From assembly GCF_021295335.1 (NCBI RefSeq), contig NZ_JAIWOT010000001.1:189001-253000 (forward strand): a DNA stretch of 64,000 nucleotides, read 5' to 3'. Of this stretch, positions 1 through 64,000 are shown piece after piece (the first letter of the stretch is position 1; every line of letters starts with the position of its first letter). Made by a program: the position numbers and the translations under genes. The notes beneath the pieces were generated by a model. That model had not been told where the DNA came from, did no database searches, and worked only from the letters and a program-made list of their open reading frames with translations. Source of the stretch: Komagataeibacter sp. FNDCF1. Its GTDB lineage: Bacteria; Pseudomonadota; Alphaproteobacteria; Acetobacterales; Acetobacteraceae.

Positions 1-670
1 GGGTATAGCGCAACCGTACCGCCGGTGTGGTTACGGGGGATACGGGCCCCTGATCATACAGATCATTGTCAGGCATGATGGGCCAGGAAAAGGATGCGTT
101 CAGGAAGTTCAGTCCGACGCTGCTGACCATGAAATCATGCCCGAGATCCAGCTTGCCAATCCGGAAGGCCAGCCGTTCCCCCATGAATTTCTGGCTGTAC
201 CACAGTTCATATAGCCGTCCGTTGTCATCCGCTTCGATATTCGATGTCTGGTTGAATACATACAGGGGCGTATTACTGAACGGTCGCCCACGGATTTCCA
301 TGGCGCTGATATCGAATGTACCCAGTGGCAACCCCGTCAGGACATGCAGGTCCGTGACCATTTCAACCGCTGTGGAGCCAATGTAGTTATTTGACGCCTG
401 CGCGCCCCCCACGGGGTTGGACCAGAACTCGTTGGTATCCGATATACGGATGTCGATACCCTGCGCCAGCAACCGGTTTCGTATGCCGCCCCAGTTGCCG
501 GACAGATGGGTGCGCGGGTCTATATGATCGGGAATATTCTGCTGCGGCGTAACACCTGCGCTCAGCACACTGACCGGGACAGGTTGGGCATGCGCAGAAA
601 AAAATGGCACTGGAAAAATAACTGTAATCAACCATGCAAGATGACGATAATGATCGTGGCTCCTCCTCAT
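1..670 (-). CDS. oprB: OprB-family carbohydrate-selective porin, N-terminal part (gene runs off the left edge)
   Basis: Outer-membrane beta-barrel porin of the OprB family, which lets sugars into the periplasm. Reading the minus strand from ATG at 670 gives about 223 residues with no stop up to the window edge. A signal peptide is seen (hydrophobic LAWLITVIFPVPFF, likely cleavage after AHA near residue 27). Next come DPRTHLSGNWGGIRNRLLAQGI, where SGNWGG.R..L is the typical OprB N-terminal motif, and barrel strands such as FRIGKLDLGHDFM. The ribosome-binding site before 670 is weak. An insertion sequence begins only about 63 bp upstream, so the native promoter may have been displaced. The C-terminal half lies outside the window. 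Confidence 0.85.
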   Translation of the reverse strand, partial: MRRSHDHYRHLAWLITVIFPVPFFSAHAQPVPVSVLSAGVTPQQNIPDHIDPRTHLSGNWGGIRNRLLAQGIDIRISDTNEFWSNPVGGAQASNNYIGSTAVEMVTDLHVLTGLPLGTFDISAMEIRGRPFSNTPLYVFNQTSNIEADDNGRLYELWYSQKFMGERLAFRIGKLDLGHDFMVSSVGLNFLNASFSWPIMPDNDLYDQGPVSPVTTPAVRLRYT

Positions 671-733
671 TCCATTACTGTAGCATCAAGCGCAGGAATT
701 CAAAACAAGCAATTCATTGAATTATCCCTCTCA

Positions 734-1649
734 GTGTCTGACCGAAAATGAGTTGAGTGATTTCAGTAGGTTATGATTCATGGGTTTGTGACAACCTGAT
801 GAGATCAAAATGGCCTGGACTGAAATCACCCGTGCGCAGTATCGCCGGGACGACCTGGAGTATGCAAGCGACCTGCGGGACAGGGAATGGGCGTTGATAG
901 CGCCGCTGATGCCCGAGAGAAAGCGACTGGGCAGGCCACGGCGCACCGATTTGCGTCGTGTCATGGAGGCGATCCTGTACATTGTTACGACCGGCTGCCA
1001 ATGGCGCCAATTGCCCCGGCACTTCCCTCCCTTCACGACCGTGCAGGGCTATTTCTACCGTTGGATCCGCGAGGGACGATGGGAAGCCATGAACCATATT
1101 CTCGTGATCCTGTCGCGAGAGCAGGACGGGCGTGATGCCACGCCTTCGGTGGGCATTATCGACAGCCAATCGGTTAAAACGGCTGAAAATGGCGGCCCTC
1201 GCGGTTATGACGCGGGCAAGAAAATCAAGGGACGCAAGCGGCATATCGCCACCGACACGCTGGGTCATATCATGACTGCCGTCGTACATCCCGCCGACAT
1301 CCAGGATCGTGACGGGGCATTGATGGTTGCAGCCCGGATCCGTTCGCTGTTCCCCTGGTTGCGGCACCTGATCGCCGACGGCGGCTATGCCGGTGAGAAG
1401 CTACGAAACGGGTTGGCGCAAATCGGACAGTGGACGATCGAGATCATCAAGCGCTCCGATCAGGTCAAGGGCTTCGTCGTCCTGCCAAAGCGCTGGATCG
1501 TCGAGCGCAGCTTCGCCTGGCTGGGACGTTGCCGCCGCCTCACCAGGGACGTCGAAGCCACAATCTCCTCATCTGAAGCTTGGCTTATGATCGCTCATAT
1601 CCGCAGAGTGCTGCGGAAAATCAATCAGGTCGCTTTTTGATTCAGACAG
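734..1649 (+). mobile_element. IS5-family (IS1031-group) insertion sequence
   Basis: The ends carry related inverted repeats: TGTCTGACCGAAAA at the left (from 735) and TGTCTGAATCAAAA read inward from the right (from 1648). The repeats stay partly similar for about 30 bp, to TGATTT. The trinucleotide TCA flanks both sides (731-733 and 1650-1652), fitting the TNA target duplication made by IS1031-type elements. The outermost base of each end differs (G against C), so the boundary could be one base off. It contains one transposase gene and appears complete. Confidence 0.8.
810..1640 (+). CDS. IS5-family transposase (IS1031 group)
   Basis: A 276-residue DDE transposase. The N-terminal DUF4096-like domain includes REWALIAPLMP and GCQWRQLPRHFPP (about residues 26-75). 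The catalytic triad is visible as Asp in GIIDSQSVKTAE, Asp in LIADGGYAG, and Glu in WIVERSFAWLGRCRRL. The length is normal for the group and the frame is uninterrupted, so it may be active. It is transcribed away from the neighbouring porin gene. Confidence 0.93.
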   Translation: MAWTEITRAQYRRDDLEYASDLRDREWALIAPLMPERKRLGRPRRTDLRRVMEAILYIVTTGCQWRQLPRHFPPFTTVQGYFYRWIREGRWEAMNHILVILSREQDGRDATPSVGIIDSQSVKTAENGGPRGYDAGKKIKGRKRHIATDTLGHIMTAVVHPADIQDRDGALMVAARIRSLFPWLRHLIADGGYAGEKLRNGLAQIGQWTIEIIKRSDQVKGFVVLPKRWIVERSFAWLGRCRRLTRDVEATISSSEAWLMIAHIRRVLRKINQVAF

Positions 1650-2427
1650 TCATTAATTCAAAATATATTTCAAAAACTGGCCTTGCTTTACTGTGAATTC
1701 ATCTGGACAAAACATACCTTGATGCGGAATAGATACCAGATCGGCTGTTGTATACTGCGTACAATTCTTTATTTTTCTTGGCATGATTCAGACTGGCGCA
1801 AGTTCAGCCACGGCGGAATGCAGGATGGGCGGCGCATGCCAGCGGCCCTGATCCACGTTCGCAATCTTGCTGTCGATTTTCCCGATGACCCGCCGTGAAA
1901 ACGGGCCGGGATGCGGTTACGCCGCATGTCCACCGCAGGGCAGGGATGCAGGCAGGCGCCGCAGGCTTGCCGGACGGGTCCGTATTCCTGTCGTTTTGGC
2001 AGGCGGTACGGGCCGCGTCTTGCCCATGGCAGCCATACCTGCAACCGCTGTTCCGGCTGTTCTGGGGGAGCGGGGCTACCGATGCGACCAGAACATGCGC
2101 CCGCGTCCGTCGCCTTTGGGTGTTGACTATCTGGAAGTTACCGCAAACCTGTGGTTGGTATGGATTTTCTGTATCTATATTCTAGGTCGGGACAAGTTTT
2201 GTTTTTTTATTAATATTTTTATTTTGAATAATTACTGATTACAATTTTTAAATAAAGTATTTAATTTATTTTTTACAGGGAGACGGATAAGGCAACAGGA
2301 TGACTGCTGGCAGATCAGGATTTATGAATGCCGGTCACGGGCGCAGGAGGGATGGTTGCCCCGAAACCTGATGGTTACAGGGGAATGACCGGTGAATGCT
2401 GGCCTGCTGCCCGGCGCGCGTGACTGT
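1650..2427. other. Long intergenic stretch without a convincing gene
   Basis: Open frames here have no family resemblance, and their starts lack ribosome-binding sites. About 2160-2290 is strikingly AT-rich compared with its surroundings, with runs of T and A. It could hold a promoter region or be the original upstream region of the porin now separated by the insertion sequence. No RNA gene or terminator was recognised. Confidence 0.5.
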
Positions 2428-3150
2428 TTATGGCCTTTCAGGCGCACGATGGGCCTGCCGCCGTTCGCTATAGCGGTCCACAAGATAGTCGGCCCTGTCG
2501 CGCAGGAGCCATGTGAACTTCATCAGTTCCTCCATGACATCCACCATGCGGTCATAGAGCGGGGAGGGCTTCATCCGGTCATCATCACCGAATTGCGTAT
2601 AGGCCATCGGCACGCTGGACTGGTTGGGGATGGTGAACATCCGCATCCATCGGCCCAGAACCCGCAGGGCATTGACGGAATTGAAGCTTTGCGATCCGCC
2701 TGAGACCTGCATCACCGCCAGCGTGCGGCCCTGCGTCGGACGGATCGAGCCTTCGGACAGTGGCAACCAGTCGATCTGGTTTTTGAACACAGCGGTTATG
2801 TTACCGTGCCGTTCGGGGCTGCACCAGACCTGGCCTTCCGACCAGAGCGAGAGTGCGCGCAGTTCCTGCACCTTCGGATGGGTGGCAGGTACGGAATCCG
2901 CCACCGGCAGGCCGGTCGGGTCGAATATCCGCGTTTCCGCGCCGAGGGCTTTCAGGATGCGCTCCGCCTCCAGCACCAGCAGGCGGCTGAACGAGCGTGG
3001 TCGCAGCGAGCCATAGAGCAGCAGGATGCGCGGCGGGTGCTTGATCCGTGGGTGCGGCTCCAGCCGTACGGAATCGACCCGTTCGAGATATTCCGGGTGC
3101 AGGGCGGGCAGGTCGGGTCCGGTCATTGCGGGAGCAGTTCCATCATGCAT
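2428..3150 (-). CDS. arsH: ArsH, NADPH-dependent FMN reductase for organoarsenicals
   Basis: A 240-residue flavodoxin-fold protein. After a family-typical N-terminal extension it has the FMN phosphate loop [12 protein letters not shown] (about residues 48-59), then [20 protein letters not shown] and [21 protein letters not shown], all characteristic of ArsH. ArsH oxidises trivalent organoarsenicals in the cytoplasm using NADPH/FMN. It directly follows arsR: the end of arsR and the ATG of arsH meet at 3150, implying one transcript with translational coupling. No arsB or acr3 efflux gene is adjacent; an arsC lies separately at 36.1 kb. Confidence 0.93.
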
Positions 3151-3518
3151 TACGGGTGGCTGATCAGCGGCAGCCCTGCCACAAGGGGGGCGCAGAGTTC
3201 GGGACTGCCTGCACAGCAGTCCCTGAGGAGGAAAAGCATCAGGTCACGCAGGCGGGAAAGGCAGGCGCGATAGACGATCAGCCGGCTATGACGTTGCGAG
3301 GTCAGCAGACCGGCACGGGTCAGGATCGCGAGGTGGGTCGAGATCGTGTTCTGCGGGATATCAAGGTTGCGTGCGACATCTCCGGCGGGCAGACCGTCCG
3401 GTTCATGGCGCACCAGCACGCGGAAGATCTCCAGCCGCGTGGACTGGGAGAGGGCGCTGAGCGCGGCAAGGGCCGATTGCGTATCCATATATCCTTGATC
3501 ATGGATATATGAAATCAT
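3150..3518 (-). CDS. arsR: ArsR-family transcriptional repressor
   Basis: A 122-residue winged-helix repressor (112 if the second ATG at 3488 is used). The core reads [14 protein letters not shown], then [21 protein letters not shown] (recognition helix) and a wing ending VYRACLSRL. The C-terminal segment contains CC at [11 protein letters not shown], thiols that could bind As(III). Start 3518 has a good AGGGA ribosome-binding site 5-6 bases upstream. Start 3488 matches the usual N-terminus of the family but has a badly spaced AAGGA. A palindrome lies exactly between the two starts, so it is either in the leader or inside the first codons. The protein presumably represses itself and arsH until arsenite binds. 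Confidence 0.9.
3487..3510. promoter_or_regulatory. Probable ArsR operator palindrome
   Basis: Perfect 8-bp arms ATATATCC and GGATATAT surround the near-palindromic centre TTGATCAT, making a 24-bp almost perfect dyad at the arsR start. Its position at the head of arsR-arsH fits autorepression by ArsR. A TTGACA hexamer lies just upstream on the minus strand, but no well-spaced -10 box is clear. Confidence 0.6.
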
Positions 3519-3660
3519 GTCAATCCCTGTGAGGGCAGGCGGTTTCGCGCATTCGCACAGCAGTCATGTGGGCCTGTATTCCTCGTTTGCCTGTCCATGG
3601 AGGCACCATGACAGAACATTCCCGGCAGCCGTCCTGTCAGCCTGGCTGATCATGGCCGGT

Positions 3661-3687
3661 GCAGGGGGACGCCTTCCATCCCCCTGC
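3661..3687. terminator. Hairpin after the SDR gene
   Basis: Perfect 9-bp stem GCAGGGGGA / TCCCCCTGC with a 9-base loop, about 70 bases beyond the stop of the minus-strand SDR gene. There is no T-run, so it may act with Rho or only as an mRNA-stabilising hairpin. Confidence 0.4.
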
Positions 3688-3758
3688 GCCCTGACTATTA
3701 AACTATCTGTCGCGGCGTCAGGCGCATCCATTATGCCAGAAGCCGAGACACCGATGCT

Positions 3759-4739
3759 TCAGGAGAATTTTTCCCCGACCATTTCCTCGCTTTTGGCCCA
3801 CAGTGCCTCGGCATGCACGGGATCGACCGCATAGGCCCGCACGCCCGCACTGACCAGGCTGATCGGCTGGTCATCGGGCACGACCGGGCTTACGTGGCAG
3901 TCTTCGCAGTAATGGCCGCCGACCGCGTCAGCCGCCCCCACTACGCCTGCCCAGACTGCCGTGGCCGCGCCCTGCGGAATGGTCTTGAACTGGAACGGCG
4001 GTTTGCCTTCAGCCGCAGCCTGTTCATTGATCCGCGCCACCATCGCTTCAATGCCGCCTGCTGGCATGTAACGGGTCAGTTCGGTCAGGATTCCACCCGG
4101 ATGCACCGCTGTTGCGCGCATGTCGCGCGTGCGGTGCCGTGCATCAAAGGCGACGGCAAACAGGATGTTGGCTGTCTTGGAACGGCCATAAGCGATGAAC
4201 GGATCGTACGGCGTATGCTCGAAATTCGGGTCCTTCAGGTCAACATCCGCAAAGCGATGTCCGGCCGAGGAGACATTGACCAGCCGGGCACCGGCGCGCA
4301 TCAGCCCCGCAATGCGGTTGACGAGGACAAAGTGTCCCAGATGATTGGTGCCGAACTGCGTCTCGAACCCGTCCTTCGTATGGCCGAATGGCGTGGCCAT
4401 TACGCCCGCATTGGCGATCACCAGATCGAAGGGCAGGCCGGTTGCGTTCAGTTGATCGGCACAGGCGCGGACACTACCCAGATCCGCAAGGTCCAGGGCG
4501 ACCAGTTCGAAACTCCCGCCCCCACGCGCCGCATCCGCACGGACCTGCGTGGTGGCATGCCCGGCTTTTTCCAGATTGCGCGCGGCACCCACCACATGGG
4601 CACCGTGTGCGGCAAGGGCGCGCGCGGTTTCAACGCCCAGACCGGCAGAAACGCCAGTCACAAGCACACGTTTGCCCTTCAGCGATACGCCGGAAAGGAC
4701 ATCTTCCGTTGTCGAGCTTGCGCCAAAAGTCTGTGTCAT
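3759..4739 (-). CDS. SDR-family NAD(P)-dependent oxidoreductase
   Basis: A 326-residue short-chain dehydrogenase of the retinol-dehydrogenase-like type. The start at 4739 (MTQTFGASSTTED) has GGGAG eight bases upstream; longer readings have no such signal. Visible are the Rossmann motif VTGVSAGLG (about residues 27-35), NAG in IANAGVM, the Ser of VNVSSAGH, and the catalytic AYGRSK. The substrate is unknown. It is divergent from a TetR-family gene across 121 bp, so it is likely the target of that repressor. Confidence 0.88.
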   Translation of the reverse strand: MTQTFGASSTTEDVLSGVSLKGKRVLVTGVSAGLGVETARALAAHGAHVVGAARNLEKAGHATTQVRADAARGGGSFELVALDLADLGSVRACADQLNATGLPFDLVIANAGVMATPFGHTKDGFETQFGTNHLGHFVLVNRIAGLMRAGARLVNVSSAGHRFADVDLKDPNFEHTPYDPFIAYGRSKTANILFAVAFDARHRTRDMRATAVHPGGILTELTRYMPAGGIEAMVARINEQAAAEGKPPFQFKTIPQGAATAVWAGVVGAADAVGGHYCEDCHVSPVVPDDQPISLVSAGVRAYAVDPVHAEALWAKSEEMVGEKFS

Positions 4740-4801
4740 GAGGGAAACTCCCTGAAAGGATGCATCCGTTTTTTGCCGAAATGGCATGCGGGATGTTATA
4801 T

Positions 4802-4841
4802 GGAGTGTGGCTCCGCTTGATATATGCGGAGGATTGCTCCG
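4802..4841. promoter_or_regulatory. Paired inverted repeats between SDR and TetR genes
   Basis: Two similar dyads, GGAG-N5-CTCC at 4802-4814 and CGGAG-N5-CTCCG at 4827-4841, lie with centres about 26 bp apart in the divergent promoter region. They are good candidate operators for the TetR-type regulator encoded at 4861. Confidence 0.5.
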
Positions 4842-4860
4842 TTTAACAAGAGGAAAACCG

Positions 4861-5442
4861 GTGACCGACGAAAAAAAGCCGCGCCGCCGACCGCGCAGCG
4901 ATGGACAGCGCAACAGGACAAACCTGCTGAACGTGGCCAAGGCTGCGTTCACGGCGGGGGAAACCGATATTCCGCTGGATGAGGTCGCCCGCCGTGCAGG
5001 TGTGGGGATCGGGACGCTCTATCGGCACTTTCCCAATCGCGATGCGCTGATCGAGGCCGTCTATCGCGCTGAACTCGACCGCCTTGCCGATGCCGCACCG
5101 GTCCTCGCCGCCCAACACCCGCCCGTCGAGGCGCTGCGGGCGTGGATGCGGCTGTTCGTGGATTATATTGCCGCCAAGCTGGTAATCGCCCCTGCGCTTA
5201 ACGGACTGGCAGGCGGCACGGGCGCACTCTATGCCCAGTCCGGCACGGTCCTGCAGGGTGCGATCGACGGGCTTGTGGGCGCCGCCGTTGCCAGTGGCGA
5301 CATCAGCGCGGATATCGAGCCGGTTGACCTGCTGCGCGCCCTGGCCGGGGTTTCGAACTACGCCGCTGGCCCCGGCTGGGAGACCAGTGCGAAGCGCCTG
5401 GTCGACATCCTCATCGCCGGATCACGGACATCGGCATCGTAA
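4861..5442 (+). CDS. TetR/AcrR-family transcriptional regulator
   Basis: A 193-residue repressor starting at GTG 4861, chosen because AAGAGGA lies 7 bases upstream and the upstream in-frame ATG lies inside the promoter. The N-terminal HTH contains LDEVARRAGVGIGTLYRHFPNRDALIEAVY, the hallmark TetR recognition helix (about residues 39-68). The C-terminal ligand-binding half resembles TetR_C_33-type domains. It is divergent from the SDR gene and probably represses both. Confidence 0.9.
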   Translation: MTDEKKPRRRPRSDGQRNRTNLLNVAKAAFTAGETDIPLDEVARRAGVGIGTLYRHFPNRDALIEAVYRAELDRLADAAPVLAAQHPPVEALRAWMRLFVDYIAAKLVIAPALNGLAGGTGALYAQSGTVLQGAIDGLVGAAVASGDISADIEPVDLLRALAGVSNYAAGPGWETSAKRLVDILIAGSRTSAS

Positions 5443-5493
5443 TCGGGGGAAGCGTGCTGGCTGGCGGGATTATGACTGACCGGGGAAACCGCC

Positions 5494-5742
5494 CGGTATC
5501 GCATGATAAGCAGGTGCTGGACCTGACCGTGCGAAAGGGCCATCATGGAACCGCTGTCGCGCCATCCCGGCCGGATCTGTTCACGCCAGCAGACCGATAC
5601 GGCCCTGTACGCGCCGGATCAGGATGTGGATCGCAACACGATAGAAGTCTTCATAAGCTGCCGGCTCAATAAGGTTGGCAACAGTGTCATCAGCACCGTC
5701 CATGGCCGCGTGGCCTGCCTGGCCGATGGGAAGGGTACATGA
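5494..5742 (+). pseudogene. Remnant of an OmpR-type response regulator (DNA-binding domain only)
   Basis: Frames at 5516-5533 (LDLTVR) and 5545-5742 (MEPLSRHPGRICSRQQ, APDQDVDRNTIEVFIS, NKVGNSVISTVHGR) together spell the winged-helix C-terminal domain of an OmpR/PhoB-type regulator. About two bases appear to be missing near 5533, which breaks the frame. The stretches ISCRLNK (expected ISRLRNK) and GRVACLADG (expected GRGYxL) are altered, and the whole receiver domain with its phosphorylated Asp is absent. The stop codon still overlaps the kinase ATG (ATGA at 5739), as in an intact two-component operon. Confidence 0.75.
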
Positions 5743-7115
5743 ACAACTGGAGCCTTGTCACACGGATCGTCAGCGGCGTGCTGGGTGTCGTCATGCTGAG
5801 CCTGCTGGCACTGAGCCTGGCAGTCGCCGGTTTTACGCGACATGGAATAACGGAGCGGCTGGACAATTCCCTGCAGGAAGTCTCCGAACGGCTGCAGGCC
5901 ACCATCGCCACACAGCCCCATGGACCACGGGACACCGTTGCATGGGTGCCCGATGTCGGACCAAGGACACTCGCCTATCAGGTGGTCGACCGGTCAGGGC
6001 ACGTCGTGTTGCGGTCACAGAATGCACCGGTCCAGCCTTTTGTGCCGGATATCCACACCGGATTTGTCGATACGCCCCGTTTCCGGGTCTATATTGCGGC
6101 GCCGACCGCCACGGCCTACCGGGTCCTGGTGGGGGAACCCGTGTTGCATCGTCGTGGTGCCACGTGGCGCGCAACGGCGATTGCCATCATGCCGATACTT
6201 GTTTTCCTGCCTGTCATCTGGCTTCTGGTGCGCCTGATCGTGCGGCGCGCCCTGCGCCCGCTGGACCGTCTGCATGATGAAATGCAATCCCGTGGCAGCG
6301 GTAACCTGCAGCCCATTGCGTCGCTTGACCTGCCGGTCGAACTTGTATCCATCCAGCATGCCGTCAATACCCTTCTGGCCCGCCTGGAGACGGCGCTCTC
6401 CACCGAACGGGCCTTTGCCGCAAGTGCTGCGCACGAACTGCGCAACCCGCTGGGTGCCCTGCTGGCGCAGGTGCAGATGCTGGGTCGTACGGTTCCCGCC
6501 GATACCGAAGCGGCCCGGAGGGTGGATATAATCGCCACACGTACCCGCCGGCTGGGACGGACGGTGGAGAAACTGCTGCAATTTTCCCGCGCATCGTCAG
6601 GCATTGCCTTCAGGCGTAATCGCTTCGATCTGCTGACCGTGCTGCGTGTCCTTGCTGACGATCTGGACCATAACCCGCATGACGGGGGCAGCATCATCCT
6701 GACCCCAAACGGGATCAGCCATATATTCGTACATGGTGACATGGATGCGACCGGCATCATGCTGCGCAACCTGCTTGAAAACGCGCTGCTGCACGGGACG
6801 GGCGGGATGCCCGTGCATGTGACCGTCCTGCCGGACGGCAGCATTGACATCGTCAACGACTGCCCGGCAATGGCGCCGGACCTGCTGGCGCGGCTGACCA
6901 GCCCGTTCGTGCGCGGCGGGACAGGCACGCACGGCAGCGGCCTCGGCCTGGCCATCGCCAGTAATATCGCCAGGCAGATGGATGCGGTCGTGTGCCTGCG
7001 TTCCCCACTTCCGGAAGCGGGCAGGGGGTTTGGCGCCCGCATTACGTTTCCTGACCCGGAGGTAACGCACGCCCCCGTTGAAGGCCGGGACCTCGCGTTC
7101 GGCTTCGCATCATAA
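5739..7115 (+). CDS. Two-component sensor histidine kinase (QseC-like)
   Basis: A 458-residue inner-membrane kinase. TM1 spans about residues 8-31. A periplasmic sensor loop of about 120 residues follows, then TM2 (about 148-168), HAMP, HisKA with FAASAAHELRNPLG (phospho-His at residue 232), and HATPase_c with the N-box NLLENALLHG and G-box GSGLGLAIASNI. The protein looks intact and should autophosphorylate. Its presumed partner, the regulator immediately upstream and translationally coupled by an ATGA overlap, is a pseudogene. The kinase is therefore an orphan here unless it signals to a regulator elsewhere. Confidence 0.9.
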   Translation: MNNWSLVTRIVSGVLGVVMLSLLALSLAVAGFTRHGITERLDNSLQEVSERLQATIATQPHGPRDTVAWVPDVGPRTLAYQVVDRSGHVVLRSQNAPVQPFVPDIHTGFVDTPRFRVYIAAPTATAYRVLVGEPVLHRRGATWRATAIAIMPILVFLPVIWLLVRLIVRRALRPLDRLHDEMQSRGSGNLQPIASLDLPVELVSIQHAVNTLLARLETALSTERAFAASAAHELRNPLGALLAQVQMLGRTVPADTEAARRVDIIATRTRRLGRTVEKLLQFSRASSGIAFRRNRFDLLTVLRVLADDLDHNPHDGGSIILTPNGISHIFVHGDMDATGIMLRNLLENALLHGTGGMPVHVTVLPDGSIDIVNDCPAMAPDLLARLTSPFVRGGTGTHGSGLGLAIASNIARQMDAVVCLRSPLPEAGRGFGARITFPDPEVTHAPVEGRDLAFGFAS

Positions 7116-7432
7116 AGGGACCGACAGGAATACCGGCATGATGCAGAAAACCGACCCGGGCCTGGCTGCCGGACGTGTTGACAATCCTTTTTCACGGGAA
7201 CTGCGCGGCAGGCATCGTGCCGCTGCCCATGCGCATTACGTGGCGGGCCGGCCGGGCCGGCGCATATGCCGGGACTGACAGTGGTGCCATGAACATGGTC
7301 GGTCTGGACGTGGTGCCGGACACGCCCGATTTCGCTGTACGCGCCACCGCCATCGTGGCTGTATCATCCTTTTTCCGGAAGATCGCCCATCAGACTTTCA
7401 TGGTGGGGCCGTGCCCTTTGTGTGACAATGGT
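7116..7432. other. Intergenic stretch before IS1182 element
   Basis: No recognised gene. One plus-strand frame from 7175 runs into the insertion sequence and ends inside it, but it shows no family motif and no ribosome-binding site. It is more likely noncoding or a decayed remnant. Confidence 0.4.
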
Positions 7433-8889
7433 CTAGCAGCCTGTCGGGTTGGGGTACCCTGTGAAGGGGTAAGGCTGTAGAGTGTCGCGATGAGCCGCTT
7501 CATCCCGTTTGACCGATCCCAGCCGTATCTTCTGCCGCCTGATCTGACGTCGTGGCTTCCGGCTGACGATATGGCGCATTTCATTGTCGCAGCTGTTGAG
7601 CGGGTTCCGATGAGTGCGTTCTGCGTGCCAGTGCGCACGGGAGGCAAGGCGCAGTATCATCCGCGCCTGATGCTGGCCCTTCTGATCTTCAGCTATGCGA
7701 ACGGGTTGTTTTCCTCACGCCGGATCGAGCGGGCGACATATCGCGACATCGGGGTACGCTTCGTGGCGGCGAACCTGCATCCGGATCATGATACGATTGC
7801 GACCTTCCGCCGGACGAACCGGACAGCCATTGAAGCTGCATTTGCGCAGGTCCTGCTTCTGGCGCGCGAGACGGGTCTGCTGCGTCTGGGTGTCGTATCG
7901 ATTGACGGCACGAAAATTGATGCCGACGCTTCGAAATACCGTTCCCTGCGCTACGACCGGATCAGGGCACTGCGCGAACAGCTGGCGGTGGATATCGCGA
8001 AACTGATGGACCAGGCGGAGCACGCAGATGCCACAGACAGAGATCCGCAGGCCCTGCCAGAAGAGCTTGCCCGACGGGAAACACTGAAAGCGAAGCTGGA
8101 CGAAGCCTGCGCCCGGCTGGAAGCAGATGCGAAAGCGCAGGCCGAGGCGGCGCGACCGGCATACGAGAAGAAGAAAGCCGCTTATGATGCGAAAACAGGG
8201 CGTCGTGGCAGGGCGCCGAAACCGCCGGATGATGAACCGCCACCCGACCGGCAGATCAGTCTGACCGATCCCGACAGCCGCCTCATGCGGCGTTCGGACG
8301 CCCACGAGTTCCGGCAGGCTTACAATGCCCAGGCCGTGGTCTGCGCCGAAGGCAGTCAGCTGATCGTGACAACCGACGTTGTCGCCACGTCAGCGGACGC
8401 GCCATCCTTTGCCAGCACCGTGCTGTCGATGGAACACACGATCGGTCTCCCAAAGACAGTGCTCGCCGACACCGGTTACGCCAGCGGGCAGGCGGTCCGG
8501 GACCTGCGGAAAAAAGGCATCGATCCGCTGGTCGCCATCGGACGGCCCTGCGCCCGCAGGCCTTATGACTTCCGGCCACCTCCTGAAGACAGGGAACCGC
8601 GCCGGATCACCGAACCCTGGCGGCTTGCCATGAAGAAAAAACTGGAAACCACAAAAGCCGGAAATATTTACAGACTACGAAAACAGACCGTTGAACCGGT
8701 CTTTGGAATTATCAAAAGCATCATGGGCTTCAGAAGATTCAGTCTGCGTGGCCTTGCAAAAGTCACGACTGAATGGACCCTCGTCGCTCTCGCATACAAC
8801 TGCAAAAGAATGGCACGGCTTCAGGCAGCATAAGCCGGGTCAGCCTCGGCGTTATCAGCCGCAAAATGCCCAACCCGACAGGCTGCTAG
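7433..8889 (+). mobile_element. IS1182-family insertion sequence
   Basis: The element is bounded by perfect 21-bp inverted repeats: CTAGCAGCCTGTCGGGTTGG plus one G at 7433-7453, and the exact complement at 8869-8889. The outermost four bases on each side read CTAG. Either they belong to the repeats or they are a duplicated palindromic target; the sequence alone cannot decide. One intact transposase gene fills it. The right end lies about 55 bp before the start of a FAD oxidase gene. Confidence 0.9.
7490..8833 (+). CDS. IS1182-family transposase
   Basis: A 447-residue transposase. The N-terminal DUF772-like region includes YHPRLMLALLIFSYANG and SSRRIERATYRDIGVRF. The DDE residues are visible as SIDGTKIDADAS (Asp), VLADTGYASG (Asp) and QTVEPVFGIIKSIMGFRRF (Glu). 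A charged Ala/Lys/Glu-rich insertion, likely coiled coil, spans about residues 160-245. The frame is uninterrupted. Confidence 0.94.
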   Translation: MSRFIPFDRSQPYLLPPDLTSWLPADDMAHFIVAAVERVPMSAFCVPVRTGGKAQYHPRLMLALLIFSYANGLFSSRRIERATYRDIGVRFVAANLHPDHDTIATFRRTNRTAIEAAFAQVLLLARETGLLRLGVVSIDGTKIDADASKYRSLRYDRIRALREQLAVDIAKLMDQAEHADATDRDPQALPEELARRETLKAKLDEACARLEADAKAQAEAARPAYEKKKAAYDAKTGRRGRAPKPPDDEPPPDRQISLTDPDSRLMRRSDAHEFRQAYNAQAVVCAEGSQLIVTTDVVATSADAPSFASTVLSMEHTIGLPKTVLADTGYASGQAVRDLRKKGIDPLVAIGRPCARRPYDFRPPPEDREPRRITEPWRLAMKKKLETTKAGNIYRLRKQTVEPVFGIIKSIMGFRRFSLRGLAKVTTEWTLVALAYNCKRMARLQAA

Positions 8890-8943
8890 GCTTGCCGCAG
8901 GCTGATGACAGTCAGTGGCTGCTTTATCAAAGGGGTATCTCGG

Positions 8944-10182
8944 ATGGCAAAAAGCGCGTTGGTTCTCGGTGGTGGAATGGTCGGGGTATGTACCGCATGG
9001 CATCTTGCGCGCCGGGGTTTTGATGTCACGGTGGTGGACCGGCGGGCACCAGGGCAGGAAACCTCCTACGGCAATGCAGGCCTGATCCAGCGCGAATGTG
9101 TCGAGCCATACAATTTCCCTCATGATTTTTCCCGCCTGCTCGGCATTGCGCTGGGGCGGGACAATACCGTCCATTATGACATGCGGGCCATGCCGGGGCT
9201 GGCATCGCGGCTGTGGCAGTACTGGCGCCAGTCGGGGCCGAAATCCTATCCCGCGGTTGTCCGGAATTTCGAGGCCATGATCCGTCATTGCCTGACCGAG
9301 CACGAGGTCATGATCAGGGCCGCCGGGGCACAGGACCTGATCAGGCCGGGCGGGTTCAAGCTGGCCCTGCAGTCGCCGCGTGCATTCGCGCATGAAGCCA
9401 GACGGGCGGAGTTTCTGCAGCAGGAGTTTGGCGTGGGCTCCACCATTATGGACAGCGACATGCTGGCGCGCGCCGAACCGGCCCTGCGGGAGCGCTTTGC
9501 CGGCGCCATCCACTGGACGGATGCGTGGGCCGTGCGGGATCCGGGCGGGCTGGTGAGCCGTTATGCTGACGCTTTGCAGCAGGCGGGTGGCAGGCTGGCG
9601 ACCGGTGATGCCGCCACGCTGGAAGCCGATGGCACGGGCTGGCGTGTCAGCACGACGCAGGGGCCCATACGGGCGGAACATGCGGTTGTTGCCCTTGGGC
9701 CATGGTCGGGGCGGCTGCTGCGTGGCATGGGGTATCGCTACCCGCTGTTTGTAAAGCGCGGCTACCATACCCATTATGCGGGCGACGCGGGTCTGAGCAC
9801 GGCGGTGCTGGACATGAAGGCCGGCACCATGATGGTGCCCATGAACATGGGCCTGCGCGTCACCACCGGCGTGGAATTCGCGGCACTGGATGCACCGCCC
9901 ACCCCTGTGCAGATGCGCAGGTCGGAAAGACGGGCCCGCCAGCTGCTGTCCCTTGGTGCACGGATCGAGCCGACGCCATGGCTGGGCAACCGGCCGGCCC
10001 TGCCCGACATGGTGCCGGTGGTGGGTGCCGCCCCACGGCACAGGGGGCTGTGGCTGCATTTCGGCCATGCCCATCAGGGTTTTACGCTTGGGCCGGTCAC
10101 AGGGCGCCTGCTGGCGGAGATGATGAATGGGGAAACCCCCTATTTCGATCCGCAGCCATACAGCCCGGCCCGGTTTGGCTGA
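8944..10182 (+). CDS. FAD-dependent oxidoreductase, D-amino-acid dehydrogenase (DadA)-like
   Basis: A 412-residue DAO-family flavoprotein. The start at 8944 has AGGGG nine bases upstream; the next ATG upstream lies close to the end of the insertion sequence. The N-terminal dinucleotide-binding motif ALVLGGGMVGVCTAWHLARRG and ETSYGNAGLI are typical of DadA, where the flavin oxidises D-amino acids to keto acids and ammonia. The C-terminus has GHAHQGFTLGPVTGRLLAE, the second FAD contact. Substrate specificity cannot be read. It stands alone between an insertion sequence and a membrane-protein gene, so its promoter may come from or be affected by the IS1182 element. Confidence 0.85.
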   Translation: MAKSALVLGGGMVGVCTAWHLARRGFDVTVVDRRAPGQETSYGNAGLIQRECVEPYNFPHDFSRLLGIALGRDNTVHYDMRAMPGLASRLWQYWRQSGPKSYPAVVRNFEAMIRHCLTEHEVMIRAAGAQDLIRPGGFKLALQSPRAFAHEARRAEFLQQEFGVGSTIMDSDMLARAEPALRERFAGAIHWTDAWAVRDPGGLVSRYADALQQAGGRLATGDAATLEADGTGWRVSTTQGPIRAEHAVVALGPWSGRLLRGMGYRYPLFVKRGYHTHYAGDAGLSTAVLDMKAGTMMVPMNMGLRVTTGVEFAALDAPPTPVQMRRSERRARQLLSLGARIEPTPWLGNRPALPDMVPVVGAAPRHRGLWLHFGHAHQGFTLGPVTGRLLAEMMNGETPYFDPQPYSPARFG

Positions 10183-10489
10183 CCGGCGGGGGAACGGGCG
10201 CTGCATCGTCCCTTTCACTGATGCGGGGCTGGTTCCTGGCGCTTCCACTGCGGATGGGAATATCGTCATCATCCGCCATGGTCTCTCGCTGCCATGCTGC
10301 ATGCCCCCCACCATCGGGGCGCCGGGCCGATATGTATCCATTACCTGAAAACAGGTCCGGTCATGCCGGGTGGAAACGGGACGTCCCCTGTGGCATGAGG
10401 GGGCTGTTCAATGGTGGCCAGTTCATGAAGGTGCGTCCCGTCATGCGGCAGGACAGTATGGTGATGGCGCCAGTCAGGGTTTTTTATTA
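10183..10489. other. Intergenic stretch, nothing recognised
   Basis: About 300 bases between the FAD oxidase and the LtaS-like gene. No gene, clear hairpin with T-run or repeat was seen. An upstream ATG at 10370 would extend the next gene by 40 residues unlike any membrane protein start, and was rejected. Confidence 0.4.
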
Positions 10490-11938
10490 ATGTCCATGAT
10501 GTTTTTTCTGTATGCGGCTTATATTTTCGTGGCCGCTCCCTTTATTGAAATAGCGGGGATCAGAACACGCGAAGACAGGAAAAACATATCTTTCCGCCGT
10601 ATCTATATCGATATGCTGTGCGCAGTGCTTACGACAGGCCTGCTGCTGTCAGTGACCGGAAATGCCGTAATATCCCTGCTTGTGGCGGCACTGTTTGAAG
10701 TCATTTTTGTTTCCGTATCCAATATAAAAGATAACATACTGGGTGAACCGCTGCTGTTCAGCGACCTGTTTGTTGCCAGAAGCTTCCTGCAGCATCCCAA
10801 ATTCTACCTGTTTTCCATACCGTGGTACGCACGCATATTCGTGGTCGTATTTTTGCTGTTCATTGTGGTTGGCGCCTTTTTCTTTGTGAACCTGCAGCCC
10901 ATGCCCCATGCCATCGGGGTGGTCATGGCTGTTGCCGCCCTGCTGGGCATCCGCATCCTGCCAGCCGCGAAATGGGTGGTATCGCCAGCCCTGGCACGGG
11001 ACCTGTCGCATTTTGGCCTGCCTGGCATCACCTTCCTGTACTGGCGGCGGTGGAGGGACAGCAGAAATCCGCCTCCCGCGTCCCCGCTGCCCGGCAGGGC
11101 GGCTTATGATGCGGTGGTTGTCATACAATGCGAATCATTTGCCGATCCTGCCCGCCTGCCGCTGCCTGCCGCTGCCGGGTCCATGGCCATGCCGGGGCTT
11201 ACATTGGCGCGCGGCCGGGCCTGCCAGCACGGCGCGCTGGATGTCAGCGGCTTTGGCGCCTATACCATGCGATCGGAATATGGCGTGCTGTACGGACGCA
11301 CGGAGGAGGAACTGGGCTTCCGTGCCTTTGACCCGTTTCTGACCGCAGCGGGGGAAAGTTCCCATGCCCTGCCCAACCGGCTGAAAGCGGCCGGGTATGA
11401 CAGTGTTTTCATGCATCCCCATGACATACGCTTCTATAACCGCAATCAGTTGATGCCCGCCTGCGGCTTCAGCCGGATTATTGGGCCCGAGGCCTATCCC
11501 CACACAGCCAGTACGGACATGCCTTATGTCAGCGATATGGCGCTGGGCAAAAGCATTGAAACCGTTGTCAGATCGGCACGGGGCCCCACCCTGGTCTATG
11601 CCGTGACCATGGAAAACCATGGTCCGTGGGCTGCCAGTTCGCAGCCTGCGCTGGGGCTTGCGAACTACCTGCGGCATCTGGCCAACAGTGATGGCATGCT
11701 GCTGGATCTCATGCATTCCCTAGCGGAAATGGACAGGAAGGTCCTGCTTGTGTTCTTCGGAGACCACCGGCCTTCCATTCCCGGTGTGTTCACGCCGGTC
11801 GCCACACGCGACGTGCCGTATGTTGCCGTGCCCCTGACCGGTGATGACGGGGGCAGCCATGGCGCGGGAGCATCCGTTGCGCTATCGCCTGCGGAACTGC
11901 ACGCCCTTATCTTGCAACTGGCCGTAAACCCGGTGTGA
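10490..11938 (+). CDS. LtaS/OpgB-like membrane phosphoglycerol-transferase-type protein
   Basis: A 482-residue inner-membrane protein with the alkaline-phosphatase fold of lipoteichoic acid synthases. The start at 10490 opens directly into a hydrophobic segment (MSMMFFLYAAYIFVAAPF). Further TM helices lie at about residues 40-75 and 110-165. The C-terminal extracytoplasmic catalytic domain shows CESFADP, AYTMRSEYGVLYG (probable Thr nucleophile), TMENHGPW and FFGDHRPS, matching metal-binding motifs of LtaS, OpgB and CgmB enzymes. These enzymes transfer phosphoglycerol to glucans or lipids. A cyclic glucan synthase gene lies 7 kb away, so decoration of that glucan is a reasonable guess, unproven. 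Confidence 0.8.
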   Translation: MSMMFFLYAAYIFVAAPFIEIAGIRTREDRKNISFRRIYIDMLCAVLTTGLLLSVTGNAVISLLVAALFEVIFVSVSNIKDNILGEPLLFSDLFVARSFLQHPKFYLFSIPWYARIFVVVFLLFIVVGAFFFVNLQPMPHAIGVVMAVAALLGIRILPAAKWVVSPALARDLSHFGLPGITFLYWRRWRDSRNPPPASPLPGRAAYDAVVVIQCESFADPARLPLPAAAGSMAMPGLTLARGRACQHGALDVSGFGAYTMRSEYGVLYGRTEEELGFRAFDPFLTAAGESSHALPNRLKAAGYDSVFMHPHDIRFYNRNQLMPACGFSRIIGPEAYPHTASTDMPYVSDMALGKSIETVVRSARGPTLVYAVTMENHGPWAASSQPALGLANYLRHLANSDGMLLDLMHSLAEMDRKVLLVFFGDHRPSIPGVFTPVATRDVPYVAVPLTGDDGGSHGAGASVALSPAELHALILQLAVNPV

Positions 11939-12116
11939 GCAGGGAAGGCCATCCATCGCCGGCATGGGCACGATGCCATGCGGGCAGGCCGTTACCGCGG
12001 TTTCTGGCGGGAGATGGCCTCAAGATCAGGTGAGACATTTCGGGGGAACCCTTCAGGCTACCGGACATTTAGGAAATATATCCTTATGTATCCGGTATTT
12101 CATCCAGTGAGGTAGC

Positions 12117-12620
12117 ATGAACGCCACGCGAACTGTTTATGCCTGCAACCTTACGGTAAACGGTGTGCCCTTTTGCGATGACCTGCCGCCAACGACCATA
12201 CTGCTTGACCTGTTGCGTGAACGCCTTGGCCTGACAACCCTCATACAGGGGTGTGACCACGGGCACTGCGGCGGTTGTACCGTGCTTGTGGATGGCGCGC
12301 CGGTCAAAAGCTGCCTCATTCTGGCCATCTCCGTGCCGCAGGCTGAAGTCCTGACGATTGATGCCCTGCCCCGGGCCCCTGACCTTCACCACGTGCGGGA
12401 GGTGCTGGGCAGGGCCGGTCCCCCATTATGCAGCGAATGCATGCCAGCCCGCATCCTGTCCATTCTTGCCCTGGCCGGACAGGGGCGTACCCCGTCCGCG
12501 CAGGAAATCGGGGCATTCATGCGCGCCAATCCATGTGGATGTGGCCGGCAGGCACATGCCGAAGGGACCGGGGGGCAGGTAGCGGACATGAGCCGGTCCG
12601 AACATGAGGACGTTCCATGA
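12117..12620 (+). CDS. 2Fe-2S subunit of a molybdenum hydroxylase (PaoA/CoxS-like)
   Basis: A 167-residue iron-sulfur protein. The plant-ferredoxin-type domain shows CDHGHCGGCTVLVDG and KSCL (first cluster). The second, [2Fe-2S]-binding helical domain is unusual: CSECMPARILSILAL replaces the normal C-G-x-C-T-P-G, and NPCGCGRQ replaces N-x-C-R-C-G. All four expected Cys remain, but the surrounding sequence has drifted and the C-terminus is different. It overlaps the next gene by 4 bp (ATGA). No twin-arginine signal is seen, unlike E. coli PaoA. Confidence 0.85.
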   Translation: MNATRTVYACNLTVNGVPFCDDLPPTTILLDLLRERLGLTTLIQGCDHGHCGGCTVLVDGAPVKSCLILAISVPQAEVLTIDALPRAPDLHHVREVLGRAGPPLCSECMPARILSILALAGQGRTPSAQEIGAFMRANPCGCGRQAHAEGTGGQVADMSRSEHEDVP

Positions 12621-13630
12621 AGGCTTTTTCCTACAGCAGGCCAGCCACGCTTGAAGCGGCAGTCCACGCACCGCCGTACAGCCGCTATCTGGCCGGTGGA
12701 ACCAACCTGATCGACCTCATGAAAGCGGATGTCGAGCAACCGGAGCATGTCATAAACATAAAGGCATTGCCGTTGGGGGACATCAGGCCCCTGCCGGGCG
12801 GGGGGCTTGGGCTTGGCGCGCTGGCGACCAATGCCTGCACGGCGGCCCATCCGCTGGTCCGTGCGCACTATCCGTTGCTGGCATCGGCCATACTGGCCGG
12901 AGGCAGCCCGCAGATCCGCAATGTGGCGACCAACGGGGGCAATATCAACCAGCGCACCCGCTGCCATTATTTTTACGATACCGGCATGATGTGCAACAAG
13001 CGCGAACCCGGCGCGGGCTGTTCCGCAGTCGGTGCGCGCAGTCGCATGCATGCCATACTGGGCACCAGCCCGGACTGCATGGCGGTTTTTCCGTCCGATA
13101 TGTGTGTGGCGCTGGCGGTGCTGGATGCCAGGATCAATCTGTTCGGGCCGGATGGTGCCCGACAGGTCCCGCTCAGGCAGTATCATTGCCTGCCGGGCCG
13201 GACGCCATGGGTGGAGAACGTGCTGCGCAGGAATGAACTGGTCGTGGGGATCGAACTGCCCCCGGTCCCGTTTGGCGACCACCATACCTATCTCAAGATC
13301 AGTGACCCCCACGCCTTTGCCTTTTCCATCATATCGGTCGCGGTCGGGCTGGAGATGGAGGGGGATACCATCCGGCACGGGCGGGTTGCCCTGGGTGGTG
13401 TCGCGACGCGGCCATGGTACGTACCAGAAGTAGAGGAGATGCTGTGTGACAGGCTGCCCTCGGATGCCCTGTTTCATGAAGTGGCGGGGCGTCTGCTGCA
13501 GGGCGCCCTCGCGGATAAGGGCAATAACGAGAAACTGGCCATTGCCCCCCGCGTCATCCAGCGCGCCCTTTGGCAGGCCGTTACGGCCAGTCCGCAATCC
13601 ACCATTATGGGAGTGCCAGCCTTTTCCTGA
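12617..13630 (+). CDS. FAD/4Fe-4S medium subunit of a PaoABC-type aldehyde oxidoreductase
   Basis: A 337-residue FAD-binding protein. It has LAGGTNLIDLMK (FAD pyrophosphate loop, about residues 25-37), then RNVATNGGNINQRTRCHYFYD, CNKREPGAGCSA and SPDCMAVFPSDM. The latter carry the extra 4Fe-4S cluster cysteines typical of PaoB/YagS-type subunits. The C-terminal CO_deh_flav_C domain follows. It is translationally coupled to the 2Fe-2S gene. The large molybdopterin subunit that normally follows is not present; the downstream DNA is noncoding. The complex is therefore incomplete unless a distant gene supplies the catalytic subunit. Confidence 0.88.
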   Translation: MKAFSYSRPATLEAAVHAPPYSRYLAGGTNLIDLMKADVEQPEHVINIKALPLGDIRPLPGGGLGLGALATNACTAAHPLVRAHYPLLASAILAGGSPQIRNVATNGGNINQRTRCHYFYDTGMMCNKREPGAGCSAVGARSRMHAILGTSPDCMAVFPSDMCVALAVLDARINLFGPDGARQVPLRQYHCLPGRTPWVENVLRRNELVVGIELPPVPFGDHHTYLKISDPHAFAFSIISVAVGLEMEGDTIRHGRVALGGVATRPWYVPEVEEMLCDRLPSDALFHEVAGRLLQGALADKGNNEKLAIAPRVIQRALWQAVTASPQSTIMGVPAFS

Positions 13631-13973
13631 GCGGTAGGGACAGGTCAGGAAAACTGGCCCATGATCAATCCCGCAGATCACGGTAAGTATTTTGATGAAG
13701 CCTTTTACGACAGGCTTCAGGAATCGCTGCCCCTGCTTTTGAATGAGAACCGATAAAATCTGTTTTATTATCAATTTTTCATAGTTGATCCACTCCCATG
13801 ACAAAACTGCATTCATGGGGATATACCTGCTGCGTGAAAAATCTGTATGGCGGTGACATGCAGGCTCTTCATGCCTGTATTTCATCTTCAATGTGGTATT
13901 GATACACTAATGTGACAATCCGCCACTGTTTTGTCGCGACTGTATAGCAGTTTCAGGGTGAAGGAGTACCACA
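13631..13973. other. Intergenic region after the incomplete molybdenum-hydroxylase operon
   Basis: About 340 bases. The only frame of note is a 31-codon ORF at 13661-13756 (MINPADHGKYFDEAFYDRLQ...) with AGGA 10 bases upstream and no recognised family. The remainder is AT-richer and presumably holds the promoter of the glycine-rich gene. No remnant of the expected large subunit was recognised. Confidence 0.4.
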
Positions 13974-14399
13974 ATGAAACGTATGAAATCATGGACAGTA
14001 GCTGTTGTGGTCACGGTCCTGGCGGCAGCCCCGGTCATGGCACCGGTATGCGCCCATGCGCAGCACGGTCCTGGCGGTGGGGGCGGTGGTCCCGGCGGTG
14101 GGGGGCATGGCGGCGGACCCGGTTTTGGTGGCCCCGGCGGTGGACCGGGTGGCGGGCACGGTGGTCCGGGCTTTGGCGGCCGCGGTGGCCCGGGTGGCCC
14201 GGGTGGTGGCCCACGTGGCGGTGAATGGCGGGGTGGTCCCGGCGGGTGGGGCGGCGGCTGGGACCGTGGCTGGGATCGTGGGCCGGGCTGGTATGGGCCG
14301 CCGCCTTATCCATATGATTACCCCGCATACGGTTATCCGGGATATTACGGCTATCCGTATGGCGGTTACGTAGGCGGATGGGGCTGGGGCGGCTGGTAA
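13974..14399 (+). CDS. Secreted glycine-rich / tyrosine-proline-rich protein
   Basis: A 141-residue protein of very low complexity. A signal peptide (KSWTVAVVVTVLAAAPVMAPVCAHA) likely ends at AHA near residue 29. About 65 residues of GPGGG/GGHGG/GFGG repeats follow, then an Arg/Trp segment (GGWDRGWDRGPGWYG). The tail is rich in Tyr-Pro-Gly (PPYPYDYPAYGYPGYYGYPYGG) and ends in WGWGGW. A strong ribosome-binding site (GAAGGAG) lies 7 bases before ATG, and a double hairpin follows the stop, so it is a real, self-contained gene. The function is unknown; it may be a structural or surface protein. Confidence 0.82.
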   Translation: MKRMKSWTVAVVVTVLAAAPVMAPVCAHAQHGPGGGGGGPGGGGHGGGPGFGGPGGGPGGGHGGPGFGGRGGPGGPGGGPRGGEWRGGPGGWGGGWDRGWDRGPGWYGPPPYPYDYPAYGYPGYYGYPYGGYVGGWGWGGW

Positions 14400-14416
14400 G
14401 GTCGTGACGATGTGAC

Positions 14417-14460
14417 GCGGGTCGGGCTTTTCCGGCCCGCCCGCACCGCCTTTCTGCGGT
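14417..14460 (+). terminator. Tandem hairpins after the glycine-rich gene
   Basis: The first stem pairs GCGGGTCGGGC with GCCCGCCCGC (one bulged T, loop TTTTCCG). The second pairs ACCGC with GCGGT. Together they lie 20-60 bases after the stop codon. No long T-run follows. Confidence 0.5.
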
Positions 14461-14571
14461 GCCCCGGCATCCTGTTCCTGTCTGTCATGCACCGGGGCAT
14501 GAAATACGGCAGGCCTGCCCTCTGTTGCCTGACGGGTGGCCAGCGGGGCCGTCAGGCAGTTGGCATGAACT

Positions 14572-15084
14572 TTAGGCCGCGTATCGGGTGGGCTCCAGTG
14601 TGGAACAGCCATTGTCCAGTTCCAGCATGATCCGGATGACTTCTTCAAAATCCCGCAGGCCGGGGGCAGGGGGGTAGCTGATCGTGCCACGGATTACATG
14701 CTTCGGGTCCACAATGAAGACGGCATGCTCATCGTCCGGTATGCCGGTTGGCCCGGTATCCACGGCAATACCCTGCCACATGGCACGGATGTGGTCCGCA
14801 TCATCATGGATGATCGTGAAATCCGGCATGTCGGGCGTGACCATCATGCCGTTGGGCATATGATCGTGCTGCGGCATAGATAGCGGGGACAACCCCAGCA
14901 GGCGCAGATCCGGTATTCCTGTCCGTGCCCGGTGCAGGGCTGCCCGCAGGCTGGGCAGGCTGTAGTCGCCCGGATGGGTCAGGACAATCCGCCAGCAGTC
15001 CTGGCCCCATGCATGGAAGCGGATCGGGCCTGTTGTCGTGTCAGTTGCGAAATCCGGGGCCTGCCAGCCGGGGAAAAGTGCCAT
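14572..15084 (-). CDS. Peroxiredoxin (Prx6/1-Cys)-like protein lacking the peroxidatic cysteine
   Basis: A 170-residue thioredoxin-fold protein; the start at 15084 has AGGAAG six bases upstream. The family layout is clear: GWQAPDFAT, FHAWGQDCWRIVLTHPGDYS, RLLGLSPLSMPQH, IHDDADHIRAMWQGI, HAVFIVDPKHVIRGTISYP and LRDFEEVIRIMLEL. In Prx6 enzymes the motif HPxDFTPVC carries the reactive Cys. Here it reads HPGDYSLPS, with Ser45 at that position and no Cys nearby except Cys30. It probably cannot reduce peroxides by the normal mechanism. It may be a chaperone, a sensor or a decayed enzyme. It stands alone. Confidence 0.78.
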   Translation of the reverse strand: MALFPGWQAPDFATDTTTGPIRFHAWGQDCWRIVLTHPGDYSLPSLRAALHRARTGIPDLRLLGLSPLSMPQHDHMPNGMMVTPDMPDFTIIHDDADHIRAMWQGIAVDTGPTGIPDDEHAVFIVDPKHVIRGTISYPPAPGLRDFEEVIRIMLELDNGCSTLEPTRYAA

Positions 15085-15773
15085 TGCCTGCTTCCTGCTG
15101 AAATAAAAAACCATGGACTGCGTTGATGCCCGTCGGCACGCGGAAAATTCCGGTGCATCAGGAATACGGACCCTTACGGTCGTGCAGGTCCGCGCATGTT
15201 CAAAAGCCCTGATTCCCTGTCATGCCTGCTGCGTCATTGAACCGGGTCCTGATGGGGGGAAGGGAACCACCCCACAATCAATCTCTGTAAACCGTTATAT
15301 AGGAATAAAACGAAAATAAAAGCACATAGTGACATATCCGATGAGTCCACGCCCATGTGCCAGCAGAACAGGAACCGGATATGGCGGGGCAGGGGCTTGC
15401 CCGGGCTGTCCATAATTCTGGATCAAAACAGTTATAACGCACTATAAAATATAGAACTTTAATAAATTTTTCTGCGAAAAAACCTAAATTAACACAAAAA
15501 ATAGTGATAAAAATATAATGCAAAATTAAAAATATAATATGTTGACCGCATTGTCCGGTCATGTATGATCTTTCTCACGTCACAGGGTGTGGCGTGATCA
15601 GGGAGGATGAATCCACATGATCCAGCCAGCCATGTCCATGTGCTGCATCGGTCGATGTAGCATCCTGCCCGCCACGTCCGGTGCGTGGCCAGGATATCGT
15701 TAGGAACACCCGGCGGAAATCCTGCCGGAGACAGGCCACATCCCTACCCGTGGCCATGCAAGGGCAGTATCCA
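15085..15773. other. Long intergenic region with an AT-rich block
   Basis: Almost 700 bases without a supported gene. About 15420-15560 is extremely AT-rich (many A and T runs) within otherwise GC-rich DNA. It resembles a promoter cluster, a site bound by a nucleoid protein, or a scar of acquired DNA. No tRNA, CRISPR or transposase remnant was recognised. Confidence 0.4.
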
Positions 15774-15989
15774 ATGCTTGAATCCCGCATTATTGAGATT
15801 GACGGCACATTTGTCGGCACCGTCATAATGGAGACGGACCGGGTGACACAGCGTTTTTACGCAACGCATGACAGCGTGCGCGCCTTCCACAACCGGACCC
15901 TGCGCGGGCCTGATGACCTGGCCCGCCAGGTTGCCCGTCTGTACAGACGCAGCCATGTGGCACGGACTGCCACGCCGGTCGTAAAATAA
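15774..15989 (+). CDS. Small conserved hypothetical protein
   Basis: A 71-residue protein starting MLESRIIEIDGTFVGTVIM, with AAGGG nine bases before ATG 15774 (an in-frame ATG at 15756 is also possible). The composition looks genuinely coding: IEIDGTFVGTVI could form a beta hairpin, and DDLARQVARLYRRS an amphipathic helix. I have an impression of similar short proteins in acetic acid bacteria but cannot name a family. A bidirectional hairpin follows. The function is unknown. Confidence 0.6.
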   Translation: MLESRIIEIDGTFVGTVIMETDRVTQRFYATHDSVRAFHNRTLRGPDDLARQVARLYRRSHVARTATPVVK

Positions 15990-15998
15990 TGACACCAC

Positions 15999-16030
15999 GC
16001 CAGCCCGGACTCCCGTCTGTCCGGACTGGC
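15999..16030. terminator. Bidirectional hairpin between convergent genes
   Basis: GCCAGCCCGGA pairs with TCCGGACTGGC (one mismatch) across a 10-base loop. It lies between the end of the small plus-strand gene (15989) and the end of the minus-strand membrane-protein gene (16054). Confidence 0.55.
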
Positions 16031-16053
16031 ATGGACGTCATGACAGGGCGTGA

Positions 16054-16827
16054 TTACACGTTCTGGCCCTTGGGCGGAACCAGTCGGCCGGGATTGGCCT
16101 TCCAGTCCCGCCAGGCTTCCTCGCAATAGGGCAGGACCTCGAACACGGCCATGGCGCCAAGCGCACCCAGCGCATAGCGCAGACCAAGCGGTACGCGCTT
16201 GAGCCGCAGCGGATAGGAACGGATCACCTTGCGCCCCATGAGGGCCTGCAGTTGCGGCCAGTGCAGGACGGAAATCATGGAGACGGCAAGCAGCGGCACC
16301 ATCTCGAGGAAACTGTGCACATGCTGCTCCATGGGCTGCACGTCACGCCGGGTGACAGCATAGCTTACATCCCACATCGCCGTTGCTTCATGAACGAAGA
16401 AGGATGCGATCATGAGCGAGAGCACAGGTGCATCGATTTCCAGGAACAGTCCGGCCAGAACCGGAAAGGCCGCTTCCCCCAGCATGAGCAGGTGGATGCC
16501 CGTCTCCTTCATGCCTGTCGTATGTTCGATGTCGGTGCGGCGGTGGCACCACCAGTCCGTCAGGCCGGAAGCCAGCCATAGCGGTATGACGAAATACTGT
16601 ATGACCTTGCGCGCCACCTGTCGGGTTGTATCTGTCTCGGCGGGTTCCTCCTCGGGCCGGGTGTCGTGCATCGTGTCCGCGGTGGCAGGTGCGGACGTTG
16701 CCGTGGGGCCGGTTGGGGTGGCCCTGCGCCCGCGCCACCATGCCACAAATCCGGCACCAAGGGTTGCTGCACCTGCGCATAGCATGCTGGCGGCGTAATA
16801 TCGTAGAAAAGTGCGGTTTTCCATCAT
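16054..16827 (-). CDS. Multi-pass membrane protein of unknown function
   Basis: A 257-residue integral membrane protein. An N-terminal TM helix (about residues 9-28) is followed by an acidic, Pro/Thr-rich cytoplasmic stretch. Four to five further hydrophobic segments follow. Distinctive conserved-looking motifs are WLASGLTDWWCHRRTDIEHTTG, KETGIHLLMLGEAAFPV, SFFVHEATAMWDVSYAVTRR and MEQHVHSFLEMVPL. These contain several His and Asp that could bind a metal. Similar proteins in other proteobacteria are sometimes labelled diguanylate cyclase, but no GGDEF domain is present here. It sits 14 bp downstream of the PfpI gene and may share its transcript. Confidence 0.7.
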   Translation of the reverse strand: MMENRTFLRYYAASMLCAGAATLGAGFVAWWRGRRATPTGPTATSAPATADTMHDTRPEEEPAETDTTRQVARKVIQYFVIPLWLASGLTDWWCHRRTDIEHTTGMKETGIHLLMLGEAAFPVLAGLFLEIDAPVLSLMIASFFVHEATAMWDVSYAVTRRDVQPMEQHVHSFLEMVPLLAVSMISVLHWPQLQALMGRKVIRSYPLRLKRVPLGLRYALGALGAMAVFEVLPYCEEAWRDWKANPGRLVPPKGQNV

Positions 16828-16841
16828 GGTCGCGGGCCGCC

Positions 16842-17465
16842 CTACCGGGTTGCCGCGTGGCTGGGCACAGAGGCGAAAAGGGCCACGATGGCAGGGCAGA
16901 AAGCCTTCAGGTCATGGGGGTTGCGTGACGTGACCAGCCTGCCGTCGGTCACGACTTCCTGATCAACCCAGTGGCCGCCTGCATTGGTCAGATCCGCGCG
17001 TAGCGATGGCCAGGATGTCAGGGTGTGCCCGCGCACGCCCCCGGCGTTGATCAGGGTCCATGGCCCATGGCAGATGGCAGCGATCGGCTTGTCGGCCTCC
17101 ACGAACTCGCGAACGAAGCGCACGCAGTTCTCATCCATGCGCAGGTGGTCCGGACTGGTGGTGCCACCGGGCAGGACAAGCCCGTCAAATGCCTGTGCAT
17201 GTGCGTCCCGGACAGGCAGGTCGACAGGATAGCGCCGCGTTGGATTGACGTCCGCCTGCATGGCCTGGATCTCGCCTTTGGCGGGGGAGACGATAACCGT
17301 GTGCGCACCGGCCTTTTTCATGGCGTTGGCGGGTTCCGTCAGTTCGATTTCCTCCACCCCGTCGGTTGCAAGGATTGCAATGGTCCGGCCTGCAAGGGGA
17401 TGGGTCATATCGTCCGCATGGGTGGTGCCCTGCGTGGATGCCGTGTTGAACATTTGGCCTGCCAT
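16842..17465 (-). CDS. DJ-1/PfpI-family protein (YhbO/YfkM-like stress protein)
   Basis: A 207-residue class I amidotransferase-like protein. It has TIAILATDGVEEIELTEP (the acidic Glu of the triad region), FDGLVLPGGTTSPDHLR, and the nucleophile elbow AICHGPWTLI with Cys followed by His. An excellent ribosome-binding site (GGGAGG, 7 bases) supports start 17465. PfpI-type proteins act as deglycases, chaperones or proteases in stress defence; the exact activity is not predictable. An N-terminal extension of about 20 residues precedes the core. It probably forms an operon with the membrane-protein gene downstream. Confidence 0.88.
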   Translation of the reverse strand: MAGQMFNTASTQGTTHADDMTHPLAGRTIAILATDGVEEIELTEPANAMKKAGAHTVIVSPAKGEIQAMQADVNPTRRYPVDLPVRDAHAQAFDGLVLPGGTTSPDHLRMDENCVRFVREFVEADKPIAAICHGPWTLINAGGVRGHTLTSWPSLRADLTNAGGHWVDQEVVTDGRLVTSRNPHDLKAFCPAIVALFASVPSHAATR

Positions 17466-17704
17466 GGTTTTTCCTCCCTCGGTTTGTAAAGGTTGCTGGT
17501 GGCACCTGCATGTCTGTGCCAGCCATGCAACCCGACCCGGAGAGTAACGGCCGATCCGGACAGGTGTTCCCTGCGGATTGTGGCGCGATCATAGTGCACG
17601 GAAATCGTGACTATGTATTTACATGGCAGACCATAAATAAAAACGTGTATTATGGCAGTATTGCGCATCCGCCCTGCGGCGTCAGGTGGGGTGCTTTCTG
17701 CCGC

Positions 17705-17863
17705 CTATCTGTCCGGCCTGCTGTTCGGTTCGGTCGTGCGTCCCTGTGCCGGGGGGTCGCTTGCGGGGAAGCTCTCATCGAGTGCTTCATCACGCCCTTC
17801 GTCTTCGTGCTGTTCCGTCGGGGTGGGCTTCTTTTCCGTGTCGGGATCAGGGTTCTTGGGCAT
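17705..17863 (-). CDS. Small acidic protein with DEALDESFPASDPP motif
   Basis: A 52-residue, highly charged protein too short to stand out as an ORF. The start at 17863 has a strong AAGGAG ribosome-binding site eight bases upstream; the longer reading of this frame is only Pro-rich noise. The motif DEALDESFPASDPPAQ recurs in short uncharacterised proteins of alphaproteobacteria. It appears intrinsically disordered and has no known function. It lies in a group of stress-type small proteins. Confidence 0.65.
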   Translation of the reverse strand: MPKNPDPDTEKKPTPTEQHEDEGRDEALDESFPASDPPAQGRTTEPNSRPDR

Positions 17864-18120
17864 TGTCAGTACTCCTTGCCATGATGGATGTCTCTTCCCT
17901 GCCGGGATGAAGCATTCATGGTTCTGCAATGGCGGGGGTGGGGGCGCAGGCGTATCGTATGGAGGGGATTCACCCGGCCCCGGGGGTGGATACTGCCGCG
18001 GATAGGGCAGGCCGGGGGGTGGTAGTGGCGGCTGGCTGGACACATGAGCATACGGTATGGACATGTCCGTGTTCTCATCTGGCTGGTAAGCAAAATGTGC
18101 GATGGCAGCGTATGCGCGCC

Positions 18121-18480
18121 TTACTGTTCGCTGCTGTCAGCGGGGGATGGGGTCTTGTTGCCGCCATGGCTGCTCCGCCCGGCTTCGGCGCCACCGTGGC
18201 GGTGATGCATTCCGGTGCCACTGCCCGATGTGTCAGTGTTCGATGGCGGCTGTGTGCCCGGCTGTTCATTAACGGTGCGCGGGTTGTTCCACAGCTTGTC
18301 GGACGGTTCTACCCGCTTGCCGGAACTTGACGTGGCGGAAGGCGGGTTCCTGCCCACTTCGGATGCTGCCGAACTGGCGGTGGGGGCAGGGTTTTCCTGC
18401 ATGCTGGACTGGGCCACCGCCATTGCGGGCGCACTGACGATAAGCGTTGCCAGCAGGGCTGAGCGTATTGTCTTTGCCAT
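18121..18480 (-). CDS. Small exported Ser/Pro/Gly-rich protein
   Basis: A 119-residue protein with a clear signal peptide (MAKTIRSALLATLIVSAPAMAVA, cleavage near residue 23). A disordered mature part rich in Ser, Pro, Thr, Gly and Asn includes the His cluster GMHHRHGG. AAAGG precedes ATG 18480 at suitable distance. The function is unknown; it is likely periplasmic or secreted. Confidence 0.65.
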   Translation of the reverse strand: MAKTIRSALLATLIVSAPAMAVAQSSMQENPAPTASSAASEVGRNPPSATSSSGKRVEPSDKLWNNPRTVNEQPGTQPPSNTDTSGSGTGMHHRHGGAEAGRSSHGGNKTPSPADSSEQ

Positions 18481-18645
18481 TGTTCGTACCTTTGCTGTAT
18501 CGGGAAAGTGCTCTGTTCATTAAAGAAAGCTGGCGTGGAAAGGTTGCATGTACCCTGTTCCGTTCCGGTGAGGACCTGCACGAAGGCAGGAGGGCTCAGG
18601 ACAGGTTCATGACCGGTCCTTTACCAGCCCTGTCCCCTTGCACGG

Positions 18646-18906
18646 TTACGGGGTGGCATGGCCATGCGGGCCAGTCTTGTGGCCGGGTTGCGGTGTCTGC
18701 CCGTTATTGCAGGCATTATCGTGACCGTGGTCAGGGTGGCTGGTCTTTTCCACCTTCTCGTCATTATCAAGGGTGGATTCCGGTTCATCCTCACCCGCGC
18801 GCGGTTTGCCGTGTTCCTGCCTGCCACCACGGGGGGGCGTCTCCTGCCCGGCGGGAGAGAGGACGACGCCATACGGCATCATCCGTGCATGCGTATTGTA
18901 GGCCAT
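18646..18906 (-). CDS. Small hydrophilic hypothetical protein
   Basis: An 86-residue protein starting MAYNTHARMMPYGVVLSPAG, with AAGGATAAAGAG before ATG 18906. The rest is rich in Gly, Pro, His, Asp and Glu (GKPRAGEDEPEST, HPDHGHDN) with no hydrophobic core, suggesting a disordered stress-type protein. A longer frame upstream lacks a start signal. Support is moderate, resting on the ribosome-binding site and on the similar style of the neighbouring small genes. Confidence 0.5.
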   Translation of the reverse strand: MAYNTHARMMPYGVVLSPAGQETPPRGGRQEHGKPRAGEDEPESTLDNDEKVEKTSHPDHGHDNACNNGQTPQPGHKTGPHGHATP

Positions 18907-19147
18907 GGTCTCTTTATCCTTTGCGGGAATGGGACAGAACGGGGCCGACACATGCCTGGCTGCGGGTGCCGTGGCATTCCATGGCGGCACAGGCCACCCC
19001 GTTCCTGTCACGCTACCTGCCGCAATAACGGCGCGTGGGGGGGATGGTTCTGTGCCGGCACGGGTGGACGCACAAATAAATATTTCATGCCATACCGTTT
19101 CGTTAAATCAATATTTTACGAATACATGCCTGCAGTGCTGCAGGTGT

Positions 19148-22100
19148 TCACGCCGGTGGCGCAACGCCCAGCGTGATCTCCACCATGTGCGTGGCGCCGT
19201 CATCCACCATCCCGATCTCACCCACGGGGGGGTGTGGCGTACCGTCAAGCATTACCTGACCTGTCCCCCGGCAAAGCTGGTGGGGATTAAGCACGGTAAT
19301 GACATAGGTTGCGCTACGCCAGTGCACCGTGACCGAGAACCTTGGCCACTGGCACGGAATGCACGGGTTGACCAGCAGCCGCGTGCCCGCGATGCGGATG
19401 CCCAGTATGGCTTCCATCCCCACGCGCTGCATCCATCCTGCCGACCCGGTGTACCACGACCATCCACCCCGCCCCACATGCGGGGGCTGGGAATAGATAT
19501 CCGCCGCCACCACGTAGGGTTCCAGTCGGTAGCGCGCCACGCCTGCGGGGTTCAGGGCATGGTTGACCGGGTTCAGCATGTGGAACAGTTCATGCGCGCG
19601 GTCCCCTTCGCCCAGTTCCGCCATGGCCATGACCGTCCACAGCGCCGCATGGGTGTACTGGCCACCGTTTTCACGTATGCCGGGCGGGTAGCCACGTATG
19701 TAACCCGGATCGGGACCAATGGTGTTGAAGGGCGGGTCAAGTACCAGCACCAGCCCGTCCTGCTGGCGCACAAGCCGCGCCATGACCGAGCGCATGGCAT
19801 GCTCCGCGCGTTCCAGCGGCGCCACACCCGAAAGCACGGACCATGACTGGGAAATGGCATCGATCTGGCATTCAGCGCACCGATGCGAACCAAGCGGCGT
19901 GCCATCATCAAAATAGGCGCGCAGGTACCAGTCGCCATCCCATGTGGCTTCCAGCGCCTCTGCCAGTGCACTGGCGTGATCCTGCCATGCCTGCGCGCGG
20001 GCCGGTTCGCCCCGGCTGCGTGCCAGCGGGATGAAGGCGCACAGCGTGGCGTGCAGGAACCAGCCCAGCCATACGCTCTCGCCCTGTCCCTTTTCCCCCA
20101 CGCGGTTCATGCCGTCATTCCAGTCCCCCGTACCCATGAGCGGCAGCCCGTGCGCACCTACGGCCATGCTGTGATCGAGCGCGCGGGCGCAATGCTCGAA
20201 CAGCGTACCCGTCTGGCCGGATGTGGCCGGGATCATGAAGCGGTCATGCTCGCTGATCGGCAGTTCCGGTGCTTCCAGGAAGGCAACCTGCTCATCCAGC
20301 ACGCCCGCATCCCCTGTGGTGGTGACATAATGCATAACCGTGTGGGCCAGCCATGTGCAGTCATCGGAAATATGGGTGCGCACGCCCGCCCCGGTATCGG
20401 GCAGCCACCAGTGCTGCACGTCCCCTTCCACGAACTGCCGCGATGCCGCGCGCAGCAGGTGGGCGCGCACGCGTTCGGGGCACGGTACGGCCAGCGCCAT
20501 GCCATCCTGCAACTGGTCACGAAAGCCGTAGGCACCGCTGGCCTGGTAGAACCCGGCGTGGGCCTGCACACGGCTGGCCAGTGCCTGATACAGCAGCCAG
20601 CCATTGAGCATGATGTCCATGCCGCGATCCGGCGTGCTGGCCTGCATGGAGCCCGTGACCGTGTTCCAGTGCTGCCCGACCGCATCAAGCACCTGTTCGG
20701 GGCTGGCGGCGCGGTACCGGCTGACAAGCGCGCGGGCATGTGCCTCGTTCTCGCCCTCTCCCAGCAGGAAAAGGACTTCCGCCCGCCCGCCCGGCGGCAG
20801 GGTGACAACGGTCTGCACCACGCCGCACGGATCCAGCCCCGCCCCGGTGCGGCCCTGCACCCCGTTGGGATGGGTGAAGGCAAGCGGCATGTCCAGCGTG
20901 CCGTTGCGGCCGATGAAGGCGCACCGGTCTCCCGAACTTGCCGTCAGGTAGCCGCCTATGTCGGCAAAGGCCGTGCGGTCGGTATACTCCATTTTCCACC
21001 GGTTGCGTGCGAACAGCGCGCCCGTATCCGGGTCCATCGTGGTGGAGACGAACGGAGCCGACATGCTGCGCGCGGCCCCCAGCACCCATTCCACATAGGC
21101 GGTAACGGACAGCGTGCGCGGCTGGTCCGACCGGTTGTGAAGCTGGATGCGCGTGATCTTGACCGGGTCCGTGACCGGCACGTACTGCAGTACGGAACTG
21201 GCAATGCCATGGGCAATCCGTTCCTGCCGCGTATAGCCGTAGCCGTGGCGGGTCACGTAGGTTGCGGCCGGGTCGCGGCGCGTGGCGGCGCCGGGGCACC
21301 ACAGCGTGCCGGTATTTTCATCACGGAAATAGAAGATTTCCCCCGCGTGGTCGCTTACGGGATCATTCGACCATGGCGTAAGCTGGTGTTCGCGGCTGTT
21401 GCCCGACCATGTGTAACCACTGCCCTCGGCCGAGACCTGGAAGCCGAACGTATCGTTGGCGATCACATTGATCCACGGCGCGGGCGTGCTTTGCCCGGGG
21501 CCGAGCACGATCACATATTCACGTCCCTGCCGCGCAAACCCGCCATGACCGTTGAAGAACTCAAGCTCGGGTACGGGGGGCACGCCAAAGGCGGCTGGCG
21601 CGGGACGTGGCCGTGGCGGAACCGGCATGGCGTGGCGGGGCAGGGTCCTTTCCGCCTGCTCCAGCTGCTCGGCCAGTCCCCGCTCCGCATCCAGCACGAC
21701 GCGGGCCACCGAAATGACAAGATGCCGCACGGCCGGGCTGACAAGATCGGCGCGCAGCACCCGTACCGACCCCGTGCCCTCCGCGCCACGGGGCTGGGCA
21801 TGCACAAGCTGGTCGAGCGAGACCTGCAGGTCCTGCAGGTAGGACGCCGGATGTTCGTTGAGAATGACAAGATCCACCGCCAGTTGCTTGAGCCGGAAGT
21901 ATTCATGCGCCAGCAGCAGCAGGCCCACGATGTCGGTATCCGCGTTTTCCCTTATGCGCAGCACCATGATGGGCAGGTCACCGGAAATGCCCTGCTCCCA
22001 CAGCAGCGGCTGTGGCCCGGCGCCTTTTTCAATGCTGGCCGCCCCCGCGCGCAGCGCCGGGCCCGCAAACAGGATATGCCCTGCCAGTTGCTGGAACAGG

Positions 22101-25100
22101 TCCGCCGTGGTGGGGGTGATGTCCAGATGGCGTAGCTGTACCTGTGCCTGTGTCCATGCCAGTGTGCGCACGCGCTCGACCGCCGCCATGTCCTGGTGTG
22201 TCTCGATCAGGTCCAGCAGGGCCGCGCGGGTCGGGGCGGCCATGGTCCAGAACGTGACCCGCGCCATGGCGCCGGGGCGGATGCTGACGCGCGTGCGGAT
22301 GGAAAAGGCGGGGTCCAGCACCGTGCCGACATGCCCTTTCGGTGGCGTGTGCGCATCCATGGCCGCCGGATCATGCACGTCGCGCCCGCGACCGATGAAC
22401 CGGGCGCGGTCCGTCTCGATCTCGACAGGGGTGTCGCACATGGCCAGATGGGCGACCCATATCTCCGCCTCATCGGGCGTGCGCCTGCGGCGGGTGGCGA
22501 TCAGGGCGCGTGCGGCGGGCAGGTATTCGGTCTGCACGAACAGCTTGGTAAAGGCCGGATGCGCCAGATCGGCACCCTGCGGCATAAGGGCAAGCCCGGC
22601 ATAGGAGGCAATATCGAGGTCCAGTGTCTCGCTACTGCCATTGAACACGGAAAGCTGGCGGATCTCGGCATCATCCTCGGCCGAGATGCGTATCTCCAGC
22701 GTCGTGGTCAGCGTGCCATCACGGCGGGCGAACTCGGCCCGGTCTTCATGGAAGCCCACGGCATAGTCATCGGGCCGTTCCCGCCCCGGCTGCAGGCCGG
22801 CGGTCCACAGCCGGCCCGTCCTGCGGTTGCGCAGGTATATGTACTGGCCGTAATCGTCACATGTCGCATCCTCGCGCCAGCGCGTGATGGCCTGGCCCTG
22901 CCAGCGGCTGTAGCCGGAGCCTGCTGCGGTCAGCATGACCACATAGCGCCCGTTGGACAGGAGATGGGTCACGGGGGAGAGTGTGTCGGCATGGTCGAGA
23001 TAGCGCCCGCCGGGCGCGGTGACGGCATGCACGACCGGGGGGGCCGCATCTTCGGATGGCAGCGGCCGGGCCACCGCCCCGCTGCGCGGCGCGCGTTCCT
23101 GCAACAGCAGTTCGGCGGCGGCGATGACCGGGTCGTCGTGGAAGCGCGTGCGCATGATCCCGTTCATGACCGCATCCGCCACTGCAAGAATGGACATGCC
23201 CTGATGATGGGCCATATAGGCGCGGATGACGGCAACCCCGCCACGGTCGGGAACACGCTCGGGCGTGTAGTCAAGGGCTTCATGAAACCCGTAGCGCCCC
23301 AGCGCGCCGGCTTTCTCCAGTGCATAGAGGTTGGCGACCGCCTTCCTCGGGTCCACCATTGCCGCCAGCATGGTGGCGTACGGTGCCACCACCGTATCCA
23401 GCCCCAGCCCGCGCTTGAGCCCCAGGCCGGGAATGCCGAAATTGGAATACTGGTAGGTATAGTCCAGGTCACGCACGTTATAGGCGGATTCCGATATGCC
23501 CCACGGAATGCCGCGTGCCTGCCCATAGGCGACCTGGCGCTGCACGATCAGGATGTTGGTCTGCTGCAGCAGGCTCCCCATGGGCGCGCGCATGACGAGG
23601 GAAGGCATGAGGTATTCGAACATCGACCCCGACCATGACACCAGTGCCGCCCCGCTGCCCACCGGCGTGATCGGGCGGCCAAGCCGGAACCAGTCACGCG
23701 CGGGCATGTCGCCCTTGGCAATGGCGAAGAACACGGCCAGCCGCGCCTCCGACGCCAGCAGGTCATAGCAGTTCGGGTCCTGTGCGTCCTCCGCGACCAG
23801 ATAGCCGATTGACAGCAGCTTGCGCGAGGGATTGCACAGGAAGCGGAAGTCCATCCCTTCGGCCATGCGCCGTGCCCTGTGCGCAATCATGCCAAGCCGT
23901 GCGCCAAGGGTGGCATGCAGGTCGGTGTCCATGTCGCGCAGATGACTTTCCAGCGTGCGCATCGGGGCCGTTATCCAGACGGTGCGGTCCGTGGCGTCCG
24001 CGTTGCCTGTCGTGTCGGCCATGGGGGGCAGGCCGGCTGCCTGCCGGGCCAGTGTGGCGGCCTGGTCACGCAGTGCCGCAAGGGATGGGGCCGAGCGTGC
24101 CGGGGCTGACAGGACAGCGTTCTTGAATGCAGCCAGCCGCCGCAGCATCTGGCGTTCCGCCGCGTCATGGCCGCGCCGCGTGCCGTTGCGGAAGGTCAGG
24201 TCGGCAATGGCGATGTTCAGCGCATCGACCGTGCCCTCACGCCATCCATCGATTTCCGGCCCGGTGTCCTGCCAGCGCTGGCATGTGCTGGCCAGTGCGA
24301 CAAGATGCCCGGCCAGGTTGCCGCTATCCACGCTGGAGATATAGACCGGCTCCAGCGGCTTGAGGTCGGCGGTTGCGTACCAGTTGTAGAAATGCCCCCG
24401 GTAGCGGGGCATGCGCTCCAGGGTGGCGAAGGTCGCCTCCAGGCGGGCAACGGTATCGGCCAGCCCGCACCAGCCAAAATCACGTGCGCTGGCGGTGCAC
24501 AGCAGGTACAGGCCGATATTGGTGGGTGATGTGCGCCGTGCCAGGACGGGGGAAGGGTCTTCCTGAAAATTGTCCGGCGGCAGCATATGGTCATCGGGGG
24601 TGGTAAAGGTCTCGAAAAAGCGCCACGTGCGCCGTGCGGTCATGCGCAGCGTGCGGATATCGGTGCGTGAGGGGCGTGTGCGCGCGGCACTGACCGGCGT
24701 GCGGCTTGCCCACATCGCAACGGCGGGTGACAGGCACCACAGGACGGCGAACGGTACTGTCAGGAACAGGCTCCACGGAGCCCACAGGGCGACGGCCAGC
24801 ACGATCAGGCCGGCCTGCAGGGGGGCGGGGAACATGCGCCCGTAATATCCTGCCAGTCCGGAGCGCATCAGCCCCGCGATCTGGGCCGCGGGCACCCATT
24901 GCAGCATGTGGCGGCGGGTGACCAGCACGCGGCCCAGCGTGCGCAGGATCGCATCCGCCATGAGGAAGGACAGGTGGGCAAGGAAGGTGACGTTGAGGAA
25001 GGTCATGACCGCGGCCTCGCCCCCCGCGCTGCCCAGAACACGCAGGTAGCTGCGCAGCGTGATCCATTCCTGCCGGGGCACCAGTGCCGGCAGCACCGGC

Positions 25101-27718
25101 AGGAAGGCAGGCAGGGCAATGGCCGCCAGCATGAAGCCCGTCCACACAACGGCGGCATGGAACGGCAGGAACCAGCCCGCGACAAGGACAAGCAGCACGA
25201 GTGGCGTGCACAGCGTGCGCCGCAGGTTGTCAAGCATCTTCCACCGCGCAATGCCCGACAGGTGCTGGCGGGTGGGGACATGGCGGCGTACGGGGCTGGA
25301 TGTGATCCATGGCAGCAGCTGCCAGTCGCCCCGTGTCCAGCGGTGCAGGCGCTGTGCCGCGACAAGGTAGTCGTTGGGGAATTCCTCCACCACCTCGATA
25401 TCGCTGACCAGTGCCGCGCGGGCGAAAATCCCCTCGAACAGGTCATGGCTGAGCATGGTGGAGTCCGGCACGCGCCCGGCGAGCGCGGCCGTAAAGGCGT
25501 CGATATCGTATATGCCCTTGCCTGCGTACGATCCTTCGCCAAACATGTCCTGGTACAGGTCGGACACGGCGGCGGAATAGGCGTCCATGCCGCTGGCGGA
25601 GGCGAATATGCGCTGGAACAGCGTGCTCTGGTGGCCTACGGGCAGCGAAGGCGTGACCCGGGGCTGGAGAATGGCGTACCCTTCCTCCACCCGCGCCGAA
25701 AGGGGGTTGAAGCGCGCGGCATTGAGCGGATGGGCAATCTTTCCGACCAGACGGCGGACCGTGTCCAGCGGCAGCCGTGTATCGGCATCCAGCGTTATGA
25801 CGTATTTCATGTCCGCCGGTGGCGGGGGCGTGGGGGGAAGAAAGCTGGTGTCGGTGGCGCCGCGCAGCAGGCGGTTGAGTTCATGCAGCTTGCCACGCTT
25901 GCGTTCCCAGCCCATCCATACCCCTTCGCTTGCGCACCATGTCCGCCTGCGGTGAAGAAGGTGGAAGCGCATGCCACCGGGCACGGGGCCATATTTTTCA
26001 TTAAGCCTGTCGATCCCGGCCCGCGCCCGGGCCAGAAGCGGTTCGTCTTCCGGGGCATGGGGGCCGTCATGGTCGGTCCAGTCGGTCAGCAGCGCGAAAT
26101 GCACCGCCGGGTCCCGTGTCGCCAGGTAATGTATCTCGATACGGGCCAGCAGTTCGGACACCGTCTCCTGCGTGGTCAGCAGGGCGGGTACCACCACCAT
26201 GGTCCGCAGGTGATCGGGAATGCCGGTCTTGAACTCCAGCCCCGGCAGGCTTGTGGCGTGGATTGCCGCCAGCGCCAGGCGGTTCACGCACGCGACCGCC
26301 GCTTCCGACACCGGTATGAAGGCCAGCACCGGCAGCAGCCATGCCGCAGGGGTGCCGCTGTAATGGGCAAGGTATAGCGGAATGGCCATGAACAGCAGCG
26401 TCAGCATGCTGACCACAAGACTGTAGGCCGTGATGCCATGGTTGCAGAAGCCACGCATCAGCCTGCGCCCCATGGTGGGGCGGAAGCGGATGGCCGCCTC
26501 CAGCGCGGGCCGTCCCGCCATGAGCAGGTAGTACCCCGGGTCTGTATGGCGCGGGTCGGACGCATTGGCCGCCCGTGCCGCCCGCGCCATGCCGATGGCC
26601 TGGCCAGCAATGGCCATTTCGCTCATCGTGCTGCCACGGGCCAGTTCCTCCACGGCCTTGCGATACAGGTCACGGCTGGCGAAGTCGGCCTGTGTAAAGC
26701 TGTCATATTCCGCAAAAAGCGGGTTGATCAGGCAGACCCGGTCGAACGCTTCCGTCCAGTCAAAACCGGCGATCAGCCGCAGGCTGGTGATGATGTTGCG
26801 GATGGTGGCGTTGAAAGTCCCCTGCTCGTGCAGGTCGTCGCGCACCGCGTCTTCCACCGTGGTGCCCCGGTCGGCCAGACGCTGGGCAAGCCAGACAAGG
26901 GCCGGATCCTTCTCCGGGTCCAGCCCGCGGGAGCGGTGGGCAAGCTGTGCGGTGAACGCGCAGTTCAGGATGCGCGGGTCAATTGCCGCCAGAAAGCCGG
27001 ACAGGGCGGCGGGCGTGCCCCTGCGGTAGGCATCCAACCGGTCGGCCAGTGCATCGGCCTCACGCCGGCTGGCATTGTTGTCCATTATGGCGCCCACGAC
27101 ACGGCGCAGGTTCTCGATCAGCACGATGCGCAGCGTGATGGACACCGCCCATAATTCGCCAATGGTCAGGGGTGTCACACCCTGATAGGCCAGCAGGTAG
27201 GCATAGAGTGTCTCGGGCTGGAGATTGCTGTCGGTATGGGCAATGAACGCCCACGCCACCCCGAACACCCGTGGCAGCCCGGCAAAGGGGCCATTGGCCA
27301 GCTTGGGCAGGCGCGCATAATAGCCCGGCGGCAGGTCAAGATCTGTCTCGCGGATCTGCATGTCCACCAGGGCATAATTGTCCGCCAGCCACTGGGCGGC
27401 GGGGGTCAGCTGTTTTCCTGCCTGGATGGCTTCGGCTATCCGGATGTCGGCTGCGCGCAGGAAGGCACCGTTCTGGGCCAGGCGTCTTGACAGCGGACGC
27501 CCGTGACCGCGCCCGCGGCGGGTGATGGCCTGGGCTGCCGCGAGGCTTCGGGCATGGGCTTCCAGCCGTTCGATGCCGAATATCTCGTTCCTCAGCGGCG
27601 TGACATCGTCCTGCCATGTGGGGGGCGGTGAATGGCCAAGCAGGCGCGCCAGCCATGAAGGGCGCATGGGCGTGAAATCATGGTCGGGCTGCGGAGGAGA
27701 TGCGGTCGTCCCGTCCAT
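19148..27718 (-). CDS. ndvB: Cyclic beta-glucan synthase, NdvB/ChvB-like (GT84-GH94)
   Basis: A giant 2856-residue inner-membrane enzyme, the usual length of cyclic beta-1,2-glucan synthases. The N-terminal region (about 1-420) is followed by TM helices at about 425-490. The GT84 domain carries ITLDADTRLP (catalytic Asp-x-Asp, about 645), GEGSYAGKGIYDIDAF, LSHDLFEG and RWTRGDWQLLPWI (about 795). More TM helices lie at about 825-990. Two carbohydrate-binding/GH94-like regions follow, then the C-terminal GH94 phosphorylase domain with FRDQLQDGMAL (about 2400) and GTGDWNDGMNRVG (about 2536, general acid Asp). This protein makes and cyclises osmoregulated periplasmic glucan from UDP-glucose. GGAG lies six bases before ATG. 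Confidence 0.93.
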   Translation of the reverse strand: MDGTTASPPQPDHDFTPMRPSWLARLLGHSPPPTWQDDVTPLRNEIFGIERLEAHARSLAAAQAITRRGRGHGRPLSRRLAQNGAFLRAADIRIAEAIQAGKQLTPAAQWLADNYALVDMQIRETDLDLPPGYYARLPKLANGPFAGLPRVFGVAWAFIAHTDSNLQPETLYAYLLAYQGVTPLTIGELWAVSITLRIVLIENLRRVVGAIMDNNASRREADALADRLDAYRRGTPAALSGFLAAIDPRILNCAFTAQLAHRSRGLDPEKDPALVWLAQRLADRGTTVEDAVRDDLHEQGTFNATIRNIITSLRLIAGFDWTEAFDRVCLINPLFAEYDSFTQADFASRDLYRKAVEELARGSTMSEMAIAGQAIGMARAARAANASDPRHTDPGYYLLMAGRPALEAAIRFRPTMGRRLMRGFCNHGITAYSLVVSMLTLLFMAIPLYLAHYSGTPAAWLLPVLAFIPVSEAAVACVNRLALAAIHATSLPGLEFKTGIPDHLRTMVVVPALLTTQETVSELLARIEIHYLATRDPAVHFALLTDWTDHDGPHAPEDEPLLARARAGIDRLNEKYGPVPGGMRFHLLHRRRTWCASEGVWMGWERKRGKLHELNRLLRGATDTSFLPPTPPPPADMKYVITLDADTRLPLDTVRRLVGKIAHPLNAARFNPLSARVEEGYAILQPRVTPSLPVGHQSTLFQRIFASASGMDAYSAAVSDLYQDMFGEGSYAGKGIYDIDAFTAALAGRVPDSTMLSHDLFEGIFARAALVSDIEVVEEFPNDYLVAAQRLHRWTRGDWQLLPWITSSPVRRHVPTRQHLSGIARWKMLDNLRRTLCTPLVLLVLVAGWFLPFHAAVVWTGFMLAAIALPAFLPVLPALVPRQEWITLRSYLRVLGSAGGEAAVMTFLNVTFLAHLSFLMADAILRTLGRVLVTRRHMLQWVPAAQIAGLMRSGLAGYYGRMFPAPLQAGLIVLAVALWAPWSLFLTVPFAVLWCLSPAVAMWASRTPVSAARTRPSRTDIRTLRMTARRTWRFFETFTTPDDHMLPPDNFQEDPSPVLARRTSPTNIGLYLLCTASARDFGWCGLADTVARLEATFATLERMPRYRGHFYNWYATADLKPLEPVYISSVDSGNLAGHLVALASTCQRWQDTGPEIDGWREGTVDALNIAIADLTFRNGTRRGHDAAERQMLRRLAAFKNAVLSAPARSAPSLAALRDQAATLARQAAGLPPMADTTGNADATDRTVWITAPMRTLESHLRDMDTDLHATLGARLGMIAHRARRMAEGMDFRFLCNPSRKLLSIGYLVAEDAQDPNCYDLLASEARLAVFFAIAKGDMPARDWFRLGRPITPVGSGAALVSWSGSMFEYLMPSLVMRAPMGSLLQQTNILIVQRQVAYGQARGIPWGISESAYNVRDLDYTYQYSNFGIPGLGLKRGLGLDTVVAPYATMLAAMVDPRKAVANLYALEKAGALGRYGFHEALDYTPERVPDRGGVAVIRAYMAHHQGMSILAVADAVMNGIMRTRFHDDPVIAAAELLLQERAPRSGAVARPLPSEDAAPPVVHAVTAPGGRYLDHADTLSPVTHLLSNGRYVVMLTAAGSGYSRWQGQAITRWREDATCDDYGQYIYLRNRRTGRLWTAGLQPGRERPDDYAVGFHEDRAEFARRDGTLTTTLEIRISAEDDAEIRQLSVFNGSSETLDLDIASYAGLALMPQGADLAHPAFTKLFVQTEYLPAARALIATRRRRTPDEAEIWVAHLAMCDTPVEIETDRARFIGRGRDVHDPAAMDAHTPPKGHVGTVLDPAFSIRTRVSIRPGAMARVTFWTMAAPTRAALLDLIETHQDMAAVERVRTLAWTQAQVQLRHLDITPTTADLFQQLAGHILFAGPALRAGAASIEKGAGPQPLLWEQGISGDLPIMVLRIRENADTDIVGLLLLAHEYFRLKQLAVDLVILNEHPASYLQDLQVSLDQLVHAQPRGAEGTGSVRVLRADLVSPAVRHLVISVARVVLDAERGLAEQLEQAERTLPRHAMPVPPRPRPAPAAFGVPPVPELEFFNGHGGFARQGREYVIVLGPGQSTPAPWINVIANDTFGFQVSAEGSGYTWSGNSREHQLTPWSNDPVSDHAGEIFYFRDENTGTLWCPGAATRRDPAATYVTRHGYGYTRQERIAHGIASSVLQYVPVTDPVKITRIQLHNRSDQPRTLSVTAYVEWVLGAARSMSAPFVSTTMDPDTGALFARNRWKMEYTDRTAFADIGGYLTASSGDRCAFIGRNGTLDMPLAFTHPNGVQGRTGAGLDPCGVVQTVVTLPPGGRAEVLFLLGEGENEAHARALVSRYRAASPEQVLDAVGQHWNTVTGSMQASTPDRGMDIMLNGWLLYQALASRVQAHAGFYQASGAYGFRDQLQDGMALAVPCPERVRAHLLRAASRQFVEGDVQHWWLPDTGAGVRTHISDDCTWLAHTVMHYVTTTGDAGVLDEQVAFLEAPELPISEHDRFMIPATSGQTGTLFEHCARALDHSMAVGAHGLPLMGTGDWNDGMNRVGEKGQGESVWLGWFLHATLCAFIPLARSRGEPARAQAWQDHASALAEALEATWDGDWYLRAYFDDGTPLGSHRCAECQIDAISQSWSVLSGVAPLERAEHAMRSVMARLVRQQDGLVLVLDPPFNTIGPDPGYIRGYPPGIRENGGQYTHAALWTVMAMAELGEGDRAHELFHMLNPVNHALNPAGVARYRLEPYVVAADIYSQPPHVGRGGWSWYTGSAGWMQRVGMEAILGIRIAGTRLLVNPCIPCQWPRFSVTVHWRSATYVITVLNPHQLCRGTGQVMLDGTPHPPVGEIGMVDDGATHMVEITLGVAPPA

Positions 27719-27772
27719 TTCATGCTCCAGTTACGTGTATCGGAAGCACCGGGCGGTATTTCCGCGCGGACC

Positions 27773-27994
27773 TTATTTCCGGAACAGGCTTTTCCTTGGC
27801 TGCGGCACGGTGGATGGCGCGAGCCTGCCCAGCAGGGCGGGTGCAGGCGTGCCTGCCTTCTGGCGCGGCGGGGCGGTGGCTTCGGGCATGGCTGTGGTAT
27901 CGGCGGGCATGGTCCTGCCGGTTGCCTGCGCCATGTGGCAGGCGCGTTGTGGCGCGTACTGGCCGGATGTGGCCGGTTTCATGGGTGCACCCAT
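27773..27994 (-). CDS. Possible small Pro/Ala-rich protein upstream of the glucan synthase
   Basis: A 73-residue frame (MGAPMKPATSGQYAPQ...) with AGGAG eight bases before its ATG, ending 54 bp before the glucan-synthase ATG on the same strand. It is basic, Pro/Ala/Thr-rich and without recognisable domain or signal peptide. It may be a leader or disordered protein, or a chance frame. The ribosome-binding site is the main support. Confidence 0.35.
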   Translation of the reverse strand: MGAPMKPATSGQYAPQRACHMAQATGRTMPADTTAMPEATAPPRQKAGTPAPALLGRLAPSTVPQPRKSLFRK

Positions 27995-28395
27995 CCTCTT
28001 TTCTCCTGCGTGGGGAATACGGGAACGGTGTAGATGAAAGTATTATGGAGAAGGGGCCCGCACGTCCGTATCGGGGAGCGCGGTGCCGCCAGTCATGCAT
28101 GAACGCGCCCGAACGGGGCACGTTGCAGGATTATCTTCACGTATTTTATCGGGCTTTCTGAAATACTGACAAAATATTTCCACGGCGCGATATTGCAGGC
28201 TGGGCACGATGGCGGGTGAAACTTTCCCCATGCGGGCCATGCGCCGGATGATGTAGTGGCAATACATGGGACGGCCAGTCCCGATCATGCGAATACGTCC
28301 CGCCGCGCGTTCACCCATGCCACCGTGCGGGCCGTGATGCGTTAGTCCTGCCAGGCCGGGCAAAATGCCGGGCGGCCGTAACAGGTAGGGTCCGC
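27995..28395. other. Divergent intergenic region
   Basis: About 400 bases between the possible small gene (-) and the antiporter gene (+). It presumably contains both promoters. Minus-strand frames here show no family features. No strong inverted repeat was recognised. Confidence 0.4.
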
Positions 28396-29982
28396 ATGTC
28401 CAATGTAGGGCGCTTTGAGTTCATCCTGCTCCTGATCGTCCTTGTCGTGGGGCTGGAACTGGTTGCGCGCAAGGTCCGCCTGCCACCTGCCGCCGCCCTT
28501 GTGCTGGGGGGCATCGCCATTGCCCTGGTGCCCGGCGTGCCGGTTATCGGCATAGATCCCGACCTGGTGCTGATCGTGTTCCTGCCACCGCTTTTGCTGG
28601 CAGGGGCCTATTTTTCCGTCTGGCACGCGTTTCGTACGCATCTTGGGGGGATACTGCAGCTTGCAGTGGGCGGGGTTGCGTTCACCACCTTTGTGGTGGG
28701 GGTGGTCACGCACTGGCTGGTTCCCACCCTGCCATGGGCGGGGTGTCTCGTGCTGGGGGCGATCGTGGCCCCGCCCGATGCGGTGGCGGCCAAGGCCGTG
28801 CTCAAGCACGTGCACCTGCCCGAGCGGATCACGACCCTGCTGGAAGGGGAAAGCCTGCTGGATGACGCGGCAAGCCTGGTCATCTACCGTTTTGCGGCAC
28901 TTGCGGTGCTGACCGGGGAATTCAGTCCCATCCATGCAGGCATGACGTTCGGGCTGCTTGCACTGGGCGGGCTGGTGCTGGGCGGCGGGCTGGGATGGGT
29001 ATGGATCAGGCTGCTGGGGCGTGTGCACGACCGCATACTCAGCATTACCATGACGCTGCTGCTGCCATGGGTCGCCTATATCGGCGGCGAGATGGCCGGG
29101 GCCTCGGGGGTCATCACCACCGTGGTGGCGGGGCTGGTCCTGGGGTGGCGGCAGCATGATGTCTTCAGCGCCGATGAGCGCCTGCGCTGGGCAGCGGTGT
29201 GGGAAGTGCTGGTGTTCGTGCTGGAATCCCTGGTCTTTGTCCTGATCGGCATTTCGCTGCATGCAATCGTCCTGCGCCATATGGGCACGCCATGGGTGGA
29301 GCAGGACGTGTTCCGCCCGGTGGCGGGCATTGTCGCGGCCGTGCTGGTCTCGCGCTTTGCATGGATGTTCCTGACCGAGGGGCTGCGCGTTGCGTGGCTG
29401 CCCCCGCATTTACGGCCCGGCAGGAAGGATTTTTTCCGCTTTGTCGCCATAATGGGGTGGTGCGGTATGCGCGGTGTGGTCAGTCTTGCCATCGTGCTGG
29501 CGCTGCCTGCCGGCATGCCCGAGCGCGATGTCATGCAGATCGCGACGTTCGTGGTCATTCTGGTGACCGTGCTGGGACAGGGAACGACCATCGGCTGGGT
29601 CATCCACATGACCGGTGGCGAACGCGGGCGCGGACAGCACCACCATCACCTGTCCGTATCGCAGGCGCGCGCCCTGATTGCGCATGCGCAGGAACATGCC
29701 ATGCGCCAGCAGGCATATGACCCGCAGGGCCAGCTGGTCCATGCCCGCCTGCTTGAGCAGTACGCGTACCGCGCCGAACTGGCCGAACGCTTCAGCCATG
29801 AACAGCAGGCCCTGCAGGGTAGGCAGGACGCGCATTACCGCGTACTTCTGGCCACCATACAGGCTGGCCGGGCCGAGCTGCTGCGCCTGCACCGCAGCGG
29901 TGAAATCCATGATGCGGTACTGCACCAGCTTGAACATGAGCTGGACCTGCAGCAGATGACAGCCGAGGGCGGCCTGATCTGA
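28396..29982 (+). CDS. Na+/H+ antiporter, CPA1 (NhaP-type) family
   Basis: A 528-residue transporter with about 12 TM helices in residues 1-410. Family motifs include FLPPLLLAGAYF, LVLGAIVAPPDAVAAKAVLKH, EGESLLDDAASLVIYRF (the paired Asp region that binds Na+), and GWCGMRGVVSLAIVLALP. The last 120 residues are cytoplasmic, His- and Gln-rich (RGQHHHHLS) and predicted helical, likely regulatory. Role: proton/sodium exchange for pH or salt balance, relevant in an acid-producing bacterium. It converges with a LysR gene 2 bp away. Confidence 0.92.
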   Translation: MSNVGRFEFILLLIVLVVGLELVARKVRLPPAAALVLGGIAIALVPGVPVIGIDPDLVLIVFLPPLLLAGAYFSVWHAFRTHLGGILQLAVGGVAFTTFVVGVVTHWLVPTLPWAGCLVLGAIVAPPDAVAAKAVLKHVHLPERITTLLEGESLLDDAASLVIYRFAALAVLTGEFSPIHAGMTFGLLALGGLVLGGGLGWVWIRLLGRVHDRILSITMTLLLPWVAYIGGEMAGASGVITTVVAGLVLGWRQHDVFSADERLRWAAVWEVLVFVLESLVFVLIGISLHAIVLRHMGTPWVEQDVFRPVAGIVAAVLVSRFAWMFLTEGLRVAWLPPHLRPGRKDFFRFVAIMGWCGMRGVVSLAIVLALPAGMPERDVMQIATFVVILVTVLGQGTTIGWVIHMTGGERGRGQHHHHLSVSQARALIAHAQEHAMRQQAYDPQGQLVHARLLEQYAYRAELAERFSHEQQALQGRQDAHYRVLLATIQAGRAELLRLHRSGEIHDAVLHQLEHELDLQQMTAEGGLI

Positions 29983-29984
29983 TC

Positions 29985-30884
29985 CTACGCCACAGCCGCC
30001 GCCATGATATGCTCCAGCCAGTCCGCAAAGACCTGCAGGCGGTGCGACAGATGCTTGCGATGCGGGTAGAGCAGCGTCATGGGCAGGGGTTCGGCCCGCC
30101 AGCGTGGCATGACTTCCACCAGTTCACCCGCCTGGATATGGTGGCGCACATCATAGGCGGGCACCTGTATCAACCCCAGCCCCGCAAGGCAGCAGGCCAC
30201 AAGGGCTTCGGCACTGTTGACGCTGACGCGGCCGGGGAGGCAGGTAGTGCGGGTCATGCCATCTTCCACCCATTCCCATTCTTCCACCCTGCCGGTGGTG
30301 GGGGAGGCATAGTGCACGGCCTCATGCCCGGTCAGGTCGGCAGGGCGGCGCGGCGTGCCCCGGCGGGCAAGATAGGCGGGGCTTGCCACGTTGATCAGCG
30401 CCAGTTCACCCATCCTGCGTGCGATCAGGCCGGAATCTTCCAGCGCGCCGACACGCAGCACGCAGTCAATCCCGTCCTCGACCAGGTTTACGGCCCGGTC
30501 GGTAACACCCAGTTCAATGCTGATTTCCGGGTAGCGCTGCAGGAAGGCGGGCAGGGCAGGGGCAACCAGCAGCCGACCGACCCGGCCGGGCATGTCGACA
30601 CGCAGCAGACCGCGCGGGCCCGCGCTGTCGCGGCGGAACAGGGATTCCGCTTCTTCCATATCGGCGATCAGGCGCAGGCAGTGATCGTAGAAGGCCGCGC
30701 CATCGGGCGTCGGGGCGACCGAGCGCGTGGTGCGGGCCAGCAGGCGCGTGCCCAGGCGGTTCTCCAGTTCCTGAATGGCTGCGGAAACGGAGGACCGGGG
30801 CATCCCGAGCGTATCCGCCGCATGGGTAAAGCTTGCACTTTCCACCACGCGGGCGAAGACACGGAACAGGTCGATACGGTCCAC
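29985..30884 (-). CDS. LysR-family transcriptional regulator
   Basis: A 299-residue regulator. I prefer GTG 30884, with GGAG eight bases upstream and the standard N-terminus MDRIDLFRVFARVVE; an ATG at 30908 would add eight residues but lacks a ribosome-binding site. The HTH is ASFTHAADTLGMPRSSVSAAIQELENRLG, followed by TTRSVAPTPDG. The effector domain follows, with RVDMPGRVGR at its start. It belongs to the AaeR/CrgA-like group that often controls a divergent oxidoreductase. The divergent SDR gene at 31029 is its probable target. Confidence 0.9.
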   Translation of the reverse strand: MDRIDLFRVFARVVESASFTHAADTLGMPRSSVSAAIQELENRLGTRLLARTTRSVAPTPDGAAFYDHCLRLIADMEEAESLFRRDSAGPRGLLRVDMPGRVGRLLVAPALPAFLQRYPEISIELGVTDRAVNLVEDGIDCVLRVGALEDSGLIARRMGELALINVASPAYLARRGTPRRPADLTGHEAVHYASPTTGRVEEWEWVEDGMTRTTCLPGRVSVNSAEALVACCLAGLGLIQVPAYDVRHHIQAGELVEVMPRWRAEPLPMTLLYPHRKHLSHRLQVFADWLEHIMAAAVA

Positions 30885-30921
30885 TGCCTGAACTCCATTG
30901 CGGGCCATCTGTTCGTATTTT

Positions 30922-30938
30922 CTGACATGTGTTGTCAG
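30922..30938. promoter_or_regulatory. Candidate LysR-binding dyad
   Basis: CTGACA-N5-TGTCAG, a perfect 6-bp dyad with a T-N11-A-like arrangement, sits in the 144-bp divergent region between the LysR start and the SDR start. Confidence 0.5.
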
Positions 30939-31028
30939 GAAACCGGACTTTATACCGTAATTCTAACTGATAACCTGCCCCATAGAAAGGCGTTGTATGC
31001 GCCGGAACAGCATGAATGGAGGCACGAC

Positions 31029-31802
31029 ATGGCGGATCATGGCATAAAGGGCAAAACGGTACTGATCACGGGCGGGGCAAAGAACCTGGGTGGCCTGATT
31101 GCGCGCGATCTTGCGGCCCATGGTGCAAAAGCCATCGCCATTCACTACAACAGCGACGCGACCCGGCCCGAGGCCGAAGCGACCCTGGCGGCGGTGAAGG
31201 CCGCCGGGGCCGAAGCCATCGCCCTGCAGGCCGATCTTACGCATGACGGTGCGGTGGACCGCCTTTTTGCCGATACCGTCGCGGGCATCGGCCGGCCGGA
31301 TATTGCGATCAATACGGTTGGCAAGGTGCTGAAGAAGCCGATTGCCGAGACGACAGAGGCCGAATATGACTCCATGTTCGCCATCAATACCCGCGTTGCG
31401 TATTTCTTCATCCGGGAGGCGGGCAGGCACCTGAACGACAATGGCAAGCTGCTCACGATCGTGACGTCGCTGCTGGGCGCCTATACGCCGTTCTATTCGA
31501 CCTATGCCGGGTCAAAGGCGGCGGTGGAGCATTTTACCCGTGCGGCATCGAAGGAATTCGGGGCACGTGGCATTTCGGTCAACGCCATCGGTCCCGGCCC
31601 GATGGACACGCCCTTCTTCTACGGACAGGAAGCGCCTGACGCCGTGGCCTACCACAAATCGGCTGCGGCCCTGTCCGCCTTCAGCACGACGGGCCTGACC
31701 GAAATCGGGGATATCGCACCCTATGTCCGCTTTATCGTATCGGAAGGATGGTGGATGACCGGCCAGACCATTCTGGTCAATGGTGGCTATACCACCAAAT
31801 GA
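31029..31802 (+). CDS. SDR-family oxidoreductase
   Basis: A 257-residue short-chain dehydrogenase. ATG 31029 has GGAGG six bases upstream. It shows VLITGGAKNLGGLIARDLAAHG (nucleotide binding), INTVGK in place of NAG, IVTSLLGAYTPFYSTYAGSKAAVEHF (Ser, Tyr and Lys of the active site), and the C-terminal GGYTTK. Length and motifs are those of 3-oxoacyl-ACP-reductase-like SDRs; the substrate is unknown. It is probably activated by the divergent LysR protein. Confidence 0.9.
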   Translation: MADHGIKGKTVLITGGAKNLGGLIARDLAAHGAKAIAIHYNSDATRPEAEATLAAVKAAGAEAIALQADLTHDGAVDRLFADTVAGIGRPDIAINTVGKVLKKPIAETTEAEYDSMFAINTRVAYFFIREAGRHLNDNGKLLTIVTSLLGAYTPFYSTYAGSKAAVEHFTRAASKEFGARGISVNAIGPGPMDTPFFYGQEAPDAVAYHKSAAALSAFSTTGLTEIGDIAPYVRFIVSEGWWMTGQTILVNGGYTTK

Positions 31803-31829
31803 ATGCGCGCGGGCAGGCGGCGGCAACGC

Positions 31830-33701
31830 TTACTGGTAACCTGCCGCCTGCAGTTCGAACAGTTCCGCGTACCGTCCGCCATGGGCCACAAGCCGTGCGT
31901 GCGTGCCGGTTTCCAGCACCCGGCCGTGTTCAAGCACCACGATCCGGTCAGCCGTGCGCACGGTGGAGAAGCGGTGTGAAATCACCAGCGCCGCCTTGCC
32001 CTGCCGCAGCGCGCGCAGGCGTTCGAATACATCCGTTTCCGCCCGTGCATCCAGCGCGGAGGTGGGTTCATCGAGTATCAGCAGGTCGGCATCGCGCATA
32101 TAGGCGCGGGAGATGGCAATCTTCTGCCATTCCCCGCCGGAGAGTTCGCGCCCGCCCGCGACCCGCTTGCCCAGTGGCTGGTCATAGCCCCGTGGCAGGC
32201 GGTCCACCACGTCCTCTGCCAGCCCTTCATGTGCCGCGGCGGTGATCCGCGCCGTGTCGGACAGGGCCTCGATCCGGCCGACGGCTATGTTTTCCGCCGC
32301 CGTCAGGCTGTAGCGGACAAAATCCTGAAAGATCACGCCGATATGCGCGCGCAGGTCCGCAAGGTCCATGTCGCGCAGGGATACGCCATCAACCGTGATC
32401 CGGCCTTCATCCGGTTCATAAAGCCGGGTCAGCAGCTTGACGATGGTTGTCTTGCCGGCCCCGTTCTCGCCCACCAGCGCCACGGTCTCGCCCGCGCCTA
32501 TGGTCAGGTCGAGGTTACGGACCGCCCAGCACTCCGTGCCGGGATAGCGGAATCCCACGTTCTCGAAACGGATGCCGTGGCGGATGGGGGAGGGAAAGGG
32601 TATCGTGACGGCAGCGGACGTAATGGCCGGGCGCAGGTCGAGGAAGGCGAAAAAATCATCCAGGTACTGCGCCTGGCTGGCGGTCTGGGTAATGCCCATC
32701 AGCAGTTTGGACAGCATGGTGTGCAGGCGCAGGAATGAACCCGACAGGAAGGTCAGGTCACCGACCGAAAACCGCCCCCGCACCGTATCCCACACAATGA
32801 CGACATAGACCGCGTAATAGGCAACCGACCCGATGGCGGCGAACAGCCCGCTCCAGACAAAGCGCCGCAGCGCCAGCCTGCGGTTCTGTTCCAGCACGGT
32901 CGTGGCGGCGGCGCGAAACCGGCCGACCAGGAAATCACCCAGTCCGAACAGCTTGAGTTCCTTGGCGTGTTCCGCGCTGGAACCGATATGGCGCAGGTAT
33001 TCCATCTCCCGGCGTTCAGCGGTTTTTGCCCGTAGCAGGCGATAGCCCTCACCATTGAAATGGGCTTCCCCGGCGGTGGAAGGCAGCAGGGCAACCAGCA
33101 GCACCAGCACCATCCACGGCGCGAATGCCATGACCCCGATGGCAAGCGTGAGGGCGGTCAGGGCGATTTCGGCAATATTGAACAGCTGCACCAGCAGGTT
33201 GTTGCGGCCCGATGCCTGCCGCCGCGCGCGTTCAAGCAGGTCCTGCAGTTCGCTTGATTCAAACTGCTGCAGGTCGAGCGTCGCGGCATGGCCCATCAGG
33301 GCAAGGCTTACGTCATTTATGTACCGTTCATTCAGCAGTCCGTCGACCAGTGTCGTTGCGCGCGATGTCAGGTCAAATATGATGATGAGTACGAATTCGA
33401 GGGCAATCCAGCCTTCCAGCCGGATGGCCGGGCCATGCAGGCTCCATGTCAGCAGGGAGGCGGGTGGCGTGGGCTGGCTGCTGAGGCGGATGACTTCATC
33501 CACGATCAGCTTGCCCACATAAAGTGCAAGCGAGGGCTGGACCGCCTGCACCAGCCGCAATGCAATGCCGCCAACCATCAGGGCCGGGCTGCACCGCCAT
33601 ATCTGGCGGAACATGCGCGGGACATGGGCATACACCCCGAAGCGGTCCATCAGGCGGCTGCGCCAGGACGGGCGGGCGGAAGGCTGGCTGGCTTGTGTCA
33701 C
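31830..33701 (-). CDS. ABC exporter, fused permease and ATPase
   Basis: A 623-residue half-transporter from GTG 33701 (GGAG six bases upstream). The N-terminal transmembrane domain (about residues 30-330) has six helices. The ATPase domain shows Walker A LVGENGAGKTTIVKLL, the Q-loop VIFQDFVRYSL, signature ELSGGEWQKIAISRAY, Walker B LLILDEPTSALD, and the switch His in VISHRFSTV. The likely role is export of a lipid, drug or peptide as a homodimer. It converges with the SDR gene 27 bp away. No accessory genes indicate a substrate. Confidence 0.92.
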   Translation of the reverse strand: MTQASQPSARPSWRSRLMDRFGVYAHVPRMFRQIWRCSPALMVGGIALRLVQAVQPSLALYVGKLIVDEVIRLSSQPTPPASLLTWSLHGPAIRLEGWIALEFVLIIIFDLTSRATTLVDGLLNERYINDVSLALMGHAATLDLQQFESSELQDLLERARRQASGRNNLLVQLFNIAEIALTALTLAIGVMAFAPWMVLVLLVALLPSTAGEAHFNGEGYRLLRAKTAERREMEYLRHIGSSAEHAKELKLFGLGDFLVGRFRAAATTVLEQNRRLALRRFVWSGLFAAIGSVAYYAVYVVIVWDTVRGRFSVGDLTFLSGSFLRLHTMLSKLLMGITQTASQAQYLDDFFAFLDLRPAITSAAVTIPFPSPIRHGIRFENVGFRYPGTECWAVRNLDLTIGAGETVALVGENGAGKTTIVKLLTRLYEPDEGRITVDGVSLRDMDLADLRAHIGVIFQDFVRYSLTAAENIAVGRIEALSDTARITAAAHEGLAEDVVDRLPRGYDQPLGKRVAGGRELSGGEWQKIAISRAYMRDADLLILDEPTSALDARAETDVFERLRALRQGKAALVISHRFSTVRTADRIVVLEHGRVLETGTHARLVAHGGRYAELFELQAAGYQ

Positions 33702-33979
33702 GAATTCTCCACTATGGTCTGCCCCGGTCGTGTGCAGGCTCGGGGCGCCATGCCGCCTCCAGCCCGGCCATGCGCCGGTCTGCGGCGTGGTCCATCATCT
33801 CCCCTGCCGTCAGTTATATCAATATGGGGCAGGGGCACGCATGTCTGCCGGTTCGGTTCATGATCGGGTGACGGCATCAGCGCAGGGGGCGTGTCGGCAG
33901 CTTTTATGACAGCACAGCGGACCTGACATAAAGAAAAGGGCATGCGTGGCGGCGCGCCAGGGGGCAGGCGTGGCCAGGA

Positions 33980-34738
33980 TCAGGGATGGATCAGCCCCAG
34001 ACAGGTCGCCTTCACCGCCGCCTGCACGCGGTTATGGCAGCCCAGCTTGTGCAGCGCGTTCTTGAGATGGAATTTTATGGTGTTTTCACTAATGGCCAGA
34101 ATATGCCCGATTTCCGTCGTGTCCCGGCCCTGCGCCACCCGCAGCAGGCATTCGCATTCGCGTTTTGTCAGCATCATGCCACCCCCCGCCCGTGCATGGT
34201 CGGCGGTAAGCTGGCAATAGCGGTGATGGAACTGGTTGGTGGCAAGCTGGATGGCCATCTGCTGGCGCCCGTCAATCCGTGCATCGGGCGAGGCAACGCT
34301 GACCAGCAGCAGTGTTGCGGGATTGATGTGAAGGGGCACGGCATAGCCGCTCCTGAACCCGAGGTCACGGAATTCACGCAGCATGGTGTCCTGCCGCCTG
34401 CTTTCGATACGGGCGTCCTTCCAGTCATAAGGCCGCAGCCCGTGACGCTGCGGGTCGATGATCGGGTCGATATGATGATAATGCTGCGAGACATAGTATT
34501 CGACCCAGTGGGCCGGATAGGTCGTGTCAATCAGGTAGCGTTGCGAAAGGTCCGTCCTGTGGATCGTGCCCATGCTGTAGGCATGGGGGCCCAGGCGGGA
34601 GATGAGCGAGCCGAAGGCGCTGACAAGCCCCTGCTGGTCGGGGGCGTTGCGTATATCTTCCGCAAGGTCAAAAATATCCGCATAAAGCCGTGGCATCATG
34701 AATGGTGTGTCCCGCCGCGGCACAGGCATGGCTGGCAT
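33980..34738 (-). CDS. LuxR-family regulator with autoinducer-binding-type domain (LuxR solo)
   Basis: A 252-residue protein. The N-terminal half resembles the acyl-homoserine-lactone-binding domain: YPAHWVEYYVSQHYHHIDPII and YDWKD place the expected Trp, Tyr, Asp and second Trp. The C-terminal HTH reads LTKRECECLLRVAQGRDTTEIGHILAISENTIKFHLKNALHKLG, typical of LuxR. No luxI-type synthase gene is in the window, so it would be a solo, sensing self-made signal from elsewhere or foreign signals. Several ATGs near the start are possible (34738, 34729, 34699). Confidence 0.88.
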   Translation of the reverse strand: MPAMPVPRRDTPFMMPRLYADIFDLAEDIRNAPDQQGLVSAFGSLISRLGPHAYSMGTIHRTDLSQRYLIDTTYPAHWVEYYVSQHYHHIDPIIDPQRHGLRPYDWKDARIESRRQDTMLREFRDLGFRSGYAVPLHINPATLLLVSVASPDARIDGRQQMAIQLATNQFHHRYCQLTADHARAGGGMMLTKRECECLLRVAQGRDTTEIGHILAISENTIKFHLKNALHKLGCHNRVQAAVKATCLGLIHP

Positions 34739-34854
34739 CTGCTCCCGCCTGATGAAGGCATGGTCCGTTGCATCGTATAAGGCATATCATAAATACATTT
34801 TATCCATGATGCCAATACGTCGCGAACCGTTTCACGCCAGCGGGGCGCAGGAGG

Positions 34855-35868
34855 CTACGGTTTCGTATCGCCCTTGGGGGAAGCTGGCAGGGGTAGGCCC
34901 AGATGGTGGGTGCCCCTGCGTTCGGCAAGCTGGATCTGGCGTTCACGTTCGGCATAGCGCTGGCGCTGGGTTTCGGTTCTCTCGCCCCGGCAGTGGGGGC
35001 AGCTTACGCCTTCTTCATAATCGGGGCCTGCGCGCTCGGCGGCGGACAGGGGGGTGCGGCAGGCGTGGCATATGGCGAACGTACCGGGTTTCAGACCGTG
35101 GCCCACGCTTACGCGTTGATCGAACACGAAGCATTCCCCGTCCCACAGGCTCTGGGGTTCGGGCACGGTTTCCAGATATTTCAGGATGCCGCCCTGCAGG
35201 TGAAAGACATCCTCCACCCCTTCGGCACGGACAAAGGCGGTGGCCTTCTCGCACCGGATGCCACCGGTGCAGAACATTGCGATTTTCGGTTTGCGCCCTT
35301 CCTGCACAAGTGCTTCGCGCCGGTCACGAAACCATTGCGGAAATTCACGGAAGCTGCTGGTGCCCGGATCAATGGCGCCACGGAACGTGCCGATCGCCAC
35401 CTCGTAATCATTGCGCGTATCGATCACGATCGTATCGGGATCGGAAATCAGGGCGTTCCAGTCCTCGGGGGGCACGTAGTGGCCCACGTCGCGCCGTGGG
35501 TCCAGCCCCGTAACACCCATGGTCACGATCTCACGCTTGATGCGGACCTTCATGCGGTGAAAGGGCAGGGCGGGTGCGCGGGAATATTTCACGTCCAGCC
35601 CGGCGCAGCCCGGCAGCGCGCGGATGACGGCCAGAATCTGGCCGATGGCGTCGTCGCTTCCGGCAATGGTGCCGTTTATCCCTTCCCGCGCGACAAGCAG
35701 GATGCCGCGTATGCCAAGTTCGTGGCAGGCCTCCAGCAGCCTTTCGCGCACCGCCGCGCAGTCCTCAAAAGGCGTGAAGTGGTAGAGTGCCGCCACACAG
35801 ACGGGCAGCGCGCCTGCGGGTGGGGAGACAGCAGTGGGAGAAGGATGATCTGTCACGATGGCAACCAT
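34855..35868 (-). CDS. trhO: TrhO/YceA-type rhodanese, tRNA uridine-34 hydroxylase
   Basis: A 337-residue protein of the TrhO family, which oxygen-dependently makes 5-hydroxyuridine at position 34 of some tRNAs. It has the N-terminal acylphosphatase-like domain ([14 protein letters not shown]), [23 protein letters not shown], and the rhodanese domain with [14 protein letters not shown] and active-site loop [11 protein letters not shown]. The C-terminal zinc-ribbon-like [12 protein letters not shown] and CPHC close it. I chose ATG 35868 because earlier codons are unlike the family; the ribosome-binding site is weak. Confidence 0.9.
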
Positions 35869-36090
35869 GCACGCAAGAAGACCACATGCGAGCGGCCCGG
35901 CTGTGACTCCGTGGCCCGCATGCGGACAGGATAAGCCCGGCGGGCCGGGCAGGCAGTCATGCACCCATAACGGAATTCCGGGTCAATTGCACGATGGCAG
36001 GCGCATGGGGCGGGCCGGGGTACTGCAATTGGGGGCGGGACGTGTTTATATCCCAGCCCCATATCCACCTGAACATGCAGGGGCCAGCCC

Positions 36091-36462
36091 GTGACCGTGA
36101 CACTCTATCATAACCGTGCCTGCGGCACATCGCGCAACGTGCTGGCCATGATCCGCGCCGCCGGAATCGAACCGGTTGTGGTGGAATACCTCAGGACACC
36201 CCCCACCCGGGCGGAACTGGACATACTGGCGGCCCGGCTGGTGGTGCCGGTGCGCGACCTGCTGCGGCAACGTGGCACACCCTATGCGGAGCTTGGGCTG
36301 GATGATCCGACCCTGACGGATGCGGAGATACTGGATGCCATCGCCGCCCATCCCGTCCTGCTCAACCGGCCCGTGGTCATGACCGATCAGGCGGCGCGTC
36401 CCTGTCGCCCGGTCGACACACTTCTTGAAATCCTGCCACAGGCCAGCATCGCCACGCCATGA
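36091..36462 (+). CDS. arsC: Arsenate reductase, glutaredoxin-dependent ArsC family
   Basis: A 123-residue protein starting at GTG 36091, with AGGGG eight bases upstream. The active-site motif YHNRACGTSRNVL carries the catalytic Cys, and the C-terminal half has RPVVMTDQAARPCRPVDTLLEILP. It reduces As(V) to As(III) with glutathione and glutaredoxin. It is 32 kb from arsRH and overlaps the next gene by 4 bp, so it is co-transcribed with a lipid-kinase-like gene rather than an arsenite pump. Confidence 0.92.
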   Translation: MTVTLYHNRACGTSRNVLAMIRAAGIEPVVVEYLRTPPTRAELDILAARLVVPVRDLLRQRGTPYAELGLDDPTLTDAEILDAIAAHPVLLNRPVVMTDQAARPCRPVDTLLEILPQASIATP

Positions 36463-37355
36463 ACACCCCCCCATGCGGCCCGATGGTCATCATCATTGCC
36501 AACCCCACCGCCGGCCGGGGGGACGGGGGACGTGTCGCGCGGTTTGCAGACGATCTGCACCGTGCGGGCATGCGGTCCGTTGTCATGCATACGATGTGCA
36601 GGGGGCATGCGACCGTGCTGGCGCGCGATGCCGTGCGCGCGGGCACGTGCACCCATATCGTGGCTGCTGGCGGCGACGGCACCGTGGCGGAAGTGGCGGA
36701 AGGGGTGGCGGGTTCGGACATCGTCCTGGGTATCCTGCCCGTTGGCACGGCCAATGTGCTTGCCAGCGAACTGGGTATTCCATCCGATGCCGCCCGCAAT
36801 GCCCGCGCCATTGCCGCGGGGGCATGTACCGTTATCTGGCCCGGCAGGCTCCGTTCCAGCACGGGTGTGTCGCTGTTCGTGCAGATGGTGGGTGTGGGGT
36901 TCGACGCGCATGTGGTCCATGCCGTGTCGCTCCAGCTGAAAAGGGCGCTGGGCCGCCTGGCCTATGTGTATACGACCCTGCGCGGCCTGCTGGCCTATCC
37001 GTTTATGACCATGGAGGTGAGCGTGGATGGCGTGGTCCATCCGGCGGCTTCGGTCATCATATCCAAGGGCAGGCTGTACGGCGGGAAATATGTGCTGACG
37101 CCCCATTCCATGCATGAGCGTACCGGCTTTTCTGTCGTGCTGTTTGGCAGGGCGGGTGTGTGGGCCAGCCTGCGCTATGGCGTGGCGCTGCTGCGCGGCA
37201 GGCTGTCCGGCCAGGCAGATGTCACGATCCTGACGGGCAGTACGGTCGTGGTCGCTACCCCTGCCGGCCTGCCGGTTCAGGCCGATGGCGATGCCTGCGG
37301 CCGGACCCCCCTGCATGTGGACCTGCCCGGGCGGGCGCTGCGTATTGCGGTCTAG
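36459..37355 (+). CDS. Diacylglycerol/sphingosine-kinase-family protein (YegS/BmrU-like)
   Basis: A 298-residue lipid-kinase-family protein. It has IIIANPTAGRGDGGRV (phosphate loop), the GGDGTVAEVAEGV nucleotide motif (about residues 70-82), LPVGTANVLASELG, and the C-terminal beta-sandwich with QADGDACGRTPLHVDL. These enzymes phosphorylate diacylglycerol or related lipids at the membrane using ATP. The ATG overlaps the arsC stop (ATGA), indicating translational coupling. Confidence 0.9.
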   Translation: MNTPPCGPMVIIIANPTAGRGDGGRVARFADDLHRAGMRSVVMHTMCRGHATVLARDAVRAGTCTHIVAAGGDGTVAEVAEGVAGSDIVLGILPVGTANVLASELGIPSDAARNARAIAAGACTVIWPGRLRSSTGVSLFVQMVGVGFDAHVVHAVSLQLKRALGRLAYVYTTLRGLLAYPFMTMEVSVDGVVHPAASVIISKGRLYGGKYVLTPHSMHERTGFSVVLFGRAGVWASLRYGVALLRGRLSGQADVTILTGSTVVVATPAGLPVQADGDACGRTPLHVDLPGRALRIAV

Positions 37356-37465
37356 GCGCGGATAAACGCCTTTACCTTTCATGTCCGGCCCGGATCGGTA
37401 TCACGAACCTGCACCGGCGCGCCGTGCGGATTACGTCCGTGCGCATTCACCACGGTGGGCACACC

Positions 37466-37510
37466 GCAACGTACCCGTCGTGTCGGGTACGTTGCGTGGG
37501 CTTTACCCAC
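37466..37510. terminator. Two hairpins between convergent genes
   Basis: A perfect 11-bp stem GCAACGTACCC / GGGTACGTTGC (37466-37495, 8-base loop) is immediately followed by GTGGG / CCCAC (37496-37510). They lie between the lipid-kinase gene (+) and purU (-). There is no T-run, but the position favours bidirectional termination. Confidence 0.6.
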
Positions 37511-37549
37511 TGTTCCGGCAGGCAGGCTGCATGCCGGAAGGATGCAGGT

Positions 37550-38428
37550 TCAGGGGGTGAACACGATGGTTTTGTTACCGTTCATGATGGCGCGGCGTTC
37601 GATATGGAACCTTACGGCGCGGGCCAGCACGCGGCGCTCGATATCGCGGCCCTTGCGGATCAGGTCATCGGGTGAATCCGCGTGCGAAATGCGCTCCACG
37701 TCCTGTTCGATGATCGGGCCTTCGTCAAGGTCGCTGGTCACGTAATGGGCCGTCGCCCCGATCAGTTTCACGCCGCGGCTGAAAGCCTGGTGGTAGGGGC
37801 GCGCGCCCTTGAAGCCAGGCAGGAAGGAATGGTGGATGTTGATGCAGCGCCCGCTGAGCCGTGCCGCCATCTCGTTGGAGAGAACCTGCATGTAGCGGGC
37901 CAGCACCGCAAGCTGCGCGCCGCTGTGGTTAAAGACGGACCAGATCTTTTCTTCCTGTTCGGCCTTTGTCTGTTTCGTGACAGGAAAGTAATGAAACGGG
38001 ATGTCATAGAAATCCACATCCGCCAGGGCTTCGCGCGGGTGGTTGGAAATGATGCCGACCGGGTCGATCCGCAGTTCGCCAATACGCCAGCGGTACAGCA
38101 GGTCAACCAGGCAGTGGTCGAAACGTGAGACCAGCAGGAGTACCTTCGGGCGGTGCCGCGTATCCGTCAGCGTCCATGTCATGGAGAAGGTTTTGGCCAG
38201 CGCGGTGAACTGCGTGCGCAGGACATGGTCATGATCATCCGCGGGCGCGATCTCGAAGACGATCCGCATGAAGAACTGGTTGCTGTCCGTATCATCGAAC
38301 TGCTGGGCTTCGGTTATGTTGGCACCAAGTTCATAAAGTTTCTGGCTGATGGCGGCCACGATTCCGGGCCGGTTCGGACAGCTGAGCGTGAGAATGAAAA
38401 TGGCTGGAGCAGAAATCTGACTAGTCAT
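37550..38428 (-). CDS. purU: Formyltetrahydrofolate deformylase
   Basis: A 292-residue enzyme that hydrolyses 10-formyl-THF to formate and THF. The N-terminal ACT domain (about residues 7-85) includes [16 protein letters not shown]. The formyltransferase-type domain shows [30 protein letters not shown] (catalytic Asn and His) and [17 protein letters not shown] (catalytic Asp). It is the last gene of the sox operon; its ATG overlaps the end of soxG. It probably recycles one-carbon units released by sarcosine demethylation. Confidence 0.94.
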
Positions 38429-39008
38429 GCAATGAAGGGTCCACTTGTGGAATGCCACCGGACATGGCGACGCTGAGTTCATGATGCAGGCTTCTGGCCT
38501 GGCTGCGAAAGACCAGAAATTCGTAGCGCGGGGTCGCATCGACCTGCCGCAGGGTGACAGGAATATGTCCGGCAAGCGTAACGGCGACATGCCCCGGCGT
38601 AAAGACGCGCGGATGAAGATCGACCGCCACCAGCTTCGCTGCGACGGCGTCCGCTCCGCGACCGCTGAGTTCAAGGGCGATCCGGCTGTCAGTCTGGCTG
38701 GTGATTGCGGCAAGCCCCGTGCAGGGTGAAAGCCGTGCGGACAGGCCAGCGCATGGTGGTCCCCTGACAAGCCATTGCGAAGGGCCGGCCCACTGGAAAA
38801 GGAGGCCTTCGGCATTTTCCACGCAACGGGGAACGTGGGGCAGCGCCACCCCGAATTCCGCCTGCATGAAGGTCCGCAGCGCGTCTTCCCGCCCACGCAG
38901 CGGGGCAAGGCCGATACTGTCGCGCGCCACTCCGGCCCCAAGCGTGAGACCATGAATGACAAGTGGCCGGAATGGCACCGGGTGACGGGGCTGAAGGGTT
39001 TCAGGCAT
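38421..39008 (-). CDS. soxG: Sarcosine oxidase gamma subunit
   Basis: A 195-residue protein. ATG 39008 overlaps the soxA stop by 8 bp. The sequence ([39 protein letters not shown]-like [22 protein letters not shown]-like region) matches SoxG, the small folded subunit of heterotetrameric sarcosine oxidase. It has no cofactor of its own but is needed for assembly. Confidence 0.88.
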
Positions 39009-42000
39009 GCAGCCGTTCTCCATCAGGATCGACAAAGACGGGGGAGACAACGCGTGCCGCCGTAACACTGTCGCCCAGCGGGTTGTGTATCATGACCGTC
39101 TCGCCCAGCCGCGCCGGCCCGTTGGAGAGAAACCCCAGCGCAATCCAGCGTCCGATCGTGGGAGACCATGCGGCCGAGGAAACCCAGCCCTGGTCATGGC
39201 TGGCACGGGCCGGTGCCCCATGGAGAAGCAGGTGCCCCCCGGCCACAGGTTCGTCCCGCCCATCAAGGGGCAGCAGCCCGACAAGGGTCGGCCGCGCGGC
39301 ATCGTTCAGCGCCGGGCGCGTGGCCATGACGCGGCCGATGAAGTCCTTTGTGGTCGAAAGCATCCGCCTCATGCCCAGATCATGCGCCGTTGTCTGGCCA
39401 TTGAGTTCAGGCCCGGCCGGATGGCCCTTTTCAATACGCATGACCCCCATTGCTTCCGTGCCATAGGGCGTGATGCCGTATGGCGCACCGACCTTCATGA
39501 GCAGCCGGGCCAGTGCATCCCCATGGCGCGCGGGTACGGCCAGTTCATAGGCCAGTTCGCCGGAGAAGGAGAGGCGGAATAGCCGTGCCGTCACGCCACC
39601 ACAGATGGTGATGGCAGCCGCCGCCATGTAGCCGAATGCCGCATTGGACAGGTCAATGCCTTCATCCACCAAATGCCGCAATACATCACGCGATCTCGGT
39701 CCGGCTATGGCAAGCTGCGCCCATTCATCCGTTACCGGCATGAGTCGGACATCCAGTTCCGGCCACAGCCACTGGTGGCAGAATTCCAGATGCTGCATGA
39801 CGCTGCCAGCATTGGCGGTGGTTGTTGTCATGACATAATGGGTCTCACCCAGCCGGGCGGTGGTCCCGTCATCATGGGCGAAACCGTCCTCGCGCAGCAT
39901 CAGGCCGTACCGCGCCCGACCCACCGGCAGCCCACGCCATGCGTTGACATAGACACGTTCAAGGAATGTCGCCGCATCCGGCCCCTGTATATCTATCTTG
40001 CCCAGTGTCGACACATCGCAAAAACCGACAGCCGTGCGCACGGTGCGCACCTCGCGATTGACGGTGTCCCGCCAGTGCGTCTCTCCCGCGCGGGGAAACC
40101 ACCGGGCGCGATGCCACAGCCCACTGGTGCCAAGGACCGCACCCTGCTCCACCGCCCATTCATGGGTGGGGGGCAGGCGGTCCGGCCGGAAAGACCTGCC
40201 GCGATACATGCCGCCCAGCGCACCAAGGGCGACCGGCTGCACGGGCGGGCGGAACATGGTGGTGCCGGTCCGGGCAATGCTGCGTCCCGTCTGTTCCGCC
40301 ATCTGCGCCAGGGCATTGACGTTGGCCGTCCTGCCCTGATCCGTCGCCATGCCGAGTGTGGTATAGCGCTTGAGATGCTCGACGGAGCGGAACCCCTCCA
40401 GCGCCGCCTGCCGGACATCCCTTGCCGTGACATCATTCTGGAAATCGATGAAGGCCCTGCCCGTTCTGGCCGGGCGGTCAGATGGCAGGGCATGCCATAG
40501 CGGCATGATGCCGTAGCTTTCCTCGGGTGCGGCGGGCAGGTCGGGGGGGACGGCGGCAAACCCGCAGGCCGTTGCCGCGTCATTGCCGCGTGCCGCGCCC
40601 TCGCGCAGGGCAGCGGCAGTCGTGAAGGTGCCGTTCGCCACGCCCGCAACCGTCATGCCGGGGGGAAGCCGTGCCGGAATGAACGCGCACAGGCTCTCGT
40701 CATAGGCCGGCTTCGCACCATGATGCGCTGTCAGCCCCAGTTCGGGATTCCAGCCACCCGACATGGCGAGAAGGTCACACGCGACCTTCCGCATCCGGCC
40801 GGAGCGCTCACGGATGCTGGCTCCCCGCAGGCGCAGGTGCCCCACCGTATCGGCCACGGCGCCGCCGGCGAACAGCGCCGCCCCGGTCAGTCGCGCCATG
40901 TCGCGGGCCACCGGCGTTTCCCCCGTGCGGGAATCAATGATCGCGACAACGGATGTCCCGGCATGATGCAGGTCGGATGCGGTGCGCAGGCCATCATCAT
41001 TATTGGCATAGACAATGGCGCGCCGCCCCGGCCTGACCCCGAACCGGTTGATATAGCACCGCACCGCACCCGCCAGCATGATGCCAGGCCGGTCATTGCC
41101 GGCGAATACGACGGGACGTTCGACGCCGCCCGTGGCGACCACGCAACGCCGGGCCACGATCCGCCACAGCCGCTGGCGCGGCTGGTCTGGCGCGGGAACA
41201 GGAATATGGTCGGCCACACGCTCGATTGCGCCATAGGTACCGCCATCATAGGTACCGAACACGCAGGTACGGGTCATGACCCGCACTTCGGGCATCTGGC
41301 GCAGGGCCTGCCACGCCTGTTCCGCCCATTGCCAGCCGGGCTGGCCGTCCAGTTCGGTCCGGTCCGCGCGCAGGCGGCCGCCGGGCAGGCTGTCCTGCTC
41401 GCATACCAGCACGCGTGCGCCCGAACGCCCGGCCGCCAGCGCCGCCGCCAGCCCGGCAGGGCCGCTGCCCACCACCAGGACATCGCAGAAGGTTGTGATT
41501 TTTTCGTATCTGTCGGGATCGGCCTGCTCCGCCGCCCGCCCCAGCCCGGCGGCACGGCGGATAAGGGGTTCGTAAACCTTTTCCCAGAAGCAGGCGGGCC
41601 ACATGAAGGTCTTGTAGTAGAAACCCGCACCCAGTACCGGCGAAAGCAGGCCGTTCATGCCCAGCATGTCCATGTATAGCGACGGCCAGCGGTTCTGGCT
41701 GGTCGCCTCCAGCCCGTCGAACACTTCCGTAACCGTCGCACGGCTGTTGGGTTCACGCCGCGCGCCGCTGCGCAGTTGCATCAGGGCATTGGGTTCTTCC
41801 GGGCCTGCCGACAGGATGCCGCGCGGGCGATGGTATTTGAACGACCGCCCGGCCAGATGCCGCCCGCTGGCCAGCATGGCCGATGCCAGCGTATCCCCCG
41901 GATGGGCGGCATGGCGCCTGCCATCCAGCGTGAAGTGGATGGTGCGGCTGGTATCCACGCCATTCCCCCCCGTCGTACGCATGGGCCCCGAACCGTCACG

Positions 42001-42042
42001 CGCGGGGCGGCCAGGGGAAAGCCTTGTGCGCAGCAGCTTCAT
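39001..42042 (-). CDS. soxA: Sarcosine oxidase alpha subunit
   Basis: A 1013-residue protein. The start at 42042 overlaps the soxD stop (ATGA). N-terminal residues 20-100 form the ferredoxin-like domain ([34 protein letters not shown]). An NAD-binding domain follows with [21 protein letters not shown] and [20 protein letters not shown]. The C-terminal half is the GcvT-like aminomethyltransferase domain ([49 protein letters not shown]) that binds THF. The complex oxidises sarcosine to glycine and transfers formaldehyde to THF. Length is normal. Confidence 0.95.
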
Positions 42043-42323
42043 GATCCGGTATCCTTGGCGGACGCGCGGGCGACATCGGCGGCCCGGACCACGCCCGAAA
42101 TCTCGTGTGTGCGGGTGTTGCGGCGGACGACAAGCCAGCAATGGCAGCCCGCGGCGTGGTACCACAGTTCATGATGCCATCCGTCGGGATTGTCGCGCAT
42201 GTAGGTGTAGTCCACCCATTCCCGTGCGCTGGCGGCAGGATCGGGGCGGCGGACGGTCGCATCCCCGCGATAGATGAATTCTTCCAAGCCGCGCGGTCCG
42301 CAGCAGGGGCAGTTCAGACGCAT
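42039..42323 (-). CDS. soxD: Sarcosine oxidase delta subunit
   Basis: A 94-residue zinc-binding subunit. It starts MRLNCPCCGPRGLEEFIYRGD, with zinc ligands in C-P-C-C and later HAAGCHCWL, and has YTYMRDNPDGWHHELWYH, typical of SoxD. It lies between soxB and soxA with close spacing and a 4-bp overlap into soxA. Confidence 0.93.
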   Translation of the reverse strand: MRLNCPCCGPRGLEEFIYRGDATVRRPDPAASAREWVDYTYMRDNPDGWHHELWYHAAGCHCWLVVRRNTRTHEISGVVRAADVARASAKDTGS

Positions 42324-42330
42324 CGGAACC

Positions 42331-43590
42331 TCAGTGCAGGTTGGGCTGCGCGCCCATGCCTTTTTCATCAATCACCGCGCCACGGCCAAAGCGGTCCAGC
42401 CTGTAGGCTGTCGCGACCGGATGTGGCGCGTCACGCGCGATAAGGTGGGCGAAACACAGGCCGGATGCAGGCGTGGCCTTGAAGCCGCCATAGCACCAGC
42501 CCGCATTGAGATAGAGTGCGTCAACCGGTGTCCGGTCGATGATGGGGCTGCCATCCATCGTCATGTCCATCAGACCGCCCCAGTGGCGCAGCAGCCGCAC
42601 GCGGCCAATGCGGGGCATGAGCGCCATGCCGCTTTCGCACACATCCTCGATAACCGGCATGTTTCCGCGCTGGGCAAAGGAATTGTAGCCGTCAATATCA
42701 CCGCCAAACACCAGTCCGCCCTTGTCTGACTGACTGATGTAGAAGTGGCCCGCGCCAAAGGTCACCACGCAGTCGATGAATGGCTTGAGCCCCTCGCTCA
42801 CGAATGCCTGCAGCACATGGCTTTCCATTGGCAGGCGCAGCCCGGCCATGGCGGCCACGCGCGATGAATTGCCTGCGCAGGCAAGGCCCACCTTGCCCGC
42901 GCCGATAAAGCCACGCGTTGTCTCGACACCGACAGCCCGCCCGTTTTTCATGCGGATGCCGGTTACCTCGCAGTTCTGGATGATGTCCACGCCCAGTCGG
43001 TCGGCCGCGCGGGCATAGCCCCAGGCCACGGCATCGTGGCGGACCGTGCCGCCGCGCTTTTGCAGCAGCCCGCCCTGTACGGGAAAGCGGGCGTTCTCGT
43101 GATCGAGAAAGGGCAGCCTGCGCCGTACGGCTCCGGCATCCAGAAGCTGCGCGTCCACGCCGTGCAGGCGCATGGCGTTGCCCCGGCGGATATAGGCGTT
43201 GCGCTGCGCATCGCTATGGAAAAGGTTGAGCACCCCGCGCTGGCTGACCATTGCGTTGTAGTTGATGTCCTGCTCAAGCCCCTCCCACAGTTTCAGGGAA
43301 CATTCATAGAAGGGCACGTTGCCCGCCAGCAGGTAGTTTGAACGGATGATGGTGGTATTGCGGCCAATATTGCCATTGCCGATCCAGCCTTTCTCCACCA
43401 CCGCAACACGTTTCACCCCGTAGCGTCGCGCCAGGTAGTACGCCGTGGCCAGGCCATGGCCGCCCCCGCCCGCGATCACGACATCATAGGCGGGCTGTGG
43501 CTGCGCGTCGCGCCATGCCGGCTTCCAGCCCGCCTGGCCACGCAGCGCTTCCCGCAGAAGGGAAAGTATGGAGTAGCGACTGCCCTGCAT
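42331..43590 (-). CDS. soxB: Sarcosine oxidase beta subunit
   Basis: A 419-residue flavoprotein (ATG 43590; a GTG one codon earlier is also possible). It has the FAD motif DVVIAGGGGHGLATAYYLA, GNIGRNTTIIRSNYL, and GGTVRHDAVAWGYARAAD, where the His near residue 185 is the known covalent FMN attachment site of this family. The C-terminus has LNAGWCYGGFKATPASG. It is the first gene of soxBDAG-purU. Its native upstream region has probably been altered by an IS110-family element about 200-400 bp away. Confidence 0.94.
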   Translation of the reverse strand: MQGSRYSILSLLREALRGQAGWKPAWRDAQPQPAYDVVIAGGGGHGLATAYYLARRYGVKRVAVVEKGWIGNGNIGRNTTIIRSNYLLAGNVPFYECSLKLWEGLEQDINYNAMVSQRGVLNLFHSDAQRNAYIRRGNAMRLHGVDAQLLDAGAVRRRLPFLDHENARFPVQGGLLQKRGGTVRHDAVAWGYARAADRLGVDIIQNCEVTGIRMKNGRAVGVETTRGFIGAGKVGLACAGNSSRVAAMAGLRLPMESHVLQAFVSEGLKPFIDCVVTFGAGHFYISQSDKGGLVFGGDIDGYNSFAQRGNMPVIEDVCESGMALMPRIGRVRLLRHWGGLMDMTMDGSPIIDRTPVDALYLNAGWCYGGFKATPASGLCFAHLIARDAPHPVATAYRLDRFGRGAVIDEKGMGAQPNLH

Positions 43591-44019
43591 CACGAAATCT
43601 TCAATCCGTTACGGGAATGCATGCTAGGCATGGTTCGTGCTGGAGACATTATAAATTTTACTTATGGTATGGTGCGATGCCGCTTCCCGAACCGCCGTTT
43701 GACCTGTCGGCCCTCACATGAGGAGTTTCACGTCAATGGCCACTTTCACTGCGAGATCATTTTTTCTTCTCCGTGTTTTGGATCCATGGTCTGAGCCTGT
43801 TTAACGACTACCGGCGCGATGCCGCACCTGTAGAACCTCACATCCGGTCGCCGCTCGCGCGCGGCAGCACCACTATCCCGCATTCGGGGCAAAGGCTCAG
43901 GAGAACGGGACCATTCTGAAAGGTCGGCATTGCAAGCCATGGGGCCGATCGGTCCGTTCACCTGGATCCACAGGACTGATCAGGTCCTGGGGATGGGGTT
44001 TATGTCTGTGGTGTTTCCA
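43591..44019. other. Region between soxB and the IS110 recombinase
   Basis: About 430 bases. The part nearest soxB should hold the sox promoter; the part nearest 44020 belongs to the noncoding end of the IS110 element, but the boundary is not visible. A perfect 6-bp hairpin CAGGAC / GTCCTG (43971-43989) and the palindrome CCGATCGG (about 43945) suggest RNA structure in the insertion-sequence portion. No gene was supported. Confidence 0.4.
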
Positions 44020-45240
44020 TCAGCGGGACGCCGGATGCGCGCCATCGATAACGACACCACTCGTGACATATTTCCAGAGCGCAACAAGAAGCTTGCGGGC
44101 CAGGGCAACGATCGCCGTTTTGCGGCTCCGGTTACTTCTTGCGCCCACGTGTTCATGGAACCACTGCGCCAGCGCGGTGTCAGGCTGGTAGCGGAGCCAC
44201 AGCCAGGCAAGCTGGATCATGGCCGTGCGCAGGCGCGGATTACCGGATTTCGAGACGCCTTGTTCACGGTCGATCGATCCGCTTTTCCACGGCGAAGGCG
44301 CCAGACCGGCATAAGCCGCGACCTGCCGCCTGTTGTCGAAATGCCGGAACAGTCCTTCCTGCGTCAGAACGGTGGCAAACTCGGCGCCAATCCCTCTGAG
44401 ACCCTGCAACAGGACAACTGGCGAACATTGATTGTTGTCATTCACTTTTGCCAATTCGTCCCGTTCGCTCTCAACCATTTTAATCTGTTCCATGAGAAGT
44501 TCGATGCGGTCCAGTTCTCGTCCGATCTGCGCCTTGAGATGCTTCGGCAAGGGATGACCATCGCCCGTTCGCAACTCGTCGAGACAGGCACGCCGATCCC
44601 GTCGCAGCGGCCGGTAACCTCGAATGCCCTGGCTCAGCAGCAGGCCCTGGACGCGGTTGATATGCCGCGTGCGCTCGCCCACCAGAACCTTACGCTCCCG
44701 ACTGAGACGTCGGCGGTCTTCCTCTTCCCGTGATGGAGGGCGGACCATTGAGCAGACCCGTGCCTCTCCGCGTTTGAACGCCAGCAGCGTACGGACCAGC
44801 ATCTCCCCGTCGATACGATCCGTCTTTGCACGCCGGTGCTTGCGGGGAACTGCGATCGACGCCGCATCGACGACATGGCTCTCGATCCAGTCCTCCTGCT
44901 TCAAGGCTCTATCGATCCAGAATCCATCCAATCCGGCTTCCTGAATCACCACAAGCGGAAAAAGTCTTCCTTCCCGAGCGCGGGCCTTGTCACGAAGACT
45001 AGTGAAACAGCCGAACAGGCCCGCAATATCGCCACCTTGAACCGAGTGGCGCGACATCTTCTCGCTTCCGGGTGAGAGCGATGTGACCAGCCAACTCGAT
45101 TTTCCAAGTTCCAGTGAAACGAAGATCGCGCCAAGATCAACGCGGATAGCGACCGGGGTCGTGGGATGATCAGATGCCTCGAGCATGGTTCTGCCCTCCA
45201 GAGAGTTTCAGCAAGCACACTCTGACACGGCGCGGCTCGC
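43790..45240 (-). mobile_element. IS110-family insertion sequence (ends approximate)
   Basis: The element is recognised from its recombinase gene (44020-45186). IS110 elements usually lack clear terminal repeats and target duplications, so the ends are only estimated: about 43790 on the soxB side and about 45240, where LysR-like coding sequence begins. It sits between soxB and a LysR gene and carries a longer noncoding side downstream of the recombinase than upstream. Confidence 0.6.
44020..45186 (-). CDS. IS110-family transposase (DEDD recombinase)
   Basis: A 388-residue recombinase. The N-terminal DEDD RuvC-like domain shows VDLGAIFVSLEL (Asp), VVIQEAGLDGFW (Glu), and KTDRIDGEMLVRTLLA (two Asp). 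A coiled-coil middle region follows. The C-terminal Transposase_20 domain has LQGLRGIGAEFATVL, RRQVAAYAGLAPSPWKSG and SKSGNPRLRTAMIQLAWLWLRYQP, with the serine in GVSKSGNP. The frame is intact. Confidence 0.95.
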   Translation of the reverse strand: MLEASDHPTTPVAIRVDLGAIFVSLELGKSSWLVTSLSPGSEKMSRHSVQGGDIAGLFGCFTSLRDKARAREGRLFPLVVIQEAGLDGFWIDRALKQEDWIESHVVDAASIAVPRKHRRAKTDRIDGEMLVRTLLAFKRGEARVCSMVRPPSREEEDRRRLSRERKVLVGERTRHINRVQGLLLSQGIRGYRPLRRDRRACLDELRTGDGHPLPKHLKAQIGRELDRIELLMEQIKMVESERDELAKVNDNNQCSPVVLLQGLRGIGAEFATVLTQEGLFRHFDNRRQVAAYAGLAPSPWKSGSIDREQGVSKSGNPRLRTAMIQLAWLWLRYQPDTALAQWFHEHVGARSNRSRKTAIVALARKLLVALWKYVTSGVVIDGAHPASR

Positions 45241-46192
45241 TATCCACTCCTCATGGAATCTGAATGTTTTCATAACCGTGTGCGACAATGGCACCATGGC
45301 CGCCGCCGCGCGCGTGCTGGGTGTCAGCCAGCCTGCCGTATCACAGGTGATTGCCGATCTTGAAAAACGTGTGGGCGACCGGCTGTTCGACCGGCGGGTG
45401 CGACCGATTGCGCTGACCGCGGCAGGGACCGTGCTGCGCCAGTATGCGCTGGCGCTTGTGGCGGACATGCGCCAGATCGCGGCCCGCCTGCAGGAAATGC
45501 GTTCGGGCCGCGTGCAGCTGCTGCGCATCGGTGTGGTGGACTCCCTCTCGCGTGCCGTGATGGGCGACGTCTCGCGCTTCATGCGCGGGCGTGTGGACCG
45601 GCTGGTGGTCCATGCCGGGCTGACGGAATCCCATGCCGCGGCGCTGCTGACGCACCAGATCGACCTTATCCTCAGTGTGGATGACCTGGAGGATATCCCC
45701 GGCCTGGAGCGCTGGCCGCTGTTTGAGGAACCTTATCTGCTCGTATGCCCCACGGGGCTTGCGCCGCCCGATACGGTGGGGGAACTGGCCCGTTTTCTGC
45801 AGGCGCACCCGTTCGTACGGTTTTCCCTGCGTTCGCGCACGGGTAGCGAGATCGAGCGCTACCTGCGCCGCCTGCGTCTTGAACCGCCCTTCGGTCAGGA
45901 ATTCGACAGGCCGGAAGGGGTGCTGGCGGCCTGCACGCCTGGCGGTGTGGCGATTACCACGCCGCTGTGCCTGTATGAAGCAGGGTATGATCCTTCCTGC
46001 GGCCTGACCTGCCACGGCCTGCCCGGTGATGCCCTGCGCCGTAGGCTGACGCTTGTGGCGCGGCGGCGGGAGTTTGGCCGGCTGTCCCTGGATCTTGCCC
46101 GCACCCTCCGGGCCGTGTTCAGGGAGCGCATCATGGGTGAACTGGCGGCGTGTTTTCCTGATTTCGCCAGTCAGATGAATGTCCTGTCCTGA
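45185..46192 (+). CDS. LysR-family regulator with 5' end altered by the IS110 element
   Basis: The open frame from ATG 45185 has 335 residues. Recognisable LysR sequence starts only at NLNVFITVCDNGTMAAAARVLGVSQPAVSQVIADLEKRVG (about residue 25). The first 25 or so residues are read from the insertion sequence; the normal start codon, expected one to five codons before NLNVF, is missing. The HTH and effector domain (LLRIGVVDSLSRAV onward) are otherwise complete. The protein may be made as a fusion from a start inside the IS, or not at all. It was probably once divergent from soxB, or serves the racemase-family gene downstream. Confidence 0.75.
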   Translation: MVLPSREFQQAHSDTARLAIHSSWNLNVFITVCDNGTMAAAARVLGVSQPAVSQVIADLEKRVGDRLFDRRVRPIALTAAGTVLRQYALALVADMRQIAARLQEMRSGRVQLLRIGVVDSLSRAVMGDVSRFMRGRVDRLVVHAGLTESHAAALLTHQIDLILSVDDLEDIPGLERWPLFEEPYLLVCPTGLAPPDTVGELARFLQAHPFVRFSLRSRTGSEIERYLRRLRLEPPFGQEFDRPEGVLAACTPGGVAITTPLCLYEAGYDPSCGLTCHGLPGDALRRRLTLVARRREFGRLSLDLARTLRAVFRERIMGELAACFPDFASQMNVLS

Positions 46193-46321
46193 TGGACATT
46201 TGTGCCGGCAGGCTGCCGGGCATCCCCGCCGCCGGAATGCCTTGTGTGGCAGGCAGGTCCATGTACACTCGCCACGCCTGTTTCAGGCAACGTGTATTTC
46301 ACGAATGGACCGGACGCGAAC

Positions 46322-47362
46322 ATGCGCAGTACAAAGCTTGTAAATATTGTTACCGCCCATGCGGCGGGTGAGGTCGGTGATGTTATCATAGGCGGGGTCG
46401 CCCCCCCGCCAGGCGAGACGATATGGGAGCAGTCCCGTTTCATCGCGCGTGATGAAACGCTACGTAATTTTGTGCTGAACGAACCGCGCGGGGGCGTGTT
46501 CCGGCATGTCAACCTGCTGGTACCACCGCGTGACCCGCGTGCGCAGATGGGCTGGATCATCATGGAACCGGCGGACACCCCGCCCATGTCGGGTTCCAAT
46601 TCCATCTGTGTCTCCACCGTACTGCTGGAAACCGGCATCATACCGATGCATGAACCGCAGACACACCTGACACTGGAGGCACCGGGCGGGGTCATTGACG
46701 TGACCGCCACCTGCCATGGCGGCAGGGCGGAACGCATCAGCGTGCGTAATGTCCCGTCATTTGCCGCCCGGCTCGATGCCAGCCTGGAGGTGCCCGGTCT
46801 TGGCACCCTGAAGGTGGACACCGCCTATGGCGGGGACAGTTTCGTGATCGTGGATGCACAGGCGCTGGGGCTTGACCTGGAACCCGCATCGGCCCGTAGC
46901 CTTGCGGAACTGGGCATGCGGATAACAGCCGCGGCCAACCGGCAGCTTGGCTTCCATCATCCCACCAATCCGGACTGGGCCCATATTTCGTTCTGCCTGT
47001 TCACGACCCCGGTCACGCGGCATGACGGTGCCTTTACCGCGCCGCATGTCGTGGCGATCCGGCCGGGCAAGATCGATCGTTCACCCACCGGCACCGCCTG
47101 TTCGGCGCGTATGGCGGTACTGCATGCCCGGGGGGAAATGGCGGTGGGTGAGCGCTACGTCGCGCGCTCGATCATCGGTTCGGAGTTTGTGTGCCATATC
47201 GACGCAACGGCGCGGATAGGGGACATTGATGGCATTGTCCCGGTCATTTCCGGCAGTGCATGGATTACCGGTACGCAGCAGCTGATGCTCGACCCGACGG
47301 ATCCCTACCCTGCGGGGTACCGGCTGAGCGATACCTGGCCGGTCATGGATCCGGAAATGTAA
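46322..47362 (+). CDS. Proline-racemase-family enzyme with Ser/Thr active-site pair
   Basis: A 346-residue protein of the proline racemase / hydroxyproline epimerase / 3-hydroxyproline dehydratase superfamily. The start at 46322 ([21 protein letters not shown]) fits the family. Proline racemases use two Cys, in MCGHGT and SPCGTG. Here the first motif is MSGSNSI (Ser90) and the second is SPTGTA (Thr256), so both catalytic Cys are replaced. Known relatives with Thr at the second site are trans-3-hydroxy-L-proline dehydratases. The Ser/Thr pair and the loss of the usual His suggest a different reaction or substrate. The 3' end overlaps a convergent DMT transporter gene by 20 bp. Confidence 0.82.
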
Positions 47363-48353
47363 CCGGTGTCGCGGTTACGGAGCGTTTTGCCTGGCCCTGT
47401 ACCGTGAAATCCACCAGTCCACATATGACCGCACCGATTCCCGTCCATGCGATCAGGCCGGGCATCGGTGCGCCCATGAACACAAGATCACCCAGCAGCG
47501 CAAAGAACATTTCACTGGCCTGTGTTGCGTCGACGGCGGCAATGCGCAGCGGGTCGGATGACAGGTTGCGTGCATAGATGAACAGCGTCATGCCGCCGCA
47601 GCCTGATACAAGCGCTACAAGCGCCGTATCGAGGAACTGCGTATGGGTTGGCGCGGGCGGCGCGCATACTGCCACAACCGCGGCAAAGACCGGCATCGCG
47701 CCAAGGGACAGCAGCAGCACCCCCACCGCCGGATCGGCCAGCAGTTCGCTCCCCTTTATCCGCCCGCCATAGCGTGCCTGGGTCAGCAGCTGGTTGCCCA
47801 GCGGGTAGGCAAAGGCCCCCAGCAGCACGGGCAGGACACCCGCCATGAGCTGCCACGCGCTGGTACCACTTTCCATGCGCGTGACATTGACCACCACCAC
47901 GCCCGCCGCGATGACCACCAGGGACAGGACCCCGCGCAGCGGCACCCGCGCACCGAAGGCCAGCATGACGATGGGTGTTGCCAGGATGGTGATCTGCCAC
48001 GTGGCCGACAGCACCCAGGCAGGTGTATGGCCAGCCGCGTAGCAGAAGCAGGAATACGTTATGCCATAGCCGGTGCCGCCCGCCATGAACCATAAACCCA
48101 GATGCCTGCGGTACAGGTCAAGGACACGGACAACGAACGCCCGTCCCCGCCGGACCAGCAGCCACGCCAGCAGCAGGATGACCGTATCCACGTAGCGTAG
48201 TGCGGCACTCCATGCCCAGTGCCCGCCCTCCAGGCTCATCAGCCGGTTGAAGATAAAGGTGCTGGAGAACATTCCCCCCGCCGCAATGCCAAGAAGCATG
48301 GCACGGACAAGGGACGGTGGCTGGGACGGGGAAGAAAGGGAGGCGGCTGTCAT
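47343..48353 (-). CDS. DMT-superfamily membrane transporter
   Basis: A 336-residue protein with about ten hydrophobic helices, in the multidrug-resistance-efflux (PF13536-like) branch of the drug/metabolite transporter superfamily. Examples are [40 protein letters not shown] and [21 protein letters not shown]. The substrate is unknown; its position beside aminotransferase and racemase-family genes suggests an amino-acid or related compound. The start has little ribosome-binding signal. Confidence 0.8.
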
Positions 48354-48475
48354 GACACGGGCATGGCTTTCGGGGTCGGGGCGGCCCTGCCGGGGCCACG
48401 GGGGGAAGAATGCTATCAGCGCGCCCCCGGCTGGTCATTACGGTATCCGCGCAGGCCACCCATGCATTTGTAACG

Positions 48476-49684
48476 CTACCGTAACGCGGTGCACGCAGCC
48501 TGCATGCGCGCGCAGCACGCCGAGAGGACCTGCGTGCTCACGCCATAGGCGATGCGCACGTAGCCCGGTGTGCGGAAGGCCGAACCCGGAACCACGGCCA
48601 CGCGGGCGGCTTCCAGCAGATAGGTGGCAAAATCCACATCCGTGTGCAGGACCCGGCCCGATGGTGTCGTGCGGTTCAGGCACCCCCGGATATCGGCAAA
48701 GACATAGAACGCGCCTTCAGGCAGGGTCGCGTCAAGGCCCGGGGTCTGGCGTATCATGGCCATGACCATGTCACGACGCTTGCGCAGGATGGGCATCCAC
48801 GTGTCCAGAAAATCCGTTCCGCCTTCCAGTGCGACACGGGCGGCGTCCTGGCTTATGGAACTGGGGTTGGATGTACTCTGGGACTGAAGGGTATCAAGGG
48901 CTGCGATCAGCCATGCCGGGCCGCCTGCGTAGCCCAGGCGCCAGCCGGTCATGGAAAAGCTCTTGGATACGCCGTTTATGGTCAGGATACGCGATGCGAG
49001 ATCCGGACGCAGCGCGGCGGGTGTGGCAAAGGCGGCATCATAGACAATGGCTTCATATATATCATCCGCCATGATCAGGATGTCATCATGCGCGGCAAGG
49101 ACATCACATAGCGCACCCAGTTCCGCCGCGCTGTAAACCGCACCGGTGGGATTGTTGGGGGAATTGAGGATGATCCAGCGCGTGCGCGGCGTAATGGCGC
49201 GGGCCAGATCATGCGCGCTGAGCTTCCAGCCGTTTTCCGGCAGGCAGGGGACCAGTACCGGCACGCCACCGGCCAGACGGATCATGTCCGGATACGACAC
49301 CCAGCACGGGGTCGGTACGATCACTTCGTCGCCCGCGTCCAGCGTGGCCAGGAAGGCATTGAAGATGATCTGCTTGGCGCCACATGCGGCAATGACCTCG
49401 CTGGCGGCGTAGTCCAGCCCGTTCTGCCGGCGGAAATGCGCGCGGATCGCATCCTTGAGCCCGGTCGTGCCCGCAACGGCCGTGTATTTGGTCAGCCCGG
49501 CGCGGATGGCGTTGATGCCGGCCTCGGCAATCGGGGCGGGGGTGTCAAAATCCAGTTCGCCCTCACCAAGGTTGTCGACCGTGATTCCGTCGGCGGCAAG
49601 CGCGCGCACGGTGTCCGAAATGGCGGCGGTGGGCGATGCGCCAACCGTACCCATGCGTGGGGCCAGCCTGCTGGAGCGTGACAT
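48476..49684 (-). CDS. PLP-dependent aminotransferase, class I/II (aspartate-aminotransferase-like)
   Basis: A 402-residue enzyme. I chose ATG 49684 (MSRSSRLAPRMGTVGASPT) with GAAGGA upstream; longer frames run through a palindrome. It shows LGEGELDFDTP, YTAVAGTTGLKDAIRAHF, LNSPNNPTGAVY, MADDIYE and NGVSKSFSMTGWRLGYAGGP, with the PLP-binding Lys in SKS. It transfers an amino group between an amino acid and a 2-oxo acid. It lies downstream of, and in line with, the GntR-type regulator gene, so it is likely under its control. Confidence 0.92.
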   Translation of the reverse strand: MSRSSRLAPRMGTVGASPTAAISDTVRALAADGITVDNLGEGELDFDTPAPIAEAGINAIRAGLTKYTAVAGTTGLKDAIRAHFRRQNGLDYAASEVIAACGAKQIIFNAFLATLDAGDEVIVPTPCWVSYPDMIRLAGGVPVLVPCLPENGWKLSAHDLARAITPRTRWIILNSPNNPTGAVYSAAELGALCDVLAAHDDILIMADDIYEAIVYDAAFATPAALRPDLASRILTINGVSKSFSMTGWRLGYAGGPAWLIAALDTLQSQSTSNPSSISQDAARVALEGGTDFLDTWMPILRKRRDMVMAMIRQTPGLDATLPEGAFYVFADIRGCLNRTTPSGRVLHTDVDFATYLLEAARVAVVPGSAFRTPGYVRIAYGVSTQVLSACCARMQAACTALR

Positions 49685-49706
49685 GGCGTGAATATTCCTT
49701 CTGTGG

Positions 49707-49740
49707 GGACACACCACGGATCGTGGGGCGTGGTGTGTCC
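49707..49740. promoter_or_regulatory. Long perfect inverted repeat upstream of the aminotransferase gene
   Basis: Perfect 12-bp arms GGACACACCACG / CGTGGTGTGTCC are separated by 10 bases, between the end of the gntR-type gene and the aminotransferase start. There is no T-run, so it may be an operator or a leader hairpin rather than a terminator. The nearby sequence TTGTACAG (about 49744) resembles the TTATACAAA sites in the GntR divergent promoter. Confidence 0.5.
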
Positions 49741-49766
49741 ATATTGTACAGAACATCACATAAAGA

Positions 49767-50684
49767 TCAATCTTGCGCAGCACCTCCGTGTCCGGCCTGC
49801 GCCATGGCCCTTGCCGCCTCATAGGCGCGGTCCAGATGCTCCGCCATCATGGCCGCGGCATCCTGCCTGCGGCCGGTTGACAGGGCCTCCATGATCCGCA
49901 GGTGCTCACGGCACCAGTCGCGCACGCGGCGGCGATTGACGTAGCCGCCGAATTCCAGCAGGCGGCGCAGGCGGTTATGCTGCTGTATTGTCTGTATGAT
50001 GAAGGTATTGTGCGTGAAGCCCGCAATCATTTCGTGGAACTGGGCATCCGTCTCGAAAATCTGTACCGCGCCCACCTGTGTAATATCGGGATGGGATTCC
50101 AGGTAGATATGCTGCAGGCGGCACTGCTCCAGCAGGGTCGGGTCAATCCGGAAGTGTGCGCCCAGAATGCTGTCGGGTTCGAACATGCGGCGGAATTCAT
50201 AGCTGTTCTGCAGCGCGACACGGGTATCCAGCGTCGGCAGGAAACTCCATCCCCGGCCCTGGTTGCGTCTGAGCAGCCCGTCATCGACCAGTCGTTGCAG
50301 CGTGCGCTGCAGCAGGGCGCGATCCACATCATAACGCCTGCTGATGCTGCTCTGGGTAAAGGATTCCGGCAGGTCACCATTCAGCCGGTCCTGTACGATC
50401 CGGGAATACAGGTTCTGCTCGGGCGTGGAGGGAATGGATATATCCAGATTCTGGAGTGTACTGCCATCGGCGACCAGAAAATAGCCCTGATTGGGGCGGG
50501 CTTCGATAATGCCGCGTTCAGCCAGCAGCGCCAGCGCCGTACGGATGGGCGAGCGTGAGAGGCACAGCAGGTCCGCCAGATGCTGTTCACGCAGGTGATG
50601 CCCCGGCCCGAAGCGGCCTTCGCGTATGATATCAAGGATCTGGCTGGCTAGAAGGTAGCGTTTTTGGGTCGGGCGGCGGACCAT
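49767..50684 (-). CDS. GntR-family regulator with FCD domain and a second winged-helix-like segment
   Basis: A 305-residue regulator. The first wHTH (about residues 8-72) reads LREQHLADLLCLSRSPIRTALALLAERGIIEARPNQGYFL. A second HTH-like stretch follows (about 88-155: SSISRRYDVDRALLQRTLQRLVDDGLL then RGWSFLP). The C-terminal FCD ligand domain has FETDAQFHEMIAGFTHN and CREHLRIMEALSTGRRQDAAAMMAEHLDRA with metal/ligand His. AGGA lies before ATG. It is divergent from the ABC-transporter operon and upstream of the aminotransferase gene, so it probably controls both. Confidence 0.88.
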   Translation of the reverse strand: MVRRPTQKRYLLASQILDIIREGRFGPGHHLREQHLADLLCLSRSPIRTALALLAERGIIEARPNQGYFLVADGSTLQNLDISIPSTPEQNLYSRIVQDRLNGDLPESFTQSSISRRYDVDRALLQRTLQRLVDDGLLRRNQGRGWSFLPTLDTRVALQNSYEFRRMFEPDSILGAHFRIDPTLLEQCRLQHIYLESHPDITQVGAVQIFETDAQFHEMIAGFTHNTFIIQTIQQHNRLRRLLEFGGYVNRRRVRDWCREHLRIMEALSTGRRQDAAAMMAEHLDRAYEAARAMAQAGHGGAAQD

Positions 50685-50719
50685 GTATGTCCTGACAGGA
50701 TCGTGCTGAAAGCATCACG

Positions 50720-50728
50720 TTATACAAA
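50720..50728. promoter_or_regulatory. Candidate GntR site, half of an inverted pair
   Basis: TTATACAAA, 36 bp upstream of the gntR start. It is the exact reverse complement of the site at 50807-50815 in the same divergent region. Confidence 0.5.
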
Positions 50729-50784
50729 ATCAGCCACGCCTGTCGATCCATTGCACAGGAATCGGGGGGTGGAATGTTTCGCAC

Positions 50785-50816
50785 TTGACATAAGCGGCGG
50801 AACCACTTTGTATAAT
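50785..50816 (+). promoter_or_regulatory. Promoter and second GntR site of the ABC-transporter operon
   Basis: A perfect TTGACA (50785-50790) and a perfect TATAAT (50811-50816) are 20 bp apart, longer than optimal. The sequence TTTGTATAA (50807-50815), the reverse complement of the upstream TTATACAAA, covers the -10 box. Binding of the GntR protein there would block polymerase. Confidence 0.55.
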
Positions 50817-50884
50817 TAGGCCATAACAGGACAATATTGCCGCTGGCCCTTCCAGCGGCGGTGTCCGGGCATGACAGGGGCCGC

Positions 50885-52447
50885 ATGATCCGCAACCTCA
50901 TCCTTGCCGTACTGTTTCTGCCGTTCGTGCATGCGGGCGCGGCCCGTGCCGCGCCCGGTGCCGTGCTGGCCACCCCCGGCGCGCTGACATCGGCAACGGC
51001 GGCAACGTTCACGCCTTTCGAATTCGTGCGTGACGGGCAGGTAACGGGATTCGATATCGACCTGGCCGGGGCGATCGCACGCCACCTTAAGCTGCAGCCG
51101 GTTACGGTGAACATGCAGTTTGACGGCCTGATCCCGGCATTGCAGGGCGGGCGGGTCGATTTCATCAATTCGGCCATGTACATCAGTCCGCAGCGCAGGC
51201 AGGCGGTCGATTTCGTGCCCTATCTCCAGGTTGCGAACGTGGTGATGGTATCCGCCGCGCGGCAGGGGGGCATAACCGGCAACGACCTGAGCCTGTGCGG
51301 GCGGCAGGTGGCCGTGACCCTTGGCGGGATCGAGGAAGACAACGCCCGTGACGCATCCGCCCGCTGCGTGGCGGCAGGCCACCCGGCGCTGGAGGTCTTC
51401 AGCTTTCCCACCGCGCAGGACACGGCCATGAACCTGCGCGCGGGGCGGGTGGATGCCGCCTTTGATTCCGTCTATGGCGCCGTGACCCTGATGCATGAGA
51501 TGCCAGGCGTCTACACGGTCATGGGGCGGCCGTTCGGAACGGATGCATGGATCGGCTTTGCCGTGCGCAAGGGTGATGTCGCCATGCGCACCATGCTGGC
51601 GGATGCGCTGCATGCGGTGCAGGCCGATGGTACCTTTGCCGCGCTGCTGGAGCGGTGGAACCTGCCGCCGGCGGAAAACGTGCATACCGATGCGCAGGCG
51701 CCTGCCGTGCGGGGCGGCCTGCTGCGCGGGCTGTCGATATGCTGGGGGTATTTTGCATCGTGGCTGTTCTTCAGGGCCGCGATGATGACCCTGCTGGTCA
51801 CGGTCATATCGCTTGCGGCGGGATGTGTGATCGGGCTGGTCGCGGCCCTTGCCCAGTCATCGCGGTTCCGGGCGGTACGGGCGCTGCTGGCGGTGTATCT
51901 GTGGCTGTTCCGTGGCACGCCGGTGCTGCTGCAGATCGTGTTCGTGTATAACGTGCTGCCGGGATTTGGCCTGCGGCTGTCCGCGCTCATGTCGGCGGTG
52001 CTGGCGCTTTCGCTGAATGAAGGTGCATACATGGCTGAAATCATCCGTGCGGGCCTGCGCGCCATCAGGCCCGGGCAGCGTGTCGCGGCGCTGGCTCTTG
52101 GCATGACACCTTTTGGCGTGGTGCGGCATATCGTGGCGCCACAGGCATTTCGTGTCATTGTGCCCATGCTGGGCAATCAGGGCATCGGCATGCTCAAGAC
52201 AAGCGCGCTGGTCTCCGTCATTGCTGTCGAGGACCTGCTGCTGGTTGCCAACCAGGCAGCTTCGGCAAGCTTTCATTATCTTGAGGCACTCAGTGCCGCA
52301 GGCCTGTACTACCTTGCGCTGACAACCCTGTTCATGGCCGGGCAGGCCGTGCTGGAGCGCAGGCTGGACCCGGCGCAGCGCCTGGCGGGCGGCACGCTGT
52401 TTGCGCGCCTGTCACGCATGATGGGGAGCATGACCGATGCACGCTGA
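50885..52447 (+). CDS. Fused substrate-binding protein and permease of a polar-amino-acid ABC importer
   Basis: A 520-residue protein; the start at 50885 has AGGGG five bases upstream. A signal-like N-terminus (LILAVLFLPFVHAGAARA) precedes an SBP_bac_3 domain (about residues 25-265: TFTPFEFVRDGQVTGFDIDLAGAIARHL, MQFDGLIPALQGGRVDFI). A HisM-type permease (about 280-505) follows in the same chain, with AAMMTLLVTVISLAAGCVIGL, FRGTPVLLQIVFVYN and LSLNEGAYMAEIIRAGLRAI (EAA motif). Fusion of binding protein to permease ties the receptor to the membrane. The ATPase gene overlaps by 11 bp. Confidence 0.9.
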   Translation: MIRNLILAVLFLPFVHAGAARAAPGAVLATPGALTSATAATFTPFEFVRDGQVTGFDIDLAGAIARHLKLQPVTVNMQFDGLIPALQGGRVDFINSAMYISPQRRQAVDFVPYLQVANVVMVSAARQGGITGNDLSLCGRQVAVTLGGIEEDNARDASARCVAAGHPALEVFSFPTAQDTAMNLRAGRVDAAFDSVYGAVTLMHEMPGVYTVMGRPFGTDAWIGFAVRKGDVAMRTMLADALHAVQADGTFAALLERWNLPPAENVHTDAQAPAVRGGLLRGLSICWGYFASWLFFRAAMMTLLVTVISLAAGCVIGLVAALAQSSRFRAVRALLAVYLWLFRGTPVLLQIVFVYNVLPGFGLRLSALMSAVLALSLNEGAYMAEIIRAGLRAIRPGQRVAALALGMTPFGVVRHIVAPQAFRVIVPMLGNQGIGMLKTSALVSVIAVEDLLLVANQAASASFHYLEALSAAGLYYLALTTLFMAGQAVLERRLDPAQRLAGGTLFARLSRMMGSMTDAR

Positions 52448-53213
52448 ACCCGCCCCGGACGGACCGGGTATGGCATCACCCACCCCGATCCTTGACCTTG
52501 AGGGTGTGTGCCGCAAGGTGGGCGATACCGTACTGCTTGATGAATGTGCGTTCAGCCTGCCGGCGGGGCAGACCGCCGTTCTGGTCGGGCCGTCGGGGGC
52601 GGGCAAGTCCACGCTGCTGCGCTGCATCAACCTGCTGGCGCCCGCGGACAGGGGGCGTATCGTCTTTGACGGGCGCGATATCATGGCGCCGGGCGTGGAT
52701 GCGCCCGGTGTCCGCCGGGATATCGGCATGGTGTTCCAGAACTTTGAACTGTTTGACCACATGACCGTGCTGGAAAACATCATGCTGGCCCCCATGCATG
52801 TGCGTGGCATGTCGCGTGCACGGGCCCGTGACCTGGCCATGTCGCTGCTGGAAAAGGTGCACCTGCCCCACCGCGCGGATGCGCTGCCATCGGGGCTGTC
52901 GGGTGGCCAGCAGCAGCGTGCCGCGATTGCCCGTGCCCTGGCAATGCAGCCACGCCTGATGCTGTATGACGAACCGACATCCGCCCTTGATCCCGAAATG
53001 ACGGGAGAGGTGCTGACAGTCATGTCCGACCTGGCCGCCGAGGGCATGGCCAGTGTCGTTGTTACCCATGAAATGGGCTTTGCCCGCCGCGTTGCCGACC
53101 GGATCGTCTTCATGCAGGCCGGGCAGGTCGTGGAGGAGGCGGCCAGCGCCGATTTCTTTGCCGGAAACTGCAGTGCACGCGCGCAGCGTTTTCTGGAACG
53201 CGTGATGGACTGA
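52437..53213 (+). CDS. ABC transporter ATPase, polar amino acid type
   Basis: A 258-residue ATPase. It has Walker A VGPSGAGKSTLLRCIN, the Q-loop MVFQNFELFDHMTVLENI (typical GlnQ/HisP), signature LSGGQQQRAAIARALAMQP, Walker B LMLYDEPTSALDPEM, and the switch VVVTHEMGFAR. It energises the fused binding-protein/permease encoded immediately upstream (11-bp overlap). It is part of the operon running to 59761. Confidence 0.93.
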   Translation: MHAEPAPDGPGMASPTPILDLEGVCRKVGDTVLLDECAFSLPAGQTAVLVGPSGAGKSTLLRCINLLAPADRGRIVFDGRDIMAPGVDAPGVRRDIGMVFQNFELFDHMTVLENIMLAPMHVRGMSRARARDLAMSLLEKVHLPHRADALPSGLSGGQQQRAAIARALAMQPRLMLYDEPTSALDPEMTGEVLTVMSDLAAEGMASVVVTHEMGFARRVADRIVFMQAGQVVEEAASADFFAGNCSARAQRFLERVMD

Positions 53214-53276
53214 TCACGTGCAATCGTTTTTTCCCCTTCCCCGTACATCATGACCGAACCAGACGGATACAGACAT

Positions 53277-54434
53277 ATGACGCAGACCCCGGACCTTGAG
53301 CGGATGAAACATGACCTGGCGGCGCTGATTGCGATGCCCAGCGAGAACCCGCCCGGCCACGAAGCGCAGGTGGCGGATTATGTCGCAGCCCGGCTGGAGC
53401 CACTGGGGTTTGTCATCACCCGTGATGAATATGCGCCCGGCCGGGTCAATATCGAAGCGCGGCTTGATAATGGTGCCGGTCCGGTGTTTGCCCTGAACAC
53501 CCACATGGACGTGGTACCCGCCGGCACCGGATGGACCCATGACCCCTTTGTCATGACGGAGGTGGACGGACGGCTGTACGGCCGTGGATCGGGTGACTGC
53601 AAGGGGTCGCTGGTCTGCATGATGGAGGCGGGGCGCATGCTGGCGGCCGAACGCGACAGATGGCGGGGTACGCTGCTTCTGGTCTTTGTCGCGGATGAGG
53701 AAGTGGCCAGCGAAGGTGCGCGGCGATACGTGAAAACCGCGCCGCATATCGACTTCGTCATCGTGGGCGAACCCACGGCCAATACCACCTATGCCGCGCA
53801 CAAGGGCAGCCTGAGGCCGCTGGTGCGGGTACATGGCACGCCGGCCCATTCCGGCACGCCGGACCTGGGGGACAATGCCATCTATCGGGCGGCGGCACTC
53901 GTGAACATGGTCGCGGCCGAACATGCGCAGGTGGTGCGGCATATCGAACATCCCCTGGTCGGCGCGGCAAGCCTTACGATCACACGCGTAAGCGGGGGGC
54001 ATGCGGATAATGTGGTACCGCAGGCCTGTGACCTGCTGCTTGACCGGCGCATGGTCCCGGGCGAGGACGAGGACGCGGTCAGGGCCGGGATCACGGACCT
54101 GCTGGCGCGTGCCAATGCGCAGGAAGGGGTGCGGGCGGAAATACTTGAATTCCGTCCCACGACGGGCGGCGCGGTCGAAACGCCCGCCGGACACGCCATT
54201 GTAAGGAAAAGCCTGGAAGTCTGCCGGGCCAATGGTGTGGCGGACCCGGGGCCGTTCGGCTTTCAGGGCGCGTGCGATCTGGTCCATTTCTGCAATGCCG
54301 GTGCCGCGGGCGTGGTGATCGGCCCGGGCGTGCTGGAAGTCGCGCACAAGGCGGATGAATACGTGCCCGAGGCCGACCTGCCTGTTGCGGCAGCCATCTA
54401 TCGCGACATGATCATCGCCATGATGGGCGCGTGA
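53277..54434 (+). CDS. M20-family metallohydrolase (ArgE/DapE-like)
   Basis: A 385-residue zinc amidohydrolase (394 if ATG 53250 is used; neither start has a strong ribosome-binding site). It has FALNTHMDVVPAGTGWTHDPF (zinc His and catalytic Asp), LYGRGSGDCKGSLVCMM (bridging Asp), VADEEVASEG (catalytic Glu), VIVGEP, the dimerisation domain VRVHGTPAHSGTPDLGDNAI, and the late zinc His in VAHKADEYVPEADL. Relatives remove acetyl, succinyl or acyl groups from amino acids. It is third in the operon, after the importer, so it may deacylate the imported compound. Confidence 0.92.
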   Translation: MTQTPDLERMKHDLAALIAMPSENPPGHEAQVADYVAARLEPLGFVITRDEYAPGRVNIEARLDNGAGPVFALNTHMDVVPAGTGWTHDPFVMTEVDGRLYGRGSGDCKGSLVCMMEAGRMLAAERDRWRGTLLLVFVADEEVASEGARRYVKTAPHIDFVIVGEPTANTTYAAHKGSLRPLVRVHGTPAHSGTPDLGDNAIYRAAALVNMVAAEHAQVVRHIEHPLVGAASLTITRVSGGHADNVVPQACDLLLDRRMVPGEDEDAVRAGITDLLARANAQEGVRAEILEFRPTTGGAVETPAGHAIVRKSLEVCRANGVADPGPFGFQGACDLVHFCNAGAAGVVIGPGVLEVAHKADEYVPEADLPVAAAIYRDMIIAMMGA

Positions 54435-54441
54435 TCCCATC

Positions 54442-55566
54442 ATGCGGATAAGCCTTCACCGCGCGATGCTGACCTATGCCGACCCGGCGGCATCGGTCCA
54501 TACCGCGTCCTCCGGGCCGGTTGCGGGGCTGGATACACTTTACCTGTGCATTGCGCCGGAACATGCGCACCCGGCGGTGGGTGAGGTCAGGATAAACTGC
54601 GCCTATCTCAATGGCCATGCGCCGGGGGACATCATCCGCGCGGCGGTCGCGATGCTGCCCGGCATCGACTGGGCGGCCGGTCCGGACGCGCTGATCGCGC
54701 AGGGGGCGGGGGCAGGACAGATCGCCCCGGTGCGCATGCTGCTTGATACGGCCCTGCATGACTGGGCGGCGCGGGAGCGGAACCTGCCGGTCGCGGCAAT
54801 GCTGGAACCCGGCATGCCGGGTAACGCCGCCCGGGCGGGGACGGGCGTGCTTGCGCATGCCACGAACCAGACCCTGTTCCTGTCACCGATGCCGGTGTTC
54901 ATGGCGCGGGCGGAAGCGTATGTGGCGCGCGGTTTTACCGATCTCAAGGTCAGGCTGGGTGTGGATGCGCATGATGATATGGCCCGTATCGTCGCGTTAC
55001 GCACCCGCTTTGGCGGGCGCATCCGTATTGCCGCCGATGCCAATGGCGCATGGGATGAGAATACGGCCCGCCGGATGCTCGACCGGCTTGCGGCATATGA
55101 CCTGTCCTATGTCGAGCAGCCCGTCATGCCGGGGGACTGGGCCATGCTGGCGCGGATTGCGCGGGAAAGTCCCATCGCGCTGATGCTGGACGAGAGCATG
55201 GCCTCTCCTGCCGATGTGGGGCGGATCATTGGCCTGCCACGTAATGTGATGGCACATCTCAAGTTGCTGAAATTCGGTGGTGTCGCACCGGTCATGGCGG
55301 CAGCGCGGCAGTTGGCGGCTGCAGGCGTGGGGGTCATGACGGGACAGATGAACGAAGGCGGCATTGCCACGGCCGCCATGCTGCATGTGGCGGTGGCGAC
55401 AGCGCCCGTCCATGCCGAACTGTATGGCGCGGATGGCCTGTCCAATGATGCGGCAACCGGCCTGGCATATGGCGCGGGCATGGTGCGCGTGCCGGCCGGG
55501 CCCGGCTGGGGTGTGTCTTTCAATCCTGCGGAAACAACGCTTGTAACGGAGTACAGGGTAGCATGA
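54442..55566 (+). CDS. Enolase-superfamily enzyme, mandelate racemase/muconate lactonizing type
   Basis: A 374-residue protein. The capping domain (about residues 1-120) is followed by a barrel with LKVRLG (Lys169, Arg171 in place of the usual second Lys), the metal ligands ADANGAW (Asp199), YVEQPV (Glu225) and LDESM (Asp250), then KLLKFGGV (Lys274), and late GQMNEGGIATAAMLHVA. The Lys274 side is like dipeptide epimerases, N-acyl amino-acid racemases and hydroxyproline-betaine epimerase. The Arg at the other base position suggests one-sided acid/base chemistry. It starts 7 bp after the M20 gene and overlaps the next gene by 4 bp. Confidence 0.85.
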   Translation: MRISLHRAMLTYADPAASVHTASSGPVAGLDTLYLCIAPEHAHPAVGEVRINCAYLNGHAPGDIIRAAVAMLPGIDWAAGPDALIAQGAGAGQIAPVRMLLDTALHDWAARERNLPVAAMLEPGMPGNAARAGTGVLAHATNQTLFLSPMPVFMARAEAYVARGFTDLKVRLGVDAHDDMARIVALRTRFGGRIRIAADANGAWDENTARRMLDRLAAYDLSYVEQPVMPGDWAMLARIARESPIALMLDESMASPADVGRIIGLPRNVMAHLKLLKFGGVAPVMAAARQLAAAGVGVMTGQMNEGGIATAAMLHVAVATAPVHAELYGADGLSNDAATGLAYGAGMVRVPAGPGWGVSFNPAETTLVTEYRVA

Positions 55567-56735
55567 ATGCAATCGAAGGTGTGGTGCAGGGGCAGGAAGC
55601 AACCTTTCCACGCGCCGAATATGACGGGCGCATCGCGCGCACCCGCGCGGAAATGGAACGGGCCGGCCTGGATGTGATGGTCGTGACCGGACCGGAAAAC
55701 ATCTATTACCTGACCGGCCAGCAGACACCGGGATATTACACGTTCCAGTGCCTGCTCCTGCCGGTGGATGGTGATCCGGTCTTCATCATCCGCCAGCTGG
55801 AATATTTCAATTTCATTGCCAATACCTATCAGTCCGATGCCCGGATCTATCAGGACGGGCAGAGCCCGCTCAGGCTGCTGGGGGAAGTGATACGCGAGCG
55901 GGGCTACGCCACGCGGCGGATTGGCGTGGACAAGAATGGCTGGTTCCTCTCGCCCACGGCGTATGAGGCGCTGTGCACGCAGCTGGGCACGGTGCATGAC
56001 GCTGCGGGCATCGTCGAACGGCAGCGTGCCGTCAAATCTCCGCATGAGGTTGAAAAGATCGCGCGTGCGGCAACCTACGTGAATGCGGGCATGCGCGCCG
56101 GGCTGGCCAGCGTGCGTGCTGGCGCGAGCGAGAACGACATGGTCTCCGCCATGATGGGGTCGGCCATTGCCGCCGGGTCCGAATATGTGGGCATGGAGCC
56201 GCTTGTCTCCTCCGGTCCGCGCAGCGGGGTGCCGCATGGAACATGGCGGCGGCGGGTGATGGCCGCGGGCGACCCGGCCTTTCTGGAGATGGCGGGCTGT
56301 CATGACCGTTATCACGCGGCACTGATGCGTTCGGCATGGATTGGTCGCCCCCCGGCCGAAGCGGTGGACATGATGAAGGTCTGCCAGGACGCGCTGGCCG
56401 CCTCGCTGGATGCGATCCGGCCCGGAGTGGCCTGTCAGGAACCGCACCGTGTCTGCCAGCGCATCATCGATGCCGCCGGATATACCGACAGTTTCCGCAA
56501 GCGTCTGGGCTACAGCATCGGCATCGCCTTTGCACCCGACTGGGGCGAGGGTGCGATACTGAGCCTGAATGAAGGCGAAACCACGGAACTGCGCCCCGGC
56601 ATGACCTTTCACCTGCCCCCGGCACTGCGCCTGTACGGGCGTTTTACCGTGGGTGTCAGCGAAAGCATTGTCGTGACCGAAACCGGATGCCGCGTACTGG
56701 GTGATGTCAGCCGTGATCTTGTGGTGGTGGAATAG
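55563..56735 (+). CDS. M24-fold hydrolase without metal ligands (creatinase / ectoine-hydrolase-like)
   Basis: A 390-residue pita-bread-fold protein. The creatinase N-terminal domain has VVTGPENIYYLTGQQTPGYYTFQCLLLPVDG. The C-terminal domain has RAVKSPHEVEKIARAATYV, SGPRSGVPHGTW, EMAGCHDRYHAALMRSAWIG and RLGYSIGIAFAPDWGEG, then GMTFHLPP. Metal-dependent aminopeptidases place Asp, Asp, His, Glu, Glu in these motifs; most are missing here. The pattern is nearest to ectoine hydrolase (DoeA) and creatinase, which cleave cyclic amidines or guanidino compounds without metal. The substrate is uncertain. It overlaps the enolase-family gene (ATGA). Confidence 0.83.
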   Translation: MNAIEGVVQGQEATFPRAEYDGRIARTRAEMERAGLDVMVVTGPENIYYLTGQQTPGYYTFQCLLLPVDGDPVFIIRQLEYFNFIANTYQSDARIYQDGQSPLRLLGEVIRERGYATRRIGVDKNGWFLSPTAYEALCTQLGTVHDAAGIVERQRAVKSPHEVEKIARAATYVNAGMRAGLASVRAGASENDMVSAMMGSAIAAGSEYVGMEPLVSSGPRSGVPHGTWRRRVMAAGDPAFLEMAGCHDRYHAALMRSAWIGRPPAEAVDMMKVCQDALAASLDAIRPGVACQEPHRVCQRIIDAAGYTDSFRKRLGYSIGIAFAPDWGEGAILSLNEGETTELRPGMTFHLPPALRLYGRFTVGVSESIVVTETGCRVLGDVSRDLVVVE

Positions 56736-56793
56736 GGGCCACGACTTCCGCTGCATGATTATTCCGAAAAAAGCATGAGAAGAACATAAGACC

Positions 56794-57714
56794 ATGAAGA
56801 ACATTGACGAAAGTCGTGAACGCCTGCGGGGCATATTCAACATCACGGTAACGCCCTTTGGCCCCGATGGCGCCATTGACCTGCCCGGTATCACGCGCAG
56901 CATCGAGCGCGTGCTGGGGCTGGGTTATGACGGTGTGCTGATCGGGGGCACGTATGGCGAGTTCCCGGTCATGTCACCGGATGAACGCGCGGGTCTTTTC
57001 CGCCATGTCATGGATGTGGTCGGCGGGCGCGCGCCGGTCATGCTGTGCAGCGCGGATTCCGACCCGCGCGTGACACGGGACCTGAGCATCCTGGCCGGGG
57101 AACTGGGTGGCGTACCCATGGTCATGGCGCCTTATGTGTCGGAAATCACCGATGCGCAGATCCTTGCATTCTTCCGTGAGATCGCACCCCTGTCGCGCAC
57201 GGGCACGATCATCTACAACGCGCCCGGCATTGGCATCACGCTTTCCCCCGCGCTGATCGAACAGCTGGCGGAAGTGGACGGGATCGTGGCGCTCAAGCAG
57301 GGAGACCTGTCGGTGGGAGCGATTGACCGGATCGCCAATACGCTTTCCGGCCGGATCAGGCTGTTCTGCGCCTCGGACCTGGCATTCCATGGGCCCATGA
57401 TGAACGGGTTCGACGGCATCAGCACAACCAATTCCTGCGCGCTGCCCGAACTGGTCCTGGCCAGCTTCCGGGCCCTGCAGCGCGGGGATGCGCATCTGTC
57501 ACGTGACCTGCACAGGCTGTGGTACGGCTATCGTGCGCTGGCGCGCGGCATGGGCCAGCCGCAGATGGTCAAGGCCGCCATGGCGCTGCGTGGGTTTGAT
57601 GGCGGTTCGGTCAGGCGCCCCCTGCAAGATCTGGATGCGGCACAGAAGGCCGCCGTGGCCGATGTGATGCGCGCGCTGGCAGCCGACCCGCGTGCCGGCT
57701 TTACCCTGGGCTGA
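56794..57714 (+). CDS. DapA-family lyase/deaminase (dihydrodipicolinate synthase superfamily)
   Basis: A 306-residue class I aldolase-fold enzyme. It has ITVTPFGPDGAIDLPGI, GGTYGEFPVMSPDER (carboxylate-binding loop, GGxxGE variant), IIYNAPGIGI (Tyr141) and IVALKQGD (Schiff-base Lys168). These are the hallmarks of the superfamily that includes DapA, NanA, KDG aldolases and 4-hydroxy-pyrroline-2-carboxylate deaminases. The rest of the operon suggests action on a 2-oxo acid or cyclic imine from amino-acid breakdown rather than lysine synthesis. It lies 58 bp after the M24 gene. Confidence 0.9.
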   Translation: MKNIDESRERLRGIFNITVTPFGPDGAIDLPGITRSIERVLGLGYDGVLIGGTYGEFPVMSPDERAGLFRHVMDVVGGRAPVMLCSADSDPRVTRDLSILAGELGGVPMVMAPYVSEITDAQILAFFREIAPLSRTGTIIYNAPGIGITLSPALIEQLAEVDGIVALKQGDLSVGAIDRIANTLSGRIRLFCASDLAFHGPMMNGFDGISTTNSCALPELVLASFRALQRGDAHLSRDLHRLWYGYRALARGMGQPQMVKAAMALRGFDGGSVRRPLQDLDAAQKAAVADVMRALAADPRAGFTLG

Positions 57715-57735
57715 AGCCGGACGGGGCGGACGGAT

Positions 57736-58980
57736 ATGACGTTGATCATGGTGCGGCATGACACGGGCCGCCCCGGCCTGTATGGCGCGGCGGCGGGCGT
57801 GGTGGCGCGCGCGCTGGACGGGCAGGTCATGCACGGCCCGGTGCATGTGGATGAGACACGGGACCCCGATGGGTGCCAGCATGTCGGCCTTGCCCCCGAA
57901 CGTCTGCCCAGCGGCCTGCTGCATGCCGAACGTCTGACCGGCCGGACCATGGGGCCGGTGGCTGATGTGGACCGGATCATGGCGGTGGCGGCGGTGGAAA
58001 ACGTGGTCGTGCCATATGATGGGCTGCTGGATGACGGTTCCGGCTTTGCCAGTGACCTGCTGCGGCGGGGTGCATGTGCCGGCATGCGCCTGATTGACGC
58101 AGGGCTGGAGGATGACGCGCTCGTCTGCCGGGATGAGCGGAATGGAACGGTTGTAGCACGGGCATGGCAGGATGGTTTCGGCCGGTTCCACCCGGAGCCT
58201 GCACATCACGCCGGCCGTGACATGGCGCGTCATGACCCGGTCAGGATCGCGCTCATCGGCACGGCCGGTACGCATCACACGGTCTATCCCGGTGCCCTGG
58301 CGGCGCTGGGCGATGCGGCGGAGGCACTGGGGGTGGACGTGGACGTCACGTTTATCGACCCGGCGGCATCGGATGATGATCCATGCTACCCGGCACTGGT
58401 GGCATCTGATGGCGTGCTGCTGCCTGGCGGGGCGGCGGCTCCGTCCGTGCGGGGACAGATCCGCGCGGCGGGCGTTGCGCTGGCGCATGGTGTGCCTGTC
58501 ATGGGGCTGTGCCTGGGCATGCAGACCATGACAACCGCCTTTGCCCGCCTGCGCGCGGCCATGCCGGATGTGGCAATGGCCGAAGTGGCGGAGGGGAAGG
58601 GAACATCACTCAGTTTCCGGGCGCATGACCATTACCGGCTGGGCATCAATGCGCTCCATCCCGTGCCCGACACGGAACTGGGGGCGATGCTGGCGGATGG
58701 GGCATGTGTCATACGGAGCAACCACCGCTACGTACTCAATACGGACCTGCTGCCCCCCCTGTGTGCCGCCGGGCTGCGCGTGGCGGCATGGAATGACGAC
58801 GGCACGGTGGTCGAAGGGATCGAGCTGCCCGGCCATCCCTTTTACATGGGCATGCAGGGCCACCCCGAACTGACATCGGCGGCGGGCAGGCCCCACCCGC
58901 TGTGTACCGCCTTTGTGCAGGCGGCCAGGGTGCGGCATGACAGGCGGGGCCGGATGGATAACAGAAAAGGAAAACAGTAG
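57736..58980 (+). CDS. Glutamine-amidotransferase-like protein related to the CTP synthase GATase domain, with unknown N-terminal domain
   Basis: A 414-residue protein. The C-terminal half (from about residue 168, VRIALIGTAGTHHTVYPG) matches the class I amidotransferase domain of CTP synthase: DGVLLPGGAAAPSVRGQIRAA, VPVMGLCLGMQTM (nucleophile Cys259) and MGMQGHPELTSAAGRPHPLC (His376, Glu378). The full Cys-His-Glu triad is present. The ATP/UTP synthetase domain of CTP synthase is absent. In its place is about 165 residues of unrecognised sequence (HDTGRPGLYGAAAGVV, LLHAERLTG, VPYDGLLDDGSGFASDLL). It may hydrolyse a gamma-glutamyl or amide compound made or imported by this operon. Confidence 0.8.
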   Translation: MTLIMVRHDTGRPGLYGAAAGVVARALDGQVMHGPVHVDETRDPDGCQHVGLAPERLPSGLLHAERLTGRTMGPVADVDRIMAVAAVENVVVPYDGLLDDGSGFASDLLRRGACAGMRLIDAGLEDDALVCRDERNGTVVARAWQDGFGRFHPEPAHHAGRDMARHDPVRIALIGTAGTHHTVYPGALAALGDAAEALGVDVDVTFIDPAASDDDPCYPALVASDGVLLPGGAAAPSVRGQIRAAGVALAHGVPVMGLCLGMQTMTTAFARLRAAMPDVAMAEVAEGKGTSLSFRAHDHYRLGINALHPVPDTELGAMLADGACVIRSNHRYVLNTDLLPPLCAAGLRVAAWNDDGTVVEGIELPGHPFYMGMQGHPELTSAAGRPHPLCTAFVQAARVRHDRRGRMDNRKGKQ

Positions 58981-58981
58981 T

Positions 58982-59761
58982 ATGGATATGGGTATTGCAG
59001 GGCGTCTTGCCCTGGTCATGGGGTCCAGTCAGGGGCTTGGCCTTGCCAGCGCGCAGGCACTGGCGCGTGAGGGCGCGCGGGTTATCCTGACGGGACGGGA
59101 TGCGGCACGGCTGGAAGCCGCATGCGCCACCATCCGTGCCACGGGTGGCACGGTGGAAGCCCGGGTGGTCGATTTTGCCGACGCGGCACAGGTTGCGACC
59201 CTGCTGGAAGGGCTGGCGGATACGGCAATAGACATTCTGGTCACCAATGGCGGTGGTCCGCCCCCCGGCCCGATTGCCGACGTGGCGCCCGAGGTCTGGC
59301 AGGCACAGTTTGACCGGATGGTGACCGTGCCGCTGCGTATAGTGCAGGCCGTGCTGCCGGGCATGCGCGCGCGGGGATGGGGGCGGATTGTCAATATCGT
59401 GTCGTCCGGCGTGGTCCAGCCCATTCCCAACCTGGGCATTTCCAATACGCTGCGCATGGGGCTGATCGGGTGGGCCAAGACGCTGGCAACGGAGGTCGCG
59501 GCGGATGGCGTGACCGTCAACTCCGTCGTGCCGGGGCGTATCCACACCACGCGTGTGGATCAGCTTGACGCCGCGGCGGCCGGACGGACCGGTAAAACGG
59601 TGGAAGAAGTGGCCGCGGCATCGCGCGCGACCATTCCCATGCGGCGATATGGCCATCCGGATGAATTTGCCGCTGCCGTCTGTTTCCTTTCCAGCGCGGT
59701 GGCGTCATACATGACGGGCAGCATGATGCGTGTTGACGGCGGCATGATCCGGAGCTGCTGA
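58982..59761 (+). CDS. Atypical SDR (3-oxoacyl-ACP-reductase-like, no catalytic Tyr)
   Basis: A 259-residue SDR. ATG 58982 lies just after the previous stop, with AAGGA ten bases upstream. The nucleotide site reads VMGSSQGLGLASAQALAREG (TG replaced by MG), then VTNGGGPPPGPI in place of the NAG motif, and IVNIVSSGVVQPIPNLGISNTLRMGLIGWAKTLA. The normal Tyr-x-x-x-Lys is Asn-x-x-x-Met/Arg. This matches a known BKR-like SDR subgroup that lacks the canonical tetrad. It is the last gene of the operon and is followed by a terminator. Confidence 0.86.
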   Translation: MDMGIAGRLALVMGSSQGLGLASAQALAREGARVILTGRDAARLEAACATIRATGGTVEARVVDFADAAQVATLLEGLADTAIDILVTNGGGPPPGPIADVAPEVWQAQFDRMVTVPLRIVQAVLPGMRARGWGRIVNIVSSGVVQPIPNLGISNTLRMGLIGWAKTLATEVAADGVTVNSVVPGRIHTTRVDQLDAAAAGRTGKTVEEVAAASRATIPMRRYGHPDEFAAAVCFLSSAVASYMTGSMMRVDGGMIRSC

Positions 59762-59780
59762 AAACACTCAGGACAGGGCA

Positions 59781-59802
59781 GCCCGATACCGGGCCGTTTT
59801 TT
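59781..59802 (+). terminator. Rho-independent terminator of the catabolic operon
   Basis: GCCCG-ATAC-CGGGC stem-loop followed by CG and six T (59797-59802), 20 bases after the SDR stop. The T-run ends at the stop codon of the convergent LysR gene. Confidence 0.75.
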
Positions 59803-60715
59803 ACACGGCGTCCGGCACGCCCCTGCAGGCGGACAGGAGTTCCCTGATCAGGATTTTCTGTGCCGCCGACTGGCGGTCCGAACGGCGCACGGCAATGCCA
59901 AAGCGCGAGATCTGGCGCCATCTGCTCTGCCCCACACAGCGCAGTTCGTCATCACGCCGCCAGATGCGCGCATAATGTTCAGGCAGGAAGCCGATATAGC
60001 GCCCCGACAGGATCAGGATGGCCTGGGCTTCCATGTTCGATGCGGCGGCGGTGGCCTGCGCGCCGGGAAAATCAGTCAGATCCTGGCTGGAGGCATACCG
60101 GCGCACCACGAAAGGGTGGGCCGCCACATCCGCACAGGACAGGCCGGGATCATCCGCCCGGTGATAGAGCGGGTGGGCGCGGCTGCAGAAAAGCGCGTGA
60201 TATTCCATGATCACCGGAATGAACACGATGCCGTCATTCTCCATGAAGGCAGGCATGACCGCGATATCGAGATTGCCGTTCGAGAGTTCCGTGATCAGGT
60301 CCTCCGGTGTCGAGACCCGCACACCCAGCGAGACCTTGGGCGCGATCAGGCCAAAGCGGTGCAGCGCCACGGGAACCGGCAGGTCGGGATTGGTGATGGT
60401 GTTGTCCACCACCCCCAGCCGGATCATGCCCCGGATGTCATGCCCGAGATGCTGGACGGCGCTGTTGAACGCACCCAGGGCGGAAAACAGCGGCCGGCTT
60501 TCCTCATAGACCAGTCGGCCCTGTTCGGTCAGGGCAAAGCCCTGCCGCCCCCGGTGGCACAGGACCGCGCCCAGCCGTTCCTCCAGTGACCTGAGATGCT
60601 GGCTGATGGCCGGCTGGCTCAGCCCCAGGGCAACCTGTGCCCCCAGGAAGCCCTGATGGTCCACCACCGCGCGAAAGACCTGAAGGGCGCGGATATCCGC
60701 CGGGGCAATCTGCAT
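59801..60715 (-). CDS. LysR-family transcriptional regulator
   Basis: A 304-residue regulator; GAAGG lies eight bases before ATG 60715. The HTH is GFLGAQVALGLSQPAISQHLRSLEERLG, followed by RGRQGFALTEQG. The effector domain starts MIRLGVVDNTITNPDLPVPVAL. It is divergent from the agmatinase-family gene and is its probable regulator. It could also act on the neighbouring operon. Confidence 0.9.
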   Translation of the reverse strand: MQIAPADIRALQVFRAVVDHQGFLGAQVALGLSQPAISQHLRSLEERLGAVLCHRGRQGFALTEQGRLVYEESRPLFSALGAFNSAVQHLGHDIRGMIRLGVVDNTITNPDLPVPVALHRFGLIAPKVSLGVRVSTPEDLITELSNGNLDIAVMPAFMENDGIVFIPVIMEYHALFCSRAHPLYHRADDPGLSCADVAAHPFVVRRYASSQDLTDFPGAQATAAASNMEAQAILILSGRYIGFLPEHYARIWRRDDELRCVGQSRWRQISRFGIAVRRSDRQSAAQKILIRELLSACRGVPDAV

Positions 60716-60747
60716 GGATGGACCTTCTTACATAAGCAGGACCAATA

Positions 60748-60764
60748 TGAAGATCAAAACTTCA
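60748..60764. promoter_or_regulatory. Candidate LysR dyad upstream of the ureohydrolase gene
   Basis: TGAAG-N7-CTTCA in the 145-bp divergent region between the LysR start (60715) and the agmatinase-family start (60861). Confidence 0.4.
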
Positions 60765-60860
60765 CTATGTGCAAGGCCGGGGCACTTATCGTATCGGTAT
60801 TGAAACAGGATATGGCGCCACCAGCACCATCTGGCACCGATCACGACACGGAGATGTATC

Positions 60861-61835
60861 TTGGCCAGCAACAGTTATGAATCCGGGCGGCTTGACCTGC
60901 CTTTCGTTGGCATTTCAACCTTTGGCAAATTTCCCCTTGCGCTGGATTGGGACAACATCGAAGCCGATGTCGCCATCCTTGGTGCGCCCTTCGACATGGG
61001 CACGCAGTTCCGCGCGGGTACGCGCTTCGGGCCGCGTGGCGTGCGGGCCGCGTCCACGCTGTTTTCCTTCGGGCATGCAGGCGCCTATGACCATGAAGAT
61101 GACGTCACCTATCTTGAACAGGCCCGGATCGTGGATGTGGGGGATGCCGACATCGTGCACACCGACACCCCGACCAGCCACGCCAATATTGAAAAGGGCG
61201 TGCGCGCCATCCTGAAGGCGGGGGCCATTCCGGTCGTCATCGGTGGTGACCATTCCATCAATATTCCCTGTGTCAACGCATTTTCCGATTTCGGGCCGAT
61301 CTACATCATCCAGATCGACGCCCATCTCGATTTTGTGGATGAACGGCATGGCGTGCGCAATGGCCATGGCAATCCGATGTGCCGCGCGTCGGAACATGCG
61401 CATGTCAAGGGCATCTCACAGTTTGGTATTCGTAATGTGTCCTCCACCGCGCGGGAAGGGTACGACGCGGCGCGCGCGGCCGGGTGCGACATTCTGTCGG
61501 TGCGTGATGTCCGCCGCCTGGGGCTTGAAGCCGTCCTGGCCCGGATACCGGAGGGAGTGCCCTACTACCTCACCATCGATATCGACGGTTTCGATCCGTC
61601 CATCGCGCCGGGAACGGGCACGCCCAGCCATGGGGGCTTCCTGTATTACGAGATACTGGAACTGCTGGCCGGTGTCGCGGCGAAAGGCCCCATTGTCGGG
61701 ATTGATCTGGTGGAGGTCGCGCCACCCTACGACCCGACGGAAATCACTTCCATCCTCGCGGCACAGCTCCTGCTTAACCTGATTGGCCGCATCCTGCATG
61801 TGCGCGCGACAAAGGCCCTGCCATCAGGCGGGTAA
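60861..61835 (+). CDS. speB: Ureohydrolase, agmatinase/guanidinobutyrase family
   Basis: A 324-residue manganese enzyme that cleaves urea from guanidino compounds. It starts at TTG 60861, with GGAG seven bases upstream; the nearby ATG is in another frame. It shows FRAGTRFGPRGVRAAS, GGDHS (about residues 128-132), QIDAHLDFVDERHG, and DIDGFDPSIAPGTGTPSHGG, the three Mn-binding motifs. Substrate could be agmatine, guanidinobutyrate or a related guanidino acid; the symbol is only a family name. It is followed at 95 bp by an MHS-type transporter that may import the substrate. Confidence 0.9.
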   Translation: MASNSYESGRLDLPFVGISTFGKFPLALDWDNIEADVAILGAPFDMGTQFRAGTRFGPRGVRAASTLFSFGHAGAYDHEDDVTYLEQARIVDVGDADIVHTDTPTSHANIEKGVRAILKAGAIPVVIGGDHSINIPCVNAFSDFGPIYIIQIDAHLDFVDERHGVRNGHGNPMCRASEHAHVKGISQFGIRNVSSTAREGYDAARAAGCDILSVRDVRRLGLEAVLARIPEGVPYYLTIDIDGFDPSIAPGTGTPSHGGFLYYEILELLAGVAAKGPIVGIDLVEVAPPYDPTEITSILAAQLLLNLIGRILHVRATKALPSGG

Positions 61836-61930
61836 AGCACTGCATGACGCCGGAATGCGCTAGGGCATTCCGGTGCATCCGCCACGGTATGCAGTACCGC
61901 TTCCGCAAGCCGCAAGGTCAGTGAGAACCC

Positions 61931-63205
61931 ATGGAACGTCGTCTGCTACCGCTGGTGCTCGGGTGTTTTCTGGGCACATTCCTGGAATGGTATGACTATG
62001 CGCTGTACAGCTACCTGGCGGCATCCATTTCAACTGCATTCTTCCCCAGGGGCGATGCTTCGGTCGCGCTTGTGGAAACATTCGCGGTTTTTTCCCTGTC
62101 TTTCCTGGTGCGCCCGTTGGGCGGGGTATTCTGGGGGTTCATCGGGGACCGCTTCGGCCGCAGGATCTCGCTTTCGGCCTCCATCCTGCTGATTTCAGGC
62201 GCGACGGCCTGTATCGGGCTTATCCCCGGCTATCAGGCAATCGGGATTTATGCGCCCTGCCTGCTTCTGTTCTTCCGGCTTTTGCAGGGCCTGTCCGCTG
62301 CGGGAGAATTCGCGGGCGCGGCCATCATCCTGGCCGAGACGGTGCCCGCCCGGCTGCGGGGCATACTGACGGCGGTCGTACCAGCGGGGGAAGCCATGGG
62401 GCTGCTGGCCGGGGCATGCCTGATCTCCGGGTTTTCCACCCTGTCGCATGGTGGTCCGTTACGGGAGTGGATGTGGCGCGCGCCATTCCTGCTGTCGGTG
62501 CCGATCGGTCTTGTGGCGTTCTTTCTGCGCCGGCGTGTGCTTGATACCGCGCCCGACACCACGTTCCGCCATGATGTCACGCCCATCAGGCATCTGCTTG
62601 GCCAGCATCGTGGTGCGTTGCTGACGGGTTTCCTGGCTGCGGTTCTTGATGCGGTGGGTTTCTATTTCGTACTGACGTTCCTGCCCACGTTCCTGCTTGC
62701 ATCCGGCCTGATCACGGGCGACAGCGCCGCAAAGTGGGAAATCCTGCCCCTGGTATTTTTTGTGCCCGCCGTGATGGGGGCCGGTTTTCTGGCGGACAGG
62801 CTGGGCGCGCGAAAGGTTCTGGCCCTGTCGGCGCTGTGTTTCATCCTGTTCTATCTGCCCCTGTTGTGGCTGATGCCGCACCTGCCCGCAGGCGGTATTC
62901 TGGCATGCGAACTGCTGCTTGCGATGTTCATGGCGCTGGCGGATGGCGCGCTGCCCTTCTTCCTGACGGAACTGTTCCCGGCCGGTGTTCGCTATTCCGG
63001 CTTTGCCGTGGCGTTCAACCTGGCCAATACGGTCTTTGGCGGCACGACGCCGCTGGTCATGACGCTGTTCATGCGGCTGAAACATGCCTATTATCTGTCC
63101 GCGGGCTGGATTATCGGCGCGGCTGGCCTGACGCTTCTGGCTGTCTGCCTGAAAAGGGGAAAAAACCCGCCATCCGTGTCCGGGTCCTTTCCGCCTGTCG
63201 ACTGA
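61931..63205 (+). CDS. MFS transporter, metabolite/H+ symporter (MHS) type
   Basis: A 424-residue protein with 12 hydrophobic helices. Family motifs are GTFLEWYDYALYSYLA (helix 1, typical of ProP/ShiA-like symporters), RPLGGVFWGFIGDRFGRR (loop 2-3), RLLQGLSAAGEFAGAAIILAE (helix 4), and FLTELFPAGVRYSGFAVAFNLANTVFGGTTP. It probably takes up a zwitterionic or carboxylate solute with protons, likely the substrate of the adjacent ureohydrolase. Confidence 0.9.
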   Translation: MERRLLPLVLGCFLGTFLEWYDYALYSYLAASISTAFFPRGDASVALVETFAVFSLSFLVRPLGGVFWGFIGDRFGRRISLSASILLISGATACIGLIPGYQAIGIYAPCLLLFFRLLQGLSAAGEFAGAAIILAETVPARLRGILTAVVPAGEAMGLLAGACLISGFSTLSHGGPLREWMWRAPFLLSVPIGLVAFFLRRRVLDTAPDTTFRHDVTPIRHLLGQHRGALLTGFLAAVLDAVGFYFVLTFLPTFLLASGLITGDSAAKWEILPLVFFVPAVMGAGFLADRLGARKVLALSALCFILFYLPLLWLMPHLPAGGILACELLLAMFMALADGALPFFLTELFPAGVRYSGFAVAFNLANTVFGGTTPLVMTLFMRLKHAYYLSAGWIIGAAGLTLLAVCLKRGKNPPSVSGSFPPVD

Positions 63206-63211
63206 TATTCC

Positions 63212-64000
63212 TTATCCCGCTGCGCGGCTGGCTGGCCGCAACAGGCGCGACAACTGGCTGGTGGCCAGCATCGTCAGCACATTCAGCCCCAGGGCAAGAC
63301 TGCCGATATTGATGTCGCGTACCCATGCGGGCAGGGCGGGGAACAACGTGGCCATGGTGGCATGTGTCAGTACGGTTGCCATGACCAGCCCCACGCCCAC
63401 GCATATGCCTGTCGCAGCCCCACCCGTCGTGACGATGCGCCGCGATGGCAGGCAGGCGACCAATGCCGGAAAAAGCTGGGTGACGAAATTGTAGCCCATG
63501 ATCAGCAGATTCACGATGCTCAGCGAATCATCCAGCGCAAACCAGACGGCGACCAGTGTTATGACCGGCACCATGGTGCGGGCCGTACGCCCCACGGATA
63601 CGGGATCATGACGGGCGAAAATCGTGCCGAATATGTTGTTTGCCACCAGTGTTGCCGTGGCGATCAGCATCATGGAACCGGGTACGATGGCCGTAAGCAG
63701 GCCAGCAGCACCGATCAGCCCCACGAACCAGGATGGAAAGGTCTGGATCGACAGCCGGAGCAGCGCCATGTCCGTCTGGCCGCCACGCAGGCCCGGTACC
63801 TGGTCAATGGCGGCAAAGCCCACCACCATGGCCAGGATCATGACCAGTGTATAAAGCGGCATCATGACCGCATTGATCCGGAAGCTGCGTGCCGCGTGGG
63901 CCGAAAGGGCGGAGCCGAACGTGTGGGGCCACATATAGATGCCCAGCGCGGAAATGAGGATGGTCGAGCAGAACCACGAAGGGCTGGACCCGGTGGCGGA
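63212..64000 (-). CDS. Sodium/solute symporter family protein, C-terminal part (gene runs off the right edge)
   Basis: 263 residues are visible on the minus strand with no stop up to the window edge. The segment LISALGIYMWPHTFGSALSA, followed by NAVMMPLYTLVMILAMVVGF, GAAGLLTAIVPGSMMLIATATLVANNIF, and further helices, matches the C-terminal half of SSS-family sodium symporters. About seven TM helices are present. It converges with the MHS transporter gene 6 bp away. The N-terminus and substrate cannot be seen. Confidence 0.85.
   Translation of the reverse strand, partial: SATGSSPSWFCSTILISALGIYMWPHTFGSALSAHAARSFRINAVMMPLYTLVMILAMVVGFAAIDQVPGLRGGQTDMALLRLSIQTFPSWFVGLIGAAGLLTAIVPGSMMLIATATLVANNIFGTIFARHDPVSVGRTARTMVPVITLVAVWFALDDSLSIVNLLIMGYNFVTQLFPALVACLPSRRIVTTGGAATGICVGVGLVMATVLTHATMATLFPALPAWVRDINIGSLALGLNVLTMLATSQLSRLLRPASRAAG

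Follow-up and report, generated by a model that had tools for sequence, protein, structure and literature searches.

In the window, a 64,000-nucleotide stretch of the genome of Komagataeibacter sp. FNDCF1, an operon of eight genes and two genes to its left form a set of ten adjacent genes whose core recurs in Alpha-, Beta- and Gammaproteobacteria (Table 1). We think it somewhat probable that the set represents one GntR-controlled, horizontally spread catabolic system for an amino acid with a blocked nitrogen (acylated or cyclic), similar to ectoine degradation but with a different substrate.

Table 1. Features of the cluster, with their positions in the window and the basis of each assignment
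Feature	Position	Strand	Basis
Class I PLP aminotransferase (PRK06107-like)	48476..49822	-	Orthologue in 62/87 loci
GntR/FCD transcriptional regulator, divergent from the operon	49767..50684	-	Orthologue in 84/87 loci
Divergent control region, two inverted half-sites (ATACAA 50722, TTGTAT 50808)	50717..50820	.	Half-site counts in 84 upstream regions
Fused solute-binding protein (SBP) and permease, polar amino acid ABC family	50885..52447	+	Pfam/NCBIfam; 86/87 loci
ABC transporter ATPase (GlnQ/EhuA-like)	52437..53213	+	Pfam/NCBIfam; 86/87 loci
M20 ArgE/DapE-type amidohydrolase/deacylase	53277..54434	+	Pfam/NCBIfam; 87/87 loci
Enolase-superfamily enzyme, K169-x-R171 instead of KxK	54442..55566	+	Nearest folds, alignment; 87/87 loci
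M24 enzyme, predicted metal-free ectoine-hydrolase/creatinase type	55563..56735	+	Pfam/NCBIfam, alignment; 87/87 loci (selection gene)
DapA-family Schiff-base lyase/aldolase (Lys168, Tyr141)	56794..57714	+	Pfam, alignment; 57/87 loci
Predicted CTP-synthase-like glutaminase (Cys259/His376/Glu378), 165-residue N-terminal domain without P-loop	57736..58980	+	Profiles, alignment, model; 77/87 loci
SDR-fold protein, Ser155/Arg159 in place of Tyr/Lys	58982..59761	+	Pfam, alignment; 46/87 loci
Intrinsic terminator (hairpin and T run)	59781..59802	+	Pattern search, fold versus shuffles

The operon at positions 50885 to 59761 is real: by their coordinates, all 8 open reading frames lie on the + strand and every intergenic gap is shorter than 65 bp, as the initial annotation had claimed. 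The SBP-permease and ATPase genes overlap by 11 bp and the enolase and M24 genes by 4 bp; the gaps measure 63 bp between the ATPase and M20 genes (with the M20 ATG set at 53277), 7 bp from M20 to enolase, 58 bp from M24 to DapA, 21 bp from DapA to GATase, and 1 bp from GATase to the SDR ATG. The system is nevertheless larger than the eight genes originally delimited, which left out the divergent GntR/FCD regulator and the class I aminotransferase on the left. The true start of the aminotransferase may lie further in, near 49720. Family calls, made with Pfam and NCBIfam profiles, are SBP_bac_3 with BPD_transp_1 and an ABC ATPase for the transport genes and, for the enzymes, M20 ArgE/DapE deacylase, MR_MLE_C, M24 with Creatinase_N (closest to DoeA), DHDPS, GATase, and SDR, in agreement with the enzyme classes first named.

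The terminator expected after the last gene was found as the hairpin GCCCG-ATAC-CGGGC (59781 to 59794) followed by CGTTTTTT. Its fold (-12 kcal/mol, z -2.0) was equalled in 9 of 200 shuffles, and terminator-like patterns are no commoner in the region than in shuffled sequence (4 versus 4.7), so that it is its position that argues for it. As for the operator-like promoter proposed upstream, no sigma-70 pattern was found in the region (0 versus 1.8 in shuffles). The operator-like half-sites recur above the shuffled background. In the window, TATACAA and TTGTATA lie near 50722 and 50808. Of 84 upstream regions, among them the window's own and one duplicate (L046 = L058), 38 contain TTGTATA/TATACAA (shuffle mean 2.5, maximum 8). 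The form ATTGTAT/ATACAAT occurs in 53 of these regions (shuffle mean 3.4, maximum 6) and is absent from the window's own. Half-site counts were used in place of a palindromic operator matrix, which was dropped for its poor separation from the AT-rich background and several higher scores elsewhere in the window.

The gene set was traced through 87 loci picked by the M24 gene alone, comprising the best 80 of 154 found plus 7 others. Distant forms are under-sampled in this collection, one K. saccharivorans contig is counted in it twice (as L046 and L058), and absence of a gene means absence from the stretch covered, some stretches ending at contig ends. The M20, enolase, and M24 genes are adjacent and in that order in 87/87 loci; outside the census, one contig piece (L157) lacks an M20 gene at this place, its ATPase gene lying directly beside the enolase gene. 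The GATase, aminotransferase, and SDR genes vary in position and strand between taxa, yet remain within the cluster. Dozens of hosts that are unrelated to one another, from plants, soil, and the sea, have the core, which is present on the At megaplasmid pAtC58 of Agrobacterium fabrum C58 as well as in Rhizobium, Bradyrhizobium, Paraburkholderia, Pantoea, Pseudomonas, and Rhodobacterales. Among plasmid records, the M24 enzyme at 60-80% identity and the enolase at E <= 1e-30 occur in one and the same set of 30. Recurrence in 87 loci argues that the set is more than a chance assembly, and co-occurrence of the families in these M24-chosen loci bears out the earlier idea of a single co-inherited system for uptake and breakdown; the condition named for its refutation, a failure of the families to occur together, did not hold. 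The sequences show that the genes are inherited together and that the enzymes retain their catalytic residues, some of them altered. The accessory genes may not all be obligatory, since DapA, SDR, GATase, and aminotransferase are each absent from some loci and 5 of 86 loci, all in Bradyrhizobium, have no accessory gene in the flanks covered.

The presence in the window of soxB/soxA-like genes and a ureohydrolase had suggested creatine, guanidino, or betaine breakdown tied to the neighboring sarcosine oxidase and ureohydrolase, and creatinase (1chm) is indeed a distant relative of the M24 enzyme (38 bits). However, in flanks of about 10 kb or less, 2 of 87 loci have a ureohydrolase (31-32% identity) close to the cluster and none has soxB/soxA, and a gene for an IS110-type transposase lies between sox and the cluster. 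As neither the ureohydrolase nor the sarcosine oxidase spreads with the cluster, we reject this link and regard such a pathway as very improbable. The patchy, partly plasmid-borne spread might also reflect resistance rather than nutrition, the set serving to inactivate an imported antimetabolite amino acid, and its three hydrolases would be able to inactivate a toxic amide or amidine. A dedicated importer and genes for a terminal lyase and a transaminase seem better suited to nutrition, and resistance is in our view improbable.

The importer suggests what kind of substrate a catabolic system would handle. The transporter belongs to the polar amino acid type, its domains matching EhuA, EhuC, and EhuD; in the SBP, Arg104, which we take to be the carboxylate residue, is found in 82/82 rows and Ser195 in 79/82, and the Asp that we assume to be the ammonium residue is not kept, in an alignment with a possible one-residue shift. 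Of the substrates first envisaged, an acylated or cyclic amino acid is thus supported in kind. The M24 enzyme, by its sequence, looks like a metal-free member of the ectoine-hydrolase/creatinase type. M24 metallopeptidases have five metal ligands, D, D, H, E, and E; at the five columns aligned with the presumed metal ligands of the prolidase-type 7n02, this enzyme has E242, A253, Y317, P352, and S366, invariant in 86/86 rows. Its best solved relative is the ectoine hydrolase DoeA (6twj, 197 bits), in which His225, Glu242, His251, Tyr317, Glu329, His350, and Glu367 are identical; these positions, likewise invariant in 86/86 rows, are probably the catalytic ones. DoeA as the nearest relative and the Ehu-like transporter domains would fit catabolism of ectoine or hydroxyectoine, or a close variant of it, but the NCBIfam cut-offs are missed by far (316 of 575 bits for DoeA_2, NF038259; 240 of 613 for EutD, TIGR02993), and the ten-gene cluster of the window contains no gene of the DoeB/EutE, DoeC, or EutA-C type. 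With the cut-offs missed and the partner genes missing, ectoine degradation was rejected as highly unlikely.

The nearest folds to the enolase-superfamily enzyme are the dipeptide epimerases 3rit, 1jpm, and 3ijq and the N-succinyl-Arg/Lys racemase 2p88, with 3rit, 2p88, and 1jpm on top by sequence and fold together. It has in common with dipeptide epimerases and N-succinylamino acid racemases (MLE subgroup) the overall fold, the invariant D199/E225/D250, presumably metal ligands, and the invariant Lys274, presumably the catalytic Lys. The two-Lys machinery of those enzymes consists of KxK and the opposite Lys. In contrast, all 85 rows have K169-x-R171 opposite Lys274, and the enzyme could catalyze a reaction other than epimerization; elimination is considered here because KxR replaces KxK. 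These motifs bear on a dipeptide route, in which a true dipeptide epimerase would, together with M20 and M24 peptidases, take apart peptides that contain D-residues or are gamma-glutamyl (murein-like or plant gamma-glutamyl compounds) and the GATase protein would be a gamma-glutamyl hydrolase. The fold neighbors, a Peptidase_C26 match of the GATase domain, and a D-amino-acid transaminase in 7 of 86 loci are in its favor, but it is hard to reconcile with KxR in the enolase, an M24 enzyme devoid of peptidase metal ligands, and a transporter of the polar amino acid type, and we consider it unlikely.

The GATase protein has the glutaminase triad of CTP synthase (C259, H376, and E378) in 75/75 rows. 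It thus has the Cys-His-Glu GATase domain in common with PyrG, whose N-terminal domain measures ~285 residues versus ~165 here; none of the 75 rows has a GK, as a sign of a P-loop, within its first 60 residues. In a Foldseek search, the whole chain of the model aligned with full-length CTP synthases at TMq 0.62-0.74 among the 50 matches listed, and four GATase-only entries had TMq 0.52. Sequence-level homology of the N-terminal domain to PyrG was discarded, as hhalign found no profile similarity (probability 0.9%), and the likeness comes from the model and Foldseek. We describe the protein as a predicted CTP-synthase-like glutaminase, with an N-terminal domain that models as a shrunken synthetase domain without the ATP loop.

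The lower part of the cluster comes in two versions. Version A has DapA, mostly with the SDR, and version B has a D-2-hydroxyacid dehydrogenase (GhrA), mostly with a VOC protein. Among 86 loci, 56 have only DapA, 18 only GhrA, none both, and 12 neither; the SDR is found in 44 loci with DapA, none with GhrA, and 1 with neither. On a quick M24 tree, there are at least 6 switches between the versions. In DapA, K168 and Y141, which we take to be the catalytic Lys and Tyr of the DapA/NAL Schiff-base superfamily, are present in 56/56 rows. The SDR, already described as atypical, has S155xxxR159 where YxxxK is expected in 45/45 rows.

From these assignments we infer the following class of substrate and order of steps. 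The SBP-permease and ATPase would import a small carboxylate whose alpha-nitrogen is blocked, either acylated or in a ring. The M24 enzyme would hydrolyze an amidine or amide C-N bond, opening a ring or splitting a peptide-like bond; the enolase-superfamily enzyme would shift or take the alpha-proton of the N-acyl intermediate, by epimerization or elimination; the M20 enzyme would strip the acyl group; and the CTP-synthase-like protein would hydrolyze a side-chain carboxamide. Transamination of the amino acid set free would give a 2-oxo acid, to be finished by the DapA-type lyase and atypical SDR or by the VOC protein and D-2-hydroxyacid dehydrogenase. Chances are about even that this is an undescribed, widely transferred pathway by which a common N-blocked amino acid of natural origin, a nutrient common to plants, soil, and sea without linked genes, is broken down, and that it combines an M20/KxR enolase/metal-free M24 triad, a CTP synthase relative that has become an amide hydrolase pure and simple, and two lower modules that can stand in for each other and are partly common to a 5-oxoprolinase sister pathway.

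With the same core in so many hosts, a widespread nutrient pathway is probably still undescribed here. The titles and abstract openings covered by a literature search contain no description of this gene combination. The annotated records examined name the products only "Xaa-Pro peptidase," "mandelate racemase/muconate lactonizing enzyme," and "CTP synthase" or "gamma-glutamyl-gamma-aminobutyrate hydrolase." Knowing the substrate would allow these genes to be annotated correctly in many genomes, bring to light a nutrient common to many plant-associated bacteria, and put to the test how a hydrolase can arise from a biosynthetic ligase.

The sister pathway is represented by five loci, in A. tumefaciens AF1/95, two R. 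tumorigenes, Salipiger, and M. radiotolerans, where an M24 enzyme 51-53% identical to this one is accompanied by PxpABC. Neither an enolase nor an M20 enzyme of the present type was found in these five loci, which instead carry 5-oxoprolinase subunits (5/5) and a carbamoylase-type M20 (3/5). They have in common with version B a VOC protein (81-92% identical, 5/5), and four of the five encode a D-amino-acid transaminase and a 2-hydroxyacid dehydrogenase; the Salipiger cluster also has the aminotransferase (57%) and the SDR (52%) of the present cluster. Along with the conserved GATase triad, these sister clusters are consistent with a special case of the pathway proposed above, in which the substrate would be of the glutamine/pyroglutamate type: a cyclic amidine or lactam would be opened by the M24 enzyme to give a glutamine-like amide, hydrolyzed by GATase to a substituted glutamate, transaminated to a 2-oxoglutarate analogue, and cleaved by DapA to pyruvate and a (glyoxylate-like) aldehyde, then reduced. 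DapA is weakly similar to 4-hydroxy-2-oxoglutarate aldolase (3s5n, 52 bits), but many DapA-family enzymes score above 3s5n. That PxpABC takes the place of GATase within the cluster was not established in four loci read by eye: the GATase-less L076 and L129 have a lone PxpA nearby, L104 has PxpC/PxpB beyond a ureohydrolase and another transporter gene, and L090 has no Pxp-type gene. We consider this special case unlikely.

For the N-blocked amino acid system as a whole, the closest comparison is with the ectoine clusters (doeABCD; ehuABCD-eutABCDE). These clusters have in common with the present one a polar amino acid ABC importer, a GntR-superfamily regulator, an M24 hydrolase, an amidohydrolase, an aminotransferase, an oxidoreductase, and a spread among Proteobacteria, and they set the precedent of an M24 hydrolase acting with a deacetylase, a transaminase, and a dehydrogenase (PMC3187862, PMC5924519). 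The window's cluster differs in an M24 enzyme well under the DoeA cut-offs, an M20 deacylase instead of one of the desuccinylase/aspartoacylase type, and the additional enolase-superfamily enzyme, CTP-synthase-like glutaminase, and DapA or VOC/GhrA. Its regulator is of the FCD type, and EnuR is MocR-like. In its chemistry, the proposed scheme would parallel ectoine degradation in ring hydrolysis, deacylation, transamination, and redox, acting on a different substrate.

The window, part of a genome of 3.74 Mb, contains all eight ORFs of the operon proposed in the initial annotation, with the same gaps and overlaps, and searches of Pfam and NCBIfam give the same family assignments. A GntR/FCD regulator gene lies directly to the left in the opposite direction, followed by a class I aminotransferase gene that also runs opposite to the operon. 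With the M24 protein alone as the query, relatives were found in 154 stretches of the genome collection. The best 80 of these 154, 4 plasmid loci, and 3 loci from further genomes make up the 87 loci analyzed here, which are weighted towards close relatives of the window's M24 and include one contig twice (L046 and L058, both from K. saccharivorans).

The co-occurrence of the families in other genomes, on which the initial annotation made its single-pathway idea depend, holds most strictly for three of them: tblastn finds the M20 and enolase-superfamily genes in 87/87 loci each, always as neighbors in the order M20-enolase-M24. The SBP/permease and ATPase genes are each present in 86 loci and the GntR gene in 84, followed by the genes for GATase (77/87), aminotransferase (62/87), DapA (57/87), and SDR (46/87), where absence means absence from the stretch read, at most about 10 kb per side and in some cases ending at a contig end. 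Five Bradyrhizobium loci carry, within their flanks, only the importer, the regulator, and the M20-enolase-M24 triad. The lack of accessory genes in some loci is a point against the single-pathway reading, as not all of these genes may be obligatory. Among plasmids, the 30 records with M24 at 60 to 80% identity are the same 30 that have the enolase. Enolase and M20 of the cluster's type are both absent from L049 to L051, loci with M24 at 32 to 36% identity. A literature search, with most subscription papers outside its reach, found no description of this gene combination.

The lower part of the cluster comes in two versions. In 86 loci (L046 left out), DapA alone is found in 56, a GhrA-like D-2-hydroxyacid dehydrogenase alone in 18, neither in 12, and both in none (Fisher P = 6e-11, for rows that are not independent). 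The SDR gene accompanies DapA in 44 loci and GhrA in none, with one further instance in a locus that has neither. All 15 loci of the 86 that encode a VOC protein are among the 18 with GhrA. The class I aminotransferase (61 loci) and a D-amino-acid transaminase (7 loci) never occur together. Since at least 6 switches between the two versions are required on the M24 tree, this swapping suggests that both modules act on one shared intermediate.

A sister clade of M24 proteins (51 to 53% identity) is found in clusters of a different kind, exemplified by A. tumefaciens plasmid pAtAF1_95 (L138) and loci L139, L140, L141, and L144. All five lack enolase and M20 of the cluster's type and encode the 5-oxoprolinase PxpABC next to M24, as well as a VOC protein 81 to 92% identical to that of the GhrA version; a GntR gene is also among their genes. 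A D-amino-acid transaminase and a 2-hydroxyacid dehydrogenase are encoded in four of the five, the exception being the Methylobacterium locus, and a carbamoylase-type M20 in three. The A. tumefaciens cluster additionally encodes a DUF1989 protein, and a DapA-family gene near the Salipiger cluster shows merely 25% identity to the window's DapA. We know of no description of this M24/VOC/PxpABC cluster.

The hosts belong to the Alpha-, Beta-, and Gammaproteobacteria, among them Rhizobium, Bradyrhizobium, Ancylobacter, Bosea, Methylobacterium, Rhodobacterales, Gluconacetobacter, Tanticharoenia, Paraburkholderia, Caballeronia, Pseudomonas, Pantoea, Erwinia, Rahnella, Klebsiella, and a single Acinetobacter, and the cluster is also found on pAtC58, the At plasmid of A. 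fabrum. Among 19 genomes of the genus (the source genome and 18 relatives), close orthologues of M24 are confined to the source genome and one relative (93% identity); all others give weak matches only. In the family, the enolase model matches 6 of 150 genomes, the source genome included (E ≤ 1e-60); in the five others the enolase adjoins M24 in all loci read, and M20 is present in four. In the fifth (L157, a contig of 3.4 kb), the ATPase gene abuts the enolase gene with no M20 in between. In a quick M24 tree, the Acetobacteraceae (the window, K. saccharivorans, Gluconacetobacter, and Tanticharoenia) form one group (SH-aLRT 96) and Acinetobacter rathckeae falls amid Pantoea. The distribution is patchy and points to loss and transfer.

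In the divergent region of the window, TATACAA and TTGTATA are located around positions 50722 and 50808. This TTGTATA/TATACAA form is present in 38 of 84 regions upstream of GntR genes (mean of 2.5 and maximum of 8 in 40 dinucleotide shuffles), and an ATTGTAT/ATACAAT form, absent from the window, in 53 (mean 3.4, maximum 6). A promoter scan of the region gave no match; a hairpin with a T run follows the SDR gene.

Features near the cluster and in selected loci
Feature	Location	Strand	Remark
GH94 ORF, 2856 aa	window 19148-27718	-	supersandwich and catalytic domains, putative glucoamylase domain; cyclic beta-1,2-glucan synthase-like
Sarcosine-oxidase-like genes and purU-like formyltransferase	window 37550-43593	-	SO_alpha_A3 and GCV_T domains in the alpha subunit; DAO-type; formyltransferase with ACT domain
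IS110-type transposase	window 44020-45186		separates cluster from preceding entry
Proline-racemase-family gene	window 46202-47362	+	flanks cluster
EmrE-family (DMT-like) transporter	window 47343-48353	-	flanks cluster
Ureohydrolase, Pseudomonas	L104 15513-16433; L113 about 15486		directly behind DapA
Formaldehyde dehydrogenase (glutathione-independent), Pantoea	L057 13746-14945; L108 14829-16025		behind aminotransferase

The proline-racemase-family and EmrE-family genes adjoin the cluster elsewhere only in K. saccharivorans among the 87 loci and therefore look like genus neighbors rather than members of the system. The Pseudomonas ureohydrolases are 31 to 32% identical to the window's; in L104, another SBP gene follows, and then PxpC- and PxpB-like genes (recognized by eye) on the opposite strand. 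The Pantoea formaldehyde dehydrogenase, identified by annotation in L057 and by clustering with that protein in L108, may hint at formaldehyde released by the DapA step or may be there by chance.

The closest solved relative of M24 is the ectoine hydrolase DoeA (6twj, 197 bits), but the window's protein scores below the ectoine hydrolase family cut-offs. The five metal-ligand columns of the prolidase-type relative 7n02 are occupied by E242, A253, Y317, P352, and S366, invariant in 86/86 rows; by these replacements, M24 belongs to the metal-free creatinase/ectoine-hydrolase group. In the enolase, D199, N201, E225, D250, K274, and E326 are invariant and KxK is replaced by K169-x-R171 (85/85 rows for both); its predicted structure (pLDDT 93) is closest to the dipeptide epimerase 3rit and the N-succinyl-Arg/Lys racemase 2p88. 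The GATase catalytic triad is conserved in 75/75 rows. Foldseek matches the predicted structure (pLDDT 95) over the whole chain to full-length CTP synthases (TMq 0.62 to 0.74 among the 50 rows listed), compared to a TMq of 0.52 for GATase-only entries. Profile comparison of its N-terminal part with CTP synthase reveals no similarity, and no GK motif is found within the first 60 residues in any of 75 rows. Judged by this model, the protein appears to be related to CTP synthase, its synthetase domain being reduced and ATP-less. In the SDR, Ser155 and Arg159 stand for Tyr and Lys (45/45 rows). Arg104 of the SBP, which aligns with the carboxylate-binding Arg of this family, is conserved in 82/82 rows. 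The Asp column of its best-scoring amino-acid-binding relatives is Ser in 79/82 rows, although HMMER shifts the Asp by one residue in 2 of the 5 relatives shown; the adjacent column, with Asp in 32/82, is likewise unconserved.

These data suggest a pathway in which the importer would bring in a carboxylate with a blocked nitrogen, M24 would hydrolyze an amidine or amide bond, the enolase would perform proton chemistry, M20 would deacylate, and the GATase protein would hydrolyze a side-chain amide. Transamination would come next, and either DapA lyase and SDR or VOC and hydroxyacid dehydrogenase would complete the route. A substrate skeleton of the glutamine/pyroglutamate type is an attractive possibility. 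In plan, this scheme would resemble ectoine degradation, which comprises ring opening by DoeA, deacetylation by DoeB, transamination by DoeD, and oxidation by DoeC (PMC3187862).
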